A DNA stretch of 64,000 nucleotides from Paracoccaceae bacterium (GTDB taxonomy: Bacteria > Pseudomonadota > Alphaproteobacteria > Rhodobacterales > Rhodobacteraceae), in NCBI GenBank assembly GCA_009773375.1, contig WRPH01000008.1, positions 1 through 64,000 of the forward strand. The letters run 5' to 3'. Position numbers and translations under genes: made by a program. Shown one piece after another: positions 1 through 64,000 of this stretch (its first letter is position 1; every line of letters starts with the position of its first letter). The notes beneath the pieces were generated by a model that saw only the letters and a list, made by a program, of their open reading frames with translations, did no database searches and was not told where the DNA came from.

Positions 1-90
1 TCCTGCCCATAATTGACCCCAACATCTGCCATGGGCAGAGAGAATCACAAATCAACCGCCAAGGGAATCCCGAATCGAAATGGCCGCAAC

Positions 91-130
91 CCGCTCTAGA
101 GCGGTTTCTTTCAATCTGATTCAGATTGAA
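91..130. repeat. Two adjacent perfect palindromes in intergenic DNA
   Basis: Positions 91-104 are a perfect 14-bp palindrome built on CCGCTCTAGAGCGG. Positions 110-130 are a perfect dyad with 10-bp arms (TTCAATCTGA / TCAGATTGAA) around one central base. The first 177 bases of the window contain no supported gene. The GAGCGGTTT core reappears at 15138-15224, which suggests a dispersed non-coding element. No function is assigned. Confidence 0.6.
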
Positions 131-177
131 GGGGATCCAGGACAAGATTTGCCTGTAACTGTTGCGTATTGCGCCAA

Positions 178-215
178 TGCAAAAGCCCCCCGGCAGAACC
201 CGAGGGGCTTTTGCA
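178..215 (-). terminator. Probable intrinsic terminator of the SPOR-domain gene
   Basis: A perfect 12-bp stem (178-189 TGCAAAAGCCCC with 204-215) closes a 14-nt loop 15 bp beyond the stop codon of the minus-strand gene ending at 230. Read on the minus strand it ends in a short TTTT tract. It could also serve transcription coming from the left. Confidence 0.75.
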
Positions 216-229
216 TCTGGATCAACAGC

Positions 230-1429
230 TTATCTTACGAACGCGTCGCCAAACCCGGCCTGCCGCGCCAGCCGCAACGCGGCTTGCGCATCGGCACCGG
301 ACCCGAACGGCCCGGCCAGAACGATCTGCAACGCCTTGCCACCCTTGTTCAGCTTACCTTTTCCGACCGGCAAACCCAAAGCCGCCAAGCGCTGCGCCGC
401 CCCGCTGGCATTCTCCGGCACGCCAAAGGTGCCGACCTGAACCCAAACGCCCGAAGCCGCCGCTCGCGGCGCTTGCGTCGGTTCAGCCGCTGCGTTCTTG
501 CTGGAAACCGTCACCTGCCCGCCGGGTTTGCGCTTTTTCGCCTTGGCCTTGGCAACATCCGCCACCAGTTCCGCCGGGACATCCTGCGTCCAGATCTGGT
601 TCTGCGCCACCTGCCCCGCTGCCGTGCCTTTGGCGCGGTGCGGGTTCAGCCGGTCATCGCTCCACGCCAGCCGGTAGCCCTTCGGCACAACCGGGGCCGC
701 CTCGGCATAATCCTGCGCCGCCACCTGATCGCCGCGCACGCTATCACCACGCGTCACCAGCACCGGGTCACGCAGCGCAGCGCCAACGCCCGCCCCCGCC
801 GGATAGATCGGTGACCGCCAGCCCGCCGTGGTGCCATCGCCACGCGTGCAGACCACCGCCGTGCCGCCATTGCGCAGCCGCACCACCTCTGCCACCGGAG
901 CCGAGGTGTAGCAGCCGATCTTGCCTTGCGCCGGGCCGGTCGCCGCCACCACATAGCCCCGCTGCGGCGCGCGGTCGACATAGGGCGCAGGCTGCTGCGC
1001 ATGCGTTGCCACCACCGGCACCACCACGCGGGCCTCTGGCATCATCGCGCTGGCCACCGTCGGGATCGGCGCACCTGGGTTGCGCACCGCTGGCACCACC
1101 ACCGGAACCGGTTTCGCCGCCACAACCGGCGCAGCAGCGGGGGCCATATCAGCCGCCGTCGCCACCTCGATGACAGGCTTCGCGCCAAATGTCGGCGGAT
1201 AGCCGCACAGCACCTTGTGGTCGCGGTTCACCCGCGGCACCCAGCGCGCCTGCCCGCTGAAACCTGCGCGCAGGAACACACAACCCCGGCTATCAACGTA
1301 TTGATCACCCTTGTAGCCGCCGGGCGGTGTTTCCGCCGGGCCACCAATCTGCGCCAGACTTTGGGCCTGCGCGCCAAACGGACCAACCACTGCCGCAAAG
1401 ATAGCGACCGTTACAACTTTTAATAGCAT
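230..1429 (-). CDS. Exported SPOR-domain protein
   Basis: About 399 residues. Residues 1-22 form a signal peptide (hydrophobic core then AQAQ), so the protein is periplasmic or envelope-associated. A conserved N-terminal block around residues 40-75 contains QYVDSRGC and VNRDHKVLCGYPP, with two cysteines that could form a disulphide. A long low-complexity Ala/Val/Pro linker follows. The last ~75 residues form a SPOR domain (starting WVQVGTFG, with VLAGPF near the end), a fold that binds septal peptidoglycan lacking stem peptides. The ATG at 1429 has a GGGG-containing ribosome site; an in-frame TTG four codons upstream is less likely. The architecture is common in Rhodobacteraceae; the individual function is unknown, probably cell-wall or division related. 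Confidence 0.85.
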   Translation of the reverse strand: MLLKVVTVAIFAAVVGPFGAQAQSLAQIGGPAETPPGGYKGDQYVDSRGCVFLRAGFSGQARWVPRVNRDHKVLCGYPPTFGAKPVIEVATAADMAPAAAPVVAAKPVPVVVPAVRNPGAPIPTVASAMMPEARVVVPVVATHAQQPAPYVDRAPQRGYVVAATGPAQGKIGCYTSAPVAEVVRLRNGGTAVVCTRGDGTTAGWRSPIYPAGAGVGAALRDPVLVTRGDSVRGDQVAAQDYAEAAPVVPKGYRLAWSDDRLNPHRAKGTAAGQVAQNQIWTQDVPAELVADVAKAKAKKRKPGGQVTVSSKNAAAEPTQAPRAAASGVWVQVGTFGVPENASGAAQRLAALGLPVGKGKLNKGGKALQIVLAGPFGSGADAQAALRLARQAGFGDAFVR

Positions 1430-1495
1430 GACGAGCCCCAAGTAGCTTTGAGGCAGAATGCGACAGGATTGTTTCCGAGTAAAGGGGGCTATCCT

Positions 1496-2128
1496 TTATT
1501 TAGTGCCGAACATGCGATCACCCGCATCCCCTAGCCCTGGAACAATATATCCGTGGTCATTCAGGCAGTTATCTACCGAAGCTGTGACGATTGGAACATC
1601 AGGATGCGCCTCTTTCATCCGTGCGATGCCTTCAGGGGCCGCCAGCAGGCACAAAAACCGGATATTCTTCGCGCCCGATTGTTTCAAAAGCGAAATCGCC
1701 GCCGCCGAAGAATTTCCGGTTGCCAGCATCGGATCGACCACAATCGAAATCCGCTCGTCCAGATGATCGGGCAATTTACAGTAATATTGCACAGGTTGCA
1801 GCGTTTCCGGATCGCGATACAATCCGATAAACCCAACCCGCGCCGCCGGGATCAGTTCCAGAATGCCATCCAGCAAGCCATTGCCCGCCCGCAAGATCGA
1901 GATCAGCGCCAGTTTCTTGCCATCAATCGTCGGGGCGTCCATCGGCTCCAGCGGCGTTTCGATCCGCTTCGTCGTCATCGGCAATTCGCGCGTCACCTCA
2001 TAGGCCAGCAGCAGGCTGATTTCGCGCAACAGCTTGCGGAAAGACGCGGTAGAGGTGTCTTTTTCGCGCATAAGCGTCAGCTTATGTTGCACCAACGGGT
2101 GGGTTACCACGGTCAAATGTTCAGCCAT
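1496..2128 (-). CDS. upp: Uracil phosphoribosyltransferase
   Basis: 210 residues, the usual length. It converts uracil and PRPP to UMP in pyrimidine salvage. The PRPP loop is visible as [12 protein letters not shown] at residues 130-141, and the C-terminal uracil-contacting segment [12 protein letters not shown] begins near residue 194. It is the last gene of the minus-strand run cdd-deoA-deoB-add-upp, and its ATG overlaps the end of add by 8 nt, so it is translationally coupled. This placement lets uracil released by the preceding phosphorylase be recaptured. Confidence 0.97.
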
Positions 2129-3113
2129 CAGCCTGCTCCAGCATGTTCAGAAGTCGAGTTTTGGTATCCGCGTCACAAAAGGCGGCGTCAAGCGCGGTGC
2201 GGGCGATCTTTCGGAACACAGCCTCGTCCCAATCAAAAGCGCGGTTCAGCATGTCGTATTCGCGCGTCATTGTGGTGTGAAAGAACGGCGGATCGTCGGT
2301 GTTGATCGTCACCTTGACGCCACGATCATACATTTCGCCAATCGGGTGCTTGCGGAAATTCGGGTAGATCCCCAGCGCCACGTTGGATCCGGGGCACAGT
2401 TCCAGCACCACGCCGCGTTCGGCGATTTCTTCCACCAGCGCCATATCCTCAATCGCACGCACGCCATGGCCGATACGTTCCGCGCCCAGATCGTTCATCG
2501 CGGCGCGCACCTCATCGGGGCCTTTCCATTCGCCCGCATGCGCGGTGACGCGCAAACCGGCCTCGCGGGCGCAATCGAACGACCACAGAAAATCTTTCAA
2601 CTCCCCCGATTTTTCATCGCCGCCGATGCCAAAGCCGGTGATGAAATCGCCCGCCGTTTCCACCGCACAGCGCGCAGTTTCCCGCGCTTTTTCCGGGCCA
2701 AAATGCCGGATCGGGGTGACAATACCGCGCAGGGTGATGCCGAAATCGGTCTGGGCCTTGGCCGCCGCCTCTTGGATCGCGTGCAGATATTCGCGCCACG
2801 CCCCCAGATCGCGGTTGCCGCAGAAATCCGGCGACAGGAAAGTTTCGCTGTAAATCACGCCATTTGCGGCGCTTTCTTCCAGCACCGCCAGCGTCAGGCG
2901 GTAAAACTCTTGCGGGCCGGTCAAGGTGGTGCAGGCGGCTTCATAGACTTTCAGAAAATTCCAGAAATCGGTGAAGCGATAGCTGCCCTCCTCATTGAAT
3001 ATCCCGGCAATGTCGATGTGCTTTTCTTTCGCCAATCCACGAATGAAAGCAGGCGGCGCTGCACCCTCCAGATGCAGATGCAGCTCTACCTTCGGCAGGC
3101 TTTTGATCGTCAC
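2121..3113 (-). CDS. add: Adenosine deaminase
   Basis: 330 residues. It deaminates adenosine/deoxyadenosine to inosine/deoxyinosine. Zinc-ligand motifs are present in order: HLHLEG near residue 12, HAGE near 193, and NTDDP near 270. The start chosen is GTG at 3113, preceded by AAGGAG seven bases upstream and overlapping the deoB stop as GTGA. The reading frame remains open upstream, but that extension lies entirely inside deoB and has no family similarity. It could act on adenine rather than adenosine, because adenine deaminases share the fold, but the salvage context favours adenosine. Confidence 0.9.
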
Positions 3114-4306
3114 AGAAAACTCCTTCCGGCACTGCGGTTTGCGATGCCAAGATGCGCCGCCACGCTGGCTGCCACATCGGTAAAGGCGCGCAGGCCCAAG
3201 CTGCCCTGCCCCACCCCGGCGCAGATCAGCGGCACCCGCTCGCGGGTGTGTTCCGTCCCCGTCCACGTCGGATCGTTACCATGATCGGCGGTGAAAATCG
3301 CCAGATCGCCGGGGCCGAGCCGCGCCAGAAAGCCCCCAACGCGGGCGTCAAACCATTCCAGCGCACGGGCATAGCCCGCCACATCGCGCGGATGGCCATA
3401 AAGGCTGTCAAATTCGACAAAGTTGGCAAAGGTCAAAGAACCAGCCTCGGCTTCGCCTGCGAGGCGGTCCAGATGATCGAAAAGGTCAATGTCATTCTTG
3501 CCCTTCCACAGCTTGCCAACGCCTTTCATCGAAAAGATATCACCGATCTTGCCGATGGCATGCGTGGCACCGCCCGCCTCTGCCACCCATTCCAGCAGTG
3601 TCGGTGCAGGTGGGTCTATCGCGTAATCGTGGCGGTTGGCGGTGCGTTTGAAATTGCCCGGTGTGCCGGTAAAGGGCCGCGCGATGACCCGACCGACCTT
3701 CATCGCGTGCAGGTGCGGAGCCAAGTCCTGACACAGCTTCAACAACCGCTGCAGCCCGAAGGCTTCTTCATGCGCGGCGATCTGGAACACGGAATCCGCC
3801 GAGGTGTAGCAGATCGGCCAGCCGGTGCGCAGATGTTCGGCGCAATGCTTTTCAATGATCGGCACGCCCGAGGCGTGACAATTGCCAAGGATGCCCTCGG
3901 TGCCCGCCAGCTTGCAGACCAGCGCGGTAAGCTCGGGCGGAAAGGCCGGGACGGTATCGGGAAAATAGGTCCACTCCCACGGCACCGGCACCCCCGCCAG
4001 TTCCCAATGCCCCGAGGGGGTATCCTTGCCGCGGCTGATTTCCGTCGCAGCCCCCCAGCGCCCGACAGGCTTGGCGCCCATCCCCGGAGCCTGCACACCC
4101 GAGGCCAGCGCAATCGCCGCCCCCAAACCCAAGGCATCCAGATTTGGCATCCTGAGCGGCCCCAACCGCCCCACGTCAGCGCGGCCATCGGCACAGGCCT
4201 GCGCGATATGGCCCAGCGTGTTTGCCCCGGCATCGCCAAAGTCTGCCGCATCCGGCGCGCCACCGACGCCCACGGAATCCATCACGATCAGAAACGCCCG
4301 CGCCAT
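3110..4306 (-). CDS. deoB: Phosphopentomutase
   Basis: 398 residues, full length. It interconverts (deoxy)ribose 1-phosphate and 5-phosphate, linking nucleoside phosphorolysis to central metabolism. Alkaline-phosphatase superfamily metal motifs are visible: MDSVGVGGAPDA at the N-terminus, the DTPSGHWE segment carrying the catalytic Thr near residue 95, and ADHGNDPTW near residue 330. Its ATG directly abuts the deoA stop codon with no spacer, and its end overlaps add by 4 nt. The deoxyribose-phosphate aldolase gene (deoC) that completes the pathway is not in the window. Confidence 0.97.
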   Translation of the reverse strand: MARAFLIVMDSVGVGGAPDAADFGDAGANTLGHIAQACADGRADVGRLGPLRMPNLDALGLGAAIALASGVQAPGMGAKPVGRWGAATEISRGKDTPSGHWELAGVPVPWEWTYFPDTVPAFPPELTALVCKLAGTEGILGNCHASGVPIIEKHCAEHLRTGWPICYTSADSVFQIAAHEEAFGLQRLLKLCQDLAPHLHAMKVGRVIARPFTGTPGNFKRTANRHDYAIDPPAPTLLEWVAEAGGATHAIGKIGDIFSMKGVGKLWKGKNDIDLFDHLDRLAGEAEAGSLTFANFVEFDSLYGHPRDVAGYARALEWFDARVGGFLARLGPGDLAIFTADHGNDPTWTGTEHTRERVPLICAGVGQGSLGLRAFTDVAASVAAHLGIANRSAGRSFL

Positions 4307-5614
4307 TCAGGCAATCCTTTTGAGGATCAGCGCCGGGTCTGGCGGAGCCTCTGCGGCAAGCTGATACGCCGCCTGCACCCGCGCAATCGCCTCATCCGCC
4401 GCGCTTTCCGTGGCGGCATGCACCATGCAAAGCGGGTCGCCCGCGCCGATATCTTCGCCAATTCCCGCCAGATCGGACAGCCCGACCGACAGGTTCAGCT
4501 TGTCGCCCTCGCGCTGCCGCCCGCCGCCCAAGCCCACCACCGCCAGGCCCAAAGCCTGCCCGTCAATCGTGCTGACAAAACCGGCCCCCAAGCTGGGCAC
4601 CTCGCGGATCACTGTGGCCGCAGGCAGCCGGTCCGGCCAGCGTTCGACGAAATCGGCAGGCCCGCCCTGCGCCGCCACCATACGGCCAAACCATTCCGCC
4701 GCAGCGCCGGATTCCAGCGCCTGTTCGATCCGCCCCGCCCCATCAGCAGGGTCAGCGGCCAGCCCGCCCAGCGCCAATGCCTCCCCGCCCAGCGCCATGG
4801 TGATATCCCACAGCGCCGCGTTGACAGAAGTTCCGGTCAGCGTCTCCATCACCTCGATCACCTCCAGCGCGTTGCCCGCCGCAGTGGCCAAGGGCTGGCT
4901 CATATCGGTGATCAGCGCCGAGGTCATGCAGCCCGCCCCCTGCGCGGTGGAAACCAGCGCCCGCGCCAAGGCTTCGGCGTCCGCAGCGGTTTTCATGAAC
5001 GCACCAGAGCCGCATTTCACATCCAGAACAAGCGCTTCCAAGCCCGCCGCCAGCTTTTTCGACAGGATCGAGGCGGTGATCAGATCAATCGATTCCACCG
5101 TGCCGGTGACATCGCGCACCGCATAAAGCCGGCGGTCCGCAGGGGCTATTTCGGCACTGGCCGACACGATCGCACAGCGCACATCCTGCAACTGCCGCCG
5201 CAACTGATCTTCCGACAGCCCGGTCTTGAAGCCCGGAATAGACTCCAGCTTATCCAGCGTGCCGCCGGTATGGCCCAAGCCCCGTCCCGAAATCATCGGC
5301 ACATAAGCCCCACAAGCCGCCAGCGCCGGGGCCAGCAGCAGCGACACGCAGTCACCGATGCCGCCGGTGGAGTGCTTGTCCAGCACCGGCCCCGGCATAT
5401 CCCAGTGCAAGACCTGGCCGGAATCCCGCATCGCCCGCGTCAAGGCCACCCGACCGGCCTCGCCCAAGCCTTTCAGCAGCACCGCCATCGCAAAGGCCCC
5501 GGCCTGCGCATCACTGACAGCGCCACTGGCCAGCCCCTGCGCGAACCATTGCAGTTCTTCCGCAGACGGCACCCCGCCATCGCGCAAGCGCACGATAATG
5601 CTGCGCGCGTCCAT
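4307..5614 (-). CDS. deoA: Thymidine phosphorylase
   Basis: About 435 residues. It cleaves thymidine/deoxyuridine to base and deoxyribose 1-phosphate. The family signatures DKHSTGGIGD and SGRGLGHTGGTLDKL are intact. The ATG at 5614 overlaps the cdd stop by one base (TGATG); a GTG one codon upstream is a possible alternative. Its product is the DeoB substrate, and the uracil it can release is the Upp substrate. Confidence 0.96.
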   Translation of the reverse strand: MDARSIIVRLRDGGVPSAEELQWFAQGLASGAVSDAQAGAFAMAVLLKGLGEAGRVALTRAMRDSGQVLHWDMPGPVLDKHSTGGIGDCVSLLLAPALAACGAYVPMISGRGLGHTGGTLDKLESIPGFKTGLSEDQLRRQLQDVRCAIVSASAEIAPADRRLYAVRDVTGTVESIDLITASILSKKLAAGLEALVLDVKCGSGAFMKTAADAEALARALVSTAQGAGCMTSALITDMSQPLATAAGNALEVIEVMETLTGTSVNAALWDITMALGGEALALGGLAADPADGAGRIEQALESGAAAEWFGRMVAAQGGPADFVERWPDRLPAATVIREVPSLGAGFVSTIDGQALGLAVVGLGGGRQREGDKLNLSVGLSDLAGIGEDIGAGDPLCMVHAATESAADEAIARVQAAYQLAAEAPPDPALILKRIA

Positions 5615-6006
5615 CACACCCGGTCCATATGTGCGGCGGAAAATACCCCCGGCAGCAGTTGCGCCACCGTCAGGCTATGCGCTTTGCCGTCGGTGGTGTG
5701 CAGCGTCACCAGCACCCCCTGATCGGCAAACTCCGCGATTTTCTGCCGACAGCCGCCGCAGCACGGCACGGGCTCGGGGCTGTCTGCGATCACCGCAATC
5801 TCGGCAATGCGACTGTCACCGGCGGCAATCATCGCCGCAATCGCCCCGGCTTCGGCGCAGGTGCCTTCCGGGTAGGCGACGTTTTCGACGTTGCAGCCCA
5901 CATGCACCCGGCCTTCAACCGACCGGATCGCCGCCCCTACCTTGAAGCGCGAATAGGGCGCATAGGCGCGCAACCGAACCTCGGTGGCGGCTTGCAAAAG
6001 CGACAT
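5614..6006 (-). CDS. cdd: Cytidine deaminase
   Basis: 130 residues, the homotetrameric short form. It deaminates cytidine/deoxycytidine to uridine/deoxyuridine. The zinc site is complete: C50-A-E52 (E52 the proton shuttle) and C83-G-G-C86. It is the first gene of the salvage operon, with GGAGGC before the ATG. No clear terminator separates it from the glyoxalase/cupin gene upstream on the same strand, so read-through is possible. Confidence 0.97.
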   Translation of the reverse strand: MSLLQAATEVRLRAYAPYSRFKVGAAIRSVEGRVHVGCNVENVAYPEGTCAEAGAIAAMIAAGDSRIAEIAVIADSPEPVPCCGGCRQKIAEFADQGVLVTLHTTDGKAHSLTVAQLLPGVFSAAHMDRV

Positions 6007-6073
6007 GGGGGCCTCCTGAATTTGACCATCTGGTCGGGAAGTGTGGGCCGCTTGCCGCCAAAGTGCAAGCGCC

Positions 6074-7144
6074 CTACAGCACTTCGGTCGGCGGATTGCC
6101 CGGCAGCGTCACCTCCATCAGCTGCAGATCAGCGCTGCAATCTGAATACCGCGTCGCCATCCCCGGCGGGATCACAAAGGCATCGCCGGGCGACAGCCGG
6201 TAGGGGTCTTTGCCCTCGCCCTCCAGTGTCATTTCGCCGCTCATCACAAAGCTGAACAGAATATCGCCGTGATGTTTGGTCCAAGGTGCCACGCCAACAG
6301 GCCGGGCCACCATCACCGACGCGACGCCTCTGGTATTGGCGTTGATCGTGGTGTCGCGCGCTTCAAACCCCGGAATGCGGAAGGGTTTGAACACGCCCGT
6401 CGCACCAATATTATGCACAAAGCGCTGGCCATCCCATTCCCGCTCGCGGTTGATCACTCCGTTCGGCAGCGTCATGGTGTGATCAATTTCGGTGACATGT
6501 TCGGCAGGCACGCCGATTTCCACCACCTGCACGCCTTCGGAATGCAGCACCTTGTGACGGATGGTGGGGGGCTGAATAAAGCAGTCGCCCGCCTGAATGC
6601 GCAGGATATCGCCTTGATCTTCATACAAAACATCAACCCACCCGGCGACGCAGAAGATCAGCTGAAACCCGACCTTGTGGTAATGCACCATATCCGGCAC
6701 CGGGCCATCCGGCACCCGGATGTGGCTGGCAATCATCGCGCCGCCCAAGCGCGTCGGCACCAGATCGCGGTATTCCATCCCGGCGCGGCCAATCACCCAC
6801 GGCGCCTGGTCTGCCAGACGGCGCACTACAAACGCATGTTCGGTTTTCGGCAGGACCAGCGGCGGGTTCAGCTCGTCAATCTCAACCCGCGTGCCACCCG
6901 GCGAGGTCAGCGCCTTGGCGCCATCGGCAATCGGATCATCGGTCAGAATGCGCAGCTGCGCCGGGGCCACCGTGCAGCCCGCATCCAGCCGCAACCGCAA
7001 GCCATGCCCGGAAACCACCGCGATCTGCGGGTTATCGGCGGGATAGATCATATCCATTCGCATCCCCAAGGTCTTGGTAAAGAACGGCAAATCCTTGCGC
7101 AGATCGGTCGTGGGCACCAGCATTTCGGCGCGGATATCAGACAT
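6074..7144 (-). CDS. Glyoxalase-like/bicupin fusion protein
   Basis: About 356 residues. The N-terminal ~95 residues read as a VOC/glyoxalase half (LVPTTDLRKDLPFFTKTLGM, then GHGLRLRLD). Two cupin barrels follow. The first has a metal-type motif HYHKVGFQ near residue 152 with a later PTIRHK histidine. The second, near residue 305, has KHHGDILFSFVMSG followed by SPGDAFVIPPG. The start is the ATG at 7144 with AAGGGG six bases upstream; a longer open frame upstream runs through the promoter region. Cupin/VOC proteins are often dioxygenases, isomerases or sugar-binding proteins, and I cannot assign a substrate. It diverges from the malic enzyme gene across an 18-bp dyad. Confidence 0.8.
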   Translation of the reverse strand: MSDIRAEMLVPTTDLRKDLPFFTKTLGMRMDMIYPADNPQIAVVSGHGLRLRLDAGCTVAPAQLRILTDDPIADGAKALTSPGGTRVEIDELNPPLVLPKTEHAFVVRRLADQAPWVIGRAGMEYRDLVPTRLGGAMIASHIRVPDGPVPDMVHYHKVGFQLIFCVAGWVDVLYEDQGDILRIQAGDCFIQPPTIRHKVLHSEGVQVVEIGVPAEHVTEIDHTMTLPNGVINREREWDGQRFVHNIGATGVFKPFRIPGFEARDTTINANTRGVASVMVARPVGVAPWTKHHGDILFSFVMSGEMTLEGEGKDPYRLSPGDAFVIPPGMATRYSDCSADLQLMEVTLPGNPPTEVL

Positions 7145-7362
7145 TTGCATCCCCTTTTGGGCGGAAAGATTTGCGACATACTTCAAACCTGAAAGGTTCA
7201 TTTCAAGCGTTTTCTTGTGATACGAGATATCAACGCCCTTGCGAGCCTGCACCATAGGTTTAAAGCTGCCCGGCGAAACCAGAACCGCAGCGCAGCGCCA
7301 GTCATTCGCAGTCATATCCGAAAAGACTTGCCGCAAAGCTAGGGTTTGAGAATTTCAAAATA

Positions 7363-7380
7363 TGGTTTAGCACTAAACCA
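7363..7380. promoter_or_regulatory. 18-bp operator-like dyad between the cupin gene and maeB
   Basis: TGGTTTAG-CA-CTAAACCA is a perfect inverted repeat (8-bp arms, 2-bp centre) lying 20 bp before the maeB ATG and about 220 bp before the divergent cupin gene. The size and symmetry suit a dimeric GntR- or MarR-class repressor, but no such regulator gene is in the window. The position would block transcription or ribosome loading of maeB. Confidence 0.55.
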
Positions 7381-7400
7381 AATTATTGCGAGGGGCGCGG

Positions 7401-9680
7401 ATGGAAGAGGCTCGGCACGACAACGCACGGCAGGCGGCACTGGATTACCACGAATTTCCCAAACCGGGGAAACTTGAAATCCGCGCCACCAAGCCGTTGG
7501 CCAATGGCCGCGACCTTGCCCGCGCCTATTCCCCCGGCGTCGCCGAAGCCTGTCTGGAAATAAAGGCCGATCCCGCCACCGCCAGCCGTTACACCTCTCG
7601 CGGCAATCTGGTGGGGGTTGTGACCAACGGCACCGCCGTTCTGGGCCTTGGAAACATTGGCGCATTGGCAAGCAAGCCGGTGATGGAGGGCAAGGCGGTC
7701 CTGTTCAAGAAATTCGCCAATATCGACTGCTTCGACATCGAGCTGCACGAACCCGACCCCTACAAGCTGGCCGAAATCGTTTGCGCGCTGGAGCCGACCT
7801 TTGGCGCGATCAATCTGGAAGATATCAAAGCGCCGGATTGTTTCATCGTTGAACAAATCTGCCGCGAGCGGATGAAGATCCCGGTGTTCCACGACGATCA
7901 GCACGGCACCGCGATTGTGGTGGGGGCTGCCGCGACCAACGCGCTCTATGTCGCGGGCAAGGCGTTTGATCAGATCAAGGTGGTTTCCACCGGCGGTGGC
8001 GCGGCTGGCATCGCCTGCCTGAACATGCTGCTGAAACTGGGGGTAAAGCGCGAAAACGTCTGGCTCTGCGATCTGGCCGGTCTGGTTTACCATGGCCGCA
8101 CCGAACAGATGACCGACCAGAAAGCCGCCTATGCGCAAGGCAGCACCGCCGCCACGCTGGCCGAGGTGATTGTCGGGGCCGATCTGTTTCTTGGCCTGTC
8201 CGGCCCCGGCGTGCTGACCGCCGAGATGGTGGCGAACATGGCCCCGCGCCCGATCGTGTTTGCGCTGGCCAACCCAAGCCCTGAAATCCTGCCCGATGCG
8301 GTGCGCGCCGTCGCCCCCGATGCGATCATGGCGACCGGGCGCAGCGATTTTCCCAACCAGGTCAACAACGTGCTGTGCTTCCCCTTCATCTTCCGCGGCG
8401 CGCTGGATGTGGGGGCCACCACCATCAACGCCCAGATGGAGCTGGCCTGCATCGACGGTATCGCAGCCCTCGCCCGCGCCACCACCTCTGCCGAGGCCGC
8501 CGCCGCCTATCGCGGTGAAAAGCTGACGTTCGGTGCCGATTACCTGATCCCGAAGCCGTTCGATCCGCGTCTGATCGGCGTGGTGGCCAGCGCTGTGGCG
8601 AAAGCCGCGATGGAAACCGGCGTCGCCACCCGCCCCATCGCCGATCTGGAGGCGTATAAACAGCAGCTGGACGGCTCGGTCTACAAATCCGCCCTGATCA
8701 TGCGCCCGGTGTTCGAGGCCGCACGGCAGGCCACACGTCGCATCATCTTTGCCGAAGGCGAAGACGAACGCGTGCTGCGCGCCGCCAACGCCATGCTGGA
8801 GGAAATGACCGACAAGCCGATCCTGATCGGCCGCCCCGAAGTCATCGCCACCCGTTGCGAACGCGCCGGCCTGCCGATCCGCCCCGACCGCGATTTTGAA
8901 ATCGTGAACCCGGAAAGCGACAGCCGCTACCGCGATTACTGGCAGACCTATCACGAACTGATGGCCCGGCGCGGCGTCACTCCCGATACCGCCCGCGCCG
9001 TGCTGCGCACCAATACCACCGCGATTGCCGCCGTCGCCGTGCAGCGCGGCGATGCCGACAGCCTGATCTGCGGCACCTTCGGCCAATATCTGTGGCACCT
9101 GAAATATGTCCGCGAGGTGCTGGCGCGCGGCGGTTTGCGCCCGCATGGCGCGCTGTCGCTGATGATTCAGGAAGACGGCCCGCTGTTCATCGCCGATACC
9201 GCCGTCAACCCGGTGCCGACGCCGGAACAGATCGTCGAAACCACCATTGGTGCGGTGCGCCATGCCAAGCGCTTTGGCGTGACGCCGAAGGTGGCGCTGT
9301 GCAGCCATTCGTCTTTCGGCAACCTCGACAGCGATTCCGGTCGCCGCACCCGCGCCGCACTGGATATTCTGGCCGAGCGGGAGGTTGATTTCTCCTACGA
9401 AGGCGAAATGAACGTCGATGCCGCGCTGGACCCGGAACTGCGCGCCCGGATCTTCCCGCAGTCGCGGCTGGAGGGGGCGGCGAACATCCTGATTTTCGCC
9501 TTCACCGATGCGGCGTCCACCGCGCGCAACATGCTGCGGATGAAGGCGGGCGGGCTTGAGGTCGGGCCGATCCTGATGGGCATGGGCAACCGCGCCCATA
9601 TCGTCACGCCCTCGATCACCGCACGGGGCTTGCTGAACGTGTCGGCCATCGCAGGCACGCCAGTGGCGCATTACGGGTAA
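7401..9680 (+). CDS. maeB: NADP-dependent malic enzyme with phosphotransacetylase-like tail
   Basis: About 759 residues. It decarboxylates malate to pyruvate with NADP reduction. The N-terminal ~420 residues form the malic enzyme ([34 protein letters not shown]). The C-terminal ~330 residues are homologous to phosphate acetyltransferase, as in the large MaeB class; in this class the tail is regulatory (acetyl-CoA sensing) rather than a working acetyltransferase. The ATG at 7401 follows GAGGGG; an in-frame TTG five codons earlier is less likely. Downstream, the transcript meets a hairpin at 9696-9723. Confidence 0.95.
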
Positions 9681-9695
9681 GGTGTTCTTTCCTTT

Positions 9696-9956
9696 ACCCG
9701 ATTTGTTTTCAAACAAATCGGGTCGCGCCTGCCTGCCCATGGCAAAGACGCAGGTGGCTTCGGCCCGAACCGAAAGAAAACTCTGCGGGGCAGAGTTTTC
9801 CGGTTCGTTGTTCATAAGGCCGGAGGCCGTTGAACAAGGGAGTTCATGCCGCAAACAATCGTTTGAAAATCGGGGCGCGGCGGCCTGGGCTGGCGCGGTT
9901 ACGCGCCTGCCAGGGGCAGGCAGGCGCGACCCGATTTGTCGCGTGACAAATCGGGC
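9696..9956. repeat. Nested inverted-repeat element, ~260 bp
   Basis: The element is bounded by two similar perfect hairpins: 9696-9723 (13-bp arms beginning ACCCGATTTG, 2-nt loop) and 9930-9955 (11-bp arms CCCGATTTGTC, 4-nt loop). Long arms at 9713-9738 and 9914-9939 are exact reverse complements over 26 bp. A central hairpin at 9768-9808 has an 11-bp core stem (9777-9787 with 9791-9801) and an outer CGAACCG/CGGTTCG stem. No protein is supported. The first hairpin can terminate maeB; the whole looks like a mobile or extragenic structured repeat. Confidence 0.7.
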
Positions 9957-10018
9957 AAGCCCCACCTATCCTACCAGCAACGGCCACCAAACAAACTTCG
10001 CAAACTCACTACACCATA

Positions 10019-10107
10019 TTTGCAAACCTGCGCCTTCTTCGCGCAAAGCAGAATAAACCGCTACAGTTTGCAAAAATTTGCCACCCCATCCACGCAATTT
10101 CTGCAAA
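10019..10107. promoter_or_regulatory. Cluster of TTTGCAAA boxes upstream of prpE (candidate ScfR/PccR sites)
   Basis: TTTGCAAA occurs exactly at 10019-10026 and 10067-10074. The second copy is followed after 2 bp by the near-copy TTTGCCAC at 10077-10084. Weaker copies TTCGCAAA (9998-10004) and TCTGCAAA (10100-10107) flank them. The short-chain fatty acyl regulators of this order (PccR in Rhodobacter sphaeroides, RamB) are known to bind TTTGCAAA repeats at propionyl- and acetyl-CoA genes. The cluster lies 80-170 bp before the prpE start, so the match is functionally coherent. The regulator itself is not in the window. Confidence 0.65.
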
Positions 10108-10190
10108 CTTTTTGTCGCAGCCCTGTCGCACTTCTTGCACGACTCAGCGCCCAGCGCGTAACAGGGTCCAAGCTTTGGAGGAGGCATACC

Positions 10191-12083
10191 ATGGGATACC
10201 GTGAGGTTTACGCTGGCTGGCAGGCAGATCCGGAAGGTTTTTGGCTGAACGCTGCCCAAGGCATTGATTGGGTCAAGCCCCCGACCAAAGCACTGGATGA
10301 CAGCCGCGCACCGCTTTACGAATGGTTCACCGACGCACAAGTCAACACCTGCTGGAACGCGGTGGACCGCCATGTCGAGGCCGGACGCGGCAACCAGTTG
10401 GCGATCATCCACGAAAGCCCGGTGACGCATCTGCGCAAGGGCATCACCTACAAGGAATTGCAGACCCGCGTGGCATCCCTTGCGGGCGCTTTGCGCGACA
10501 AAGGCGTCGGCAAGGGCGACCGCGTCATCATCTACATGCCGATGGTCCCCGAAGCGCTGGAGGCGATGCTGGCCTGCGCTCGGCTGGGTGCGATTCATTC
10601 CGTGGTGTTCGGCGGTTTTGCCGCCAGCGAACTGGCGGTGCGGATCGACGATTGCACCCCGAAAGCCATCATCGCCGCCAGCTGCGGCATCGAGCCGAAC
10701 CGCATCGTGCATTACAAGCCGCTGCTGGATGCTGCGATCACCATGGCCACGCACAAACCCAACTTCTGCGTGATCTTGCAGCGCGAGCAAGAGGTTGCAA
10801 AGCTGATCGAAGGCCGCGACTTTGCCTGGCACACCTTCCAGTATGGCGTGAAACCCGCCGAATGTGTGCCGGTGTCGGGCGATCATCCGGCCTATATCCT
10901 TTATACCTCCGGCACCACCGGCGCGCCGAAAGGCGTGGTGCGCCCGACCGCCGGGCATCTGGTGGCACTGAACTGGACGATGCGGGCGATCTATGATTGC
11001 GGCCCCGGCGATGTGTTCTGGGCGGCGTCCGATGTCGGTTGGGTCGTTGGCCACAGCTATATCTGCTACGCGCCGCTGATCGCCGGCTGCACGACGATCG
11101 TGTTTGAAGGCAAGCCGGTTGGCACGCCCGACGCCGGAACCTTCTGGCGGGTGATTGCCGAGAACAAGGTGAAATCCTTCTTCACCGCCCCCACCGCCCT
11201 GCGCGCGATCAAGCGCGACGACCCCGACGGGCTTCTGGTGCAAGACTACGCGATGAAGCACCTCAAGACGCTGTATCTGGCGGGCGAACGCGCCGACCCC
11301 GATACGATCCTGTGGGCACAGCGGCACCTGAATGTGCCGGTGATTGATCACTGGTGGCAAACCGAAACCGGCTGGGCGATTGCCGCCAACCCGATGGGGA
11401 TCGAGGCTTTGCCGGTGAAAATCGGCAGCCCTTCCGTCGCCATGCCCGGCTTTGACGTGCAGGTGCTGGATGAAGGCGGCCACCCGGTTGCCCCCGGCCA
11501 GTTGGGCGCGATTGCGGTGAAACTGCCGCTGCCCCCCGGCACGCTGCCGACGCTGTGGAATGCCGAGGATCGCTTCAAGAAAAGCTATCTGGCGCATTTC
11601 CCCGGCTATTATGAAACCGGCGATGCGGGCTATGTCGATGAAGACGGCTACCTCTACATCATGGCGCGCACCGATGACGTGATCAACGTCGCAGGCCACC
11701 GGCTTTCCACCGGCGCGATGGAAGAGGTTCTGGCCGGCCACAAGGACGTCGCCGAATGCGCAGTGATCGGGGTGTCGGACGCGCTGAAGGGCCAAAGCCC
11801 GGTCGGCTTTTTGTGCCTGAACAAGGGTGCCAACCGCTCCGCCTCCGAGGTGGTGGCCGAATGCGTCAAGCTGATGCGCGACAAGATCGGTCCGGTGGCG
11901 GATTTCAAACGCGCCGTGGTGGTGGACCGGTTGCCGAAAACCCGGTCGGGCAAGATCCTGCGTGGCACCATGGTCAAGATTGCCGATGGTGGCGCGTGGA
12001 AAATGCCCGCCACCATCGACGATCCGGCGATTCTGGACGAAATCAAGCTGGCCCTGCAATCGCTCGGCTACGCCAAGGACTGA
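10191..12083 (+). CDS. prpE: Propionyl-CoA synthetase
   Basis: About 630 residues. It activates propionate with ATP and CoA through an acyl-adenylate. Visible are the adenylate-forming P-loop YTSGTTGAPKGVVR near residue 245, the WWQTETGW motif, the YETGDAGYVDEDGY hinge region, and the C-terminal catalytic lysine in KTRSGKILRG, the usual acetylation site. The ATG at 10191 has a strong GGAGGAGG site. The N-terminus (YREVYAGWQADPEGFW) is typical of PrpE rather than Acs, but acetate use cannot be excluded. It is probably controlled through the TTTGCAAA cluster upstream. Confidence 0.9.
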   Translation: MGYREVYAGWQADPEGFWLNAAQGIDWVKPPTKALDDSRAPLYEWFTDAQVNTCWNAVDRHVEAGRGNQLAIIHESPVTHLRKGITYKELQTRVASLAGALRDKGVGKGDRVIIYMPMVPEALEAMLACARLGAIHSVVFGGFAASELAVRIDDCTPKAIIAASCGIEPNRIVHYKPLLDAAITMATHKPNFCVILQREQEVAKLIEGRDFAWHTFQYGVKPAECVPVSGDHPAYILYTSGTTGAPKGVVRPTAGHLVALNWTMRAIYDCGPGDVFWAASDVGWVVGHSYICYAPLIAGCTTIVFEGKPVGTPDAGTFWRVIAENKVKSFFTAPTALRAIKRDDPDGLLVQDYAMKHLKTLYLAGERADPDTILWAQRHLNVPVIDHWWQTETGWAIAANPMGIEALPVKIGSPSVAMPGFDVQVLDEGGHPVAPGQLGAIAVKLPLPPGTLPTLWNAEDRFKKSYLAHFPGYYETGDAGYVDEDGYLYIMARTDDVINVAGHRLSTGAMEEVLAGHKDVAECAVIGVSDALKGQSPVGFLCLNKGANRSASEVVAECVKLMRDKIGPVADFKRAVVVDRLPKTRSGKILRGTMVKIADGGAWKMPATIDDPAILDEIKLALQSLGYAKD

Positions 12084-12112
12084 CCGCCTGCGAGGTTATT
12101 TGCAAAGCCTCT

Positions 12113-12140
12113 GCGCGGCGGCTGGACAAAGCCGCCGCGC
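12113..12140 (+). terminator. GC-rich hairpin between prpE and the kinase gene
   Basis: An 11-bp perfect stem (12113-12123 with 12130-12140) around a 6-nt loop sits 30 bp after prpE and 16 bp before the kinase ATG. There is no T-tract, so it may be an attenuator or a processing site rather than a full terminator. Confidence 0.45.
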
Positions 12141-12156
12141 CGCGTAACGTGTTGGC

Positions 12157-13665
12157 ATGACCTTCTCCGATAGCTCTGCCCTGCCGGTTCTGGACCCCCG
12201 CGACGCCCCCGCGATGGCGCTGCTGGGGCATGACCTGCGCGCCGCCCTGTCCGAGGTGATCGGCGGGCTGCGACTGATCGACCCCGCCCCGCTTGCCCCG
12301 GCCAGCCGACAGCAGATCGCCCGCACCAAAGCCGCCGGGGAAGCACTGGCGCTGCTGCTCGAACAGGCGCTGACCCTGCTGGTGGGCGATCACTATGCCG
12401 ATGCCGCCAGCCCGCCCTTGCAGACCGAGCGGCTGTTTGATGGCATCCGCCTGCGCTGGCAGGCCCGCGCGCGCGACCACGGGCTTGGTTTCCTGCTGCG
12501 GGCCAGCACCGATCTGCCCGCGCTGTTGCCGCTGGATGCCGCCCTGATCGAACGCATCCTGTCGAACCTGCTGGGCAATGCGATCAAATACGCCGGGTCG
12601 GGCCAGATCACCTGCGCCTTTGGCCTGACCGCCGACGGTCAGCTCCGGCTGCGCGTGCAGGATGAAGGCCCCGGCTTTGCCCCTGCCGCCCTGCCACGAC
12701 TGTTTTCCGGCAATCCGCTCTCTGACCAAAGCCACAAACCCGGCTCGGGGCTGGGCCTGCATATCGTGCACGAGATGGTCGAAACCGCAGGCGGCCGGAT
12801 CACCGCGCAGAACCGCGCCAGCGGCGGTGCCGAAATCACCGTCACCCTGCCGCTGCCCGATCTCGCCCCCGGCGTGCGGCATGCCAGCACGGCCCCCGAT
12901 CTCAGCCATCTGCGCGTGCTGGTCGCCGATGACAACCAGACCTCGCGCCAACTGCTGTCGCAAATGCTGGCCAGCATGGGGGCCGAGGTGGTCACCGCCG
13001 CCGATGGCGTGCAGGCGGTGGGGCGGATTGAACGCGAAAGCTTCGATCTGCTGCTGATCGACATCGAAATGCCCGGTTTCAACGGGCTAGAGGTGATCCG
13101 CCATATCCGCGCCATGCCCGGCCCGGTGGCGCAATTGCCGATTCTGGCGGTCACCGCTTACCGGCTGCGTGCCAACAAGGCCGCGATCGAGGCCGTCGGG
13201 GCCGACCAGATCCTGTCCAAGCCGGTGCTCTGCCCGATCACCTTGGGCGAAACCGCGCTTGCGGTGCTGCACGGGCGACAGGCCAGACCTGCCCCCGTCG
13301 CCACGGCGCAGATGCAGCCCGACCGTTTCAACCAGCTGCTGGCCATGGCCGGGCCAGACCTTGCCGCCGAACTGCTGGACCGGCTGCAAGAAGATCTGCT
13401 GCGCGCCGAACGTGGCCTGCTCGCTGCGTCGCACCGGATGGATTGGCAAGACGTCCGGGCGCAAACCCATGTGCTCATGGCACTGGCGGGCACGGCGGGC
13501 GCGCTGCACCTGCAATATCTGGCCGAAGAAATGAACGCGTTGGCCCATGCCGACACCCCGGATCGCGGCACCTTCCTGACGCTATTGCCGCAATTGCTGG
13601 AGGCACTGGATACCTTGATCCATTTCGTCGGACGTCACTCTCCAGACCAAGGGGGCAAGCCGTGA
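12157..13665 (+). CDS. Cytoplasmic hybrid histidine kinase (HK-REC-Hpt)
   Basis: 502 residues with no transmembrane segment and no recognisable N-terminal sensor domain. The H-box is at the extreme N-terminus (LLGHDLRAAL, H25). The HATPase follows with the N-box (LSNLLGNAIKYAG, ~135-148) and G-boxes DEGPGF and GSGLGLHIV. A receiver domain begins near residue 252 (VLVADDNQ, phosphoacceptor in LLIDIEMPG). An Hpt-like helix near residue 438 (RAQTHVLMALAGTAGAL) follows. It is coupled by a GTGA overlap to a sigma-54 response regulator. No strong ribosome site precedes the ATG. The input signal is unknown; the neighbour prpE suggests carbon or CoA status, as an inference only. Confidence 0.85.
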   Translation: MTFSDSSALPVLDPRDAPAMALLGHDLRAALSEVIGGLRLIDPAPLAPASRQQIARTKAAGEALALLLEQALTLLVGDHYADAASPPLQTERLFDGIRLRWQARARDHGLGFLLRASTDLPALLPLDAALIERILSNLLGNAIKYAGSGQITCAFGLTADGQLRLRVQDEGPGFAPAALPRLFSGNPLSDQSHKPGSGLGLHIVHEMVETAGGRITAQNRASGGAEITVTLPLPDLAPGVRHASTAPDLSHLRVLVADDNQTSRQLLSQMLASMGAEVVTAADGVQAVGRIERESFDLLLIDIEMPGFNGLEVIRHIRAMPGPVAQLPILAVTAYRLRANKAAIEAVGADQILSKPVLCPITLGETALAVLHGRQARPAPVATAQMQPDRFNQLLAMAGPDLAAELLDRLQEDLLRAERGLLAASHRMDWQDVRAQTHVLMALAGTAGALHLQYLAEEMNALAHADTPDRGTFLTLLPQLLEALDTLIHFVGRHSPDQGGKP

Positions 13666-15137
13666 CCGCCGCTGCAGCCCCTGCCCCTTTTGTCCCCGTG
13701 TCGGTGCTGCTGATCGAGGATACCGCCTCGCTGCAACTGCTCTATCGGTCTGTGCTGACGCTGGCCGGGCATAGCGTGCTCTGTGCTGCCAACGCGGCCG
13801 AAGGCCTTGCGCTGTTTCACGCCGGAACAGCAAAGCTGGTGCTGCTCGATCTGGTGCTGCCCGACCGCGACGGGCTGGATCTGATGCAAGACATGCTGGC
13901 GCTGCGCCCGGATACAAAGGTCATCGTGATGACGGCGCATGGCTCGATCAACCGTGCGGTTGAAGCGATGCGCGCCGGGGCCTATGAATTTCTGGTCAAA
14001 CCCTTTGACGAAACCCGGCTGCTGCACGCGATTGCCAATGCGGGCAACAATGCCGGGGCAAACCCGTTGCCGCGTCGCGCCGCCGCCGTCAAAGCTGCTA
14101 CAGCCACCTCCGCCTCCAGCAAACCCAATCCGCCGGCAGCGGCCAGCCTGCACCTGCCCGCAACCAGCAACGCCTTCATCGGCTCGTCCGAACCAATGGT
14201 GCGTATCCAAAACACCATCGCTTCGGTGGCGCGGTCGATGGCAACCGTATTCATCACCGGCGAAAGCGGCACCGGCAAAGAGCTGTGCGCGCTGGCGGTG
14301 CATGGCAATTCGCCGCGCGCCGCCGGGCCGTTCATCGCGCTGAACTGTGGCGCAATCCCGCAGGATTTGCTGGAATCCGAGGTGTTCGGTCATATGAAAG
14401 GCAGCTTCACCGGCGCGATTTCCGACAAGCCGGGGGCGGCGACGGCGGCGGATGGCGGCACGCTGTTTCTGGATGAAATCTGCGAAATGGCCCCGGCGTT
14501 GCAAACCAAGCTGCTGCGGTTTCTGCAAACCTCGACGGTGGTGCCGGTCGGTGCCACCCGCCCGCGCAAGGTGAATGTGCGCATTGTCTGCGCCACCAAC
14601 CGCGACCCGATGGAGGCGGTTCGGCGCGGCCAGTTCCGCGAAGACCTGTTCTACCGGCTTTATGTGGTGCCGATCCACATGCCGCCGTTGCGGGATCGCG
14701 GCGATGACGTGATCGAACTTGCCGAAACCGCGCTGGCACGGTTCGCCCAGGAAGAGGGCAAGCAGTTTGACGGCTTGTCGCCCGAGGTGCGCGCGCTGTT
14801 CCGCCGCCTGCCGTGGCCGGGCAATGTGCGGCAGGTGCTGAACGTGATCCGCAACGTCGTGGTGCTGCACGACGGCGGTGTGGTCAACAGCGCCATGTTG
14901 CCCGCATCCTTGCCGCTTCAACTCGACGAGACTGCCGCCGCACTGCTGCCAGACCAGCCGCTCAACCCCGAGCACGCTCTGCAGGCCCTGCTGGGCCGCC
15001 CGCTGGCCGAGGTGGAACGCATGCTGATCGAGGCAACACTGGCGCAGCATGGCGGATCGGTGCCAAAAGCCGCGCGCGTGCTGGAGGTGTCGCCTTCCAC
15101 GCTCTACCGCAAGATCGAAAACTGGACGAAGGGCTAA
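13662..15137 (+). CDS. Sigma-54-dependent response regulator (NtrC/LuxO class)
   Basis: About 491 residues. A receiver domain spans ~12-125 (VLLIEDT; acceptor Asp in LLDLVLPDRDG; Lys in FLVKPFD). A long Ala/Pro/Ser linker (~130-160) precedes an AAA+ domain with Walker A GESGTGKE, the sigma-54 contact loop written GSFTGA instead of the more frequent GAFTGA, and Walker B LFLDEI. A Fis-type helix-turn-helix ends the protein (PKAARVLEVSPSTLYRKIE). The GTG start at 13662 has AAGGGGG upstream and overlaps the kinase stop codon. Together they form a phosphorelay pair; the target promoters are not evident here. Confidence 0.9.
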   Translation: MTAAAAPAPFVPVSVLLIEDTASLQLLYRSVLTLAGHSVLCAANAAEGLALFHAGTAKLVLLDLVLPDRDGLDLMQDMLALRPDTKVIVMTAHGSINRAVEAMRAGAYEFLVKPFDETRLLHAIANAGNNAGANPLPRRAAAVKAATATSASSKPNPPAAASLHLPATSNAFIGSSEPMVRIQNTIASVARSMATVFITGESGTGKELCALAVHGNSPRAAGPFIALNCGAIPQDLLESEVFGHMKGSFTGAISDKPGAATAADGGTLFLDEICEMAPALQTKLLRFLQTSTVVPVGATRPRKVNVRIVCATNRDPMEAVRRGQFREDLFYRLYVVPIHMPPLRDRGDDVIELAETALARFAQEEGKQFDGLSPEVRALFRRLPWPGNVRQVLNVIRNVVVLHDGGVVNSAMLPASLPLQLDETAAALLPDQPLNPEHALQALLGRPLAEVERMLIEATLAQHGGSVPKAARVLEVSPSTLYRKIENWTKG

Positions 15138-15224
15138 AGCGGTTTGCGTTTTATCGCATGCAGAGCACATCGCTTTTCGCGCGGCCTTGGCGCGAAAAGG
15201 GGTTCAAGATAAGCGCAAACCGCT
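15138..15224. repeat. Structured inverted-repeat element after the response regulator
   Basis: Outer arms of 11 bp (15138-15148 AGCGGTTTGCG with 15214-15224) enclose an inner perfect 10-bp hairpin (15173-15182 CTTTTCGCGC with 15190-15199, 7-nt loop). It starts immediately after the stop codon. The AGCGGTTT end matches the palindrome near position 100. No gene is present between 15138 and 15400. Confidence 0.65.
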
Positions 15225-15227
15225 CTG

Positions 15228-15269
15228 CGATTTTTGAGAAAAATCGGGCACGTTTTCTTTCAGAAAACG
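15228..15269. terminator. Tandem twin hairpin (bidirectional terminator-like)
   Basis: Two consecutive stems: CGATTTTT/AAAAATCG (15228-15235 with 15239-15246, 3-nt loop) and CGTTTTCT/AGAAAACG (15251-15258 with 15262-15269, 3-nt loop). A/T-rich arms give T-runs on both strands. It lies between the regulator gene and the convergent nadK gene, the right place for a two-way terminator. The same layout occurs at 19008-19049. Confidence 0.65.
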
Positions 15270-15400
15270 CGGTCGATCTATGGAATGCCGGGCGCAGTCC
15301 TTAACAAGACCTGAACGCCCCCCCGCAAGCCATTGATTTTCCGTATGCTGCCACCTTGTCCACATGCGGACACCGCAAGGCCGCGCGCCGAAAGCCTGCG

Positions 15401-16165
15401 TCAGGCAAACTGCTCCACAATCAGCCGTTCTTCCAGCCCATGCCCCGGATCGAACAGAATCCGGTGCCGGATCGCCGGTTCTGACCTGATTTCCACTGAA
15501 ACCACATCCGTCACCGGCCGGCTGTCGGCATCCGCCCGCACCGGCCGTTTTTCCGGCTCCAGCACTTCAAAGCGCACCACCACCGATTTCGGCAGCAACG
15601 CCCCCCGCCACCGTCTGGGCCGAAACGCCGCCATCGGCGTCAAGGCCAGCACGTCCGATCCGATCGGCAAGATCGGCCCATGCGCCGAATAGTTGTAAGC
15701 CGTCGATCCCGCCGGGGTCGCCACCAGCGCGCCATCACAGATCAGCTCTGCCAGCCGTTCCTTTCCATCAACAAAAATCCGCAGCTTCGCCGCCTGCGGC
15801 CCCGCCCGCAACAGCGACACCTCATTTATCGCCAAGGCCCGCGTCACCGTCCCATCCATCGACACCGCCGTCATCGCCAGCGGATTGATCACCGCCTCCT
15901 CCGCCGCCGCCAACCGCGCCGGCAGATCCTCCAGCCCGAAGGTGTTCATCAAGAACCCCACCGTGCCGCAGTTCATCCCATAAACCGGCAACCCGGTGGC
16001 TTCGGTTTCATGCAGGGTTTGCAGCATGAAACCATCCCCGCCCAGCGCCACCACAACCTCGGCCTCGGTCACATCCGTCTGGCCATGCAAAGCCGTCAGC
16101 CCCAGCAACGCCTCCTGCGCCGCAGGGGACGAGCTTGCCAAAAACGCGATCTTCGTAAGCGCCAC
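15401..16165 (-). CDS. nadK: NAD kinase
   Basis: 254 residues, normal for the short alphaproteobacterial form. It phosphorylates NAD to NADP using ATP or polyphosphate. The GGDG motif is at residues 42-45, followed by the family motifs NEVSLLR and TPAGSTAYN. It is transcribed divergently from glyA, with a 200-bp shared upstream region that holds no other gene. Confidence 0.96.
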   Translation of the reverse strand: MALTKIAFLASSSPAAQEALLGLTALHGQTDVTEAEVVVALGGDGFMLQTLHETEATGLPVYGMNCGTVGFLMNTFGLEDLPARLAAAEEAVINPLAMTAVSMDGTVTRALAINEVSLLRAGPQAAKLRIFVDGKERLAELICDGALVATPAGSTAYNYSAHGPILPIGSDVLALTPMAAFRPRRWRGALLPKSVVVRFEVLEPEKRPVRADADSRPVTDVVSVEIRSEPAIRHRILFDPGHGLEERLIVEQFA

Positions 16166-16368
16166 ACCGGATTCCTTTTATGCCCAACCGCAGTCTTCGC
16201 AGACGGTCGGGCAAACTCAACCCCTCCAACGAATTCGATAGCGGTAACAAGTTTCCTATAGTGAACAAGACGGCGTAACCGACGCGTTGCGCGTCGTTTC
16301 TTGCCTTCCCACCGCCCCCCCCATCGCCTAGAACCGCCTGAAATCGGCCCATCACCGCAGGAGACGCC

Positions 16369-17661
16369 ATGACCGCCCACCGCGATACCGGATTTTTCAC
16401 CGAAACCCTCGCCACGCGTGACCCCGAACTGTTCGGCTCGATCACCGCTGAACTGGGGCGTCAGCGCCACGAGATCGAGCTGATCGCCTCGGAAAACATC
16501 GTCAGCCGCGCCGTGATGGAGGCGCAGGGTTCGGTGATGACCAACAAATACGCCGAAGGCTATCCGGGCAAGCGCTATTACGGCGGCTGCGAGTTTGTCG
16601 ACATCGCGGAGAATCTGGCGATCGACCGGGCGAAACAGCTGTTTGGCTGCGGCTTTGCCAACGTGCAGCCGAACTCGGGGTCTCAGGCCAACCAAGGCGT
16701 GTTTCAGGCGCTGATCAAGCCCGGCGATACCATTCTGGGGATGAACCTGGCCTCGGGCGGTCACCTGACCCATGGTGCCGCGCCGAACCAGTCGGGCAAG
16801 TGGTTCCATGCCGTGCAATACGGTGTGCGCCAGCAAGACAACCTGATCGACTATGATCAGGTCGAGGCTTTGGCGGTGGAACATCAGCCCAAGCTGATCA
16901 TCGCCGGTGGCTCTGCCGTGCCGCGCCAGATCGACTTTGCCCGCTTCCGCGCGATTGCCGACAAGGTCGGTGCCTATCTGATGGTGGACATGGCGCATTT
17001 TGCCGGTCTGGTGGCCGGTGGCCAGCACCCGTCGCCCTTCCCCTACGCAGACGTTGCCACCACCACCACCCACAAGACCCTGCGCGGCCCGCGTGGCGGC
17101 ATGATCCTGACCAACAACGAGGATATCGCCAAGAAAGTGAACTCGGCGATTTTCCCCGGTATTCAGGGCGGCCCGCTGATGCATGTCATAGCCGCCAAAG
17201 CCGTAGCCTTCGGCGAGGCGCTGCGCCCGGAGTTCAAGGACTATGCCAAGCAGGTGATCGTCAACGCGCAAGCGCTGGCTGATGAGCTGATGAAGGGTGG
17301 CCTCGATATCGTCACCGGCGGCACCGACACCCACGTCATGCTGGTGGACCTGCGCCCGAAGAACGTCAAAGGCAACGCCACCGAAAAGGCCTTGGGTCGC
17401 GCCAATATCACCTGCAACAAGAACGGCATCCCGTTCGACCCGGAAAAGCCGACCGTCACCTCGGGCGTGCGTCTGGGCACCCCGGCAGGCACCACGCGTG
17501 GCTTTGGCGAGACCGAATTCCGTCAGATCGGCAAGTGGATTGTCGAAGTGGTCGATGGTCTGGCTCAGAACGGCGAAGACGGCAACGCCGAGGTTGAGGC
17601 GGCGGTGAAAGCCCGCGTCGAGGCGCTGTGCGAAAAATTCCCGATGTATCCGGGGCTGTGA
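16369..17661 (+). CDS. glyA: Serine hydroxymethyltransferase
   Basis: 430 residues. A PLP enzyme that interconverts serine plus tetrahydrofolate and glycine plus methylene-tetrahydrofolate. The PLP lysine lies in [14 protein letters not shown] near residue 236; the N-terminal [11 protein letters not shown] block and the [13 protein letters not shown] loop are intact. The ATG follows GCAGGAGA. The gene is monocistronic, closed by a strong terminator. Confidence 0.98.
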
Positions 17662-17673
17662 TTTAGAAACATC

Positions 17674-17704
17674 AAAGGGCGCGGGGAAACCTGCGCCCTT
17701 TTGC
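17674..17704 (+). terminator. Intrinsic terminator of glyA
   Basis: The stem AAAGGGCGC (17674-17682) pairs with GCGCCCTTT (17693-17701) and is followed by further T residues, 13 bp after the glyA stop. Confidence 0.85.
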
Positions 17705-17756
17705 TTTGCGGGGCCGCTTATGCCCGGCCCGTGTCACGCGGCGACGCGATGACCGG

Positions 17757-18128
17757 CTAAACAAACCCACGCCAAGCCAGCACCGCGATCACCAGTAGCG
17801 CCACCACCAGCACCGACATCGCCATCGAGGCGGCAACGCCGATGATTGCGCCGTTGCGTCGGTCCGCGCCGTTGACGCCACCCAGATGCCGCACACAGGT
17901 ATCATAAGCCGCCGCAACCGCTGCCTGATCGACCTGCAATAACAGCTTGGGATTTTGCGCCATGGCAGCACCTTGCGCCAGCACCTCGGCCGCCGCACGC
18001 ACCTTGCGCGGCAGCAGGCGCCCGCCTTTGCGCAGCTTCTCAGACAGGCCCTGCCCGCGCACCCGCAGCCGCTGCTCCATCAAGCCAGCCACGCGATCGG
18101 CCATCTGCTGGATTGGAACTCCGGTCAT
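17757..18128 (-). CDS. Conserved hypothetical protein with C-terminal membrane helix
   Basis: 123 residues that I do not recognise. The N-terminal ~85 residues are charged and helical (LMEQRLRVRGQGLSEKLRK, then two more helices), with a CVRHLGG segment near residue 79. One hydrophobic segment (~95-119, AASMAMSVLVVALLVIAVLA) ends the protein, giving a tail-anchored topology with most of it in the cytoplasm. It starts about 100 bp from the divergent esterase gene. Codon use resembles its neighbours, so it is probably a real gene. Confidence 0.7.
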   Translation of the reverse strand: MTGVPIQQMADRVAGLMEQRLRVRGQGLSEKLRKGGRLLPRKVRAAAEVLAQGAAMAQNPKLLLQVDQAAVAAAYDTCVRHLGGVNGADRRNGAIIGVAASMAMSVLVVALLVIAVLAWRGFV

Positions 18129-18226
18129 GCTGTTGCCCTGTGCTGCTTTGCCGCGATCCTAGCCGCTGGCAGGGGCCGCTTCAACTGCTCTGGCCCTGCG
18201 CGGCGCAACGCGCTAAAAGTCGCGGC

Positions 18227-19000
18227 ATGCTTGCAACCACCGAATACCCCGCCGCCACCCCAAACCCTGCCCTTCCGGCCCTGCTGATCGTGCACGGGCT
18301 GTATGGCTCTGCCCGCAATTGGGGGGTGATTGCCCGGCATCTGGCCGACAGTCGCGACGTGCTGGCAGTGGATCAGCGCAACCACGGCCAAAGCCCGCGC
18401 AAACCGACGCAAAGCTATGCCGATATGGCCGGCGATCTGGCGCGGGTGATCGAGGCGCAGGGCGCGCCGATGGATGTGCTGGGCCATTCGATGGGCGGCA
18501 AGGCTGCGATGTTGCTGGCGCTGACCCGGCCCGATCTGGTGCGCAAGCTGGTGGTCGCTGATATTGCCCCGGTCGCCTATGATCACGACCAATCCCGCCA
18601 TATCCACGCCATGCGCGGGCTGGATCTGTCCGGCCTGACCTCGCGATCCGAGGCAGACCGGCGGCTGGCGCAAACGGTGGAAGATCCGGCGCTGCGGGCG
18701 TTTTTCCTGCAATCGCTGGATCTGAAGGCGCAACCGCCGGTGTGGCGGCTGAACTTCGATGTGCTGGAGGCCGAGATGGTAGGCATCGTCGGCTGGCCCG
18801 GCAGCGATGGCCGCTTTGACGGGCCGACGCTGTTTCTCAGCGGCGCGGACTCGCACTACGTCAGGTCGGAATATCGCGACACCATCCGCGCGCTGTTCCC
18901 GCACGCCCGTTTTGCCAAACTGCCCGGTGCCGGGCACTGGCTGCACGCAGAACGACCGCGCGAATTTGAACAAGCTGTGCGGGTGTTTCTGAACGCCTGA
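18227..19000 (+). CDS. Alpha/beta-hydrolase, YbfF-type esterase
   Basis: About 257 residues. The nucleophile elbow is GHSMGG near residue 87, the oxyanion region is LIVHGLYGSARNW near residue 20, and the catalytic His is in PGAGHWLHAE near residue 240. These fit the YbfF/acyl-CoA-esterase branch. The ATG at 18227 gives a complete N-terminus; the earlier open frame has no similarity. The substrate is not predictable. Its 3' end faces the cytochrome b561 gene across a twin hairpin. Confidence 0.85.
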   Translation: MLATTEYPAATPNPALPALLIVHGLYGSARNWGVIARHLADSRDVLAVDQRNHGQSPRKPTQSYADMAGDLARVIEAQGAPMDVLGHSMGGKAAMLLALTRPDLVRKLVVADIAPVAYDHDQSRHIHAMRGLDLSGLTSRSEADRRLAQTVEDPALRAFFLQSLDLKAQPPVWRLNFDVLEAEMVGIVGWPGSDGRFDGPTLFLSGADSHYVRSEYRDTIRALFPHARFAKLPGAGHWLHAERPREFEQAVRVFLNA

Positions 19001-19007
19001 CACAAGG

Positions 19008-19049
19008 CGATTTTTGCAAAAAATCGGGACGGAAAATCTGCATTTTCCG
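19008..19049. terminator. Tandem twin hairpin between convergent genes
   Basis: CGATTTTT/AAAAATCG (19008-19015 with 19019-19026) is followed three bases later by CGGAAAAT/ATTTTCCG (19030-19037 with 19042-19049). It separates the esterase (plus) from the cytochrome b561 gene (minus) and copies the arrangement at 15228-15269. Confidence 0.7.
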
Positions 19050-19071
19050 CCCTGTTTCACCGAGGCCGGGG

Positions 19072-19560
19072 TTAATCCAACGGACGTTTCATCCGCAGCA
19101 GCAATCCGTCTTTAAGCACGAACTGATGGAACAGCGAGGCCGCCACATGGCCCGCCACCAGCAAGATCAGCAGCGGCTTGAAGATTTCGTGCACCTCGGC
19201 AGCGGCCTCTATGCCGCCATACCACGCTGCACGCCCGGTTGCGGGTGCCAGCACCATCAGCACATAAAGCCCGATATGGCCCCATACTGCTGCTTTCATC
19301 ATCAGCGGCGACCCCGCCGGGGTTTCCGGCACGCCGCGCGTCCGGCGCAAGGCCAGCCGCCACACCACCAGCAGCAGCACCGCTGCCCCGGTCAGAATAT
19401 GCGCCCAGACCATGGCGCCCATCTGCGGCACGGCGCCTTCTTCGACCGCCTCCCAGGCCTCGCCCATGGACTCGCCGAAAATCAGCTGAAAAACGATCAG
19501 AACGGCCACCGCCCAATGCAGACCGATCTGAGTCACCGAATAACCTCTGCGTGCGGACAT
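19072..19560 (-). CDS. Cytochrome b561
   Basis: About 162 residues. A four-helix membrane protein of the prokaryotic CybB/b561 family, passing electrons between quinol and periplasmic or membrane partners. Candidate haem-ligand histidines are in IGLHWAVAVL (~15), WAHILTG (~55), WGHIGLYVL (~95) and AGHVAASLFHQF (~140). The ATG at 19560 has AGGAG six bases upstream; an in-frame TTG five codons earlier is unlikely. It follows the 58-residue protein gene by 67 bp on the same strand and may share its FNR-type promoter. Confidence 0.88.
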   Translation of the reverse strand: MSARRGYSVTQIGLHWAVAVLIVFQLIFGESMGEAWEAVEEGAVPQMGAMVWAHILTGAAVLLLVVWRLALRRTRGVPETPAGSPLMMKAAVWGHIGLYVLMVLAPATGRAAWYGGIEAAAEVHEIFKPLLILLVAGHVAASLFHQFVLKDGLLLRMKRPLD

Positions 19561-19627
19561 TTGCTTCTCCTGCAAAATAGGTCATGATTTTCGCAGGATA
19601 GCCGATACCCTGCGCGGCTGTCAGGCC

Positions 19628-19804
19628 TTACTCCAACTGCCTGGCGACAAACCACGACACCGGAATCGCCAGCACAAACCCGACGGCGGCGGCGATCACA
19701 ATCGGCTGCAACGTACCGTAACCTGTGGTCAGGGCGATCACCACGCCCACCCCCATCAGGGTGGTTGCGATCATAGAAAACAGCGTCATCATCAAACGAG
19801 ACAT
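19628..19804 (-). CDS. 58-residue membrane protein
   Basis: 58 residues with two hydrophobic helices (~5-27 and ~32-54), beginning MSRLMMTLFSMI and ending WFVARQLE. Homologues in Rhodobacteraceae are often mislabelled as CTP synthetase, which this cannot be given its size. The ATG at 19804 has AGGAG seven bases upstream. A promoter can be drawn on the minus strand: an FNR-type box centred at 19866.5, then TATTCT at 19833-19838. The predicted start point is near 19826, placing the box at about -41. This implies anoxic induction. Confidence 0.75.
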   Translation of the reverse strand: MSRLMMTLFSMIATTLMGVGVVIALTTGYGTLQPIVIAAAVGFVLAIPVSWFVARQLE

Positions 19805-19859
19805 CTTCCGGCTCCTGGCTAAAAACAGCGCCAGAATAGCTGACTGGTGATGGCGCGCC

Positions 19860-19873
19860 TTGATCCGGGTCAA
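19860..19873 (-). promoter_or_regulatory. FNR/FnrL-type binding site
   Basis: On the minus strand the site reads TTGAC-CCGG-ATCAA, matching the FNR-family consensus TTGAY-N4-RTCAA. It is 63 bp before the ATG of the 58-residue protein and correctly spaced from a TATTCT -10 element for class II activation. Which Fnr/Crp paralogue binds cannot be told from sequence. Confidence 0.7.
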
Positions 19874-19896
19874 ACACATTGCTGTTAAAGAATATA

Positions 19897-19927
19897 AAAT
19901 CGGGGCGTCTGGCGAACGCCCCGATTT
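19897..19927 (-). terminator. Terminator of the thu operon
   Basis: A perfect 12-bp stem (AAATCGGGGCGT at 19897-19908 with 19916-19927) with a 7-nt loop, followed on the minus strand by TTTATATT, 9 bp past the thuB stop. Confidence 0.85.
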
Positions 19928-19936
19928 CGGGTCGGA

Positions 19937-20995
19937 TCAAACCTTGAGGCTCAATCCGCCCTGTCCTGCCGATTGCTCGGCGCGGTCAAGCAGGCGTTGC
20001 AACGCCGCACCGCGGGCGAAGTCCGGGTCGGCCACGCCTTCGCCGCGAATGGCGGCGATGAAGCGCTGATAGATCGAGGCCAGAACCGGGGCATCCACAT
20101 CGTGCCATTCCGCCGCTTGCAGGTCAGGCGCAAGGCAGGCGCGCAGGCGGCTGACGTTGTTTTCGTAAGACACCTCCAGCCCGCCCTTGTCGCCATAGAT
20201 CCGCAAGCGCAGATCGTTCAGATGGCCGCTGGCAAAGCGCGTCGCCGCCACCGTGCCCAGCGCGCCGTTTTCCAGCACCACCTGCATGGTGGCGCTGTCA
20301 TTGGCATCCAACGGATATTCGCCAATCTGATCGCCCGGCACCTTGTGGAAAGTCGCCAGACGACACGACACCTCGGTCGCCGATTGCCCGGCGATAAAGG
20401 TCGCAAAATCAAGGATATGGATGCCAACATCGCCCAGCACGCCCTTGGAGCCGTGCTTGGTGGAAAGCCGCCACAGCCATTGGCTTTCGCGGTCCCAATG
20501 GCCCCAGGCCGGCTGGGTCAGCCAGCTTTGCAGGTAGCTGGCCTCAAAGTGCCGCACCTGTCCGATCGCGCCTTCGCGCACCATGGCCGCAGCTTTTTGC
20601 AAGGCGGCGACGTTGCGGTAAGACAGATTGACCATGTTCACCACGCCCGCCTTCGCAGCAGCATCCGCCATCGCGTCGGCGTCGGCCTCGTTCGTGGCGA
20701 GGGGCTTTTCGCACAGCACATGCTTGCCCGCCGCAAGGAAGGGCAGCGTGGTCGGGTAATGCGCGGCATCAGGGGTAACGTTGGTGACAGCGTCAAACTG
20801 CCCCCAGGCAATCGCCGCGTCAATCGAGCCGAAGCGGCCCGCAATGCCGTGGCGATCACAGAAAGCCGCCAGTTGGTCGGGGCGGGTATCGATGCCACCG
20901 ACCAGGGTAACACCCTCTATTTCCTTGAACTTTTCGGCATGGTTATTGGCCATGCCCCCCGTGCCAAGGATCAGCAGACGAACCGGGGCGGCCAT
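19937..20995 (-). CDS. thuB: Gfo/Idh/MocA oxidoreductase (ThuB-type)
   Basis: 352 residues. The N-terminal Rossmann domain has LILGTGGMANNH near residue 8 and the catalytic-type EKPLATN near residue 96; the C-terminal half is the alpha/beta oxidoreductase domain. In Sinorhizobium meliloti, ThuA and ThuB act together in converting trehalose and related disaccharides to the 3-keto form. Here thuB is the last gene of an operon with the same order as thuEFGKAB, and its ATG overlaps the thuA stop by one base. The exact disaccharide is inferred from that synteny. Confidence 0.85.
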   Translation of the reverse strand: MAAPVRLLILGTGGMANNHAEKFKEIEGVTLVGGIDTRPDQLAAFCDRHGIAGRFGSIDAAIAWGQFDAVTNVTPDAAHYPTTLPFLAAGKHVLCEKPLATNEADADAMADAAAKAGVVNMVNLSYRNVAALQKAAAMVREGAIGQVRHFEASYLQSWLTQPAWGHWDRESQWLWRLSTKHGSKGVLGDVGIHILDFATFIAGQSATEVSCRLATFHKVPGDQIGEYPLDANDSATMQVVLENGALGTVAATRFASGHLNDLRLRIYGDKGGLEVSYENNVSRLRACLAPDLQAAEWHDVDAPVLASIYQRFIAAIRGEGVADPDFARGAALQRLLDRAEQSAGQGGLSLKV

Positions 20996-21780
20996 CAGCG
21001 ATACCCCGCCTCGCCGTCCTGATGCAGGCGCGGGCCACGTTCGACAATCGGCTCCAGCGCTTCAGCAACGGTGCGGTTCGGGCCGTCATGCGGATCGGCG
21101 ATCCGGGCCTCGGGGTTATAGGCCCATTTCACCGCATTGGCGATCACCCGCTGCACATTGGCGTCGTGATAGGTCGGATAGGTTTCGTGACCGGGGCGGA
21201 AGTAGAAAATCTTGCCCGCACCGCGCTTGTAGGTCAGACCCGAGCGGAACACCTCGCCACCGGCAAACCAGCTGATGAACACGGTTTCCAGCGGTTCCGG
21301 CACGCCGAAGGGCTCGCCATACATTTCTTCATATTCCAGTTCGAAATGCTCGGGGATACCCGCGGCAATCGGGTGGTGGCGGCTGGTGACCCAAAGCCGC
21401 TCCCGCTCGCCCGCCTCGCGCCAATAGAGGTTGCAGGGCGCGCCCATCAACCGCTTGAACGGCTTGGAGAAATGCGCCGAGTGCAGGAAGATCACCCCCA
21501 TGCCGCCCCAGACCGCATCGCAGACCCGCTCGACGATCTCGTCCGCCACATCGCCGTGCGCGACATGGCCCCACCAGATCAGCACATCGGTTTCGGCCAG
21601 CTTTTCCTTGGTCAGCCCGTGTTCGGCATCTTGCAGCGTCACGGTGGTGGCGGTGATGCCCTTGTTGCCGTTCAGCGCGGCGGCGATGGTGCCGTGCATC
21701 AGCAGCGGGTAAATCTGGGCGACGATCTTGTTCTTGTGTTCATGGACGTTTTCGCCCCAAACGGTGACGCGGATGCTCAT
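20995..21780 (-). CDS. thuA: ThuA-domain protein, trehalose utilisation
   Basis: 261 residues. A class I glutamine-amidotransferase-like fold of the ThuA family: VTVWGENVHEH at the N-terminus, VLIWWGHVAHGDV near residue 85, GVIFLHSAHFSKPFK near 115, and RGAGKIFYFRPGHETYP near 205. ThuA works with the adjacent ThuB on 3-keto-disaccharides in rhizobia. It lies 63 bp after thuK and overlaps thuB by one base. Confidence 0.88.
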   Translation of the reverse strand: MSIRVTVWGENVHEHKNKIVAQIYPLLMHGTIAAALNGNKGITATTVTLQDAEHGLTKEKLAETDVLIWWGHVAHGDVADEIVERVCDAVWGGMGVIFLHSAHFSKPFKRLMGAPCNLYWREAGERERLWVTSRHHPIAAGIPEHFELEYEEMYGEPFGVPEPLETVFISWFAGGEVFRSGLTYKRGAGKIFYFRPGHETYPTYHDANVQRVIANAVKWAYNPEARIADPHDGPNRTVAEALEPIVERGPRLHQDGEAGYR

Positions 21781-21843
21781 GGCATGCTCCTTCGGAAGGT
21801 GCCGCGCCCCTTCAGGGACGCGACGGATGGGTGTTTGTTCAGA

Positions 21844-22848
21844 TCAACGGATCGGTTTGCCGTTCGCGTCGAATTTATGCAGCGCGCCAGCCTTGGCGGC
21901 CAGTTGCACATGGTCGCCGACCTTCATCGCCAGCTTGCCTTCGCGGCGCACGATCAGCGGCTCATCGCTGCCGACCTCGACGAACAGGTAGTTGTCCGAG
22001 CCAAGGTCTTCGGCATGCACCACATGGCCCGCCCATTCGCCGCCCGCATCGACCACGTCGATATGTTCCGACCGGATGCCCAGCGTGGTGCACCCGTGAT
22101 CGGCAGCGAATTTGCCGGTCAGGAAGTTCATCTTCGGGCTACCGATGAAGCCCGCGACAAAGATCGAGTTCGGGCGTTCATACAGTTCGGCGGGGGTGCC
22201 GACCTGTTCCAGCTTGCCATCGCGCAGCACGGCGATACGGTCGGCCAGTGTCATGGCTTCGACCTGATCATGCGTCACATAGATCATCGTCACGTCAGAC
22301 ATTGAATGGTGCAGCTTGGCGATTTCCAACCGGGTCTGCACCCGCAAGGCGGCGTCCAGGTTTGACAGCGGTTCGTCAAACAGGAACACCCGCGGATCAC
22401 GCACAATCGCGCGGCCGATGGCGACGCGCTGACGCTGACCGCCGGAAAGCTGCTTGGGCAGACGATCCAGCAGGTGATCAATCTGCAGCAGTTTCGCCGC
22501 CTCCATCACCCGCTTTTTCATATCTTCCGGGCTGGCTTTCGCCAGTTTCATCCCGAAGGCCATGTTGTCGTAGACCGTCATATGCGGATACAAAGCATAG
22601 GATTGGAACACCATCGCGATGCCGCGCTGCGATGGCAGCACGTTGTTGACGCGCTCGGCGTCAAACAGCATGTCACCCGAGGTGATTTCCTCCAGCCCCG
22701 AAATCAGCCGCAACAGGGTGGATTTGCCGCAGCCCGACGGGCCGACAAACACCATGAATTCGCCCTTCTCGATGGTCAGGTCGATGCCCTTGATCACGTC
22801 TACCGCGCCGTAGGACTTCTTGACGTTTTTCAGTTCAATTTTTGCCAT
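21844..22848 (-). CDS. thuK: Sugar ABC transporter ATPase (ThuK/UgpC type)
   Basis: 334 residues. One nucleotide-binding domain: Walker [10 protein letters not shown] near residue 37, ABC signature [10 protein letters not shown] near 134, Walker [12 protein letters not shown], then a C-terminal TOBE/MalK-like regulatory domain from ~235. It energises the ThuFG permease. ATPases of this class can be shared between several CUT1 sugar transporters. Confidence 0.93.
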
Positions 22849-22851
22849 TTT

Positions 22852-23685
22852 TTAGCCCTTCACGCCGCCAGCGGTAAGACCCGCCACGATTTTGCGTTGG
22901 AAGATGAGAACAAGGATGATCAGCGGCACCGTCACGATAACGCTTGCGGCCATGATCGGGCCCCACGGAATTTCCTGCACCGAAGCGCCCGACAGCATCG
23001 CAATCGCCACCGGAGTCGTGCGGGTGATTTCCTGCGAGGTGAAGGTCAGCGCGAACAGGAATTCGTTCCACGCCCCGATGAAGGCCAGAAGGCCGGTCGT
23101 CACCAAAGCCGGCCAGAGCAGCGGCAGAAACACCTTGGTGATGATCACCCACGGCGTTGCGCCATCGACAATCGCCGCCTCTTCAATCTCGACCGGAAGA
23201 TCGCGCATGAAGGTGGTCAGCACCCAGACGGTGAACGGCAGCGTGAAAATGGTGTAAGACAGGATCAGCGCCCAAGGCGTGTTGAACAGGTTGAGAAACT
23301 TGATCAACTCGAACAGGCCCGCCAGCACGGCGATTTGCGGAAACATCGACACCGCAAGGATTGTCATCAGCAACAGCCCCCGCCCCCGGAACCGCACCCG
23401 CGCCAAGGCATAGGATGCCGTCACCGCCAACAGTAGTGCAAAGCACACCGTTACCGTGGCAATGAATACCGAGTTCAGGATATTGCGCGGGAAGGTCCGC
23501 CCGCCCAACACGGACTGATAGTTGCTCCAATCAAACACCGGCGGGAAATAGTTGATTTCAAACAACCGGGTGCCAGTGGCGAACGAGGTCACAATCGCAT
23601 AGTAGAACGGAAACACCGAGAAGACGACGATCACCACCACCAGCGCGTAAAAAGCGATTTTTTTCAGTAGCTTGTTGCCGCTCAT
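22852..23685 (-). CDS. thuG: Sugar ABC transporter permease (MalG/ThuG type)
   Basis: 277 residues with six predicted membrane helices. The cytoplasmic EAA coupling loop is visible as EEAAIVDGATPWVI near residue 180. CUT1-family inner-membrane component; its ATG overlaps the thuF stop by four bases (ATGA). Confidence 0.92.
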   Translation of the reverse strand: MSGNKLLKKIAFYALVVVIVVFSVFPFYYAIVTSFATGTRLFEINYFPPVFDWSNYQSVLGGRTFPRNILNSVFIATVTVCFALLLAVTASYALARVRFRGRGLLLMTILAVSMFPQIAVLAGLFELIKFLNLFNTPWALILSYTIFTLPFTVWVLTTFMRDLPVEIEEAAIVDGATPWVIITKVFLPLLWPALVTTGLLAFIGAWNEFLFALTFTSQEITRTTPVAIAMLSGASVQEIPWGPIMAASVIVTVPLIILVLIFQRKIVAGLTAGGVKG

Positions 23686-24650
23686 TTGCCGCTCTCCCCG
23701 CTCAGGTCCACTTTGCCCAGCCAGATATACAGCGACACGAACACCGCCAGGATCGCGAACAGCAGCGTCGACTGCGCCGAGCCGTAAGCGAATTTATCGA
23801 AATCAATCAGGTTTTCCCGGCTGATCACCGACATTGTTTTGGTCGCAGCCGAGTTCGGCGTCAGCACATAGATCAGGTCGAACACCCGCAGCGCGTCCAG
23901 CATGCGGAAGATCACCGCCACCATCAGCGCCGGGCGGATCAGCGGCAGGGTGATCTTGAAGAACACCTTCACCGGATGGATGCCGTCAATCTTGGCGGCC
24001 TCGTAAATGTCACGCGGCACCATTTGCAGACCGGCAAGGCACAACAGCGCCATGAACGGCGTGGTTTTCCAGATGTCCACCATCAGCACCGCATACATCG
24101 CGGTATCGGTGTTGGCGGTCCAGGCGATCTTTTGTTCCAGCAAGCCCAACTTCATGCCGATGTCATTGATGATGCCGTATTGGTCGTTCAGCATCCACGC
24201 CCACATCTTGGCCGAAACGATGGTCGGGATCGCCCAAGGGATCAGGATAGCCGCGCGGACAAAGCCGCGGCCCTTGAATTCGGCGTTCAGCACCAGCGCC
24301 ACGATCAGCCCCAGCACGGTTTCGCACAAGACCGAGGTGAACGAGAATTTCACCGTGTTCCAGACGGCGTTCCACCACGCCGGGTCCACCAGCGTGCCGC
24401 GGTAGATCACCTTGCCGGAGTCCAGCGTGCGGATCTTCAGGTAATTGTCAAAGCCAATCCATTTGCCCGCATAGAGATTGTTCAGCGAGGTGTCGGTCAG
24501 CGAGAACCAGATCGTTCTCAGCAATGGCCAGGCTGCGACGCAGAACAGCGCCAGCAACATCGGTGCCAGGAACCAGAAAGCCGCACGCTGGCGCTGCTGT
24601 TGCAGGCTCAGGCTGCTTTCTTGCCCAATGGCAGGTTTCGCAACTGTCAT
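23682..24650 (-). CDS. thuF: Sugar ABC transporter permease (MalF/ThuF type)
   Basis: 322 residues, about six to seven membrane helices after a Gln-rich N-terminus (LQQQRQRAAFW). The EAA loop YEAAKIDGIHPVKVF is near residue 218. It pairs with ThuG to form the channel. The ATG is preceded by GGGGGAAA. A stem-loop at 24699-24747 separates it from the binding-protein gene. Confidence 0.92.
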   Translation of the reverse strand: MTVAKPAIGQESSLSLQQQRQRAAFWFLAPMLLALFCVAAWPLLRTIWFSLTDTSLNNLYAGKWIGFDNYLKIRTLDSGKVIYRGTLVDPAWWNAVWNTVKFSFTSVLCETVLGLIVALVLNAEFKGRGFVRAAILIPWAIPTIVSAKMWAWMLNDQYGIINDIGMKLGLLEQKIAWTANTDTAMYAVLMVDIWKTTPFMALLCLAGLQMVPRDIYEAAKIDGIHPVKVFFKITLPLIRPALMVAVIFRMLDALRVFDLIYVLTPNSAATKTMSVISRENLIDFDKFAYGSAQSTLLFAILAVFVSLYIWLGKVDLSGESGK

Positions 24651-24698
24651 GATTTCCCCCTTGAAACGACCCCGCTCCTTCAGGGTCGAGAAACAAGA

Positions 24699-24747
24699 AT
24701 GGGCGGCGGGTGAACCGGTTTGATTGCCAAACGTCCCCGCCGCCCAT
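24699..24747 (-). other. Stem-loop between thuE and thuF
   Basis: A 12-bp GC-rich stem (24699-24710 ATGGGCGGCGGG with 24736-24747) and an inner GTTTG/CAAAC pair (24718-24722 with 24728-24732) lie just past the thuE stop. Such hairpins protect the binding-protein mRNA 3' end and let it outnumber the permease message. No T-tract follows, so partial read-through is expected. Confidence 0.65.
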
Positions 24748-24775
24748 CCTCAAGGCGTGCCCGTGGTCGGGAGGA

Positions 24776-26056
24776 TTACCAGGCGTCGCCCTTCAGCTCG
24801 GTCAGGTCAGCTTCCAGCATTTCCAGATTTTCGGCAGCGGTGCCATTGCCCGACAGGGTTTGGTGCACAGCCGACCAGAACTTCGAGGACACTTCGTTGT
24901 ATTTGCCCAAAGTCGGGGCAGACGGGCGCGGAACAGCGTTCAGAAACACGTCCTTCCACTGCGGGATGATGGGCTGCGCGGCGCCGATCTCGGCGTCATC
25001 ATACAGCGCCACGATGGTCGGCAGGTTAGATTCTGCCAAAGCGCGGGCCTTTTGCGCCTCGGGGCCAGCCAGATACATCGCCAGGCTGACAGCGGCTTCC
25101 TGATGCGCCGAATACTTCGACACCGCCACGTTCCAGCCGCCCAGCGTTGCCGCCGAGGTGTCGCCTTCCTTGCCAACCGGCAAAGTGGTGACGCCGAACA
25201 GGTCCTTCACCGCAGAGTCGTTGCCATTGCCCAGCGTGTAGGCATAGGGCCAGTTGCGCATGAAGGCGGCATTGCCGGTCTGCCAGACGCCACGGGCTTC
25301 TTCTTCCTGATAAGCCAGAACGCCTTGGGGCGAGATGGTGCCAACCCAGGATTTGGCTTCTTCCAAAGCCGCGACAGCGTTGGGATTGTTGATCGAGATA
25401 GTGCCATCGGGTTCAACAATCTGACCGCCGCCATGCGACTTGACCCATTCCAGCGCATCGCAGGTCAGGCCTTCATAGGCGTTGCCCTGCCAGACGAAGC
25501 CGTGGAAATCGCCCTTGCCAGCAGCGCGCTCGCCGTCCTGAATAACCTTGGCACCAGCGGCGAGTTCAGACCAGGTTTTCGGCACGGCGACGCCGTATTT
25601 CTCCAGCAGATCCTTGCGGTAATACAGTGCCGGCGCGTCGGTGAACAACGGCAGCGCCACCAGCTTGCCGTTCACGGTCTGCGACTGGATGATCGACGGG
25701 AAGTGGGTCGGCGCCAGATCCTTGGCGGCTTCGGTCAGATCAACGAAGTGGTCGGCCAGCTGCGGTGCCCAGATCACGTCGGTCTGATACAGGTCGATGT
25801 CGGTCGCCCCAGCGGCCAGCCAGAGGCGGTATTGGCCAAACTGGTCGGTGGTCGAAGCCGGCATCGGCACCAGCGTCACCTTGTGGCCGGTGGCTTCTTC
25901 CCACGGCTTTACCAGCATGGCGAAGTTTTCAACGGCGTTGCCAACAGCGCCCGATACATAGAACAGCTCGTCGGCCAGCACCGGAGTGCTCAAAGCGCTG
26001 ACGATTGCCATAGCCGCAGCCGAACGCAAAGCGCGGCCCCTGAATCCATAGGACAT
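24776..26056 (-). CDS. thuE: Periplasmic sugar-binding protein (ThuE type)
   Basis: About 426 residues. A signal peptide occupies residues 1-30 (RSAAAMAIVSALSTPVLADE, cleavage after VLA). The mature part is a family-1 (MalE-like) binding protein with VPMPASTTDQFGQYRLWLAAGATDIDLYQ near residue 65, shown in pieces, and LPLFTDAPALYYRKD. The ATG at 26056 has GGGAGGAAA upstream; the longer open frame lacks a signal sequence. It is the first gene of the thu operon. The likely ligands are trehalose or other alpha-disaccharides, inferred from the operon. Confidence 0.9.
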   Translation of the reverse strand: MSYGFRGRALRSAAAMAIVSALSTPVLADELFYVSGAVGNAVENFAMLVKPWEEATGHKVTLVPMPASTTDQFGQYRLWLAAGATDIDLYQTDVIWAPQLADHFVDLTEAAKDLAPTHFPSIIQSQTVNGKLVALPLFTDAPALYYRKDLLEKYGVAVPKTWSELAAGAKVIQDGERAAGKGDFHGFVWQGNAYEGLTCDALEWVKSHGGGQIVEPDGTISINNPNAVAALEEAKSWVGTISPQGVLAYQEEEARGVWQTGNAAFMRNWPYAYTLGNGNDSAVKDLFGVTTLPVGKEGDTSAATLGGWNVAVSKYSAHQEAAVSLAMYLAGPEAQKARALAESNLPTIVALYDDAEIGAAQPIIPQWKDVFLNAVPRPSAPTLGKYNEVSSKFWSAVHQTLSGNGTAAENLEMLEADLTELKGDAW

Positions 26057-26151
26057 GGATTTCCTCCCTGATGATTTTTGTTGCGCGAAGCCGCGCGTCC
26101 CTGTCTTAAAACGCCCCATTTTCCGTAACTTGCGAAACGGCCTCCCGAAGC

Positions 26152-26213
26152 GTTTGCGATGGTTTAGCGCAAACAGTGGCATTCCGTCAACGATTCTCGC
26201 CTCAAAGCGCTTT
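26152..26213 (-). promoter_or_regulatory. LacI-type operator and second dyad in the thu promoter
   Basis: AAAGCGCTTT at 26204-26213, in the context CAAAGCGCTTTC, is one base from the LacI-family consensus GAAAGCGCTTTC. About 30 bp nearer to thuE, GTTTGCG (26152-26158) and CGCAAAC (26168-26174) form a second dyad with a 9-bp spacer. A possible -35 TTGACG lies at 26185-26190. In S. meliloti a LacI-family ThuR controls thuEFGKAB; no thuR is present beside this copy. Confidence 0.5.
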
Positions 26214-27047
26214 CAAATCTTGCGTCATTCCGGTCGAAAATGACTGACGCACGGCACTACGACAATCCGTGACAGCCCAGGCAGTGCAATCGCAGCGCAT
26301 CAGGCAGTATCGCGCCACCGGCTGACCAGAAGGAGTGCAATACACTGTAATATATAAGTTTTTCAAAATATTCCCAGCAAAATAGCTACCAGGATCAGCC
26401 CGATCGCGCTGCAATGCAGCAGAAAAATTCAACCGGAAATGCGCCGGATCTTGAGAAATTTTACCGCCAAAATTATTGTTTGCGCTTTGAAAATTGCTGC
26501 CGCTGTCCGATCCGGGCAGCAAATACAGCGCAAAGCCATGACACCAGACAGTTGAACCGCGATCGCCTGACGCGGTAGCAGGGCCAACCTCGACTTTGCA
26601 TCAACCAGCCATCGCGTCGCCATATCGACCAACCGTCTGATCGGTGCCGCTGGAAAGATTGACGCTCAAGACCGGCACCCGGCAAAAGGTCATGCGACTG
26701 GCCACCGACGAATTTATCCGCCGCTTCCTGATCCAGCCCTGCCTGAAGGCTTCCACAGCATCCGGCATTACGGGCCGCTGGCCAGCGCCACACGCAAAGC
26801 GAAGATCCGGAACCTGATGATGAAACTGACGGTGCCAACCAGCCCAAGGCGACGGGCGACTGGTGCAGCCTTGGTCACCTGACCTACAGCGGCTTCCCTG
26901 CGCACGGCCACTGGCGCAAAACCATCGAAGCTTGCGTCAAAGGCGGGGTGGACCGCAGACCTCAACCGAGCAGGCCGTTGATAGGCGCGGAATCGCCTGC
27001 GATCTGCGCCAGAAAAAGGGGCGGTGCCTTGATCGAAACCGCGCCCG
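26214..27047. other. Non-coding, decayed region between two sugar loci
   Basis: About 830 bases with no intact gene. The part near 26330-26480 is unusually A/T-rich for this window (runs such as TAATATATAAG and TTTTTCAAAATATT). The central part carries the IS91-type transposase remnant. The rest, up to 27047, shows no reading frame I can support. Confidence 0.6.
26662..26820 (+). pseudogene. Remnant of an IS91-family transposase
   Basis: Two short pieces in different frames translate to one continuous family motif. Positions 26662-26733 give TLKTGTRQKVMRL followed by ATDEFIRRFLI. From 26739, in another frame, comes LPEGFHSIRHYGPLAS. IS91/IS801 Y2-transposases carry EFIRRFLLHVLPxGFHRIRHYG in this order, so a small indel near 26734-26740 breaks the frame. 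Both ends of the gene are missing. The element is dead and marks an old insertion between the two sugar operons. Confidence 0.75.
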
Positions 27048-27347
27048 TCATGCGACCCTCTCGGACAGCATGGAGAGTGGCCGGATTTCCACGGGACAGG
27101 CCAGCAACCGGTCAAGCTGCGAGAACAGCGGTTGCAGATGTGGCATCGCAAGATGCGCGTCCAAGGCGGCGCGGCTGGTCCAGTTTTCGTAGAACACGAA
27201 GACGCAGGGGTCGGCGGCATCAACGTGGAAGTCGTAGTTGACGCAACCGGTTTCAGCGCGGGTGGGGGCGACCTGAGCTTGCAACAGGGTTGCAAGCTCG
27301 GCGCGGGTTTCGGGGCGGGCGGTGACGGTGCCGATGATCGTATACAT
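27048..27347 (-). CDS. ABM-family protein (putative quinol monooxygenase-like)
   Basis: 99 residues. A ferredoxin-like antibiotic-biosynthesis-monooxygenase fold: IIGTVTARPETRAEL at the N-terminus, ETGCVNYDFHVD near residue 37, FVFYENWTSRAALDAHL near 50. Members are cofactor-free oxygenases or small-molecule binding proteins such as sugar mutarotase-like domains. It sits one base after the permease gene as the last gene of the sugar locus, so a role on the imported sugar or a keto-derivative is inferred, not shown. Confidence 0.8.
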   Translation of the reverse strand: MYTIIGTVTARPETRAELATLLQAQVAPTRAETGCVNYDFHVDAADPCVFVFYENWTSRAALDAHLAMPHLQPLFSQLDRLLACPVEIRPLSMLSERVA

Positions 27348-27348
27348 G

Positions 27349-28305
27349 TCAGCCCTTCTTCTGGCTCAGGGCGACGGCAAGGATGATGATCCCGCCGCGG
27401 GCGATCAGTTGCTGGCTGAACTCCAGCCCCATCAGGATCAGGGCGTTGTTGATCAGCCCGATCATCAGCGCGCCGACAATGGTGCCGATGACGGTGCCCT
27501 TGCCTCCAAACAGGCTGGTGCCCCCCAGAACCGCCGCCGCGATGACTGAAAGCTCGTCGCCCTCGCCCAGTTGGAAGCGGCCCGATTGCAGACGCCCTGC
27601 ATAAAGCATCCCCGCCAGCGAGGCCGCGCAGGACGACAGCACCAGCACGCGGAACTTGATCGCTGCGGTGTCGATGCCGGAATAGCGCGCGGCCGTCTCG
27701 CCCCCGCCCGTGGCCAAGACCCTGCGGCCAAAGCCCGAGCGGCGCAGCGCCACATGCCCGATGCCACCCAGCACCGCCATCCAGAACAGCAGCACCGGAA
27801 TGGGGCCGACCGAGCCGCCGCCAAAGACCCAGGAATAGGCGGGCGACAGGATCGGAACGGCGGCGGTATCGGAAATCCACATCGCTACACCCTTGGCGAT
27901 GCCCATCATCGCCAGTGTGGTCAGAAACGAAGGGATGCCGATTTTCGTGGTCAGCCAGCCGTTGAACATGCCCACAGCCAACCCCGTGGCCAATCCGGCC
28001 AAAATGCCGCCCAAAGGTCCGGCGACAGAGATCGCCATCGCGACCGTCACGGTGGCAAGCCCTGCGACCGCGCCGACCGACAGGTCAATTTCGCCCGCCG
28101 ACAGCACGAAAGTCATGGCCACCGCCATCACCGCGATCATGGCGGTTTGGCGGACGATGTTCAGCAGGTTGTTGGGGTTCAAAAACCCCTTGTCGTTCAG
28201 CGTCAGCGCGAAGACCACGAAGATCACCGCAAAGCCGATGTAGATGATGTTCTGCCGCCAATTGGCGAAGAATGCCCCGACGGGGGCGGTTGCTGGCTTA
28301 GCCAT
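27349..28305 (-). CDS. Sugar ABC transporter permease (RbsC type)
   Basis: 318 residues, about eight to ten membrane helices. CUT2-family signatures include NPNNLLNIVRQTA near residue 45, LSAGEIDLSVGAVAGLA near 65, and RLQSGRFQLGEGDELSVIAAAVLGGTSLFGG in the C-terminal third. It is a homodimeric channel working with the double ATPase upstream, whose 3' end it overlaps by 8 nt. Confidence 0.92.
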   Translation of the reverse strand: MAKPATAPVGAFFANWRQNIIYIGFAVIFVVFALTLNDKGFLNPNNLLNIVRQTAMIAVMAVAMTFVLSAGEIDLSVGAVAGLATVTVAMAISVAGPLGGILAGLATGLAVGMFNGWLTTKIGIPSFLTTLAMMGIAKGVAMWISDTAAVPILSPAYSWVFGGGSVGPIPVLLFWMAVLGGIGHVALRRSGFGRRVLATGGGETAARYSGIDTAAIKFRVLVLSSCAASLAGMLYAGRLQSGRFQLGEGDELSVIAAAVLGGTSLFGGKGTVIGTIVGALMIGLINNALILMGLEFSQQLIARGGIIILAVALSQKKG

Positions 28306-29869
28306 GGTTGGCCTCCTTTATGCTCAGGGCGTTCTGGATTTCGATTTGCAGGCGGCGCTCGGCGGCCTGAAGGGCGTGTTCGGGATCGGTGTTGGCGGGA
28401 TCGTCCAGATCGGCACGGTCCAGCATCTGATGCGCGCGCCCGTCCGCCATCACGAGGATGCGGTCGCAGGCGGTCAGCAATTCCGACAGTTCGGACGAGA
28501 TGACGATCACGGCCTTGCCCGACTGGGCCAGATCGCGCACCAGACGGATGATTTCGGATTTCGATCCGATGTCGATGCCTGCCGTGGGTTCGTCAAGGAT
28601 CAGGATTTCCGGCTCGGTCGCCAGCCACTTGCCGATCACCACCTTTTGCTGGTTGCCGCCAGACAGGGTGGAAACGGCATGGTCGCGGCTGGCGGTCTTG
28701 ATCGACAGGCGTTGGATCATCGCATCGGCAACCGCGCGCACCTGCGCCCGATCCACAATGCCGCGCGCCGAAATACGCCCGATCACCGACATCACCATGT
28801 TATCGGCAACGCTATGGGCGGGAATGATGCCTTGGGTCGCCCGCGCCTCTGGCACAAGCGCGATGTGATGGGCGATGGCATCGGCAGGGCGACGGATCGC
28901 AACCTTCTGGCCCTTGATGCGGATGTCACCCGCAACGGCAGGTTCAACCCCCGCAATCACCCGCGCCAGGGCCGAGCGGCCCGATCCCAGCAGACCGGCC
29001 AGACCCAGCACCTCGCCTCGATGCAGCGCAAAGCTGACGTTTTCGGGTTTGTGCGGTCCGGTCACGCCGGACAGTTCCAGCAAGACCTCGCCCCGCACCA
29101 CGTCCCCGCGCGCCACATCGGCCAGCCCTTTGGAACGTTTACCGACGATATGTTCGATCATCACATCAATCGGCAGATCGGCCAGCGGCGCGGTGATCAC
29201 ATGCCGCCCGTCGCGCAGGATCGTGGCGCGGTCGGCGATGCGGGCGATTTCGTCCATGCGATGGCTGACATAGATGATCGCCACGCCTTCGGATTTCAGC
29301 TGCCGCAAGAAGGTAAACAGCCGGTCCACATCCGAAACCGACAGCGCAGTCGATGGTTCATCCAGGATCAGAACCCGCGCCTTCTGGCTGATCGCCTTGG
29401 CAATCTCGGTCAACTGCTTTTGGCCTGCGCCAAGATCGCCAACCAGCGCCTTGGGGTCCACCTGCACTTGCAGCATGTCGAACAGCGCCTGCGCGCGGCG
29501 GATGGAATCCGCGTCGTCGATCATGCCGCGCGCGTCCCGCGCCTCGCGGGTCAGAAAGATGTTCTGCGCCACGGTCAACGTCGGGATCAGCGACATTTCC
29601 TGAAAGTTCATCGCGATGCCAGCAGCGCGCGAGGCTTCGGGCGTGTGGGTGGCAAGCGGTTCGCCCCCCACGAAAATCTTGCCCTCGTCCGGCACATGCA
29701 CGCCGTTCAGCACCTTGAGGATGGTAGATTTCCCCGCCCCGTTGCCACCCAGCAGGGCATGGACCTCTCCGGCGTGAACTTCGAAATCCACGTTGTCCAG
29801 CGCGCGGATGCCGCCGAAGGATTTGGAAATCCCGGTCATCCGCACGGCGACTGGGGCGGGGGCGGTCAT
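28298..29869 (-). CDS. Sugar ABC transporter ATPase, double domain (RbsA type)
   Basis: About 523 residues with two nucleotide-binding domains. The first has GGNGAGKST near residue 42 and ILDEPSTALS near 167. The second, as usual in this family, has a degenerate Walker A (GLLGSGRSALA, ~290) but an intact signature LSGGNQQKVVIGKWLA (~405) and ILDEPTAGID. The first domain's signature is also altered (DLGAGQKQL). The ATG at 29869 overlaps the dehydrogenase stop (ATGA). Confidence 0.93.
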   Translation of the reverse strand: MTAPAPVAVRMTGISKSFGGIRALDNVDFEVHAGEVHALLGGNGAGKSTILKVLNGVHVPDEGKIFVGGEPLATHTPEASRAAGIAMNFQEMSLIPTLTVAQNIFLTREARDARGMIDDADSIRRAQALFDMLQVQVDPKALVGDLGAGQKQLTEIAKAISQKARVLILDEPSTALSVSDVDRLFTFLRQLKSEGVAIIYVSHRMDEIARIADRATILRDGRHVITAPLADLPIDVMIEHIVGKRSKGLADVARGDVVRGEVLLELSGVTGPHKPENVSFALHRGEVLGLAGLLGSGRSALARVIAGVEPAVAGDIRIKGQKVAIRRPADAIAHHIALVPEARATQGIIPAHSVADNMVMSVIGRISARGIVDRAQVRAVADAMIQRLSIKTASRDHAVSTLSGGNQQKVVIGKWLATEPEILILDEPTAGIDIGSKSEIIRLVRDLAQSGKAVIVISSELSELLTACDRILVMADGRAHQMLDRADLDDPANTDPEHALQAAERRLQIEIQNALSIKEANHG

Positions 29870-31032
29870 TCCACCCGCTCCCATTTGCCGGTTTCGCCGG
29901 ACCGCAGCAGCGCATCTGCAACCAGTTCGGTCAGCAGACCGTCTTCAAAGTTCGGGCTGGGCTGCTTGCCGGTGGCAATGGCGGTGAACAGGTCAAAACA
30001 TTCCACGATCTTGGTCTCCGAATAACCGATGCCCAGACCGGGGATCGGCCACAGACCGCCGCCATAGGGATGGGCCGGACCAGTATAGACAGTGCGGAAA
30101 CCGCGCGCATCTGCCGGATCATCCGCGAACATCACCTGCAATTCGTCGCGACGTTCATAGTTGAAGGCGATCGAGCCTTTGGTGCCGTGGATTTCCAGCG
30201 TGATGAAGTTGTTGCGGCCCCAAGCGTTGCGGGTGGCCTCAAGGCTGCCGATGGCACCATTGCCAAAGCGCAGCATCGACACGACCTCGTCATCGACATC
30301 GACCGCAGCCCGTTCGGAATGGGCGGATTTCTCGGAGGCACCCAGCTTGTCAACGCCACCCTGCTGGATCGGGCGGGTGGAGATATAGGTCTTGGTCATC
30401 GCGATCACCTCGGCAATCGGGCCGACAAGGTAATGCGCCAGATCGACAACATGGGTGGCAATGTCGCCAACAGTGCCGGAGCCTGCGATTTTCTTCTGGA
30501 AACGCCACGACAGCGGGCCGTTTTCATCCGCCGACCAGTCTTGCAGATAGGTGCCGCGGAAATTGAGGATGCGCCCGATGCGGCCTTCCTCGATGTATTT
30601 CTTGGCCAGCGCCACGGCGGGCGTGCGGCGGTAGTTGAAGGCGACCATATGGATGATACCTGCGGCCTTGGCGGCCTCGGTCATGGCGCGGGCCTCTTCG
30701 ACGGTGCGGGCCAGCGGCTTTTCGCAGATGATGTGCTTGCCAGCCTTGGCGGCGGCAATCGCGATCTCGGCGTGGACGTTGTTCGGGGTGCAGATATCGA
30801 CCACGTCAATATCGGGCCGCGCCACAACCGCGCGCCAGTCGCTGGACGCCTCGTCAAAGCCGAAACGGCGGCGGGCCTCTTCGGCGGCCCCGTCGGTGAC
30901 ATCGACCACAACCTTGCGGTGGGGGATGGCAGGGGCAGGCCAGAAGAACATCGGCATCGAGGCATAGGCCATGGCATGCGCCTTGCCCATGAACCCGCCG
31001 CCGATCATGGCGACGTTCATTACTTTGGTCAT
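29866..31032 (-). CDS. Gfo/Idh/MocA dehydrogenase, levoglucosan-dehydrogenase-like
   Basis: About 388 residues. The Rossmann domain starts with IGGGFMGKAH near residue 8, and the catalytic lysine motif CEKPLART is near residue 100. The blocks SMPMFFWPAPA, FNYRRTPAVALAKKYIEEG, FRGTYLQDWSAD and YTGPAHPYGGGLWPIPG recall, from memory, the levoglucosan dehydrogenase branch, which oxidises the C3 hydroxyl of 1,6-anhydroglucose with NAD; I could not verify this by search. The ATG at 31032 follows GGAGA; the upstream extension lies in the intergenic stem-loop. It is encoded within the ABC transporter operon. Confidence 0.8.
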   Translation of the reverse strand: MTKVMNVAMIGGGFMGKAHAMAYASMPMFFWPAPAIPHRKVVVDVTDGAAEEARRRFGFDEASSDWRAVVARPDIDVVDICTPNNVHAEIAIAAAKAGKHIICEKPLARTVEEARAMTEAAKAAGIIHMVAFNYRRTPAVALAKKYIEEGRIGRILNFRGTYLQDWSADENGPLSWRFQKKIAGSGTVGDIATHVVDLAHYLVGPIAEVIAMTKTYISTRPIQQGGVDKLGASEKSAHSERAAVDVDDEVVSMLRFGNGAIGSLEATRNAWGRNNFITLEIHGTKGSIAFNYERRDELQVMFADDPADARGFRTVYTGPAHPYGGGLWPIPGLGIGYSETKIVECFDLFTAIATGKQPSPNFEDGLLTELVADALLRSGETGKWERVE

Positions 31033-31072
31033 TGTCGGTCTCCGGGGTTGAAGGAGGCGGGGATGAAAGGAT

Positions 31073-31116
31073 GGGGCCTTCGCAGGCGGGGAACTAATGC
31101 CGCCCGTAAAGGCCCC
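31073..31116 (-). other. Stem-loop after the binding-protein gene
   Basis: GGGGCCTT (31073-31080) pairs with AAGGCCCC (31109-31116) and, inside it, GGCGG (31085-31089) pairs with CCGCC (31100-31104). It lies 42 bp past the binding-protein stop. Like the thu stem-loop at 24699, it probably adjusts the ratio of binding protein to transporter. Confidence 0.6.
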
Positions 31117-31157
31117 GATTGCGCGCGAGGTGATAGGGACACCCCGCGCGGCATCGC

Positions 31158-32279
31158 TTATTGCATCGAAGCTTTCACGTTCTCGGTGGCTTCGGTCGAA
31201 TAGACCTGAGTCCATGCCTCAAGCAGGTTGCCTTGCGCGACGGGCAGCGCGGGTAGGGCCACGAAATCGGGCGCGTCCTTGTCGAGCAGGGCGTAACCGG
31301 CCAGCTTGGCTTCGACCACACCGGCGTCATAGGGGCGTTGCGCGCCCAGACCCTTGATGAACCCGCCTTGCGCCATGCTGATGGCGACGTTTTCACCAAG
31401 GTCAACGGTGGTGATGATCAGATCATCGCGGCCATTGGCGCGGGCTGCGGCCATCACACCTTCGGCAGGCACGTCCCAGACCGCCCAGATACCCTTGATA
31501 TTCGGGTTCGAGATCAGCATCGCACCGGCTGCCTTTTCGGCATCGCCCGAAAAGTCCGGCCCGCCGATCCCCTGTTCATCCACAATCTTGATGTTGGGGT
31601 AATCACTGGCAATCGTGGCCTTGAAGGCGTCGTAGCGCTGTTTGGTCACGAAGAAATCGGCGGCATGGAAGACCAGACCGATCTCGCCGCCATCAGGGCC
31701 AAGCGCCTTGGCCATCAGGTGGGCCGCCGCAACGCCGTTGCCGTAGTTGTCGGCGGACACGACCGAGACGTAATCGGTGCCTGCCACGAAACCTGCCGGA
31801 ACGTTATCCATGAACACCATCTTTGCCCCAGCCGCTGCCGCTGCGCGATAGGCGGCTGCGGTAGCTGTCGGGTCGGTCGGGATCGACACGATGATGTCGG
31901 GCGACTGCGCCATGATGGTTTCAAGGTCGCTGACCTGCTTTTCCGGCTTGAAGCCTGCGTCGGTCACGGCGATCACGTCGATCCCCATCGCGGCGAACTG
32001 GGTTTGCAGGCCGTTGATCTGCGCGCGGCTCCAGTCGTTGCCGCCGTAGTGCATCACGATGGCGGCGGTGGCGCCCATCTCTTTGATCTTTGCCAGCTCT
32101 TCATCGCTGAGCACCACATCGGATGCGAGCGACGGGTCTTCGCCGCTCGGCCCTTTGGACAGGACGGTTTCCTGCAACTTGGCAAGTGCCTCGTCCGGAC
32201 CAGCAATGGCCGGAACTCCTGCGCCCAAGGCAATCGCAAAGGCTGTGACGGAACACATAAGGGTTCGTCTGGTCAACAT
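31158..32279 (-). CDS. Periplasmic sugar-binding protein (RbsB-like), possible Tat substrate
   Basis: About 373 residues. The signal peptide (~1-28) starts MLTRRTLM, close to the twin-arginine pattern, and ends with GVPAIAG. The mature part is a type-1 periplasmic binding protein: AAIVMHYGGNDWSRAQING near residue 75, GFKPEKQVSDLETIMAQSPDIIV in pieces near 110, and VSVVSADNYGNGVAAAHLM near 175. The start has GGGAGGAAG upstream. It resembles the leaderless protein encoded at 34720-35724, so the two probably recognise the same or related ligands. Confidence 0.88.
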   Translation of the reverse strand: MLTRRTLMCSVTAFAIALGAGVPAIAGPDEALAKLQETVLSKGPSGEDPSLASDVVLSDEELAKIKEMGATAAIVMHYGGNDWSRAQINGLQTQFAAMGIDVIAVTDAGFKPEKQVSDLETIMAQSPDIIVSIPTDPTATAAAYRAAAAAGAKMVFMDNVPAGFVAGTDYVSVVSADNYGNGVAAAHLMAKALGPDGGEIGLVFHAADFFVTKQRYDAFKATIASDYPNIKIVDEQGIGGPDFSGDAEKAAGAMLISNPNIKGIWAVWDVPAEGVMAAARANGRDDLIITTVDLGENVAISMAQGGFIKGLGAQRPYDAGVVEAKLAGYALLDKDAPDFVALPALPVAQGNLLEAWTQVYSTEATENVKASMQ

Positions 32280-32334
32280 AGCTTCTTCCTCCCAGAGAAG
32301 TTGTGGGGTTGCCCCCGTTTGGTGGGCAGGCGGT

Positions 32335-33156
32335 CTAGCCCGCAATCGCCCGTTTCAGGTAATCCATGCTTAGCCGCGCGCCCGCTGCGGGGTCGGGCCA
32401 AGCGTCGAGTTCGGTGCAGACCCAACCGGCAAAGCCGATGTCCTTCATCGCCTGAAGAATGGGTCCGGTGGGCACGTCACCCCGATCCAGCGGGGTAAAG
32501 GCGAAGGGCTCACGCTGAAATCCCTTCAGGTGGACATAGCTGATGCGCGTCGCATGATCGCGGATCAGCTGTGCCGGATCACCACCGGCGGCGGCCAGAT
32601 GTGCCGTGTCGGGGCAGAAATCGATGGCGGTCAGATCGAAGATCTTGGCGACTTCAGCCGGACCTTCGACGATGGTGGACAAGTGCGGGTGGTAATGCGC
32701 CCGCAGGCCCCGCGCCTCGGCCAGTGCCTTGACGCGGTCAAGCGCTGCGCCCAGCTTGTGGAAGTCCGGCTCGCGCGTGCCGTCAAAGCGTTTCGCGCCC
32801 CCCCCCACCACCAGATGCGGCGCACCCAGCTCCGCCGCACGGTCGGCGGCGCGGGTCACGCGGGCCAGTTCCTCGGGCAGGATGTCGTCGAAGATGAAAT
32901 TGCCGCCCGCATAGGTCGCAACCAGCTCCAGCCCGTTATCGGCCAGCATCCGGCGCATCGCCTCGGGGGTGAAATCCAACAGGTTGCCGTCGAAAAGTTC
33001 GACCCCCGCATAGCCCGCCGCCGCGATATCGGCAAAGGCGCGGTCCATGTCGCCAAAGGTGCGATACCGCAACTGGGTGATCGAGGTGACACCCACCGCA
33101 TCGCCCCCAAGGCTGCCCCAGCAATTGGCGTGATAGGCCAGCTTCCACACTGTCAT
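32335..33156 (-). CDS. Sugar phosphate isomerase/epimerase family protein (TIM barrel)
   Basis: About 273 residues. A xylose-isomerase-like TIM barrel (AP-endonuclease-2 family): GYAGVELFDGN near residue 50, ELGAPHLVVGGG near 110, LRAHYHPHLST near 150, and FCPDTAHLAAAGGDP near 180 supply the usual metal-binding His/Asp/Glu set. Relatives include IolE, hydroxypyruvate isomerase and the LgdB enzymes acting on 3-keto-levoglucosan. I chose the ATG at 33156 because the G-run is six bases before it; an ATG two codons earlier sits directly on the G-run. First gene of the operon. Confidence 0.82.
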   Translation of the reverse strand: MTVWKLAYHANCWGSLGGDAVGVTSITQLRYRTFGDMDRAFADIAAAGYAGVELFDGNLLDFTPEAMRRMLADNGLELVATYAGGNFIFDDILPEELARVTRAADRAAELGAPHLVVGGGAKRFDGTREPDFHKLGAALDRVKALAEARGLRAHYHPHLSTIVEGPAEVAKIFDLTAIDFCPDTAHLAAAGGDPAQLIRDHATRISYVHLKGFQREPFAFTPLDRGDVPTGPILQAMKDIGFAGWVCTELDAWPDPAAGARLSMDYLKRAIAG

Positions 33157-33248
33157 GGTCATCCCCCCCGTGTTTCGGCGGCCTCCTCCGGCCGTGTGAC
33201 CTTTTCTTAGGCAGAGATTCGGATTGGGTCAATATTATTTCTGCACAT

Positions 33249-33280
33249 CTTTTGCTACTTCTGCATTATTACAGCAAAAG
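33249..33280. promoter_or_regulatory. Inverted repeat in the divergent sugar-locus promoter
   Basis: CTTTTGCT (33249-33256) and AGCAAAAG (33273-33280) are perfect 8-bp arms separated by 16 bp in an A/T-rich region between the divergent isomerase and ROK genes. Arm spacing puts both halves on one DNA face (24 bp centre to centre, slightly over two turns), suitable for a dimeric repressor such as the adjacent ROK protein. Confidence 0.5.
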
Positions 33281-33343
33281 TTTTTTCTTGAACAACATAA
33301 GGCCGCCCCCTATCCCTTAGACAACGCCAGTCAGGACACCGTT

Positions 33344-34723
33344 TTGCCACCCTCAGCCCCTGCCCAAGCCGAATCACTGCGCCCAAGGGGAAAGGGCCGT
33401 CCACGGACGGCCGAAACCGCTGCGCCGTCGCTGGTGGAACTGTTGAACCTTGTGCGCAGCGAAACCGCCACCACACGGCAAGAGCTGGAGCGTCACTCGG
33501 ATCTGGGTCGCGCGGTTGTCGCAGACCGGCTGACCATGCTGGGCGACCTTGGTCTTGTGGACGAAAGCGAGCTTGGCACCGCCACAGGGGGGCGCGCGCC
33601 GCGTCTGGTGCGCTTTGCTGCGCGCAAGGCCGCGATCCTTGTGGCAACGCTGGACCAGACCGCCATCGGTGTCGGCGTGGCCGATCTTTCGGGAAATCTG
33701 CTGACCGAACATCACGAGGCCGCCGATCTTGCCGCCCCGCCCGAGCAACTGACCGAGCGGCTGTCGGCGCTGTTCCGCTGGTCGCTGGACCGTCACACAG
33801 CGGCGCAAGGCGTCTGGGGGCTGTCGCTGTCGGTGCCGGGAGCGGTGCAAAGCGGCACCGACGGAGCCTTTCTGACGACCACCCCACCGATCATGCCCGC
33901 ATGGGAGGGGTTCCCGCTGGTGGAAAGCCTGACGCGGGGCTTCGGCGTGCCGGTCTGGATCCGCTCCAGCGTCGAAACCATGACGATGGGAGAGCTGCAC
34001 GCAGGCGCAGGTCTGGGCCAGCGCACTATGCTGTTCATCAAGGTTGGCCGCCGGATCGGGGCGGGTATCGTTTGCGACGGCCAGTTGTTTCGGGGCGCGC
34101 AGGGGGCTGCGGGGCTGATCGGGTCGCTGCCCGTCACCTCGGGCGGGCAGACCGGCTCGCTGGACAGCCTTGCCGGTTCCGAGATGATCCAGCGCGAGGG
34201 CATGGCCGCCGCCACCGATGGCCGCAGCGCCGTTCTGGCCGATATCCTGCGCCGTGGTGGCGAGATCAGCGCAATCGAGGTGTCGCAGGCCGCACAGGTG
34301 GGCGATGCGGCGTCGATCAGCATTCTAGCCACCTCGGGCCATCTGATCGGGCAGGTCGTGGCCACACTTGCCAATGCGCTGAACCCCGATCTGATCGTGC
34401 TGTCGGGGTCGATCGTGCAGACCAACGACATCCTTCTGGCCGCCGTGCGCGAGGCGGTTTACGGGGCCTCGCATCCGCTGGTGACGCGGGATCTGCGCAT
34501 CATCCGGTCGCAGATGGGCAGCTCTGCCGGTCTGGTCGGTGCGGCCCGCGTGGCCTCGGAGGCGCTGTTTGCGCCTGCGTTTCTGAAGGAATGGGTGATG
34601 CAGGGCAGCCCGCTTGGCCATCCGGCTTTTTCCGACTACATCGGGCGGCTGGCCGATATCCCCAAAGCCGCACCCGCCGCACCACCGCCGCCAAGTCGGC
34701 AAGGAAAGGAGCCACTGGCATGA
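33344..34723 (+). CDS. ROK-family transcriptional regulator
   Basis: About 459 residues from a TTG at 33344, which has AGGA seven bases upstream; no ATG or GTG exists in a suitable place, so the start is uncertain. A basic segment RPRGKGRPR precedes a winged helix (~25-75: SLVELLNLVRSETATTRQELE, in pieces). The ROK sugar-kinase-like domain covers ~100-420 (LSLSVPGAV, VGRRIGAGIVCDGQLFRG). The Cys-rich zinc motif of typical ROK repressors is absent: after GAAGLIGSLPVT the CxCGxxGC cluster is replaced by GGQTGSLDSLA. Its stop overlaps the next gene (ATGA). Confidence 0.88.
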   Translation: MPPSAPAQAESLRPRGKGRPRTAETAAPSLVELLNLVRSETATTRQELERHSDLGRAVVADRLTMLGDLGLVDESELGTATGGRAPRLVRFAARKAAILVATLDQTAIGVGVADLSGNLLTEHHEAADLAAPPEQLTERLSALFRWSLDRHTAAQGVWGLSLSVPGAVQSGTDGAFLTTTPPIMPAWEGFPLVESLTRGFGVPVWIRSSVETMTMGELHAGAGLGQRTMLFIKVGRRIGAGIVCDGQLFRGAQGAAGLIGSLPVTSGGQTGSLDSLAGSEMIQREGMAAATDGRSAVLADILRRGGEISAIEVSQAAQVGDAASISILATSGHLIGQVVATLANALNPDLIVLSGSIVQTNDILLAAVREAVYGASHPLVTRDLRIIRSQMGSSAGLVGAARVASEALFAPAFLKEWVMQGSPLGHPAFSDYIGRLADIPKAAPAAPPPPSRQGKEPLA

Positions 34724-35724
34724 CGATTTCAGGTCTTGGCCCGCATGGCGAACGCGCGGCACCGCCCGAACGTGTCACCTTGCTGCCCGATGACCGCGCC
34801 GCCGCCAAGACCGCAGGCTGGCGCGTGGGCGTGGCCCTGCACACGCTGGAAAGCGATTGGGCAAAGCAGTTGCTTGCCGGAATGGTCGGAATTTTCGGCG
34901 ATTGCGGCGCAGCGGTCATCGATGTGGTCGATTGCGGCTTTTCGCCCGAACGGCAGGTGGCGGAACTTGACCGGCTGATCGCCCTGCATCCCGATGCCAT
35001 CATCTCGCTGCCCGTCGCCAACGAACAGGTCGCAGCCGCCCACGCGCGCGTTTCGGCAGCAGGGATAAAGCTGATCCTGCTGGACAATGCGCCGACGGGC
35101 CTTTTGCCTGGCAAGCATTATACGGCCTTGGTTTCGGCGGATAATTTCGGCTTGGGCAAGATCGCAGCCGCTGGCCTTTCGCCTCACCTGCCGCACGGCG
35201 CTGAAGTTGGCGTATTGGGCTTTGCCGCCGATTTCTTTGCAACCAACGAGCGCGAAATTGCCTTCATCAAGTGGCTGCAAGCCAACCGGACAGACATCCG
35301 CGTGCATGTCGCCCGCTTTGGCAGGATCGACGAGGCCGCAGAGCTTGGCGAGCGTCTGGTAAGCGAACACCCGAACCTCGCGGGCCTTTTCATTGTTTGG
35401 GATACTCCCGCACTTGCGGTCTCGGCGCGGCTTGCCGCAAGGGGACGGGCGCTGCCCTTGGCGACAGTCGATCTGGGTGAAGCGGCGGCAATCGACATCG
35501 CCAAAAATGGATCAGTCCGCTGCATCGCAGCGCAACAGCCCTATCAGCAAGGCATCGCTGCGGCGCAAACCGTGATACTCAGCCTTCTGACCCGCCCTGT
35601 GCCGGCATGGATCGCCTTGCCCGGAATCAGCGTAACACGGGGGAATGTCGTTGAGAGCTTTCAAACCATCTGGCGCCAGCCCGCGCCGAAAGAGGTGCTA
35701 CGCGCGCTCGGTCTGTCCAGTTAG
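34720..35724 (+). CDS. Leaderless (cytosolic) RbsB-like sugar-binding protein
   Basis: 334 residues with no signal peptide: the N-terminus is polar (MTISGLGPHGERAAPPERVT) and there is no helix-turn-helix. From residue ~45 it is a type-1 periplasmic-binding-protein fold: GVALHTLESDWAKQLLAG, GFSPERQVAELDRLIALHPDAII in pieces, NAPTGLLPGKHYTALVSADNFG, VWDTPALAVSARL. The order and spacing of these blocks match the exported binding protein at 31158-32279. The ATG at 34720 has AGGAG and overlaps the ROK stop, so both are made together. A cytosolic sensor or co-regulator for the ROK protein is inferred; a LacI relative that lost its HTH is the alternative. Confidence 0.8.
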   Translation: MTISGLGPHGERAAPPERVTLLPDDRAAAKTAGWRVGVALHTLESDWAKQLLAGMVGIFGDCGAAVIDVVDCGFSPERQVAELDRLIALHPDAIISLPVANEQVAAAHARVSAAGIKLILLDNAPTGLLPGKHYTALVSADNFGLGKIAAAGLSPHLPHGAEVGVLGFAADFFATNEREIAFIKWLQANRTDIRVHVARFGRIDEAAELGERLVSEHPNLAGLFIVWDTPALAVSARLAARGRALPLATVDLGEAAAIDIAKNGSVRCIAAQQPYQQGIAAAQTVILSLLTRPVPAWIALPGISVTRGNVVESFQTIWRQPAPKEVLRALGLSS

Positions 35725-36142
35725 GGCCGCCCAAGTTGGGCTCTGGCTGTTCCTTTTTGCGAAAAACAACCTTCCATCGAAAGCCGCTGGCCATTTTGAG
35801 CCGCTGCTTGCGCCCTCGGCAGTATTCCGCCTCTGCGTGTTTGCCAAGGGCAAGGAGTTGTGGTTTCCGTTGCGGCCGAATGGCTGTTCTTGATCGCACA
35901 GCAACGCGCCAATGTGATGACCGTTGAATCCATCACAGCTTATTTTCCAAGTTCTGTGTCTGGCAAGGAGATGGGACGTTATCCCAGCAGGCGAAAGAAG
36001 TCTGAGCTTCGCTTCGTGTCAATGGGTGCAACATGCCGGACTGCCCGATTTTCTTCCATCGGTGATTGTGCGCCGCTCCCAGCCCCGTCGCTCCGCCGTA
36101 AACAGAAGGCCTCATCGCGCGGCCCACGGCCATGCCAAGAAG
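35725..36142. other. Non-coding stretch, no supported gene
   Basis: About 420 bases between the binding-protein-like gene and the nrdJ terminator. Short open frames exist on both strands, but none has family similarity, a ribosome site or coding bias like the neighbours. Base composition is lower in G+C than the flanking genes. It may be old insertion debris. Confidence 0.5.
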
Positions 36143-36174
36143 AAGGCGCCCGTCCTGCTGGACGGGCGCCTTTT
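36143..36174 (-). terminator. Intrinsic terminator of nrdJ
   Basis: A perfect 13-bp stem (AAGGCGCCCGTCC at 36143-36155 with 36160-36172) with a TGCT loop, 85 bp beyond the nrdJ stop. The minus strand continues CTTCTT and the plus strand TTTT, so it can work both ways. Confidence 0.85.
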
Positions 36175-36258
36175 CGGGGTTTTTCGTCAGGATCCGGGCG
36201 ATTTCCCGGGAATGACAACGCTATGCCTGTCCAAACACAAGACTGCCCTGCCCCGGCA

Positions 36259-38535
36259 TCAGCCGCACTTGGAGTGGCCGCAATCGCCGCAGGTCATGCA
36301 GCCTTCCACCATCCGCAGGTCGTAGCCGCCGCAGCTGGGGCAAGCCTTGCCGCGTGGCTTTTCGCCCACTGCGATCACCTCGGCCTGCGGGTCGGATTTC
36401 AGGCCCATGCCCTCGCCCTCGATAAAGCCGATCGACACCAGATGCCGCTCGATCACGCCGCCGATTGCCGCAAGAATCGACGGGATATAGCGGCCTTCCA
36501 TCCAGGCGCCACCGCGCGGATCGAACACGGCTTTCAGCTCTTCCACCACGAAAGAAATATCGCCACCGCGCCGGAATACCGCCGAGATCATCCGCGTCAG
36601 CGCCACCGTCCAGGCAAAATGCTCCATGTTCTTTGAATTGATGAACACTTCAAACGGGCGGCGGTGGTTCGAGATGATGATGTCGTTGATGGTGATATAC
36701 AGCGCATGTTCCGACCCCGGCCATTTCACCTTGTAGGTCTGGCCTTCCAATGCTGCGGGGCGATCCAGCGGTTCGGTCAGATAGACCACCTCACCGCCCT
36801 GCATCGTCGCGGGGGCTTCGGCTGGCACCTTGTCCGAGCTTTCCGAAACCGTCAGCACCGACCCCGTCACCGCATTGGGGCGGTAGGTGGTGCAGCCTTT
36901 GCAGCCCTGATCCCAGGCGGCCATATACACCTCTTTGAAATCATCAAAGCTGATGTCTTCCGGGCAGTTGATCGTCTTCGAGATCGAGCTGTCGATCCAC
37001 TTCTGCGCCGCTGCCTGCATCCGCACATGATCCAGCGGCGGCAGAGTTTGCGCGTTGACGAAATACTCCGGCAGCGCCGTTTCGCCCTTCAATTCCCGCC
37101 ACAGCCGAACGGCGTAATCGACCACCTCTTCTTCGGTGCGCGAGCCGTCCTTTTGCAACACCTTGCGGGTGTAGGCATAGGCAAACACCGGCTCGATGCC
37201 CGAACTCACGTTCCCGGCATACAAGGAAATCGTCCCCGTCGGCGCAATCGAGGTCAGCAGCGCATTGCGGATGCCATGCGTGCGGATCGCGGTGCGCACG
37301 TCATCATCCATCTGCATCATGTTGCCCGAAGCCAGATAGCCCTCGGCATCAAACAGCGGGAAAGCGCCCTTTTCCTTGGCCAGATCCACGCTCGCCAGAT
37401 AAGACGCCCGCGCAATCGCATGCATCCACGCCTCGGTCTGCGCTGCGGCTTCGGGCGAGCCATAACGCAGGCCCACCATCAGCAAAGCATCGGCGAGGCC
37501 GGTCACGCCCAGACCGATCCGGCGCTTGTTCTTCGCCTCGGCCTGCTGTTCCGGCAACGGGAAGCGAGAGGCGTCCACCACGTTATCCATCATCCGCACC
37601 GCCAGGCGCACCAGATCATCCAGCGCCGCCACGTCCAGCCGGGCATCCTTGGAAAACGCACCGGCCACCAGCGTCGGCATGTTGATGCTGCCCAGCAGAC
37701 AGGCACCATAGGGCGGCAGCGGCTGCTCGCCACAGGGGTTGGTGGCGGCGATGGTTTCGCAATAACCAAGGTTGTTGGCGGTGTTGATGCGGTCGATGAA
37801 GATCACGCCCGGTTCGGCGAAATCATAGGTGTTGCGCATGATCTTGTTCCACAGATCGCGCGCCTGAAGCGTCTTGTAGACCCGGCCGTCAAACACCAGC
37901 TCCCACGCGCCATCGGCCTTCACCGCATCCATGAACGCATCGGTGATCAGCACCGAAAGGTTGAACATCCGCAGCCGGGCTGCGTCTTTCTTCGCCTCGA
38001 TAAACGCCTCTACATCCGGGTGGTCGCAGCGCATCGTCGCCATCATCGCACCGCGGCGGCTGCCCGCCGACATGATGGTGCGGCACATCGCATCCCAGAC
38101 GTCCATGAACGACAGCGGACCAGAGGCATCCGCCGCCACGCCCTTCACCTCGGCCCCGCGCGGGCGGATGGTGGAGAAATCATAGCCGATACCGCCGCCC
38201 TGCTGCATGGTCAGCGCGGCCTCTTTCAGCGCATCGAAAATCCCGCCCATGCTGTCAGGCACGGTGCCCATGACAAAGCAGTTGAACAGGGTCACATTGC
38301 GACCAGTGCCCGCGCCTGCGGTGATCCGGCCCGCGGGCAAGTATTTGAAGCCTTCCAGCGCCTTGTAGAATCGGTCTTCCCACAGTGCGGGCTCTTTTTC
38401 CACCTCGGCCAAAGCGCGGGCGATTCGCCGCCAGGTATCTTCGACCGAGCCATCAATCGGCGTGCCATCCGCTGCTTTCAAACGGTATTTCATGTCCCAG
38501 ATTTGCTCGGCGATGGGGGCGGCAAAGCGCGACAT
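36259..38535 (-). CDS. nrdJ: Class II (B12-dependent) ribonucleotide reductase
   Basis: 758 residues, the shorter NrdJ form. It reduces ribonucleotides to deoxyribonucleotides using adenosylcobalamin and needs no oxygen. Visible features: the N-terminal substrate cysteine region (NVTLFNCFVMG, ~80), NPCGEQPLPPYG near residue 270 with the radical-site Cys and Glu, and the APTGTISLYAGNVSSGIEP loop. The C-terminal tail is CPSCGGYDLRMVEGCMTCGDCG, combining redox and zinc-type cysteines. The start has GGAAGGA. I saw no cobalamin riboswitch in the 134 bp upstream. Confidence 0.97.
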   Translation of the reverse strand: MSRFAAPIAEQIWDMKYRLKAADGTPIDGSVEDTWRRIARALAEVEKEPALWEDRFYKALEGFKYLPAGRITAGAGTGRNVTLFNCFVMGTVPDSMGGIFDALKEAALTMQQGGGIGYDFSTIRPRGAEVKGVAADASGPLSFMDVWDAMCRTIMSAGSRRGAMMATMRCDHPDVEAFIEAKKDAARLRMFNLSVLITDAFMDAVKADGAWELVFDGRVYKTLQARDLWNKIMRNTYDFAEPGVIFIDRINTANNLGYCETIAATNPCGEQPLPPYGACLLGSINMPTLVAGAFSKDARLDVAALDDLVRLAVRMMDNVVDASRFPLPEQQAEAKNKRRIGLGVTGLADALLMVGLRYGSPEAAAQTEAWMHAIARASYLASVDLAKEKGAFPLFDAEGYLASGNMMQMDDDVRTAIRTHGIRNALLTSIAPTGTISLYAGNVSSGIEPVFAYAYTRKVLQKDGSRTEEEVVDYAVRLWRELKGETALPEYFVNAQTLPPLDHVRMQAAAQKWIDSSISKTINCPEDISFDDFKEVYMAAWDQGCKGCTTYRPNAVTGSVLTVSESSDKVPAEAPATMQGGEVVYLTEPLDRPAALEGQTYKVKWPGSEHALYITINDIIISNHRRPFEVFINSKNMEHFAWTVALTRMISAVFRRGGDISFVVEELKAVFDPRGGAWMEGRYIPSILAAIGGVIERHLVSIGFIEGEGMGLKSDPQAEVIAVGEKPRGKACPSCGGYDLRMVEGCMTCGDCGHSKCG

Positions 38536-38669
38536 GAGGCGGTCCTTCCAGTGGGGTCAACATATGAGGCGCGATAGATAGCTTCAAGCGGCTGTATCGG
38601 CAAGCCTTGAGCCTACCAGATTTCGGCCTATTCTAGAACTCTGCTTTGCGCAGGGCTTTCGGGGGACTC

Positions 38670-39098
38670 ATGGGCCAGCTGAACATCATCAAACTCTGCG
38701 TCGGTGCCGAGTCGGTCGAGGATCTGGCCGACTGGCACCGCGCGCATGCGCATGTCTGGGCCGCCGGCACCACCGAACACGTCACCCGGATGTGGCCAAA
38801 GCGGGACGAGGAATTGCTGAAAGGCGGCTCGCTCTTTTGGGTGATCAAGGGCGTGGTGCAGGCCCGCCAGCGCCTGCTGGGTCTGGCCGAACGGCGCGGC
38901 GGCGATGGTATCCTGCGCTGCGCGATGGTGCTGGATGCCGAAATCATCCGCACCGAGAACGCCCTGCGGCGGCCGTTTCAGGGCTGGCGCTATCTGGATG
39001 GCGACGAGGCCCCGCGCGACCTGCCGAAGGGCCGCGCAATGGATGACGCCCTGCCGCCGGAACTGGCACAGGCCCTTGCAGAAATCGGGTTGCGCTGA
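38670..39098 (+). CDS. DUF1489 family protein
   Basis: 142 residues. A conserved alphaproteobacterial family of unknown function: starts MGQLNIIKLCVG, with HAHVWAAGTTEHVTRMWPKR near residue 30, GGSLFWVIKG near 58, and PFQGWRYLDGDEAPRDL near 105. Soluble, with no signal peptide. The ATG at 38670 has GGGGGA upstream; an extension of eight codons lacks support. Divergent from nrdJ across 134 bp. Confidence 0.88.
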   Translation: MGQLNIIKLCVGAESVEDLADWHRAHAHVWAAGTTEHVTRMWPKRDEELLKGGSLFWVIKGVVQARQRLLGLAERRGGDGILRCAMVLDAEIIRTENALRRPFQGWRYLDGDEAPRDLPKGRAMDDALPPELAQALAEIGLR

Positions 39099-39112
39099 CC
39101 GCTAAAACTTGC

Positions 39113-39153
39113 CTAAAATTGTCATTCTCTCTGCTCAAATATCCCACAGGGGG
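39113..39153. repeat. 40-bp AAATATCC repeat, copy 1
   Basis: The block starting CTAAAATTGTCAT and containing CAAATATCCC then GGGGG matches 62332-62371 at about 35 of 40 positions. It lies 15 bp after the DUF1489 stop. The remaining ~150 bases before the transporter gene hold no gene. Confidence 0.7.
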
Positions 39154-39309
39154 TGAGATGCGCCCGGACGATCTTCCAGTGGAAGATCGTCAGCATCGAA
39201 CGCACGATCCGCAAGGATCGGGCCGGGTGGGCCAGACTTCCCCCGCCACCGCCTACTCAACCGTGCCACCGCCCCTTCCCTTCCGCCCGCAAACCCAGCA
39301 CAAAGCCGC

Positions 39310-40182
39310 ATGATCCAACGTCCGCTCTGGCTGCTTGCCGCCCCCGTGATCTTCCTGCTGCTCTGGTCCGCAGGCTTTGGCATTGCCAAGCTGGGCCTGC
39401 AACATGCTGAACCTCTGACCCTGCTTGCGCTGCGCTACGCCTGCGTGTTGGCGCTTTTGCTGCCACTTGCGCTGATCGTCCGCCCACCGCTGCCGAAAAC
39501 CCTGCGGGCATGGGTCGATGTCGGCGTCACCGGCTTTCTGATTCAGGTGGTCTATTTCGGGCTGTGCTACGTCGCCTTCAAATCCGGCGTTTCGGCGGGG
39601 GCGGTGGCGATCATCGTCTGCCTGCAACCGATCCTCGTGGCGCTGTCTGCGCCCTATCTTGTCGGCGAGACCACCTCGCGCAAGGGTTGGATCGGGCTGG
39701 CGCTTGGCCTGACCGGGGCGGCCATCGCCATCTTGTCACGCGCTGGCATTCAGGCCGAAAACCCGTTCGGCATTGCGCTGGCCTGCCTTGCCCTGTTCGG
39801 CATCACCGCAGGCACGCTTTACGAAAAGCGCTTCGGCATCAGCCAGCACCCGATCACCGCCAACCTGATCCAATACGGCGTGGGCGCTGCGTTCACCCTG
39901 CCTGCCGCCTACCTGACCGAGGGCATGGCGGTGCGCTGGGACGCACAGTTCCTCTGGGTGCTGGCCTATCTGGTGATCGGCAACTCGATCCTTGCGATCA
40001 GCCTGCTGCTGGCAATGATCCGCGCCGGCGAGGTCAGCCGCGTCTCGGCGCTGTTTTATCTGGTGCCCGCCTTGTCAGCCCTGTTCGCTTGGCCGCTGCT
40101 GGGCGAGGCGATGCCACCGCTGGCCTGGGCGGGCATGGCGCTGGCCGGTCTGGGGGTGGCGCTGGTCAGCAGAAAGGCCTGA
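39310..40182 (+). CDS. DMT-superfamily (EamA) exporter
   Basis: 290 residues, ten predicted membrane helices arranged as two EamA repeats (~8-135 and ~150-288). Typical blocks are WSAGFGIAKLGLQHAEPLTLLALRY, in pieces near the N-terminus, and FYLVPALSALFAWPLLGE near residue 245. Members export metabolites such as amino acids or nucleosides; the substrate is not predictable. No strong ribosome site is seen before the ATG. Confidence 0.9.
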   Translation: MIQRPLWLLAAPVIFLLLWSAGFGIAKLGLQHAEPLTLLALRYACVLALLLPLALIVRPPLPKTLRAWVDVGVTGFLIQVVYFGLCYVAFKSGVSAGAVAIIVCLQPILVALSAPYLVGETTSRKGWIGLALGLTGAAIAILSRAGIQAENPFGIALACLALFGITAGTLYEKRFGISQHPITANLIQYGVGAAFTLPAAYLTEGMAVRWDAQFLWVLAYLVIGNSILAISLLLAMIRAGEVSRVSALFYLVPALSALFAWPLLGEAMPPLAWAGMALAGLGVALVSRKA

Positions 40183-40186
40183 TGCG

Positions 40187-40531
40187 TCACCAGCCGCCGG
40201 GGTTGCCGGGCTTGATGGTGCCCTGACCTTCTTCTTCGCCCGCATCGCCGAGCCAGACCACCCGATTGCCGCTGATCGTCACCGACCAGCACAGTTCGGG
40301 GTCTTCGCCGTAGGTAAAGCACATCTTGTCGCCCTTCACCGCCCAACGCCCGCTGTAATCTGCGGCACGCAAGCTGCCATCGGCTGCGTAAAATTCGGCA
40401 TATCCGCCCGAGGCGATCATGCTGCCCTCAACGGTATTGCCCACCAAAGCGGCCCGAATCGTGTCTGCCGTCGCCAGATCCCCGGCAAAAACGGGTTGGG
40501 CCAGCAGCAAAAGCGGAAGGAACATTCGCAC
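40187..40531 (-). CDS. Small exported hypothetical protein
   Basis: 114 residues. Signal peptide MRMFLPLLLLAQPVFAGD. The mature part has IRAALVGNTVEGSM, DYSGRWAVKGDKMCFTYG and PELCWSVTISGNRVVWL, with two cysteines that could form a disulphide. It resembles small periplasmic proteins common in Rhodobacteraceae without a known role. The GTG at 40531 has AGAGG at good spacing; an ATG two codons later is the alternative. Convergent with the EamA gene, with four bases between the stop codons. Confidence 0.75.
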   Translation of the reverse strand: MRMFLPLLLLAQPVFAGDLATADTIRAALVGNTVEGSMIASGGYAEFYAADGSLRAADYSGRWAVKGDKMCFTYGEDPELCWSVTISGNRVVWLGDAGEEEGQGTIKPGNPGGW

Positions 40532-40600
40532 GGGGTTACCTCTGGTTAGAGTGCAGAGTTAACCCTTCCACCCCCAAGGTCAAGCCGCTTAAAGCCCCCT

Positions 40601-41302
40601 TCAAAGCGCCGGGGCCGCGATCCCCAGCTTGGCCGCAAGATCCACCATCACCGCCCGCGCCGCGCCCCAATCCGCGCTGCGGCTGGCAAACAGCGTCGCC
40701 TGACTTTGGTGAATCACGCTGTCGGACAAGATTTTCAGATGGTTCGCCCGCAAGGTTTCCCCCGACGAGGTGATATCGGCTATAGCCTCGGCGGTCAGGT
40801 TCTTCACCGTGCCCTCGGTTGCACCCTGACTATCGACCAGCTGATAATCCGCCACACCATTGGCCGTCAGAAACTCGCGCACCAGCCGATGATATTTCGT
40901 GGCGATCCGCAACCGAAATCCATGCGCCGCCCGAAACGCCGCCGCCGCCGCATCCAGATCGTCGATGGTGTCAACATCAATCCAGCAGCTTGGCACCGCA
41001 ATGATCAGATCGGCATGTCCAAAGCCCAAGGCCGCCAATTCTGCCACCTGCAACGACCAATCCGCCAGCTTGTCGCGCACCAGATCGCTGCCGGTGACGC
41101 CCAGATGGATCCGCCCCGCCGCCAGTTCGCGCGGAATTTCCCCCGCCGACAGCATCACCAGTTCGACCCCGTCAACCCCATCCACCGCGCCGGAATATTC
41201 CCGCTCGGCCCCGGTCTGCCGCATCGTCACGCCGCGCGCGCCGAACCATTCAAAGGTCTTTTCCATCAACCGGCCCTTCGAGGGCACCCCGATCTTCAGC
41301 AT
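40601..41302 (-). CDS. hisG: ATP phosphoribosyltransferase, short form
   Basis: 233 residues, the short HisG lacking the C-terminal regulatory domain. It catalyses the first step of histidine synthesis (ATP + PRPP). Family blocks: IGVPSKGRLMEKTFEWF at the start, GVTGSDLVRDKL near residue 78, VTGATEGTVKN-type block SQGATEGTVKNL near 160. Its ATG overlaps the hisZ stop by one base; HisZ is its obligatory regulatory partner. Confidence 0.96.
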   Translation of the reverse strand: MLKIGVPSKGRLMEKTFEWFGARGVTMRQTGAEREYSGAVDGVDGVELVMLSAGEIPRELAAGRIHLGVTGSDLVRDKLADWSLQVAELAALGFGHADLIIAVPSCWIDVDTIDDLDAAAAAFRAAHGFRLRIATKYHRLVREFLTANGVADYQLVDSQGATEGTVKNLTAEAIADITSSGETLRANHLKILSDSVIHQSQATLFASRSADWGAARAVMVDLAAKLGIAAPAL

Positions 41303-42420
41303 CAGATCGCCCCCTCGCACAGCTGCCGCAACCCCGCCACCAGCTGCGGACGGATCACCCCGCCCACCGCCGGGATCGACCGCCCTTGCCCCAGCACCGC
41401 CGTCAAAGCGTCATAGCGCCCGCCGCTGGCCAAAAGCGGCATGCCATCGGGGCCATGGAACGAGAACACGAAGCCGTCGTAATATTCCATCGAGGTGCGG
41501 CCAAGACTGGCCTCGAACGCCAGACTGTCCACCGCGATGCCGCGCGCCGCCAAAGCCTCCAGCCGGGTAGCAAAGCGATCCACTGCCGGTTCAATCGCCG
41601 GAAGCATCGGGGTGATACCGCGCAGATGCGACAGCGCCGCCCGCGCCGGAGCCTGCAACGACAGCAGATCATACAGCAGCGCCGCCTCGGGTGCCTTGAT
41701 CAGCGGCGCCTTGGCATCCAGGGTCAGCGCCCGCGCCCGCTCGGCAATATCTTCCGGCGCGCGCAAGCCGATAAAGCTGCCCGCCGCCGCGATCAGATCT
41801 TCGGGTGATCCAGTCGCCAGCCGGTCCAGCAAAGCCGCCCGCGCCGCTGGCATTGGCGCACGCCCCGCAAAGCGATCCAACAGCGCCCGGAAGCGTTTGG
41901 GCCGCCAGATATGCCGCAACAGCGCCTGCTTGCGCCGGTCCGTGGTATCCAGCCCGCGCACCGCCGCCATCAGAATGCCGATATCGCCGGTCAGCGCCTG
42001 CGCCCCCAAACCCGCCAACAGGCTGGAAAACAGCGCAAAAACCTCGGCATCCGCAGCCTCGGGCGCATCACGGTCAAACACCTCGAAGCCAACCTGCAGA
42101 TACTCGCTGGCCCGGTTGCCCAGATGCTCCTGCTTGCGAAACACCTCGCCCATATAGCAATAGCGCGCAGGTTCCGCCCCGTCCGCCATATGCGCCTGCA
42201 CCACCGGCACGGTAAAATCCGGCCGCAGCATCATCTCGCCCTGCAACGGGTCGCTGGTGACATAGGCCCGCGCGCGGATATCTTCGCCGTAAAGATCGAG
42301 CAGGGTTTCCGCCGGAAGCAGCAAATCCGCCTCGACCGGCACAGCCCCCGCCGCCTGAAACGCCGCGAACAGCCGCTCGGCCTCGGCCCGACCCGCTGAT
42401 TTCGAGGCCGCCGGGATCAT
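41302..42420 (-). CDS. hisZ: ATP phosphoribosyltransferase regulatory subunit
   Basis: About 372 residues. A catalytically inactive histidyl-tRNA synthetase paralogue that activates short HisG and gives histidine feedback control. Class II synthetase-like blocks remain: [14 protein letters not shown] near residue 65, [12 protein letters not shown] near 108, and [11 protein letters not shown] near the C-terminus. The ATG at 42420 overlaps the hisS stop (ATGA). Confidence 0.93.
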
Positions 42421-43904
42421 TGCGCCAGCATCCGCTGCACCGCCGCCACCAGATCGGCGCGCGCCACTTCCACCTGCGCGGGCCGGTCCTTCCATTCCTC
42501 CAGCGTCGCGCTGACGGCAATCTTCGCGCCCAGAATGAGGTCCTTCAGAATCACAACGCCGGTTTCAGCCTCGTTGCCGCCCTGAATGACCGCAATCGGC
42601 GAGCCGCGCTTATCGGCATATTTCAACTGGTTGCCGAAGTTCTTCGGATTGCCCAGATACATCTCGGCCCGAATACCCGCCGCGCGCAACTCAGCGACCA
42701 TACCCATGTAATCGGCCATGCGGTCGCGGTCCATCACCGTCACCACCACCGGCCCGGCCGCCTCGCCACCCAGCCGCCCCTTGGCCCGCAACGCCGCCAG
42801 CAGCCGGTCCACACCAATCGAAACGCCCGTCGCCGGCACCGCCTGCCCGGTAAAGCGCTTGACCAGATCGTCATAGCGCCCGCCGCCCGCAACCGAGCCA
42901 AACTGCCGCTTGCGACCTTTCTCGTCGAGGATTTCAAACGTCAGTTCGGCCTCATAAACCGGCCCGGTGTAATAGCCCAAGCCGCGGACGACGCCGGGAT
43001 CGAGCACGATCCGATCCGCACCATAGCCCTGCGCTGCCAGCAAGGCCGCGATGGATTCCAGCTCATCCACACCCTCGGCCCCGATCACCGAAGCCCCAAC
43101 CAGCTCGCGCAACCGCGCGCAGGTTTCCGCACCAGTGTCGCGCTTGGCCGATACAAACCCCATCACCACCTCGGCCTGCGCGTCCGACAGCCCGGCCCCC
43201 TTGGTGAAATCGCCGCTGTCGTCCTTGCGCCCGGTGCCCAGCAAGGCCCGCACGCCGTCATCGCCCAGCCGGTCGATCTTGTCGATCGCCCGCAACACGA
43301 TGCCACGTTCCTCGACAAACCGCGCCGGGTCAGACGGGTCCAACACCCCCGCGACTTCCATCACCCCGTTCAGCACCTTGCGGTTGTTGACCTTGACCAC
43401 ATAGTCACCGCGCGGAATGCCCACCGTCTCCAACGCATCCGACAGCATGGCGCAAATCTCGGCATCAGCGGCGACCGAGGCCGACCCGACTGTATCGGCA
43501 TCACATTGATAAAACTGCCGGAACCGCCCCGGCCCCGGCTTTTCATTGCGCCAGACCGGCCCCATCGCATAACGGCGATAAGGCGAGGGCAGATCGTTGC
43601 GATACTGAGCCGCCACCCGCGCCAAAGGGGCAGTCAGATCATAGCGCAGTGCCAGCCAATCGGCATCTTCATCCTGCCAGGCGAACACGCCTTCGTTCGG
43701 GCGATCGACATCGGGCAGAAACTTGCCCAAAGCCTCGACCGTTTCCACCGCGCTGGTTTCCAGCGGATCAAAGCCATAGCGATGATAGACCCCGGTGATC
43801 GCATCCAGCATCGCTTTGCGCTCGGTCACGTCGCTGCCGAAATAGTCGCGAAAGCCCTTCGGCGTTTCAGCGCGCGGGCGACGTGCGGGTTTGTCTTGTG
43901 CCAT
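42417..43904 (-). CDS. hisS: Histidyl-tRNA synthetase
   Basis: About 495 residues. Class II motifs: [10 protein letters not shown] near residue 15, [16 protein letters not shown] motif-2 region near 85 with [25 protein letters not shown] in pieces, the histidine loop [12 protein letters not shown] near 305, and motif 3 [11 protein letters not shown] near 370. The ATG at 43904 fits the family; the longer frame does not. It heads hisS-hisZ-hisG, so charging and synthesis of histidine share one transcript. Confidence 0.97.
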
Positions 43905-43984
43905 GGCGTGGACCCTTCGCTTTTTGTTGCCGCCCGTGTAACGGATGGGGGCAGGCGCGGCAAGCATCGGGAAGGACCAGCACG

Positions 43985-44170
43985 ATGGACAGAATGGACG
44001 CAGTCGAAGAACGCATCGCCCACCTGATCCGCGCGGTGGAGGATCTGTCGGATGTGGTGGCGCGGCAAAGCAAAGACCTCGACCGCCTGCTGCGGCTGAC
44101 CCAGCTTCTGGCCGAACGCGAAGCCTCGGGCAACGCGCCGGAAGCCAACGTCAAACCGCCGCACTGGTGA
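43985..44170 (+). CDS. slyX: SlyX family protein
   Basis: 61 residues, a short coiled-coil protein ([22 protein letters not shown] in pieces) ending in the characteristic KPPHW. The ATG at 43985 has GGAAGGA upstream; a longer frame starting upstream overlaps the hisS 5' region and is rejected. Function unknown in the family. Confidence 0.8.
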
Positions 44171-44284
44171 TCCGCCTGATCCGATAGCGCGCCTGCGGCG
44201 CAAGTCTTTTGCCTCGCCTGCGCGCGGACGCGCTTCGGCTCAGGTTCAGGGGGCTTTCCGCCCCCTCGCTGCGCTCACCCCCGA

Positions 44285-44334
44285 GGATATTTAAAGACAG
44301 ATGAATGCCGAGTTTCAGCTGTCCTTAAATATCC
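44285..44334. repeat. Inverted AAATATCC repeat pair between slyX and dnaE
   Basis: GGATATTTAAAGACAG (44285-44300) and its reverse complement with one mismatch (44319-44334) flank 18 bases. On the minus strand the left arm continues as AAATATCCTCGGGGG, the core of the dispersed repeat at 39113, 48596 and 62332. The surrounding 44171-44428 is a low-complexity, hairpin-rich stretch without a gene. Confidence 0.65.
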
Positions 44335-44428
44335 CCGCGCGGCGCGCAACGCGGAGCCGGTTGGCCGCAGGCCAGAGGCGACTGAAAAACGCGCGCCGCA
44401 AGGCGCTCTTTTTGGCAGCCGTTGGGGA

Positions 44429-47400
44429 TCAGACGTCTTCCACCATCAGCACACCCTGCATCGCCTTGATCGCGCCCTTGATCTGCGGCGTCACTGGGTA
44501 TGCATTCGGCAAGGTCAGATCAATCTCGCGGCCCTGATCATCGGCGACACAGAGCGTGATCTGCGCCCGCGTCCGGCCTTCGACCTTGGCCAGCAGCGCC
44601 GCAATCGACATCGCCGCCTCTGGCCGGTTCAGGTGAATCCGCAGCGCCTGCGCCCCGGCCTGATCCGCCACCTGATCAATCGGCTGCACCGCATTGGCCA
44701 GCAGTTTCAGCGTGTCGCCCTCCAGTTCCGCCTTCACCGTCAGCACTACATTCTTGCCCGGCTCCAGCAGATCGCGCGCGGCTTCCAGCGTATCGGAGAA
44801 CACCGTCACCTCGTAGAGCCCGGTCGGGTCCGACAGCGACACGAAGGCAAAGCGGTTGCCCTTGGCGGATTTGCGTTCCTGCTTTGCTGCCACCGATCCG
44901 GCCAGTTTGGCGATACATGGCCCACGTTCGGCCTGCGCTGCCACTTCGGTCAGCGTCTTCACATCCCGGCGTTTCAGCGCTGACATGTAATCATCCAGCG
45001 GATGCCCCGACAGATAGAACCCGATCGCCAGATGTTCCTGTGTCAGCCGTTCGACCGGCTGCCAATCATCCCGGAACGGCAGCCGCGGTTCGGGAATATC
45101 TGCCCCCGCCTCGCCGAACAGGCTGACCTGATTGGAGGATTTCGCCTCATGGATCGCCGCCGAATAGGCCACCAGAGCATCGAGGCCTTCAAACACCCGC
45201 GCGCGGTTGGCGTCCAGCACATCGAACGCCCCGGCCCGCGCCAGCATTTCCAGCGGCCGCTTGCCGACGCGTTTCAGATCGACCCGGCGCGCGAAATCGA
45301 ACAGCGTCGCAAACGGCTTTTCGCCCGCCTCGCCATGCCGCGCTGCCACGATCAGCTGCATCGCCTCGACGCCGACGCCCTTCAGCGCGCCCAGCGCATA
45401 AACCACCGCACCATCGCGGACCGTGAACGTTGCCAGCGAGGCATTCACGCAAGGCGCCACTGTCTTGATGCCCAGCTTGCCGACTTCGCGCTTATAGATC
45501 GCCAGCTTGTCGGTCAGATGGATATCGCAGTTCATCACCCCGGCCATGAATTCGACCGGGTAATTCGCCTTCAGATACGCGGTCTGATACGACACCACCG
45601 CATAGGCCGCCGCGTGCGATTTGTTGAAGCCGTAGTTGGCAAATTTCTCCAGCAGGTCAAAGACTTCGCCCGCCTTGTCCTTCGGCACGTTATGGGTCTT
45701 GGCAGCACCTTCGATGAACTTCGGGCGTTCCTTCGCCATTTCCTCGGGGTTCTTCTTGCCCATGGCGCGGCGCAGCAGGTCGGCGCCGCCAAGGCTATAC
45801 CCCGCCATGACCTGAGCAATCTGCATCACCTGTTCCTGGTAAACGATGATGCCTTGGGTTTCCGCCAGAATATGATCAATCGTCGGGTGGATCGATTCCA
45901 GATCCTTCAGCCCGTTCTTCACCTCGCAATAGGTCGGAATATTCTCCATCGGGCCGGGACGATACAGCGCCACCAGTGCCACGATATCCTCGATGCAGGT
46001 CGGCTTCATCCGGCGCAGCGCATCCATCATGCCGCTGGATTCCACCTGAAACACCGCGACCGTTTTTGCCGCCGCGTAGAGGTCATACGACGGCTTGTCG
46101 TCCAGCGGGATCAGCGAAATATCAATCTCCACGCCGCGCAGCTTCAAAAGATCCAGCGCGTTCTGGATCACCGTCAGCGTCTTCAGGCCCAGAAAGTCGA
46201 ACTTCACCAGCCCGGCCTGTTCCACCCATTTCATGTTGAACTGGGTGGCTGGCATGTCTGATCGCGGGTCTTGATAAAGCGGCACCAGTTCGTCCAGCGG
46301 CCGGTCGCCAATCACCACGCCAGCGGCGTGGGTTGACGCGTTGCGATACAGACCTTCGATCTGCGCGCCATAATTCAGCAGCCGGGCAACGACTTCTTCC
46401 TTGGCCGCCTCGCGCAGTCGCGGTTCATCCGCCAGCGCCTTGGTGATCGAAACCGGCTTCACCCCCTCCAGCGGGATCATCTTGGAAAGCCGGTCCACCT
46501 GGCCATAAGACATTTGCAACACGCGCCCCACGTCGCGCACCGCCGCTTTCGACAACAGCGCGCCGAAGGTGATGATCTGCCCCACCTTGTCGCGGCCATA
46601 TTTGCCCTGCACATAGCGGATCACCTCTTCGCGGCGGTCCATGCAGAAGTCGATATCGAAGTCGGGCATCGACACCCGTTCGGGGTTCAGAAAGCGTTCA
46701 AACAGCAGGGCATAGCGCAGCGGGTCCAGATCGGTGATGGTCAGCGCATAGGCGACCAAAGACCCGGCCCCCGAGCCCCGCCCCGGCCCGACCGGAATGT
46801 TGTGATCCTTCGCCCATTTGATGAAATCGGCCACGATCAGGAAATAGCCGGGAAACCCCATCTTCTCGATGATGCCCAGCTCGAAATCCAGACGCGCCTG
46901 ATAGTCTTCCGGCGTCACCGCATGCGGGATGATCGCCAGCCGCCGTTGCAGGCCTGCATTGGCCTGCCTGCGCAACTCGTTCACCTCGTCATCGGCAAAC
47001 TTCGGCAGGATCGGCTTGCGCTTGTAGGTGGCAAAGGCGCAGCGGCGGGCGATTTCCACCGTGTTTTCTACCGCTTCCGGCAGATCGGCGAACAGCGTCA
47101 CCATTTCCGCTTCGGTCTTGAAATAGTGCTGCGGGGTCAAGCGGCGGCGCGGCTGCTGCTGATCAACATAAGCGCCTTCCGCGATGCAGATCAGCGCGTC
47201 ATGCGCCTCATACATCTCGGTCTTCGGGAAATAGACGTCATTGGTCGCCACCAACGGCAGGTCCAGTTCGTAAGCCGTCTCGATGAACCAGCGCTCGGTC
47301 GCAGCTTCGGCATCTGTCAACCGGCCACCTTCGCCGGGATGGCGCTGCAATTCCACATAAAGTCGGCCCGGATAGGCCACAGCCAACCGCTCAAGCAACG

Positions 47401-47869
47401 CCCGCGCTTTCGGCAATTGCGCCGTCTGCACCAACCGCCCCAACGGCCCATCCGCGCCGCCGGTCAGGCAGATCAACCCGCCCGTGTAGCGCTCCAGTTC
47501 CGCCACCGTCACCTGCGGCAACTGCCCGTTCTTGTCGATATACAGGCACGAGTTCAGCTTCATCAGGTTCATGTAACCCGGCTCATCCTGTGCCAGCAGC
47601 ACCAGCGCGGCAGGCGCGCGCGGCTTCTCCCCCGGCACCCCCGGATCATAGGCCACCGAGACCTGACAGCCGACAATCGGCTGCACGCCATTATCCTTGG
47701 CCGTGACCGAAAACTCCAACGCCGCGAACATGTTGTTGCTATCGGTCACCGCCACCGCCGGCATTTCCAGCTTGGCGCACAGCTTGCACAGCGCCTTCAC
47801 CGGCACAGCGCCTTCCAGCAGCGAATGTTCGGTATGGGTGCGCAGATGGATGAATCGAGGTGCTGACAT
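44429..47869 (-). CDS. dnaE: DNA polymerase III alpha subunit
   Basis: 1146 residues. The replicative polymerase. N-terminal PHP domain (FIHLRTHTEHSLLEGAVPVK in pieces, residues ~5-280); palm with GPGRGSGAGSLVAYAL near residue 365 and the catalytic PDFDIDFCMDRR near 405; a tandem helix-hairpin-helix and OB-fold region towards the C-terminus. Full length with no interruption. It is divergent from xdhA, and the ~230 bp between them carries both promoters. Confidence 0.97.
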   Translation of the reverse strand: MSAPRFIHLRTHTEHSLLEGAVPVKALCKLCAKLEMPAVAVTDSNNMFAALEFSVTAKDNGVQPIVGCQVSVAYDPGVPGEKPRAPAALVLLAQDEPGYMNLMKLNSCLYIDKNGQLPQVTVAELERYTGGLICLTGGADGPLGRLVQTAQLPKARALLERLAVAYPGRLYVELQRHPGEGGRLTDAEAATERWFIETAYELDLPLVATNDVYFPKTEMYEAHDALICIAEGAYVDQQQPRRRLTPQHYFKTEAEMVTLFADLPEAVENTVEIARRCAFATYKRKPILPKFADDEVNELRRQANAGLQRRLAIIPHAVTPEDYQARLDFELGIIEKMGFPGYFLIVADFIKWAKDHNIPVGPGRGSGAGSLVAYALTITDLDPLRYALLFERFLNPERVSMPDFDIDFCMDRREEVIRYVQGKYGRDKVGQIITFGALLSKAAVRDVGRVLQMSYGQVDRLSKMIPLEGVKPVSITKALADEPRLREAAKEEVVARLLNYGAQIEGLYRNASTHAAGVVIGDRPLDELVPLYQDPRSDMPATQFNMKWVEQAGLVKFDFLGLKTLTVIQNALDLLKLRGVEIDISLIPLDDKPSYDLYAAAKTVAVFQVESSGMMDALRRMKPTCIEDIVALVALYRPGPMENIPTYCEVKNGLKDLESIHPTIDHILAETQGIIVYQEQVMQIAQVMAGYSLGGADLLRRAMGKKNPEEMAKERPKFIEGAAKTHNVPKDKAGEVFDLLEKFANYGFNKSHAAAYAVVSYQTAYLKANYPVEFMAGVMNCDIHLTDKLAIYKREVGKLGIKTVAPCVNASLATFTVRDGAVVYALGALKGVGVEAMQLIVAARHGEAGEKPFATLFDFARRVDLKRVGKRPLEMLARAGAFDVLDANRARVFEGLDALVAYSAAIHEAKSSNQVSLFGEAGADIPEPRLPFRDDWQPVERLTQEHLAIGFYLSGHPLDDYMSALKRRDVKTLTEVAAQAERGPCIAKLAGSVAAKQERKSAKGNRFAFVSLSDPTGLYEVTVFSDTLEAARDLLEPGKNVVLTVKAELEGDTLKLLANAVQPIDQVADQAGAQALRIHLNRPEAAMSIAALLAKVEGRTRAQITLCVADDQGREIDLTLPNAYPVTPQIKGAIKAMQGVLMVEDV

Positions 47870-48101
47870 AGGCCCACCCTAGCCAAGCCCGGCCCGGAAC
47901 GAAAGCCCGCGCCATTGCCTTGGAAATCTTGAAACTGCTTCCAAAAATCGCCAAAAGGTAGCGCTTGTCAGAATCCTCTGGCGCAGGCTTCATAAACGTC
48001 ACAACAATGACAACAAGCCAAAAGGTCGCGTGTCCCGCTTTACGCCGCATCGGGCGGGTGCGCAGATGACCACAAACGCAAAGAAGGCGGCGGGGCAAGA
48101 C

Positions 48102-49511
48102 ATGACCGAAGTTGCGTTTCTTCTCAACGGAACGCCGGTGCGCATTGCGGCCGAAGCCCCGACGCGCACACTTCTGGATTTCTTGCGCGAAGACCAATCG
48201 CTTTGCGGCACCAAAGAAGGCTGCAATGAAGGCGATTGCGGTGCCTGCACCGTCATGGTCACTGATGCCGCCGGGTCGCGCGCGCTGAACGCCTGCATTC
48301 TGTTCCTGCCACAACTGCACGGCAAAGCCGTCCGCACCGTCGAAGGCATCTCAGGCCCTAACGGTGCCCTTCACCCGGTGCAAACCGAGATGATTACTCA
48401 CCACGGCAGCCAGTGCGGCTTTTGCACCCCCGGTTTCATCGTCTCGATGGCCACCGCGCATCTGAACGGCCAGACCGATCACGACACCAGCCTTGCAGGC
48501 AACCTCTGCCGCTGCACCGGCTACGCCCCGATCATCCGCGCCGCCACCGCCGCCGAAGCCGCCCCCATCCCCGACTGGATCAAAACCGACGCGGGCATCC
48601 TCTCTGCGCAAATATCCTCGGGGGGGGAGGCCGCAGGCCGGGGGGGGCAGACAGCCCCCCCTTTCTGCCCGACCAATTCCGATGATTTTGCCGACTGGTA
48701 TCTGCAACACCCCGACGCCACGCTGATCGCCGGGGCCACCGATATCGGGCTCTGGGTCACCAAACAGCTGCGCGATCTGGGTCAGATCGCCTTTCTGAAC
48801 CGCATCGCCGATCTGCAACACATCGAACGCCAGGGCGGCCAGCTGCATATCGGCGCAGGCGTCACCATCACCCAGCTGCGCGCCAGCATTGCCCCGCTGC
48901 ACCCGTCCTTTGCCGAACTGCTGCGCCGTTTCGCCTCGGAGCAGGTCCGCAACGCCGCCACCATCGGCGGCAATATCGCCAATGGCTCGCCGATCGGCGA
49001 CGCGCCACCCGCGCTGATCGCGCTGGGGGCCACGCTGCATCTGCGCCAAGGCGATGACCTGCGCTCGATCCCGCTGGAGAATTTTTTCCTCGACTACCGC
49101 AAGCAAGACCGCCGCCCCGGTGAATTCGTCGCCGGTATCTCAATCCCCGAAAGCACCCCTGCCCTGCGCTGCTACAAGCTGTCAAAACGCTTCGATCAGG
49201 ATATTTCCGCCGTGCTCGGCTGCTTCAACATCACGGTTGAAAACGGCACCGTCACCTCTGCCCGCATCGCCTTTGGCGGTATGGCGGGTATCCCCAAACG
49301 CGCCAGCGCTGTTGAGGCCGCCGTCTTGAACCAACCATGGAGCCTTGCAACCATCATCAAAGCCCTGCCCACCTTCGCGCAAGATTTCCAGCCGCTCAGC
49401 GATATGCGCGCCTCGGCCGACTACCGCCTGACCGCCGCACAGAACCTGTTGATCCGCTATTTCCACGACCGCGCCGGAACCGCGACCGACGTTCTACAGG
49501 TGCAAGCATGA
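48102..49511 (+). CDS. xdhA: Xanthine dehydrogenase small subunit (2Fe-2S/FAD)
   Basis: About 469 residues. N-terminal plant-type ferredoxin domain ([15 protein letters not shown] near residue 36) and second cluster (CGFCTPGF ~105; CRCTGY ~137). The FAD domain runs from ~200 with [12 protein letters not shown], and [14 protein letters not shown] near residue 285. The chosen ATG has GGGGCAAGA upstream; earlier in-frame starts at 48066 and 48030 are possible. The linker (~165-190) is encoded by an in-frame copy of a dispersed G-rich repeat. It overlaps xdhB as ATGA. Confidence 0.95.
48596..48662. repeat. Dispersed AAATATCC/G-run repeat inside xdhA
   Basis: CATCCTCTCTGC-GCAAATATCCT followed by long G-runs and a GGGGGGC/GCCCCCC hairpin lies within the xdhA reading frame. 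It adds a Gly/Ala/Gln-rich linker ([16 protein letters not shown]) between the iron-sulfur and FAD domains without breaking the frame. Its first ~24 bases match the repeat at 62341. Confidence 0.7.
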
Positions 49512-51862
49512 GCATCGGCAAACCCCTGCCCCACGACAGCGCGCTGCTACATGTCACCGGAGCCGCCCGCTATCTCGATGATCTGCCGCTGCCCGCAGGC
49601 GCGCTGCATCTGGCCTTTGGCCTGTCCACCTGCGCGCATGGTGAAATCACCACCATCGACCTGTCTGCCGTCCGCGCAGCCCACGGCGTTGTCGCGGTAT
49701 TTTCCGCCGCCGACTTCCCCGAAATGCCCGATTGCAGCCCCTCGACCCATGACGAGCCGCTGCTGGCCACCGGCATCGTGCATTACGTCGGCCAGCCGAT
49801 CTTCCTTGTCGTCGCCGACAGCCACCTGAACGCCCGCAAGGCCGCCCGGCTTGGCCAGATCACCTACACCGAACGCCCGGCGCTGCTGAGCGTCGATGAC
49901 GCGCTCGCCGCCAATTCCCGCTTTGAACAAGGCCCGATCATCTGGACCAAGGGCGACGTCGCCCGCGCCATCGCCGCCGCCCCGCAGCAGATCGAGGGCA
50001 GCTTCGAGGTCGGCGGCCAAGAGCATTTCTATCTGGAAGGCCAGATCGCCGCCTGCCTGCCGCAAGAAGACGGCATGCATATCTACGCTTCCACCCAGCA
50101 CCCGACCGAGATTCAGCACAAGGTTGCGCATGCCCTGCACCTGCCGATGACCGCCGTTCGGGTGGAGACCCGGCGGATGGGCGGCGGCTTTGGCGGCAAG
50201 GAAAGTCAGGGCAACGCGCTGGCCATCGCCTGCGCCGTGGCCGCACGCGCCACCGGGCGCGCCTGCAAGATGCGCTACGACCGCGATGATGACATGATGA
50301 TCACCGGCAAGCGCCACGATCTGCGCATCCGCTACCGCGCCGGGATCGACGCTGCGGGCCGCATTCTCGGCCTTGAATTCACCCACCTGCTGCGCTGTGG
50401 CTGGGCGCAAGACCTGTCGCTGCCGGTGGCCGACCGCGCCATGCTGCATGCCGACAACTGTTACCACCTGCCCGACATCCGCATCGAAAGCCACCGCCTG
50501 CGCACCAACACCCAATCCGCCACCGCCTTCCGTGGCTTTGGCGGCCCGCAAGGCATGATCGGCATCGAACGGGTGATGGACCACGCCGCCTTTGCCGTGG
50601 GGCGCGATCCGCTGGAGGTGCGCCGCGCCAACTTCTACCGCGCCGCCGACCCGCATGACGCAAGCAGCGGCCCCGGCACCGGCCATCGCGTAGGCTCCAC
50701 CTATTCGCCAAAGACTACCGCGCCGCAGACCACCCCCTATTTCATGGAAGTAGAAGATTTCATCGGTCACGAGCTGGTGGCAGAATTGGAAAAAACCGCC
50801 AATTATCAGGCCCGCAAAGCCGAAATCGCCGCCCATAATGCGAAAAATCCGATCCTGAAGCGTGGCATCGCGCTGACCCCGGTGAAATTCGGCATCTCTT
50901 TCACCCTGACATGGCTCAATCAGGCCGGAGCCTTGGTGCATGTGTATCAGGACGGCTCGATCCATCTGAACCACGGCGGCACTGAAATGGGTCAGGGCCT
51001 GAACCAGAAGGTCGCGCAAGTCGCGGCTTCGGTGTTCGGCGTTGATCCGGCGCAGGTGCAGATCACCGCCACCGACACCGGCAAGGTGCCGAACACCTCG
51101 GCCACCGCCGCCTCGTCCGGGTCCGATCTGAACGGCATGGCGGCGCAAGCGGCTTGCGAAACCATCAAGGGCCGGATGGCGGATTTCCTCGCCGACAAGT
51201 TCGGCACCCCAGCCAGCGCCGTCCGGTTTGAAGGCGGTATGATCAAGGCCGCAGGCGAGACCTTCGCCTTCGCGCAAGTCGCCGCATGGGCCTATCAGGC
51301 GCGGATTTCGCTGTCTTCGACCGGCTACTACGCCACGCCGAAAATCACCTGGGACAGGGTGCAAGGCAAAGGCCGCCCGTTCCTTTACTTCGCCTATGGC
51401 GCGGCGGTGACAGAGGTGGTGATCGACACCCTGACCGGCGAAAACCGCATCCTGCGCGCCGATCTCTTGCATGATACCGGCAGCAGCCTGAACCCGGCGC
51501 TGGATATCGGCCAGATCGAAGGCGCCTATGTGCAAGGCGCAGGCTGGCTGACCACCGAAGAACTGGTCTGGAACGCCAAGGGCCAGCTTACCACCCACGC
51601 GCCCTCCACCTACAAGATCCCCGCCTGTTCCGACCGCCCGCGCCGCTTCAACGTAGCTCTTTGGGGCAAGCCCAACCGCGAAAATACCGTCGGCAAATCC
51701 AAGGCGGTGGGCGAGCCGCCGTTCATGCTGGGCATTTCCGCCTTCTTCGCGCTGTCCAACGCGATTGCCGCCTGCGGTGACGGCTCGGTCTATCCGGCGC
51801 TGGATGCGCCCGCCACCGCCGAACGCATCCTCGCCGCCGTGCAAAGGCAGCGCCGTGTTTGA
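49508..51862 (+). CDS. xdhB: Xanthine dehydrogenase large subunit (molybdopterin)
   Basis: 784 residues. Oxidises hypoxanthine/xanthine towards urate at a molybdenum cofactor. Visible are the aldehyde-oxidase a/b hammerhead domain ([19 protein letters not shown] in pieces, N-terminal ~120), the cofactor loop [11 protein letters not shown] near residue 224, [11 protein letters not shown] near 340, [13 protein letters not shown] near 490, and the catalytic Glu region in VGEPPFMLG near 735. Translationally coupled on both sides. Confidence 0.96.
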
Positions 51863-52787
51863 CCTTTGCGCCCTGCGCCAGACCATCGCCAGCCACGGCC
51901 CCACCGCCCGCGTGGTGATCGCCGCGCACCAAGGCTCCAGCCCGCGCGAGGTCGGGGCGGCGATGCTGGTCTGGGCGACAGGCCAATCCGGCACCATCGG
52001 CGGCGGCGCACTGGAACATCAAGCTGCGGCAGCGGCACGCGCCATGCTGTCCCAACCTGCCAGCCGCCTGACCCGGCACGCGCTTGGCCCCCAGCTTGGC
52101 CAGTGCTGCGGCGGCACCGTCACCCTGCTGACCGAGGTTTACCGCGCCGAAACCCTGCCCATCAAAGCCCCGCTGATCGCCCGCGCCATCACAGCCACGC
52201 CGATGCCACTGGCCGTCAAACGCCTGCTGGCAACCGCCCGCAATCAAGGCAACCTCCCCGCCCCCCAGTTGATCGACGGCTGGATGGTAGAACCGCTCGC
52301 TCAACCCTTGCGCCAGCTTTGGGTCTGGGGCGCAGGCCACGTTGGCCGCGCGCTGGTCCACACCCTCGCCCCGCTGCCCGATCTGGCGATCAGCTGGATC
52401 GACACCGCCGCCGACCGCTTCCCCGCCACCATGCCCGACAACACCCGCGCCCTGCCCGTGTCAAACCCCGCCAACGCCGTCGCCCTTGCCCCACAAGACG
52501 CCGAGCATCTGATCCTGACCTATTCCCACGCGCTCGATCTCGACCTCTGCCATCGCCTGCTCTCCCATGGCTTTTCCGCCTGCGGATTGATCGGATCGGC
52601 CACCAAATGGGCGCGCTTCCGGTCGCGACTGACCGCTTTGGGCCACGCCCCGCACACCATCACAAAGATCATTTGCCCGATCGGCGATCCGGCTTTAGGC
52701 AAGCATCCGCAGGCCATCGCCATCGGTGTTGCCAGCCAGTTCCTGCGACCGCACGCCCGCGCCCTGAAAAAGGAAATCGCCCGATGA
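51855..52787 (+). CDS. xdhC: XdhC, molybdenum-cofactor insertion chaperone
   Basis: About 310 residues. Binds and sulfurates/hands over Moco to XdhB. N-terminal XdhC domain: HQGSSPREVGAAMLV near residue 25, GGALEHQAA, and LGQCCGGTV near 75 with the Moco-related cysteines. A C-terminal Rossmann domain has WGAGHVGRALVH near residue 160. The GTG start at 51855 overlaps xdhB by 8 nt and has AAGG upstream; a longer open frame inside xdhB is not supported. Confidence 0.92.
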   Translation: MFDLCALRQTIASHGPTARVVIAAHQGSSPREVGAAMLVWATGQSGTIGGGALEHQAAAAARAMLSQPASRLTRHALGPQLGQCCGGTVTLLTEVYRAETLPIKAPLIARAITATPMPLAVKRLLATARNQGNLPAPQLIDGWMVEPLAQPLRQLWVWGAGHVGRALVHTLAPLPDLAISWIDTAADRFPATMPDNTRALPVSNPANAVALAPQDAEHLILTYSHALDLDLCHRLLSHGFSACGLIGSATKWARFRSRLTALGHAPHTITKIICPIGDPALGKHPQAIAIGVASQFLRPHARALKKEIAR

Positions 52788-54325
52788 CCAGCGCCAAACC
52801 CGTCCTTCTGTCGGTCGAGGGTATCACCAAGGCCTATCCCGGCGTGGTGGCGAATGCGGACGTGTCCTTCCAGATCCATCAGGGCGAGGTTCACGCGCTG
52901 CTGGGCGAAAATGGGGCCGGGAAATCGACGCTGGTGAAGATGATCTACGGGCTGGTCAAACCCGATCAGGGCCGCATGACCTGGCGCGGAGCCGCCTATG
53001 CCCCATCCGAACCCCGCGCCGCCCGTGCCGCTGGTGTGGCGATGGTGTTCCAGCATTTCTCGCTGTTCGAGGCTTTGAACGTGGCCGAAAACGTAGCGCT
53101 TGGCATGGAAAATCCGCCCGCGTTAGGCGCTCTGGCCGCGAAGATCACACAGGTTTCCGAAGCCTACGGCCTGCCCCTGGACCCGACCCGCATGGTCGGC
53201 GATCTGTCGGCGGGCGAACGCCAGCGGGTGGAAATCATCCGCTGCCTGCTGCAAGACCCGAAACTGTTGATCATGGATGAACCCACCTCGGTGCTGACCC
53301 CGCAAGAGGTGGACATCCTGTTCAAAACCCTGCGCCAGCTAGCCGCCGAGGGCACCGCGATTCTGTATATCAGCCACAAGCTGGAAGAAATCCGCGCGCT
53401 GTGTGACGAGGCCACCATCCTGCGCCGGGGCCGCGTGGTCGGCACCTGCACCCCGCGCGAGCGCACCGCGCGCGAGATGGCCGAGATGATGGTGGGCGCG
53501 GTGCTGACCCCGCCCGAACGCGGCGCAAAGAAAGACTGGGGCGACAACCACCCCGCACTGGAAATCACCAACCTCAGCGTCGAAAGCCCGATCCCGTTCG
53601 GAACCGCGCTGAAAGCCGTCAGCTTCACCGTCCAGCGCGGCGAGGTGCTGGGCATCGCAGGCGTCGCGGGCAACGGCCAGGACGAGCTGTTGCTGGCGCT
53701 GTCGGGCGAAATCAGAACCGCCGAAGGCATGGTCAAGGCCACCGGGGTTTCCGTCGGCCCGCTTGGCCCCAACGACCGCCGCCGCATCGGGTTTGTGATG
53801 GCCCCCGAAGACCGGCTTGGCCATGCCGCAGCCCCCGATATGTCCTTGGTCGAAAATGCCTTTCTGACCGGAGCCGTCCGCAAGGGCCTGACCAGGCACG
53901 GCTTCATCGACTGGGCCGCCACCCGCGATTTTGCCGACCGCATCATCAAGGCCTATGACGTGCGCACCCCCGGCAGCCATGTCGCGGCCCGCGCGCTGTC
54001 GGGCGGCAACCTGCAAAAATTCGTCATTGGCCGCGAGCTGTCGCAATCCCCCGATGTCATCGTGATCAACCAGCCGACATGGGGCGTCGATGCCGCCGCC
54101 GCCGCCGCCATTCGTCAGGCGATCCTTGACCGCGCCACCGAAGGTGCCGCCGTGGTGGTGATCAGTCAGGATCTGGATGAACTGCTGGAAATTTCCGACA
54201 GTTTCGCGGTGCTGAACGCCGGGCGGCTGACCGCGCCGCGCCCGGTCAAGGGGCTGACGATTGATCAGATTGGTTTGATGATGGGCGGTGCCCACGGCAT
54301 GGAGACCGCGCATGTTCCGGCTTGA
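52784..54325 (+). CDS. Nucleoside/purine ABC transporter ATPase (NupA/YufO type)
   Basis: 513 residues with two nucleotide-binding domains. First: GENGAGKSTLVKMIYG near residue 42, LSAGERQRVEI near 145, LIMDEPTSVLTPQE. Second: degenerate Walker A GVAGNGQDELL near 292, signature LSGGNLQKFVIGREL near 405. Partner of a BMP-type binding protein, hence the nucleoside/purine prediction. The ATG overlaps the xdhC stop (ATGA), tying uptake to xanthine oxidation in one transcript. Confidence 0.9.
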   Translation: MTSAKPVLLSVEGITKAYPGVVANADVSFQIHQGEVHALLGENGAGKSTLVKMIYGLVKPDQGRMTWRGAAYAPSEPRAARAAGVAMVFQHFSLFEALNVAENVALGMENPPALGALAAKITQVSEAYGLPLDPTRMVGDLSAGERQRVEIIRCLLQDPKLLIMDEPTSVLTPQEVDILFKTLRQLAAEGTAILYISHKLEEIRALCDEATILRRGRVVGTCTPRERTAREMAEMMVGAVLTPPERGAKKDWGDNHPALEITNLSVESPIPFGTALKAVSFTVQRGEVLGIAGVAGNGQDELLLALSGEIRTAEGMVKATGVSVGPLGPNDRRRIGFVMAPEDRLGHAAAPDMSLVENAFLTGAVRKGLTRHGFIDWAATRDFADRIIKAYDVRTPGSHVAARALSGGNLQKFVIGRELSQSPDVIVINQPTWGVDAAAAAAIRQAILDRATEGAAVVVISQDLDELLEISDSFAVLNAGRLTAPRPVKGLTIDQIGLMMGGAHGMETAHVPA

Positions 54326-55394
54326 AAAACGCCCCACCCCGTCGCGGTTCTGGACAGGGGCAACCCCGGTTGTCGCAGTGATCCTGACCATGCTGGCGGG
54401 CGGGCTGATGTTCGGCGTCCTTGGCAAGAACCCGTTCGAGGTGATCCGCACCATCTTCTGGGACCCGCTGTTTGGCGAATTCGCCTGGTATCTGCGCGGG
54501 CAATTGCTGGTCAAGGCCGGGCCGCTGATCCTGATTGCCGTCGGCCTGTCGCTGGGCTTTCGCGCCGGGATCTGGAACATCGGCGCAGAAGGCCAGTATA
54601 TCATGGGCGCGATCTTTGGCGCATCGGTCGGCCTTGCGGTGTTTCCCACCGAAAACCGGCTGATCTACCCGGTGATGATCGCAGCCGGAGCCTTCGGCGG
54701 CTGGGTCTGGGCGATGATCCCGGCGATCCTGAAAACCCGCTTCAACACCAACGAAATCCTTGTCTCGCTGATGCTGGTCTATGTCGCGCAATCCATCCTT
54801 GCGATGGCGGCACTGGGGTTCCTGCGCAACCCCGAGGGCGCAGGCTTTCCCGGCAGCCGCAATTTCAACAGCTACCCCGCCGCCTCCAACCCCGAGCTGA
54901 TCGCAGGCACCGGCATGCACTGGGGCGTTGTCGCGGCCTTCATCACCGTCATCGCCGCCTATGTCCTGCTGCAAAAGCACCTGCTTGGCTTTCAGATCAA
55001 GCTGTCGGGTCAGGCCCCCCGCGCCGCCCGCTTTCACGGCGTCAACCCGACCGCGCTGGTGGTGCTGTGCATGGGCATTTCCGGCGCGCTGGCCGGGCTT
55101 GCCGGCCTGTTCGAGGTCACTGGTCCCGCAGGCCAGATCAGCATTGATTTCAACACCGGCTACGGCTTTACCGCCATCATCGTCGCCTTCCTTGGTCGGC
55201 TGAACCCGCTTGGCATCCTGCTGGCGGGCCTGTTGATGGCGCTGACCTATATCGGCGGCGAAATGGCCTCGACCAACCTCGGCCTGCCCTCGGCTGCGAT
55301 TCAGGCCTTCCAAGGCATGCTGCTGTTCTTCCTGCTGGCGGTAGATGTGTTGTCCAACTACCGCGTCCGCATGTCGATGAAGGGAACCGCCTGA
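54312..55394 (+). CDS. Nucleoside/purine ABC transporter permease 1
   Basis: About 360 residues, eight to ten membrane helices. YufP/NupB family blocks: SLGFRAGIWNIGAEGQYIMGAI in pieces near residue 80, FNTNEILVSLMLVYVAQS near 145, and GLAGLFEVTG near 265. The ATG at 54312 (GGAG upstream) overlaps the ATPase gene by 14 nt. Confidence 0.92.
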   Translation: MFRLEKRPTPSRFWTGATPVVAVILTMLAGGLMFGVLGKNPFEVIRTIFWDPLFGEFAWYLRGQLLVKAGPLILIAVGLSLGFRAGIWNIGAEGQYIMGAIFGASVGLAVFPTENRLIYPVMIAAGAFGGWVWAMIPAILKTRFNTNEILVSLMLVYVAQSILAMAALGFLRNPEGAGFPGSRNFNSYPAASNPELIAGTGMHWGVVAAFITVIAAYVLLQKHLLGFQIKLSGQAPRAARFHGVNPTALVVLCMGISGALAGLAGLFEVTGPAGQISIDFNTGYGFTAIIVAFLGRLNPLGILLAGLLMALTYIGGEMASTNLGLPSAAIQAFQGMLLFFLLAVDVLSNYRVRMSMKGTA

Positions 55395-56320
55395 TGTTCG
55401 GAGCAATCAACCCGGCCGTGCTGATCGCCTCGCTGATGGTGGCCTCGGTGCCGATCATGCTGGCCGCGCTGGGCGAGCTGGTGGTGGAGAAATCTGGCGT
55501 GCTGAACCTTGGCGTCGAAGGCATGATGATCATCGGCGCGATCTGCGGCTTCATCACCGCCGTAACCACCGGCAGCCCGCTGCTGGGCTTTGCAGGCGGG
55601 GCTGCGGGCGGGGCGGCACTGGCGCTGATCTTCGCCGTGCTGACCCAAAGCCTTTTGGCCAATCAGGTCGCCACCGGCCTTGCGCTGACCCTGTTCGGGC
55701 TGGGCCTGTCGTCGCTGATGGGGCAAGGCTACAACGGCATCAAACCGCCCTTGACCGCCGCCGTCCCCTTCGGCCCGTTGCGCGATATCCCTGGCCTTGG
55801 CCGCATCCTGTTCAGCCATGATTGGGTGGTCTACTTTTCCATCCTGATCATCGCCGCCACCTGGTATGTGCTGAAATACACCCGCACCGGCCTGATCATC
55901 CGCGCCGTTGGCGAAAACCACGACGCCGCCCACGCGCTTGGCTACAAGGTAAACCGCATCCGGCTTGCCTGCATCCTGTTCGGGGGTGCTATGGCGGGCA
56001 TGGGCGGCGCCTACATAAGCCTGATCCGCGTGCCGCAATGGACCGATGGCATCACCGCAGGCGCAGGCTGGATCGCGCTGGCCATCGTGGTCTTTGCCAG
56101 CTGGAAACCGTGGCGCGTGTTAATCGGTGCTTATCTTTTTGGCGGCATCACGGTGTTGCAGCTGAATCTTCAGGCAGCGGGGTCGTCGATCCCGGTCGAA
56201 TACTTGTCGATGTCACCATATCTGATAACCATTCTTGTGCTGGTTATCATGTCCTCTGGTAAAGGCCGGACGCTGAATGCGCCTGCCGCTTTGGGCCAGA
56301 ATTTCCACGCCACGCGCTAA
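55394..56320 (+). CDS. Nucleoside/purine ABC transporter permease 2
   Basis: 308 residues, about eight helices, YufQ/NupC family: LGELVVEKSGVLNLGVEGMM in pieces near residue 27, QVATGLALTLFGLGLSSL near 95, and VGENHDAAHALGYKVNRIR near 170. It starts on the last base of the preceding stop codon (TGATG). Confidence 0.92.
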   Translation: MFGAINPAVLIASLMVASVPIMLAALGELVVEKSGVLNLGVEGMMIIGAICGFITAVTTGSPLLGFAGGAAGGAALALIFAVLTQSLLANQVATGLALTLFGLGLSSLMGQGYNGIKPPLTAAVPFGPLRDIPGLGRILFSHDWVVYFSILIIAATWYVLKYTRTGLIIRAVGENHDAAHALGYKVNRIRLACILFGGAMAGMGGAYISLIRVPQWTDGITAGAGWIALAIVVFASWKPWRVLIGAYLFGGITVLQLNLQAAGSSIPVEYLSMSPYLITILVLVIMSSGKGRTLNAPAALGQNFHATR

Positions 56321-56370
56321 GCGGGCCAAAATCAACCGGGGCGCAAGGCCCCAGCAACGGGAGACAAAGA

Positions 56371-57456
56371 ATGCTGAAAAGAACCCTTCTGGCCACCGCG
56401 GCACTTGGCCTCGGCCTTGCTTTCGCCGGGGCCGCCAGCGCGCAAGACGCGCTCAAGGCGTGCTGGGTCTATGTCGGCCCGATCGGCGATGGCGGCTGGA
56501 CCTTCCAACATGATCAGGGCCGTCTGGACGTGATCAAGGCCTTTGGCGACAAGGTTGACGCCTCCACCTATCAAGAAAACGTGCCCGAAGGCGCCGACGC
56601 CGAACGCGTGCTGACCCAGATGGCGCTGGGTGGCTGCAAGATCATCTTCACCACCTCTTTTGGCTACATGGACCCGACCAACGCCGTCGCCGCCAAGTTT
56701 CCAGACGTGAAGTTTGAACACGCCACCGGCTACAAACGCGACAGCGCCAACGTCTCCACCTACAACGCCCGCTTCTACGAAGGCCGCGCTGTCACCGGCA
56801 CCATCGCGGGCCGGATGACCAAATCCAACAAGATCGGCTACATCGGCTCGTTCCCGATCCCGGAAGTGATCCAGGGCATCAACGCGTCGTTCATCCACGC
56901 CAAAAAGGTCAACCCGAACGTCACCATGTCGGTGGTCTGGGCCTACACCTGGTTTGACCCCGCGAAAGAGGCAGACGCTGCCAAGGCGCTGATCGAGCAG
57001 GGCGTTGATGTGATACTGCAACACACCGATTCCACCGCACCCTTGGCCGAAGCCGCCAAAACTCCCGGCGTGATCGGCTTTGGTCAGGCCTCGGATATGG
57101 CAGAATACAAACCCAGCCCGCGTGTGTCCGCGATCATCGACAACTGGGGTCCCTACTACGTCGAGCGCGTAGGCGCCCTGCTGGATGGCACCTATGAGCA
57201 AAAAGACACCTGGGCTGGCATCGGTGGCGGTGAAGTGAAAATCGGCGACATCACCGAGGCTGTTCCCGCCGAAGTGAAAGCCGAAGCCGAGGCGCTGGCC
57301 GCCTCGATCGGCGACGGATCGTATCACCCGTTCACCGGCCCGCTGAACAAGCAAGACGGCTCGGCTTGGCTGGCCGAAGGCGAAAAGGCCGATGATGGCA
57401 CGCTGGCTGGGATGAACTTCTACGTCGAAGGCATCGAAGGCGACATTCCGCAGTAA
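56371..57456 (+). CDS. BMP-family nucleoside/purine-binding protein
   Basis: 361 residues. Signal peptide (~1-25, LGLAFAGAASAQD) without a lipobox, so a soluble periplasmic protein. BmpA/PnrA family blocks: VYVGPIGDGGWTFQHDQGR in pieces near residue 35, TTSFGYMDPTNAVAAKFPD near 90, YIGSFPIPEVIQGINAF-type block near 150, and QHTDSTAPLAEAA near 215. The last gene of the purine operon, ended by a strong hairpin. The likely ligand is a nucleoside or oxopurine (inferred from xdhABC). Confidence 0.92.
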   Translation: MLKRTLLATAALGLGLAFAGAASAQDALKACWVYVGPIGDGGWTFQHDQGRLDVIKAFGDKVDASTYQENVPEGADAERVLTQMALGGCKIIFTTSFGYMDPTNAVAAKFPDVKFEHATGYKRDSANVSTYNARFYEGRAVTGTIAGRMTKSNKIGYIGSFPIPEVIQGINASFIHAKKVNPNVTMSVVWAYTWFDPAKEADAAKALIEQGVDVILQHTDSTAPLAEAAKTPGVIGFGQASDMAEYKPSPRVSAIIDNWGPYYVERVGALLDGTYEQKDTWAGIGGGEVKIGDITEAVPAEVKAEAEALAASIGDGSYHPFTGPLNKQDGSAWLAEGEKADDGTLAGMNFYVEGIEGDIPQ

Positions 57457-57479
57457 TGTCTGCGCTTTGCTGAAACCAC

Positions 57480-57506
57480 AAAGGCCCGCCCCCGCGCGGG
57501 CCTTTT
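57480..57506 (+). terminator. Terminator of the purine operon
   Basis: AAAGGCCCGC (57480-57489) pairs with GCGGGCCTTT (57496-57505), followed by T and a pyrimidine tract, 24 bp after the binding-protein stop. Confidence 0.88.
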
Positions 57507-57567
57507 CCCTGCCGGGCATCGCATCGCCCCCCTTCCCCTTGCCGCCCGACCATGGCAGCTTGTCGCC

Positions 57568-58476
57568 ATGATCCAGATCACCCAACCCCGCTTCGCCTTC
57601 GGCCGCATGCAATTCGGCGGTGCTGCCGACGCCACCGCGTCCCGCGCGATGTTCGAGGCCTGCCTTGCCGCGGGCATCCGGCATTTCGACACCGCCTGCG
57701 GCTATAGCGATGGGGCTTCGGAAACCCTGCTTGGCCAGTTCGCGCGCGGCCACGATCTGTTTATCGCCACCAAGGTCGGCTATCACGGCGGCGCGGGCCG
57801 GGCCAACCTGCTGGCGCAATTCGACGCCAGCCGCAAACGCCTGCAAATGGACAGCGTCGATCTGCTCTATCTGCATCGGTTCGACCCCGAAACCCCGCTG
57901 CAAGACACGCTGGAAACCTTCGCCGACCTGCAGGCGCGCGGCCTTGTCCGCCACATCGGCCTGTCCAATTTCGCCGCGTGGCAGGTGATGAAGGCGCAGG
58001 CCATCGCGCACGGCCTTGGCACTTGCATCGCCGCAATTCAGCCGATGTATAGCCTCGTCAAACGTCAGGCCGAGGTGGAGCTGCTGCCAATGGCCGCCGA
58101 TCAGGGCATTGCCGCCTTCACCTACTCGCCCTTGGGCGCAGGGCTGCTGTCGGGCAAATACACCCAAGGCAGCGCCGGGCGGTTGACCGAAGACAGCCGC
58201 TACGCCACCCGCTACGCGCCTGAAACCATGCACGAAACCGCCCGCGCGCTGGCGGATCTGGCGACGCAGTACCAGATGCACCCCGCCACGCTCGCCGTCG
58301 CTTGGGTGATGGCCCATCCCAGCCATCCGGTGCCGATCATTTCCGCCCGCAACCTTGATCAGCTGCATCCCTCGCTGGCCGCAGCAACCTTCGCCTTGCC
58401 AGCCGATCTCTACGCCCGCATCAGCGCGCTGTCGCCGAAACCGCCACCGGCAACAGACCGGCTGGATGAGGCCTGA
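57568..58476 (+). CDS. Aldo/keto reductase
   Basis: 302 residues. NADPH-dependent TIM-barrel reductase with a complete catalytic tetrad: D41, Y46 (FDTACGYSDG), K69 (IATKVGY) and H103 (YLHRFDPE). The C-terminal cofactor region has PIISARNLDQL. It resembles the L-galactose/pyridoxal-type AKR branch, but the substrate is not assigned. It stands alone between the purine operon terminator and the FAD oxidase. Confidence 0.9.
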   Translation: MIQITQPRFAFGRMQFGGAADATASRAMFEACLAAGIRHFDTACGYSDGASETLLGQFARGHDLFIATKVGYHGGAGRANLLAQFDASRKRLQMDSVDLLYLHRFDPETPLQDTLETFADLQARGLVRHIGLSNFAAWQVMKAQAIAHGLGTCIAAIQPMYSLVKRQAEVELLPMAADQGIAAFTYSPLGAGLLSGKYTQGSAGRLTEDSRYATRYAPETMHETARALADLATQYQMHPATLAVAWVMAHPSHPVPIISARNLDQLHPSLAAATFALPADLYARISALSPKPPPATDRLDEA

Positions 58477-58584
58477 TCCCTACAAATCGCCCGATCCCGC
58501 GCGCCATTCTGCCAAGGCCCTCTTGCGTTTCGCCTGCAAATACCAACCAATCGCCGCAACTGAAGGACCAAGGGGCGGACAGAC

Positions 58585-59661
58585 ATGGGTGCGGATTTCC
58601 TGATCATCGGCGGCGGCATTGCCGGGGTTTCGGCGGCAGCGCGGCTGTCGCATCATGGCAAAGTCACCCTGCTGGAGGCGGAAACCAACCTCGCCCACCA
58701 CGCCTCGGGCCGTTCCGCCGCACTTTATGAACCGCGCTATGGCCTCGCACCCGTGGTGGAACTGTCGCTGGCCTCGGGCGATTTCTTCCGCGCCATGCCC
58801 AACCTGCTGTCGCCGCGCGGTCTGATGATTCTGGGCCGCGCGGGCGAAGACGCCGCGTTTGAACATGACATTGCCGATATGGAGCTGCCGGAAATCAGCG
58901 TCGATGACGCCCGCGCCATCGTGCCGATCCTGAACCCCGAAAGCGTCACCCGCGCCGCCCGCGCCGATCACGCCTGGGACATCGACACCGATCTTCTGCT
59001 GCAGGGCTTCGCCCGCGAAGCCAAGGCCAATGGTGCAGAATTCCACCTGAACGCCCGCGCCCAAAGCATTCAGAAAACCGCCACCGGCTGGCGCGTCACC
59101 ACCGCCACAGGCGATTACACTGGCGCGATCCTGATCAACGCCGCCGGGGCCTGGGTTGACCCCATCGCGCAAATGGCGGGCATCAAGCCTTTGGGATTCC
59201 AGCCAAATCGCCGCTCCATGGCCCGCATCCCCGCGCCGGGCGGCCATGATGTCACCCATTGGCCGATGATGTTCGGCTGCGGCGAAACCTGGTATGCCAA
59301 GCCCGACGCAGGCGCGCTGATCGTCTCGCCCGCCGAAGAAGACCCGGTCGAACCGCACGACGCCTGGGCCGACGACATGGTGCTGGCCGAGGGCCTCGCC
59401 CGCTATGAGGAATTCGTCACCGAACCCGTCACCCGGCTGATCTCCAACTGGGCCGGCCTGCGCACCTTCTCGCCCGACCGCGTTCTCGTCATCGGCGCAG
59501 ACGCAGAAGACCCCAGCTTTTTCTGGCTGGCGGGCCAAGGCGGCTACGGCTTCCAATCCTGCCCCGCCGCCAGCCAGCTTGCCGCCGATCTGATCACCGG
59601 CCAAGCCCCGCAAGCCTCGGAAAGCCTGCTCGCAGCCCTGTCACCCGCCCGCTTCGGATGA
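58585..59661 (+). CDS. FAD-dependent amino-acid oxidase/dehydrogenase (DAO family)
   Basis: 358 residues. ADP-binding motif FLIIGGGIAGVSAA (G9-G14), HASGRSAALYEPRYG near residue 36, and the C-terminal WLAGQGGYGFQSCPAASQL near 315. It resembles D-arginine dehydrogenase/DauA-type deaminating enzymes, but the substrate is unproven. The ATG has AAGGGGCGG upstream, and its stop overlaps the methyltransferase start (ATGA). Confidence 0.85.
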   Translation: MGADFLIIGGGIAGVSAAARLSHHGKVTLLEAETNLAHHASGRSAALYEPRYGLAPVVELSLASGDFFRAMPNLLSPRGLMILGRAGEDAAFEHDIADMELPEISVDDARAIVPILNPESVTRAARADHAWDIDTDLLLQGFAREAKANGAEFHLNARAQSIQKTATGWRVTTATGDYTGAILINAAGAWVDPIAQMAGIKPLGFQPNRRSMARIPAPGGHDVTHWPMMFGCGETWYAKPDAGALIVSPAEEDPVEPHDAWADDMVLAEGLARYEEFVTEPVTRLISNWAGLRTFSPDRVLVIGADAEDPSFFWLAGQGGYGFQSCPAASQLAADLITGQAPQASESLLAALSPARFG

Positions 59662-60290
59662 CCCTGCGCCTGCCCGACAGCGGTGCCAAAACCGATACGC
59701 AGGGCCGCCGCCACACCCCCTCGGCCCAGCGCAACGCCCCTGCCATCCTGACCGCCCTGCGCCCCCATATGCCAGCAGGGCGGCTCTTGGAGATCGCCTC
59801 CGGCTCCGGCTATCACGCCGCCCAGATCGCCCCCGCCTTCCCTGCAACCCTCTGGCAACCCACAGATATCGCCCCGGCCAACCTGACATCGATCACCGCT
59901 TGGACCCGCGCTATCCCCAGCATCCTGCCGCCACAGATCCTCGACGCCACCCGCCCCGATTGGCACGCCCGCTTCCCGGCGCAAAACGCCATCCTGCTGG
60001 TCAACCTGCTGCACCTGATCCCCAGCGCCGCCACCCTGCTGCATGAAATCAGCCTTGCCCTTGCCCCCGGCGGCGTGGCCTTCCTCTACGGCCCCTTTCT
60101 GCGCGACGGCCAGCCCACCTCGCCGGGTGACGCCGCCTTCCACGCCAGCCTGCAAGCCCAAGACCCCAACATCGGCTACAAAGACCTCGGCCAGATCACC
60201 GCCGCACTTTCCGGCCACGGCCTGACCATTGATGTCGAACCGATGCCCGCCAACAACCTCATGCTGATTGCCCGCAAATCATATTCATAA
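59658..60290 (+). CDS. DUF938 SAM-dependent methyltransferase-like protein
   Basis: 210 residues. The class I SAM-binding motif LLEIASGSGYHA is near residue 43; RNAPAIL near the N-terminus and PGGVAFLYGPF near 135 fit the DUF938 family. The acceptor is unknown. Coupled to the FAD oxidase gene by a four-base overlap, which suggests co-expression but not a known pathway. Confidence 0.85.
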   Translation: MTLRLPDSGAKTDTQGRRHTPSAQRNAPAILTALRPHMPAGRLLEIASGSGYHAAQIAPAFPATLWQPTDIAPANLTSITAWTRAIPSILPPQILDATRPDWHARFPAQNAILLVNLLHLIPSAATLLHEISLALAPGGVAFLYGPFLRDGQPTSPGDAAFHASLQAQDPNIGYKDLGQITAALSGHGLTIDVEPMPANNLMLIARKSYS

Positions 60291-60303
60291 CTTAGAATGT
60301 GAC

Positions 60304-60317
60304 TTGATGCAGATCAA
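60304..60317 (+). promoter_or_regulatory. FNR/FnrL-type binding site
   Basis: TTGAT-GCAG-ATCAA is a perfect FNR-consensus dyad, centred 54 bp before the AhpD-like ATG. Class II placement would put the transcript start near 60352, leaving only the AAGGAG site and a few bases as leader. No strong -10 element is visible. Confidence 0.7.
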
Positions 60318-60364
60318 GGCGCACAACCCGCGCCCGTGCGATCCATGCGAAAAAGGAGCCGACC

Positions 60365-60709
60365 ATGAGCTACAAAGACACCAACACCACCATCCGCAAC
60401 GAACTCCGCGCGATGCACAAGCTGAACCCCGAAACCGCCAAGGGCTTCTCGGCGCTATCCGCAGGGGCGATGACAGACGGCGCGCTCGACAAGAAATCGC
60501 GCGAATATATCGCCCTCGCCATCGCCATCACCCAGCGCTGCGAACCCTGCATCACCCTGCATATCGAGGCGCTGATCAAGGTCGGCTGCAGCCGTGAAGA
60601 ACTCGGCTCGGTGCTGGCGATGTGCGTGCAGATGGGCGGCGGCCCGGCGATGATGTATGCCGCCCACGCCCTTGCCGCATGGGATGAGATGACTGCACCC
60701 GCCGCCTGA
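60365..60709 (+). CDS. AhpD-like/carboxymuconolactone-decarboxylase-family protein
   Basis: 114 residues. The redox motif C59-E-P-C62 followed by H66 (RCEPCITLHIEAL) is the AhpD-type thiol active site, so a peroxidase or thiol-disulphide role is likely; true decarboxylases lack the CxxC pair. AAGGAG precedes the ATG. An FNR-type box lies upstream, indicating oxygen- or NO-linked control. Confidence 0.88.
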   Translation: MSYKDTNTTIRNELRAMHKLNPETAKGFSALSAGAMTDGALDKKSREYIALAIAITQRCEPCITLHIEALIKVGCSREELGSVLAMCVQMGGGPAMMYAAHALAAWDEMTAPAA

Positions 60710-60726
60710 GCCACACGCGCCGCCAA

Positions 60727-60760
60727 CCGGGGATTCCCGCCGACTGCGGAAATCCCCCGG
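60727..60760 (+). terminator. Hairpin after the AhpD-like gene
   Basis: GGGGATT (60729-60735) pairs with AATCCCC (60751-60757), extended inside by CCGC/GCGG (60737-60740 with 60746-60749). There is no T-tract, so efficiency is uncertain. Confidence 0.55.
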
Positions 60761-60795
60761 CTGACAGCCGCGCGCTTCCGTGACAGCATGGCTGG

Positions 60796-61575
60796 ATGCG
60801 CGCCCTGCTGATCCTCGCCCTTGCCCTTGCCGCCTGCGCCCCCCGCGCAGCGCCGGTGCTGCACAGCGCCACCTCCTCCGCGCCGCGCCCGGCCAATTTT
60901 GCCGACAGCGATGCGCAGGATTTCGGCCGCGTCAGCCCCGCCGATCACCCCGTCCACGGCATCGACCTGTCGAAATTTCAAACCGCTGTCGATTGGCCCA
61001 CCGCCCGCGCCAATGGCGTCAACTTCGCCTTCATCAAGGCGACCGAGGGCGGTGACGCCGCCGACCCACTGTTCCGCGCCCATTGGCAAGGGGCCGCCGC
61101 CGCAGGCGTGCCGCGCGGTGCCTACCATTTCTTCTACCACTGCCGCCCCGCCATCGAACAAGCCCGCTGGTTCATCGCCCATGTGCCGCGTGAACCCGGC
61201 GCGCTCCCCCCCGTGCTGGACATGGAATGGACGCCGACCTCGCCCACCTGCCGCACCCGCCACTCCGCTGACCATATCCGCTCCGAGGCGCAGATCTTCC
61301 TCAACGCCCTCGCCGCGCATTACGGCCAGCGCCCGATCCTCTATACCGCCATCGACTTTTTCGAGGACAATCAGCTGTGGCGGCTGCAAGGCACCGAATT
61401 CTGGCTGCGCTCGGTCGCCGCCCACCCGCATGACCTGTACGGCGGGCAAGCGTGGAGCTTTTGGCAATACAGTTCCACCGGCCGAATTGACGGCATCAAG
61501 GGCAATGTCGATCTGAACACCTTCGCCGGATCGCACGCGGCTTGGGCCAACTGGCTTTCAGCCCGCAGCCAGTAA
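60796..61575 (+). CDS. GH25-family lysozyme lipoprotein
   Basis: 259 residues. A lipoprotein signal ends with LALAACAP (lipid-modified Cys at ~14). The GH25 muramidase barrel follows: HGIDLSKFQTAVDW near residue 53 with the first Asp, FAFIKATEGGD near 75, and LPPVLDMEWTP near 135 with the catalytic Asp/Glu pair, then WSFWQYSSTG and DLNTFAG. It cleaves peptidoglycan glycan strands; membrane anchoring suggests cell-wall remodelling, not attack on other cells. Confidence 0.9.
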   Translation: MRALLILALALAACAPRAAPVLHSATSSAPRPANFADSDAQDFGRVSPADHPVHGIDLSKFQTAVDWPTARANGVNFAFIKATEGGDAADPLFRAHWQGAAAAGVPRGAYHFFYHCRPAIEQARWFIAHVPREPGALPPVLDMEWTPTSPTCRTRHSADHIRSEAQIFLNALAAHYGQRPILYTAIDFFEDNQLWRLQGTEFWLRSVAAHPHDLYGGQAWSFWQYSSTGRIDGIKGNVDLNTFAGSHAAWANWLSARSQ

Positions 61576-61674
61576 AGTCGCCTGCGCTGCAAAAATCTTT
61601 CGCGCCCCGCGACGGAAAGCCGGTCACCCCGGCGTATCAGTCATATGCAAACATTCAGATTCAAGGATATGACG

Positions 61675-62094
61675 ATGAAGACCCTGCCCCTGCTGACTGC
61701 CGCGCTGCTGCTCTCTGGCTCTGCCGCCTTTGCGCAAGCTGGCCACGGCGCGCATTTCATCACCAATTGGGATCGCGACGACGACGGCATCGTCACGCTG
61801 GCCGAAGCCACCGAGAAGCGCGGCGATATTTTTACCGCCTTTGATGCCGACGAAGACGGCAAACTTTCCGCCAGCGAATATAACAGCTTCGACGAAGCCC
61901 GCGCCGCCGATCAGGCAGGCATGCAACAAGACATGGCCGGCATGGGTCAAGGCACCGGCCAGGGTAAAGGCACGGGCCAGGGTAACGGGGCGGGCCAGGG
62001 TAAAGGCAAGGGTCACGGTCAGGGCGGCAACGGCGGCATGGGTCAGGGCAACGGTCAGGGCATGATGAACGAAACCCCGAAGAGGCAGGCATGA
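61675..62094 (+). CDS. Exported EF-hand protein, frameshifted (N-terminal part)
   Basis: About 139 residues in this frame. Signal peptide MKTLPLLTAALLLSGSAAFA. Two EF-hand loops: DRDDDGIVTLAE near residue 34 and DADEDGKLSASE near 57. A GQG/GKG-repeat linker (~88-125) follows. The frame then ends with TPKRQA. The next 140 bases encode two more EF-hands in another frame; adding one C to the CCCC run at 62075-62078 would join them. The ATG at 61675 has AAGGA seven bases upstream; ATGs at 61645 and 61669 are alternatives. Either a real mutation or an assembly error. Confidence 0.8.
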   Translation: MKTLPLLTAALLLSGSAAFAQAGHGAHFITNWDRDDDGIVTLAEATEKRGDIFTAFDADEDGKLSASEYNSFDEARAADQAGMQQDMAGMGQGTGQGKGTGQGNGAGQGKGKGHGQGGNGGMGQGNGQGMMNETPKRQA

Positions 62095-62234
62095 TGCGCG
62101 CCTTCAACGACACCGACGGCGACGGTCTGGTCAGCCGCGATGAATTCATGGCCAAAACCGCCGACTGGTTCGCCAAAATGGATCGCAACGGCGACGGGAA
62201 TGTCACCGTCGATGATTTCGGGATGAACACCTAA
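62091..62234 (+). pseudogene. C-terminal EF-hand part of the frameshifted gene
   Basis: 47 codons starting MMRAFNDTDGDGL in a different frame from the preceding part. Two canonical EF-hand loops occur, DTDGDGLVSRDE and DRNGDGNVTVDD, ending DFGMNT. The ATG overlaps the upstream stop as ATGA, so independent coupled translation is possible, but a 47-residue leaderless double EF-hand would stay in the cytosol, unlike its partner. Confidence 0.75.
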
Positions 62235-62265
62235 GACGGTTCGCGTGCACCTGACGCACGACAGC

Positions 62266-62297
62266 CCTGCTTCGCTTGCGACTTCCAGCGAAGCAGG
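62266..62297 (+). terminator. Hairpin after the EF-hand gene
   Basis: A perfect 11-bp stem (CCTGCTTCGCT at 62266-62276 with 62287-62297) and a 10-nt loop, 31 bp after the last EF-hand codon; no T-tract. Confidence 0.55.
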
Positions 62298-62331
62298 CGG
62301 CACGCGTTGCAGGTTGTTGCGGCAAATTTGA

Positions 62332-62371
62332 CTAAAATTGTCATCCTCTCTGCACAAATATCCTGCGGGGG
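62332..62371. repeat. 40-bp AAATATCC repeat, copy at right end
   Basis: Starts CTAAAATTGTCATCC and contains ACAAATATCCTG then GGGGGA. About 35 of 40 positions match 39113-39153, and the middle matches the in-gene copy at 48596. The following 62372-62428 is G-rich without a gene. Confidence 0.7.
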
Positions 62372-62428
62372 AGCCGAACGACGTGAGGCGCGGGGGTGCA
62401 AAACCCCCGTCCTGCGCTCAAAAGCAAA

Positions 62429-62454
62429 CAGGCGGCAAGTTCCCCCGCCGCCTG
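62429..62454 (-). terminator. Terminator for the minus-strand dehydrogenase gene
   Basis: CAGGCGGC (62429-62436) pairs with GCCGCCTG (62447-62454) around a 10-nt loop; the minus strand continues TTTGCTTTTG. It lies 84 bp past the stop at 62539. Confidence 0.6.
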
Positions 62455-62538
62455 CGCCATTTCTTGACAAAGCCTGAACACTTCTTATCAAGCGTCTGAT
62501 TTAACACACTTCCTCAAGCGGTCCACGCGTGGACAGGC

Positions 62539-64000
62539 TCAGCCATCCACCCGAATACGCGCGTTTGACGGATCGAACGGGCTGTCTTCCACCACCACGC
62601 AATCCCACAATTCGCGGTTCATCCGCACCTGCAGCTTCGTGCCGACCACCGCCAGATCAGGCCGCACATAGCCCATGCCGATCTGCTTGCCGAAGGCCAC
62701 CGAATAGCCGCCAGACGTCAAACGACCGATCTTCTCGCCATTCAGAACCAGCGCTTCCTTGCCCCACGGATCGGTGTCACCCGGCCCGTCGATCAGCAGC
62801 GTGCAGCATTTCGACCGGATACCGACATCCAGCATTGCCTGCTTGCCCTGGAAATCCTTGCTCAGATCGACAAACCGATCCAGCGCGGCTTCCAGCGGCG
62901 TGGCGTCGCGGCCCAACTCGTTGCCGAACGCCCGGTAAGATTTCTCCTGCCGCAGCCAGTTTTGCGCCCGAGCGCCGACCAGCTTCATCCCGTGCTTTTC
63001 GCCCGCCTTCAGCAGCAGGTCCCAAAGGTAGCGCTGCATTTCGATCGGATGATGCAGTTCCCAACCCAACTCGCCAGTATAGGCCACCCGGATCGCATTG
63101 ACCGGGCACATCCCCAATTCAATCCGCCGCGCCGACAGCCACGGGAAGCGCTTGTTCGACAACGCGGTTTCCGGGAACTCATCCTTGATGATCTCGGCCA
63201 AAATCTTGCGCGAATTCGGCCCGGCAATCGCAAACACGCCCCACTGGGTGGTGACGTCATGGATCTCGATATAGCCGAACTCGGGTGCCTTATCTTCCGC
63301 ACATTTGCGCAGATAATCGGCATCGTAAGCCGTCCACGCGCCTGCCGACACCAGATAGTAATCATCCTGCCCGTTGCGGACGATGGTATATTCCGTCCGC
63401 GTCGTGCCCGTAGGCGTCAGCGCATAGGTCAGGTTGATCCGGCCGACCTTCGGCAGCGCATTGCAGGTGAACCAATCAAGGAACGCCGTCGCACCGGGGC
63501 CTTTGACGACGTGCTTGGTGAACGCGGTGGCGTCAATCAATCCAGCGGTTTCCCGAATGGCCTTGGCCTCGTCCACCGCATATTGCCACCAGCCGCCACG
63601 GCGGAAACTGCGGGAGTTGTGGTCGAAATCTTCCGGCGCGTTCAGCGGACCGTAATAGATCGGACGTTCCCAGCCGTTCACTTGCCCAAACTGCGCGCCC
63701 AGCGCCTTTTGGCGGTCATAAACCGGGGCGGTGCGCAGCGGACGCGCCGCTTCGCGCTCTTCATCCGGGTGGTGCAGGATGAAGACGTGATCGTAGCATT
63801 CCTCATTCTTGCGCGCGGCATATTCGGTGGTCATCCAGTTGCCATAGCGGCGCGGGTCGAGCGAGGCCATATCGATCTCGGCTTCGCCATTCACCATCAA
63901 CTGCGCCAGATAATAGCCGGTGCCGCCCGCAGCGGTGATGCCGAACGAGAAGCCTTCCGCGATCCACATGTTGCGCAGGCCGGGAACCGGGCCAACCAGC
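62539..64000 (-). CDS. Dimethylglycine/sarcosine dehydrogenase-type protein, 5' part outside window
   Basis: At least 487 residues; the gene is cut by the window end and the frame is still open at 64000. The visible part has the end of an FAD domain (MWIAEGFSFGITAAGGTGYYLAQ in pieces, then DPRRYG) and a complete GcvT-like folate-binding region: RRGGWWQYAVDEAKAIRETAGLIDATAF in pieces, IAGPNSRKIL, YTGELGWELHHPIEM, GRLTSGGYSVAFGKQIGMGYV in pieces. Proteins of this build demethylate dimethylglycine, sarcosine or related amines onto tetrahydrofolate; the exact amine cannot be fixed. Confidence 0.88.
   Translation of the reverse strand, partial: LVGPVPGLRNMWIAEGFSFGITAAGGTGYYLAQLMVNGEAEIDMASLDPRRYGNWMTTEYAARKNEECYDHVFILHHPDEEREAARPLRTAPVYDRQKALGAQFGQVNGWERPIYYGPLNAPEDFDHNSRSFRRGGWWQYAVDEAKAIRETAGLIDATAFTKHVVKGPGATAFLDWFTCNALPKVGRINLTYALTPTGTTRTEYTIVRNGQDDYYLVSAGAWTAYDADYLRKCAEDKAPEFGYIEIHDVTTQWGVFAIAGPNSRKILAEIIKDEFPETALSNKRFPWLSARRIELGMCPVNAIRVAYTGELGWELHHPIEMQRYLWDLLLKAGEKHGMKLVGARAQNWLRQEKSYRAFGNELGRDATPLEAALDRFVDLSKDFQGKQAMLDVGIRSKCCTLLIDGPGDTDPWGKEALVLNGEKIGRLTSGGYSVAFGKQIGMGYVRPDLAVVGTKLQVRMNRELWDCVVVEDSPFDPSNARIRVDG

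Follow-up and report, generated by a model that had tools for sequence, protein, structure and literature searches.

The 64,000-nucleotide stretch of DNA analyzed here (the window), taken from a Paracoccaceae bacterium, carries a gene for a ROK-fold protein followed directly by a gene for an RbsB-type binding protein that has no export leader. This arrangement raises the question of what a protein with the fold of a periplasmic transport component does inside the cell and beside a repressor. An original prediction, made from the letters of the DNA alone, proposed a two-part cytosolic sensor in which the binding protein recognizes an imported sugar and modulates the repressor. Our analysis leads us to favor this general reading, and we assign a probability of roughly 70% to the specific form in which the two proteins constitute a split one-component regulator of an operon for levoglucosan, a sugar formed when wood burns.

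The two genes are encoded on the plus strand of a divergent locus whose other arm consists of five minus-strand genes running downward from position 33162. The first of these encodes a sugar isomerase/epimerase-like protein (32335 to 33162, minus strand) with weak NCBIfam matches that fall below cut-off, the best being a myo-inosose dehydratase model; the gene is syntenic in 78 of 83 loci. It is followed on the same strand by the exported RbsB-type binding protein of the transporter (31158 to 32279; Peripla_BP_4, 1e-39), in which a leader is visible, by the levoglucosan dehydrogenase LgdA (29866 to 31032, the start being read from the sequence), and by the ATPase (28298 to 29884) and permease (27349 to 28305) of a sugar ABC transporter. 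LgdA scores 714.5 bits against the NCBIfam levoglucosan dehydrogenase model NF052479 (cut-off 650), and the ATPase and permease match NCBIfam sugar-ABC models, none above its own cut-off. With LgdA above cut-off and ABC genes adjoining it, the locus can be classed on sequence grounds as a putative levoglucosan cluster. Downstream of the permease, also on the minus strand, lie a quinol monooxygenase-like gene (27048 to 27347), 89% identical to its Paracoccus zhejiangensis counterpart, and all that is left of a second sugar isomerase gene found in a related cluster, a relic of about 50 residues (26819 to 26956). Another contig, C51, carries fuller homologs both of this isomerase (65%) and of the dehydrogenase that comes last in the related cluster (60%).

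Both reading frames of the pair were found where they had been predicted. The ROK gene spans 33344 to 34723 and the gene for the leaderless protein (hereafter cPBP; Peripla_BP_4, 1e-26), the proposed sugar-sensing half, spans 34720 to 35724. The ROK stop codon TGA (34721 to 34723) and the cPBP start codon ATG (34720 to 34722) share a four-base ATGA overlap, and a purine-rich element within the ROK gene, AAGGAAAGGAG (34701 to 34711, plus strand), probably serves cPBP as its ribosome-binding site. Although the open ROK frame extends back to a TTG at 33224, the start at 33344, likewise a TTG, is the more plausible because a conserved palindrome at 33258 to 33280 then lies upstream of the gene. 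Translational coupling through the overlap, as originally suggested, fits the 38 of 82 loci that have the four-base overlap, but it does not extend to the other 44, where gaps of 1 to 104 bases separate the genes. In a Paracoccus zhejiangensis record the same overlap was annotated independently.

To define the distribution of the pair, we scanned named genomes with six cPBP queries and kept 80 loci out of 129 relatives. These loci, with cPBP identities from 91 to 54%, belong mainly to Rhodobacterales and Rhizobiales; two metagenome-assembled genomes that carry the labels Flavobacteriales and Acidimicrobiaceae have probably been misbinned. In 79 of the 80, cPBP is immediately preceded by the end of a ROK homolog (the contig of the remaining one begins inside cPBP). 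LgdA is present in 74, in the order permease, ATPase, LgdA, exported binding protein and isomerase, divergent from ROK and cPBP; the other six loci are short or end early. Six of 390 genomes sampled from the order have cPBP at 53% identity or more, and these six also have LgdA above its curated cut-off, which no other genome of the sample does; ten further genomes of this sample carry weaker LgdA relatives. In a class-level sample of 385 genomes the ROK profile matches five, of which the strongest three carry cPBP; the two weaker ones (213 and 193 bits) show no cPBP in the stretches examined, although absences from these large samples are soft since only the first four or five candidates per genome were scored. 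Thirteen plasmid records encode cPBP at 44% identity or above, and the 12 that encode ROK at 47% or above all belong to these 13, with the two genes adjacent by coordinates; the thirteenth (Ochrobactrum CP061776) is rearranged, cPBP being preceded by no more than a C-terminal fragment of ROK and a Gfo/Idh gene. No natural fusion of the two proteins was found among the 79 loci carrying both. Conservation across the named loci and the order sample rules out a single-genome oddity. In three neighborhoods (L133 to L135) taken from the five other ROK matches of the genome, no second pairing of ROK with a leaderless binding protein was found, the binding proteins there having leader-like starts.

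The lack of a signal peptide in cPBP, asserted in the original prediction, was borne out by a test of the 81 of 83 orthologs with a recognized N-terminal anchor. The usual start lies four residues ahead of the conserved GLGPHGE; 48 orthologs offer no in-frame start that would add as many as 12 residues, and the other 33 contain no hydrophobic stretch, their 12-residue hydropathy peaking at 1.2. All 76 exported proteins examined over 60 residues before the same anchor, a segment slightly different from that used for cPBP, do contain one, with a lowest maximum of 1.84. The test of 81 orthologs therefore excludes a missed signal peptide or upstream start. A DNA-binding domain is likewise absent: a Pfam search returns Peripla_BP_4 at residues 36 to 285 and nothing else, and the predicted N-terminus consists of a short disordered stretch and helices at 16-19 and 23-32 before the first Rossmann strand, which leaves no room for a hidden helix-turn-helix before the strand at residue 35.

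The AlphaFold model of cPBP (pLDDT 93.2, pTM 0.91) adopts the common RbsB-type fold, with Z scores of up to 32.0 against solved sugar-binding proteins among the matches listed; LacI chains are not among the best 50 structural matches listed, which excludes nothing. It aligns with the exported protein over 338 positions at 35% identity (E 5e-61), and the exported protein is by a wide margin the best match of cPBP in its own genome (199 bits, the next at 30.5). To describe cPBP as a copy of the transporter's binding protein is nevertheless an oversimplification, as the cPBPs form an old separate clade and not a recent duplicate: a quick tree of 71 subsampled rows (30 cPBP, 29 exported, 12 others), which warns of long branches, places them apart from the exported proteins with SH-aLRT values of 100 and 98. 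Seven putative pocket residues, W47, D122, N123, W227, D228, D251 and Q272, are common to the two proteins, each conserved in 74 to 82 of the 82 cPBPs and in 71 to 77 of the 77 exported proteins; their positions align with what we take to be the ribose contacts of RbsB-type proteins. This shared pocket suggests the same ligand for both. Two differences in the pocket region are fixed or nearly so, F200 in cPBP against Gly and N176 against Lys/Arg in the exported protein, and therefore the ligand or its pose may differ. Altogether the two groups have different fixed residues at 25 positions, including W185, R190, F200, W297 and W318 of cPBP, and these are candidates for a partner surface. Judged from sequence and model, cPBP looks like a working sugar sensor.

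The ROK protein of the window matches the PF00480 domain at 114.4 bits (9.5e-33; cut-off 22.9), and profile alignment runs through an N-terminal winged helix-turn-helix to Lmo0178 (from its residue 19) and Mlc. In the model of an ortholog (L079), this region contains helices at 2-18, 25-32 and 36-48, so that a winged-helix, putatively DNA-binding protein is indicated. Just before this domain (33398 to 33412 region of the window) is a GRP core, R-G-K-G-R-P-R, which occurs close to the N-terminus of 72 of the 82 ROK frames and which we take to resemble an AT-hook.

The sugar-binding residues of ROK proteins are Asn, Asp, Glu, His and Glu, and a zinc motif, GHx9-11CxCGx2G(C/H)xE, has been termed characteristic of all members (PMC2742894). 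In the 82 ROKs paired with cPBP, the Asn-Asp and the acid of ExGH are absent without exception, the His is gone in 79 (three retain it), and the zinc cysteines, whose absence from the window protein had been predicted correctly, are missing there and in 81 of the 82. The former sugar site is mostly occupied by a near-invariant RSSVETMTMGE / GLIG stretch. By sequence, the paired protein would be a ROK by homology and not a canonical sugar-sensing ROK. Unpaired ROKs (L125 and L126, L128 and L129 from the window's own genome, and L155 from Thermus) keep the Asn-Asp, His and cysteines, the ExGH acid position being Asp in L125, L126 and L155, Glu in L128 and Gln in L129. The comparison that may be most telling for the loss of sensing is the levoglucosan cluster of Arthrobacter agilis (LgdA 746.8 bits), which has no cPBP and whose lone ROK keeps the Asn-Asp, an Asp-x-Gly-His and all cysteines. 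Single losses do occur in unpaired proteins: Agrobacterium L154 lacks the Asn-Asp and has the His and cysteines, and L131 of the window's own genome lacks the His, zinc cysteines and ExGH and keeps the Asn-Asp. The L131 gene (neighborhood L133, G000:C70, 2524 to 5430) adjoins a binding protein with a leader. Among the ROKs compared, the whole set of losses is found only in paired proteins.

A possible target for the ROK protein is a conserved palindrome in the divergent promoter, CTTCTGC-N9-GCAAAAG (33258 to 33280), which we propose as its operator on the basis of conservation across promoters. Of 62 divergent promoters, 58 contain the pattern TTTTGC-N9-GCAAAA with at most two mismatches, where shuffled sequences would lead one to expect 0.43; one occurrence (L094) is off register and probably due to chance, which gives a stricter count of 57. 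The 62 promoters are those of the window and 80 loci minus 19, in which anchor motifs were not found (15) or a gene was missing (4). The spacing of nine is preferred, the next best occurring in 10 of the 62 promoters. The genome of the window has one other perfect match to a relaxed pattern, and at one mismatch a reversed control pattern is equally frequent genome-wide; the case for the palindrome thus rests on conservation and not on rarity.

Evolutionary distances link the two proteins. In the 71 of 83 loci with all seven genes (11 were left out because a gene was missing, usually at a contig end, as was the short locus of the window), the partial correlation between ROK and cPBP distances, given the other five genes, is 0.594. 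This is the highest of 21 pairs, the next being 0.362 and the neighboring ATPase-permease pair 0.225, and none of 2000 permutations reaches it; the value may be inflated, as both genes are adjacent and are the fastest of the set. A single AlphaFold chain of the L079 proteins, joined through the intervening TGA, folds in both halves (pLDDT 88.4) with a pTM of 0.66, a model without pairwise errors that counts neither way on an interface. These results bear on the strongest alternative, that ROK responds to a different signal, either a metabolite at its changed site or a general carbon cue, and that cPBP functions independently, for instance as a cytosolic levoglucosan buffer or as an inside regulator of the ABC transporter. 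The fused model does not establish an interface, and the near-invariant stretch in place of the sugar site could bind another ligand. However, cPBP always accompanies ROK and not the transporter genes, and in evolutionary distance it tracks ROK above the exported protein (0.313), the ATPase (0.122) and the permease (0.060); we consider this alternative unlikely.

A second alternative holds that sugar sensing persists in ROK by way of an altered pocket and that cPBP does no more than tune its sensitivity, as CuaD does for CuaS. In keeping with this, the fifth sugar-site position is still Asp or Glu in 80 of the 82 paired ROKs, and two divergent paired ROKs, L124 and Mesorhizobium L136, have lost the Asn-Asp and keep the His and zinc cysteines. 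The Asn-Asp and the ExGH acid are nevertheless both gone in every paired protein, and this alternative appears distinctly improbable. Under the split-regulator reading, the two intermediates read as steps in a hand-over in which the Asn-Asp was lost first and then the zinc site and His. The L136 stretch (Mesorhizobium sp. 131-2-5 plasmid, 1 to 10969) encodes, with its ROK, a leaderless cPBP 44% identical, beside a related cluster with genes for GMC oxidoreductase and gluconate 2-dehydrogenase subunit 3, the dehydrogenase being incomplete in the stretch. In L124 (G675, 7399 to 14458; LgdA 696.7 bits) no exported binding protein lies between the isomerase and LgdA genes, and the stretch stops at the contig end. 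That cPBP is a functionless, decaying duplicate of the exported protein with its leader lost is scarcely credible: it does diverge about twice as much (mean distance 0.506 against 0.243), but its median dN/dS of 0.110 (maximum 0.226; median for ROK 0.126, for the exported protein 0.130) indicates purifying selection, and its invariant pocket residues, single separate clade and retention in 80 named loci speak against decay.

The split regulator is the reading best supported by what was computed, namely a conserved pair, a binding protein with no leader and a mostly shared pocket, a paired ROK with four of five sugar-site positions lost in nearly all cases next to an intact same-pathway ROK without cPBP, purifying selection, excess co-evolution and a conserved palindrome. 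We infer that ROK would bind the palindrome in the divergent promoter and repress the isomerase, exported binding protein, lgdA and ABC operon, and probably its own operon too, while no longer being able to sense sugar itself. Cytosolic cPBP would bind levoglucosan or its 3-keto product after import, and the loaded protein would contact ROK and release it from DNA, rather than activate it. Weighing against this model are the fused-chain pTM of 0.66, the single losses in unpaired ROKs, the His and cysteines kept in L124 and L136, the fifth-site acid kept in 80 of 82, the differences at F200 and N176, and an Arthrobacter ROK that manages without cPBP. On a bolder version, to which we give even odds, the kinase-like domain of ROK was remodeled so that its former sugar pocket became a docking site for cPBP, formed by RSSVETMTMGE / GLIG, the pair is a second recruitment of a transporter-type sensor, outside the LacI family, and the stepwise losses record the hand-over.

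The individual parts of this system are known, whereas the arrangement of ROK with a leaderless binding protein is not, as far as the literature searched shows. LacI-family repressors also use a periplasmic-type binding fold as the cytosolic sugar sensor of a repressor, but carry the helix-turn-helix on the same chain, whereas DNA binding here would reside on a separate ROK. NagC, Mlc and Lmo0178 share the ROK fold and N-terminal winged helix-turn-helix; unlike them, the paired ROK has lost the Asn-Asp, ExGH and zinc cysteines and adjoins a binding-protein gene. For Mlc, too, control comes from a protein partner (EIIB of the glucose PTS) and not from sugar alone, although that partner is a subunit of a membrane transporter that sequesters Mlc (PMC10100716), and the partner proposed here is soluble. 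XylFII-LytSR and CuaDSR use a second binding protein, a paralog of the transporter's, for signaling and not for transport, but it is extracytoplasmic and acts on a membrane histidine kinase (PMC10384115), whereas cPBP is leaderless and its partner gene encodes a ROK; of the two features of ABC substrate-binding proteins, cPBP has the RbsB-type fold and not the export signal. Described lgdA clusters likewise combine lgdA with an ABC transporter, with ROK-type regulators among the lgdA neighbors, and Shinella sumterensis MEC087, which corresponds to locus L085 of our scan, is a named levoglucosan degrader; the excerpted text of that report makes no mention of a second leaderless binding protein or of its pairing with ROK (PMC10066097). 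In agreement with the original prediction, which knew of no system of this form, we found no described switch of ROK and a cytosolic binding protein in the open-licence PubMed Central literature, subscription papers lying outside the search.

Regulators differ across levoglucosan clusters, with LacI in Bacillus smithii and Klebsiella, a lone intact ROK in Arthrobacter, and ROK with cPBP in alphaproteobacteria. The Bacillus smithii cluster carries its LacI gene as regulator (PMC7676230), and a Klebsiella pneumoniae plasmid (L138, 5106 to 15093; LgdA 749.4 bits) has a cluster with a LacI gene. That plasmid stretch also contains a short fragment annotated as a substrate-binding domain, next to IS5-type transposases. 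The simplest account of this variety is that cPBP has taken over sensing from ROK. If true, the pair would represent a second route from a periplasmic-type binding protein to an intracellular transcription sensor, by way of a separate subunit and not a fusion, and would explain how a ROK repressor works with a dead sugar site. It would also offer intermediates for studying the transfer of sensing between proteins and a natural modular levoglucosan sensor. Proteins annotated as 'substrate-binding domain-containing protein' beside regulators may, by extension, be sensors and not transport proteins.
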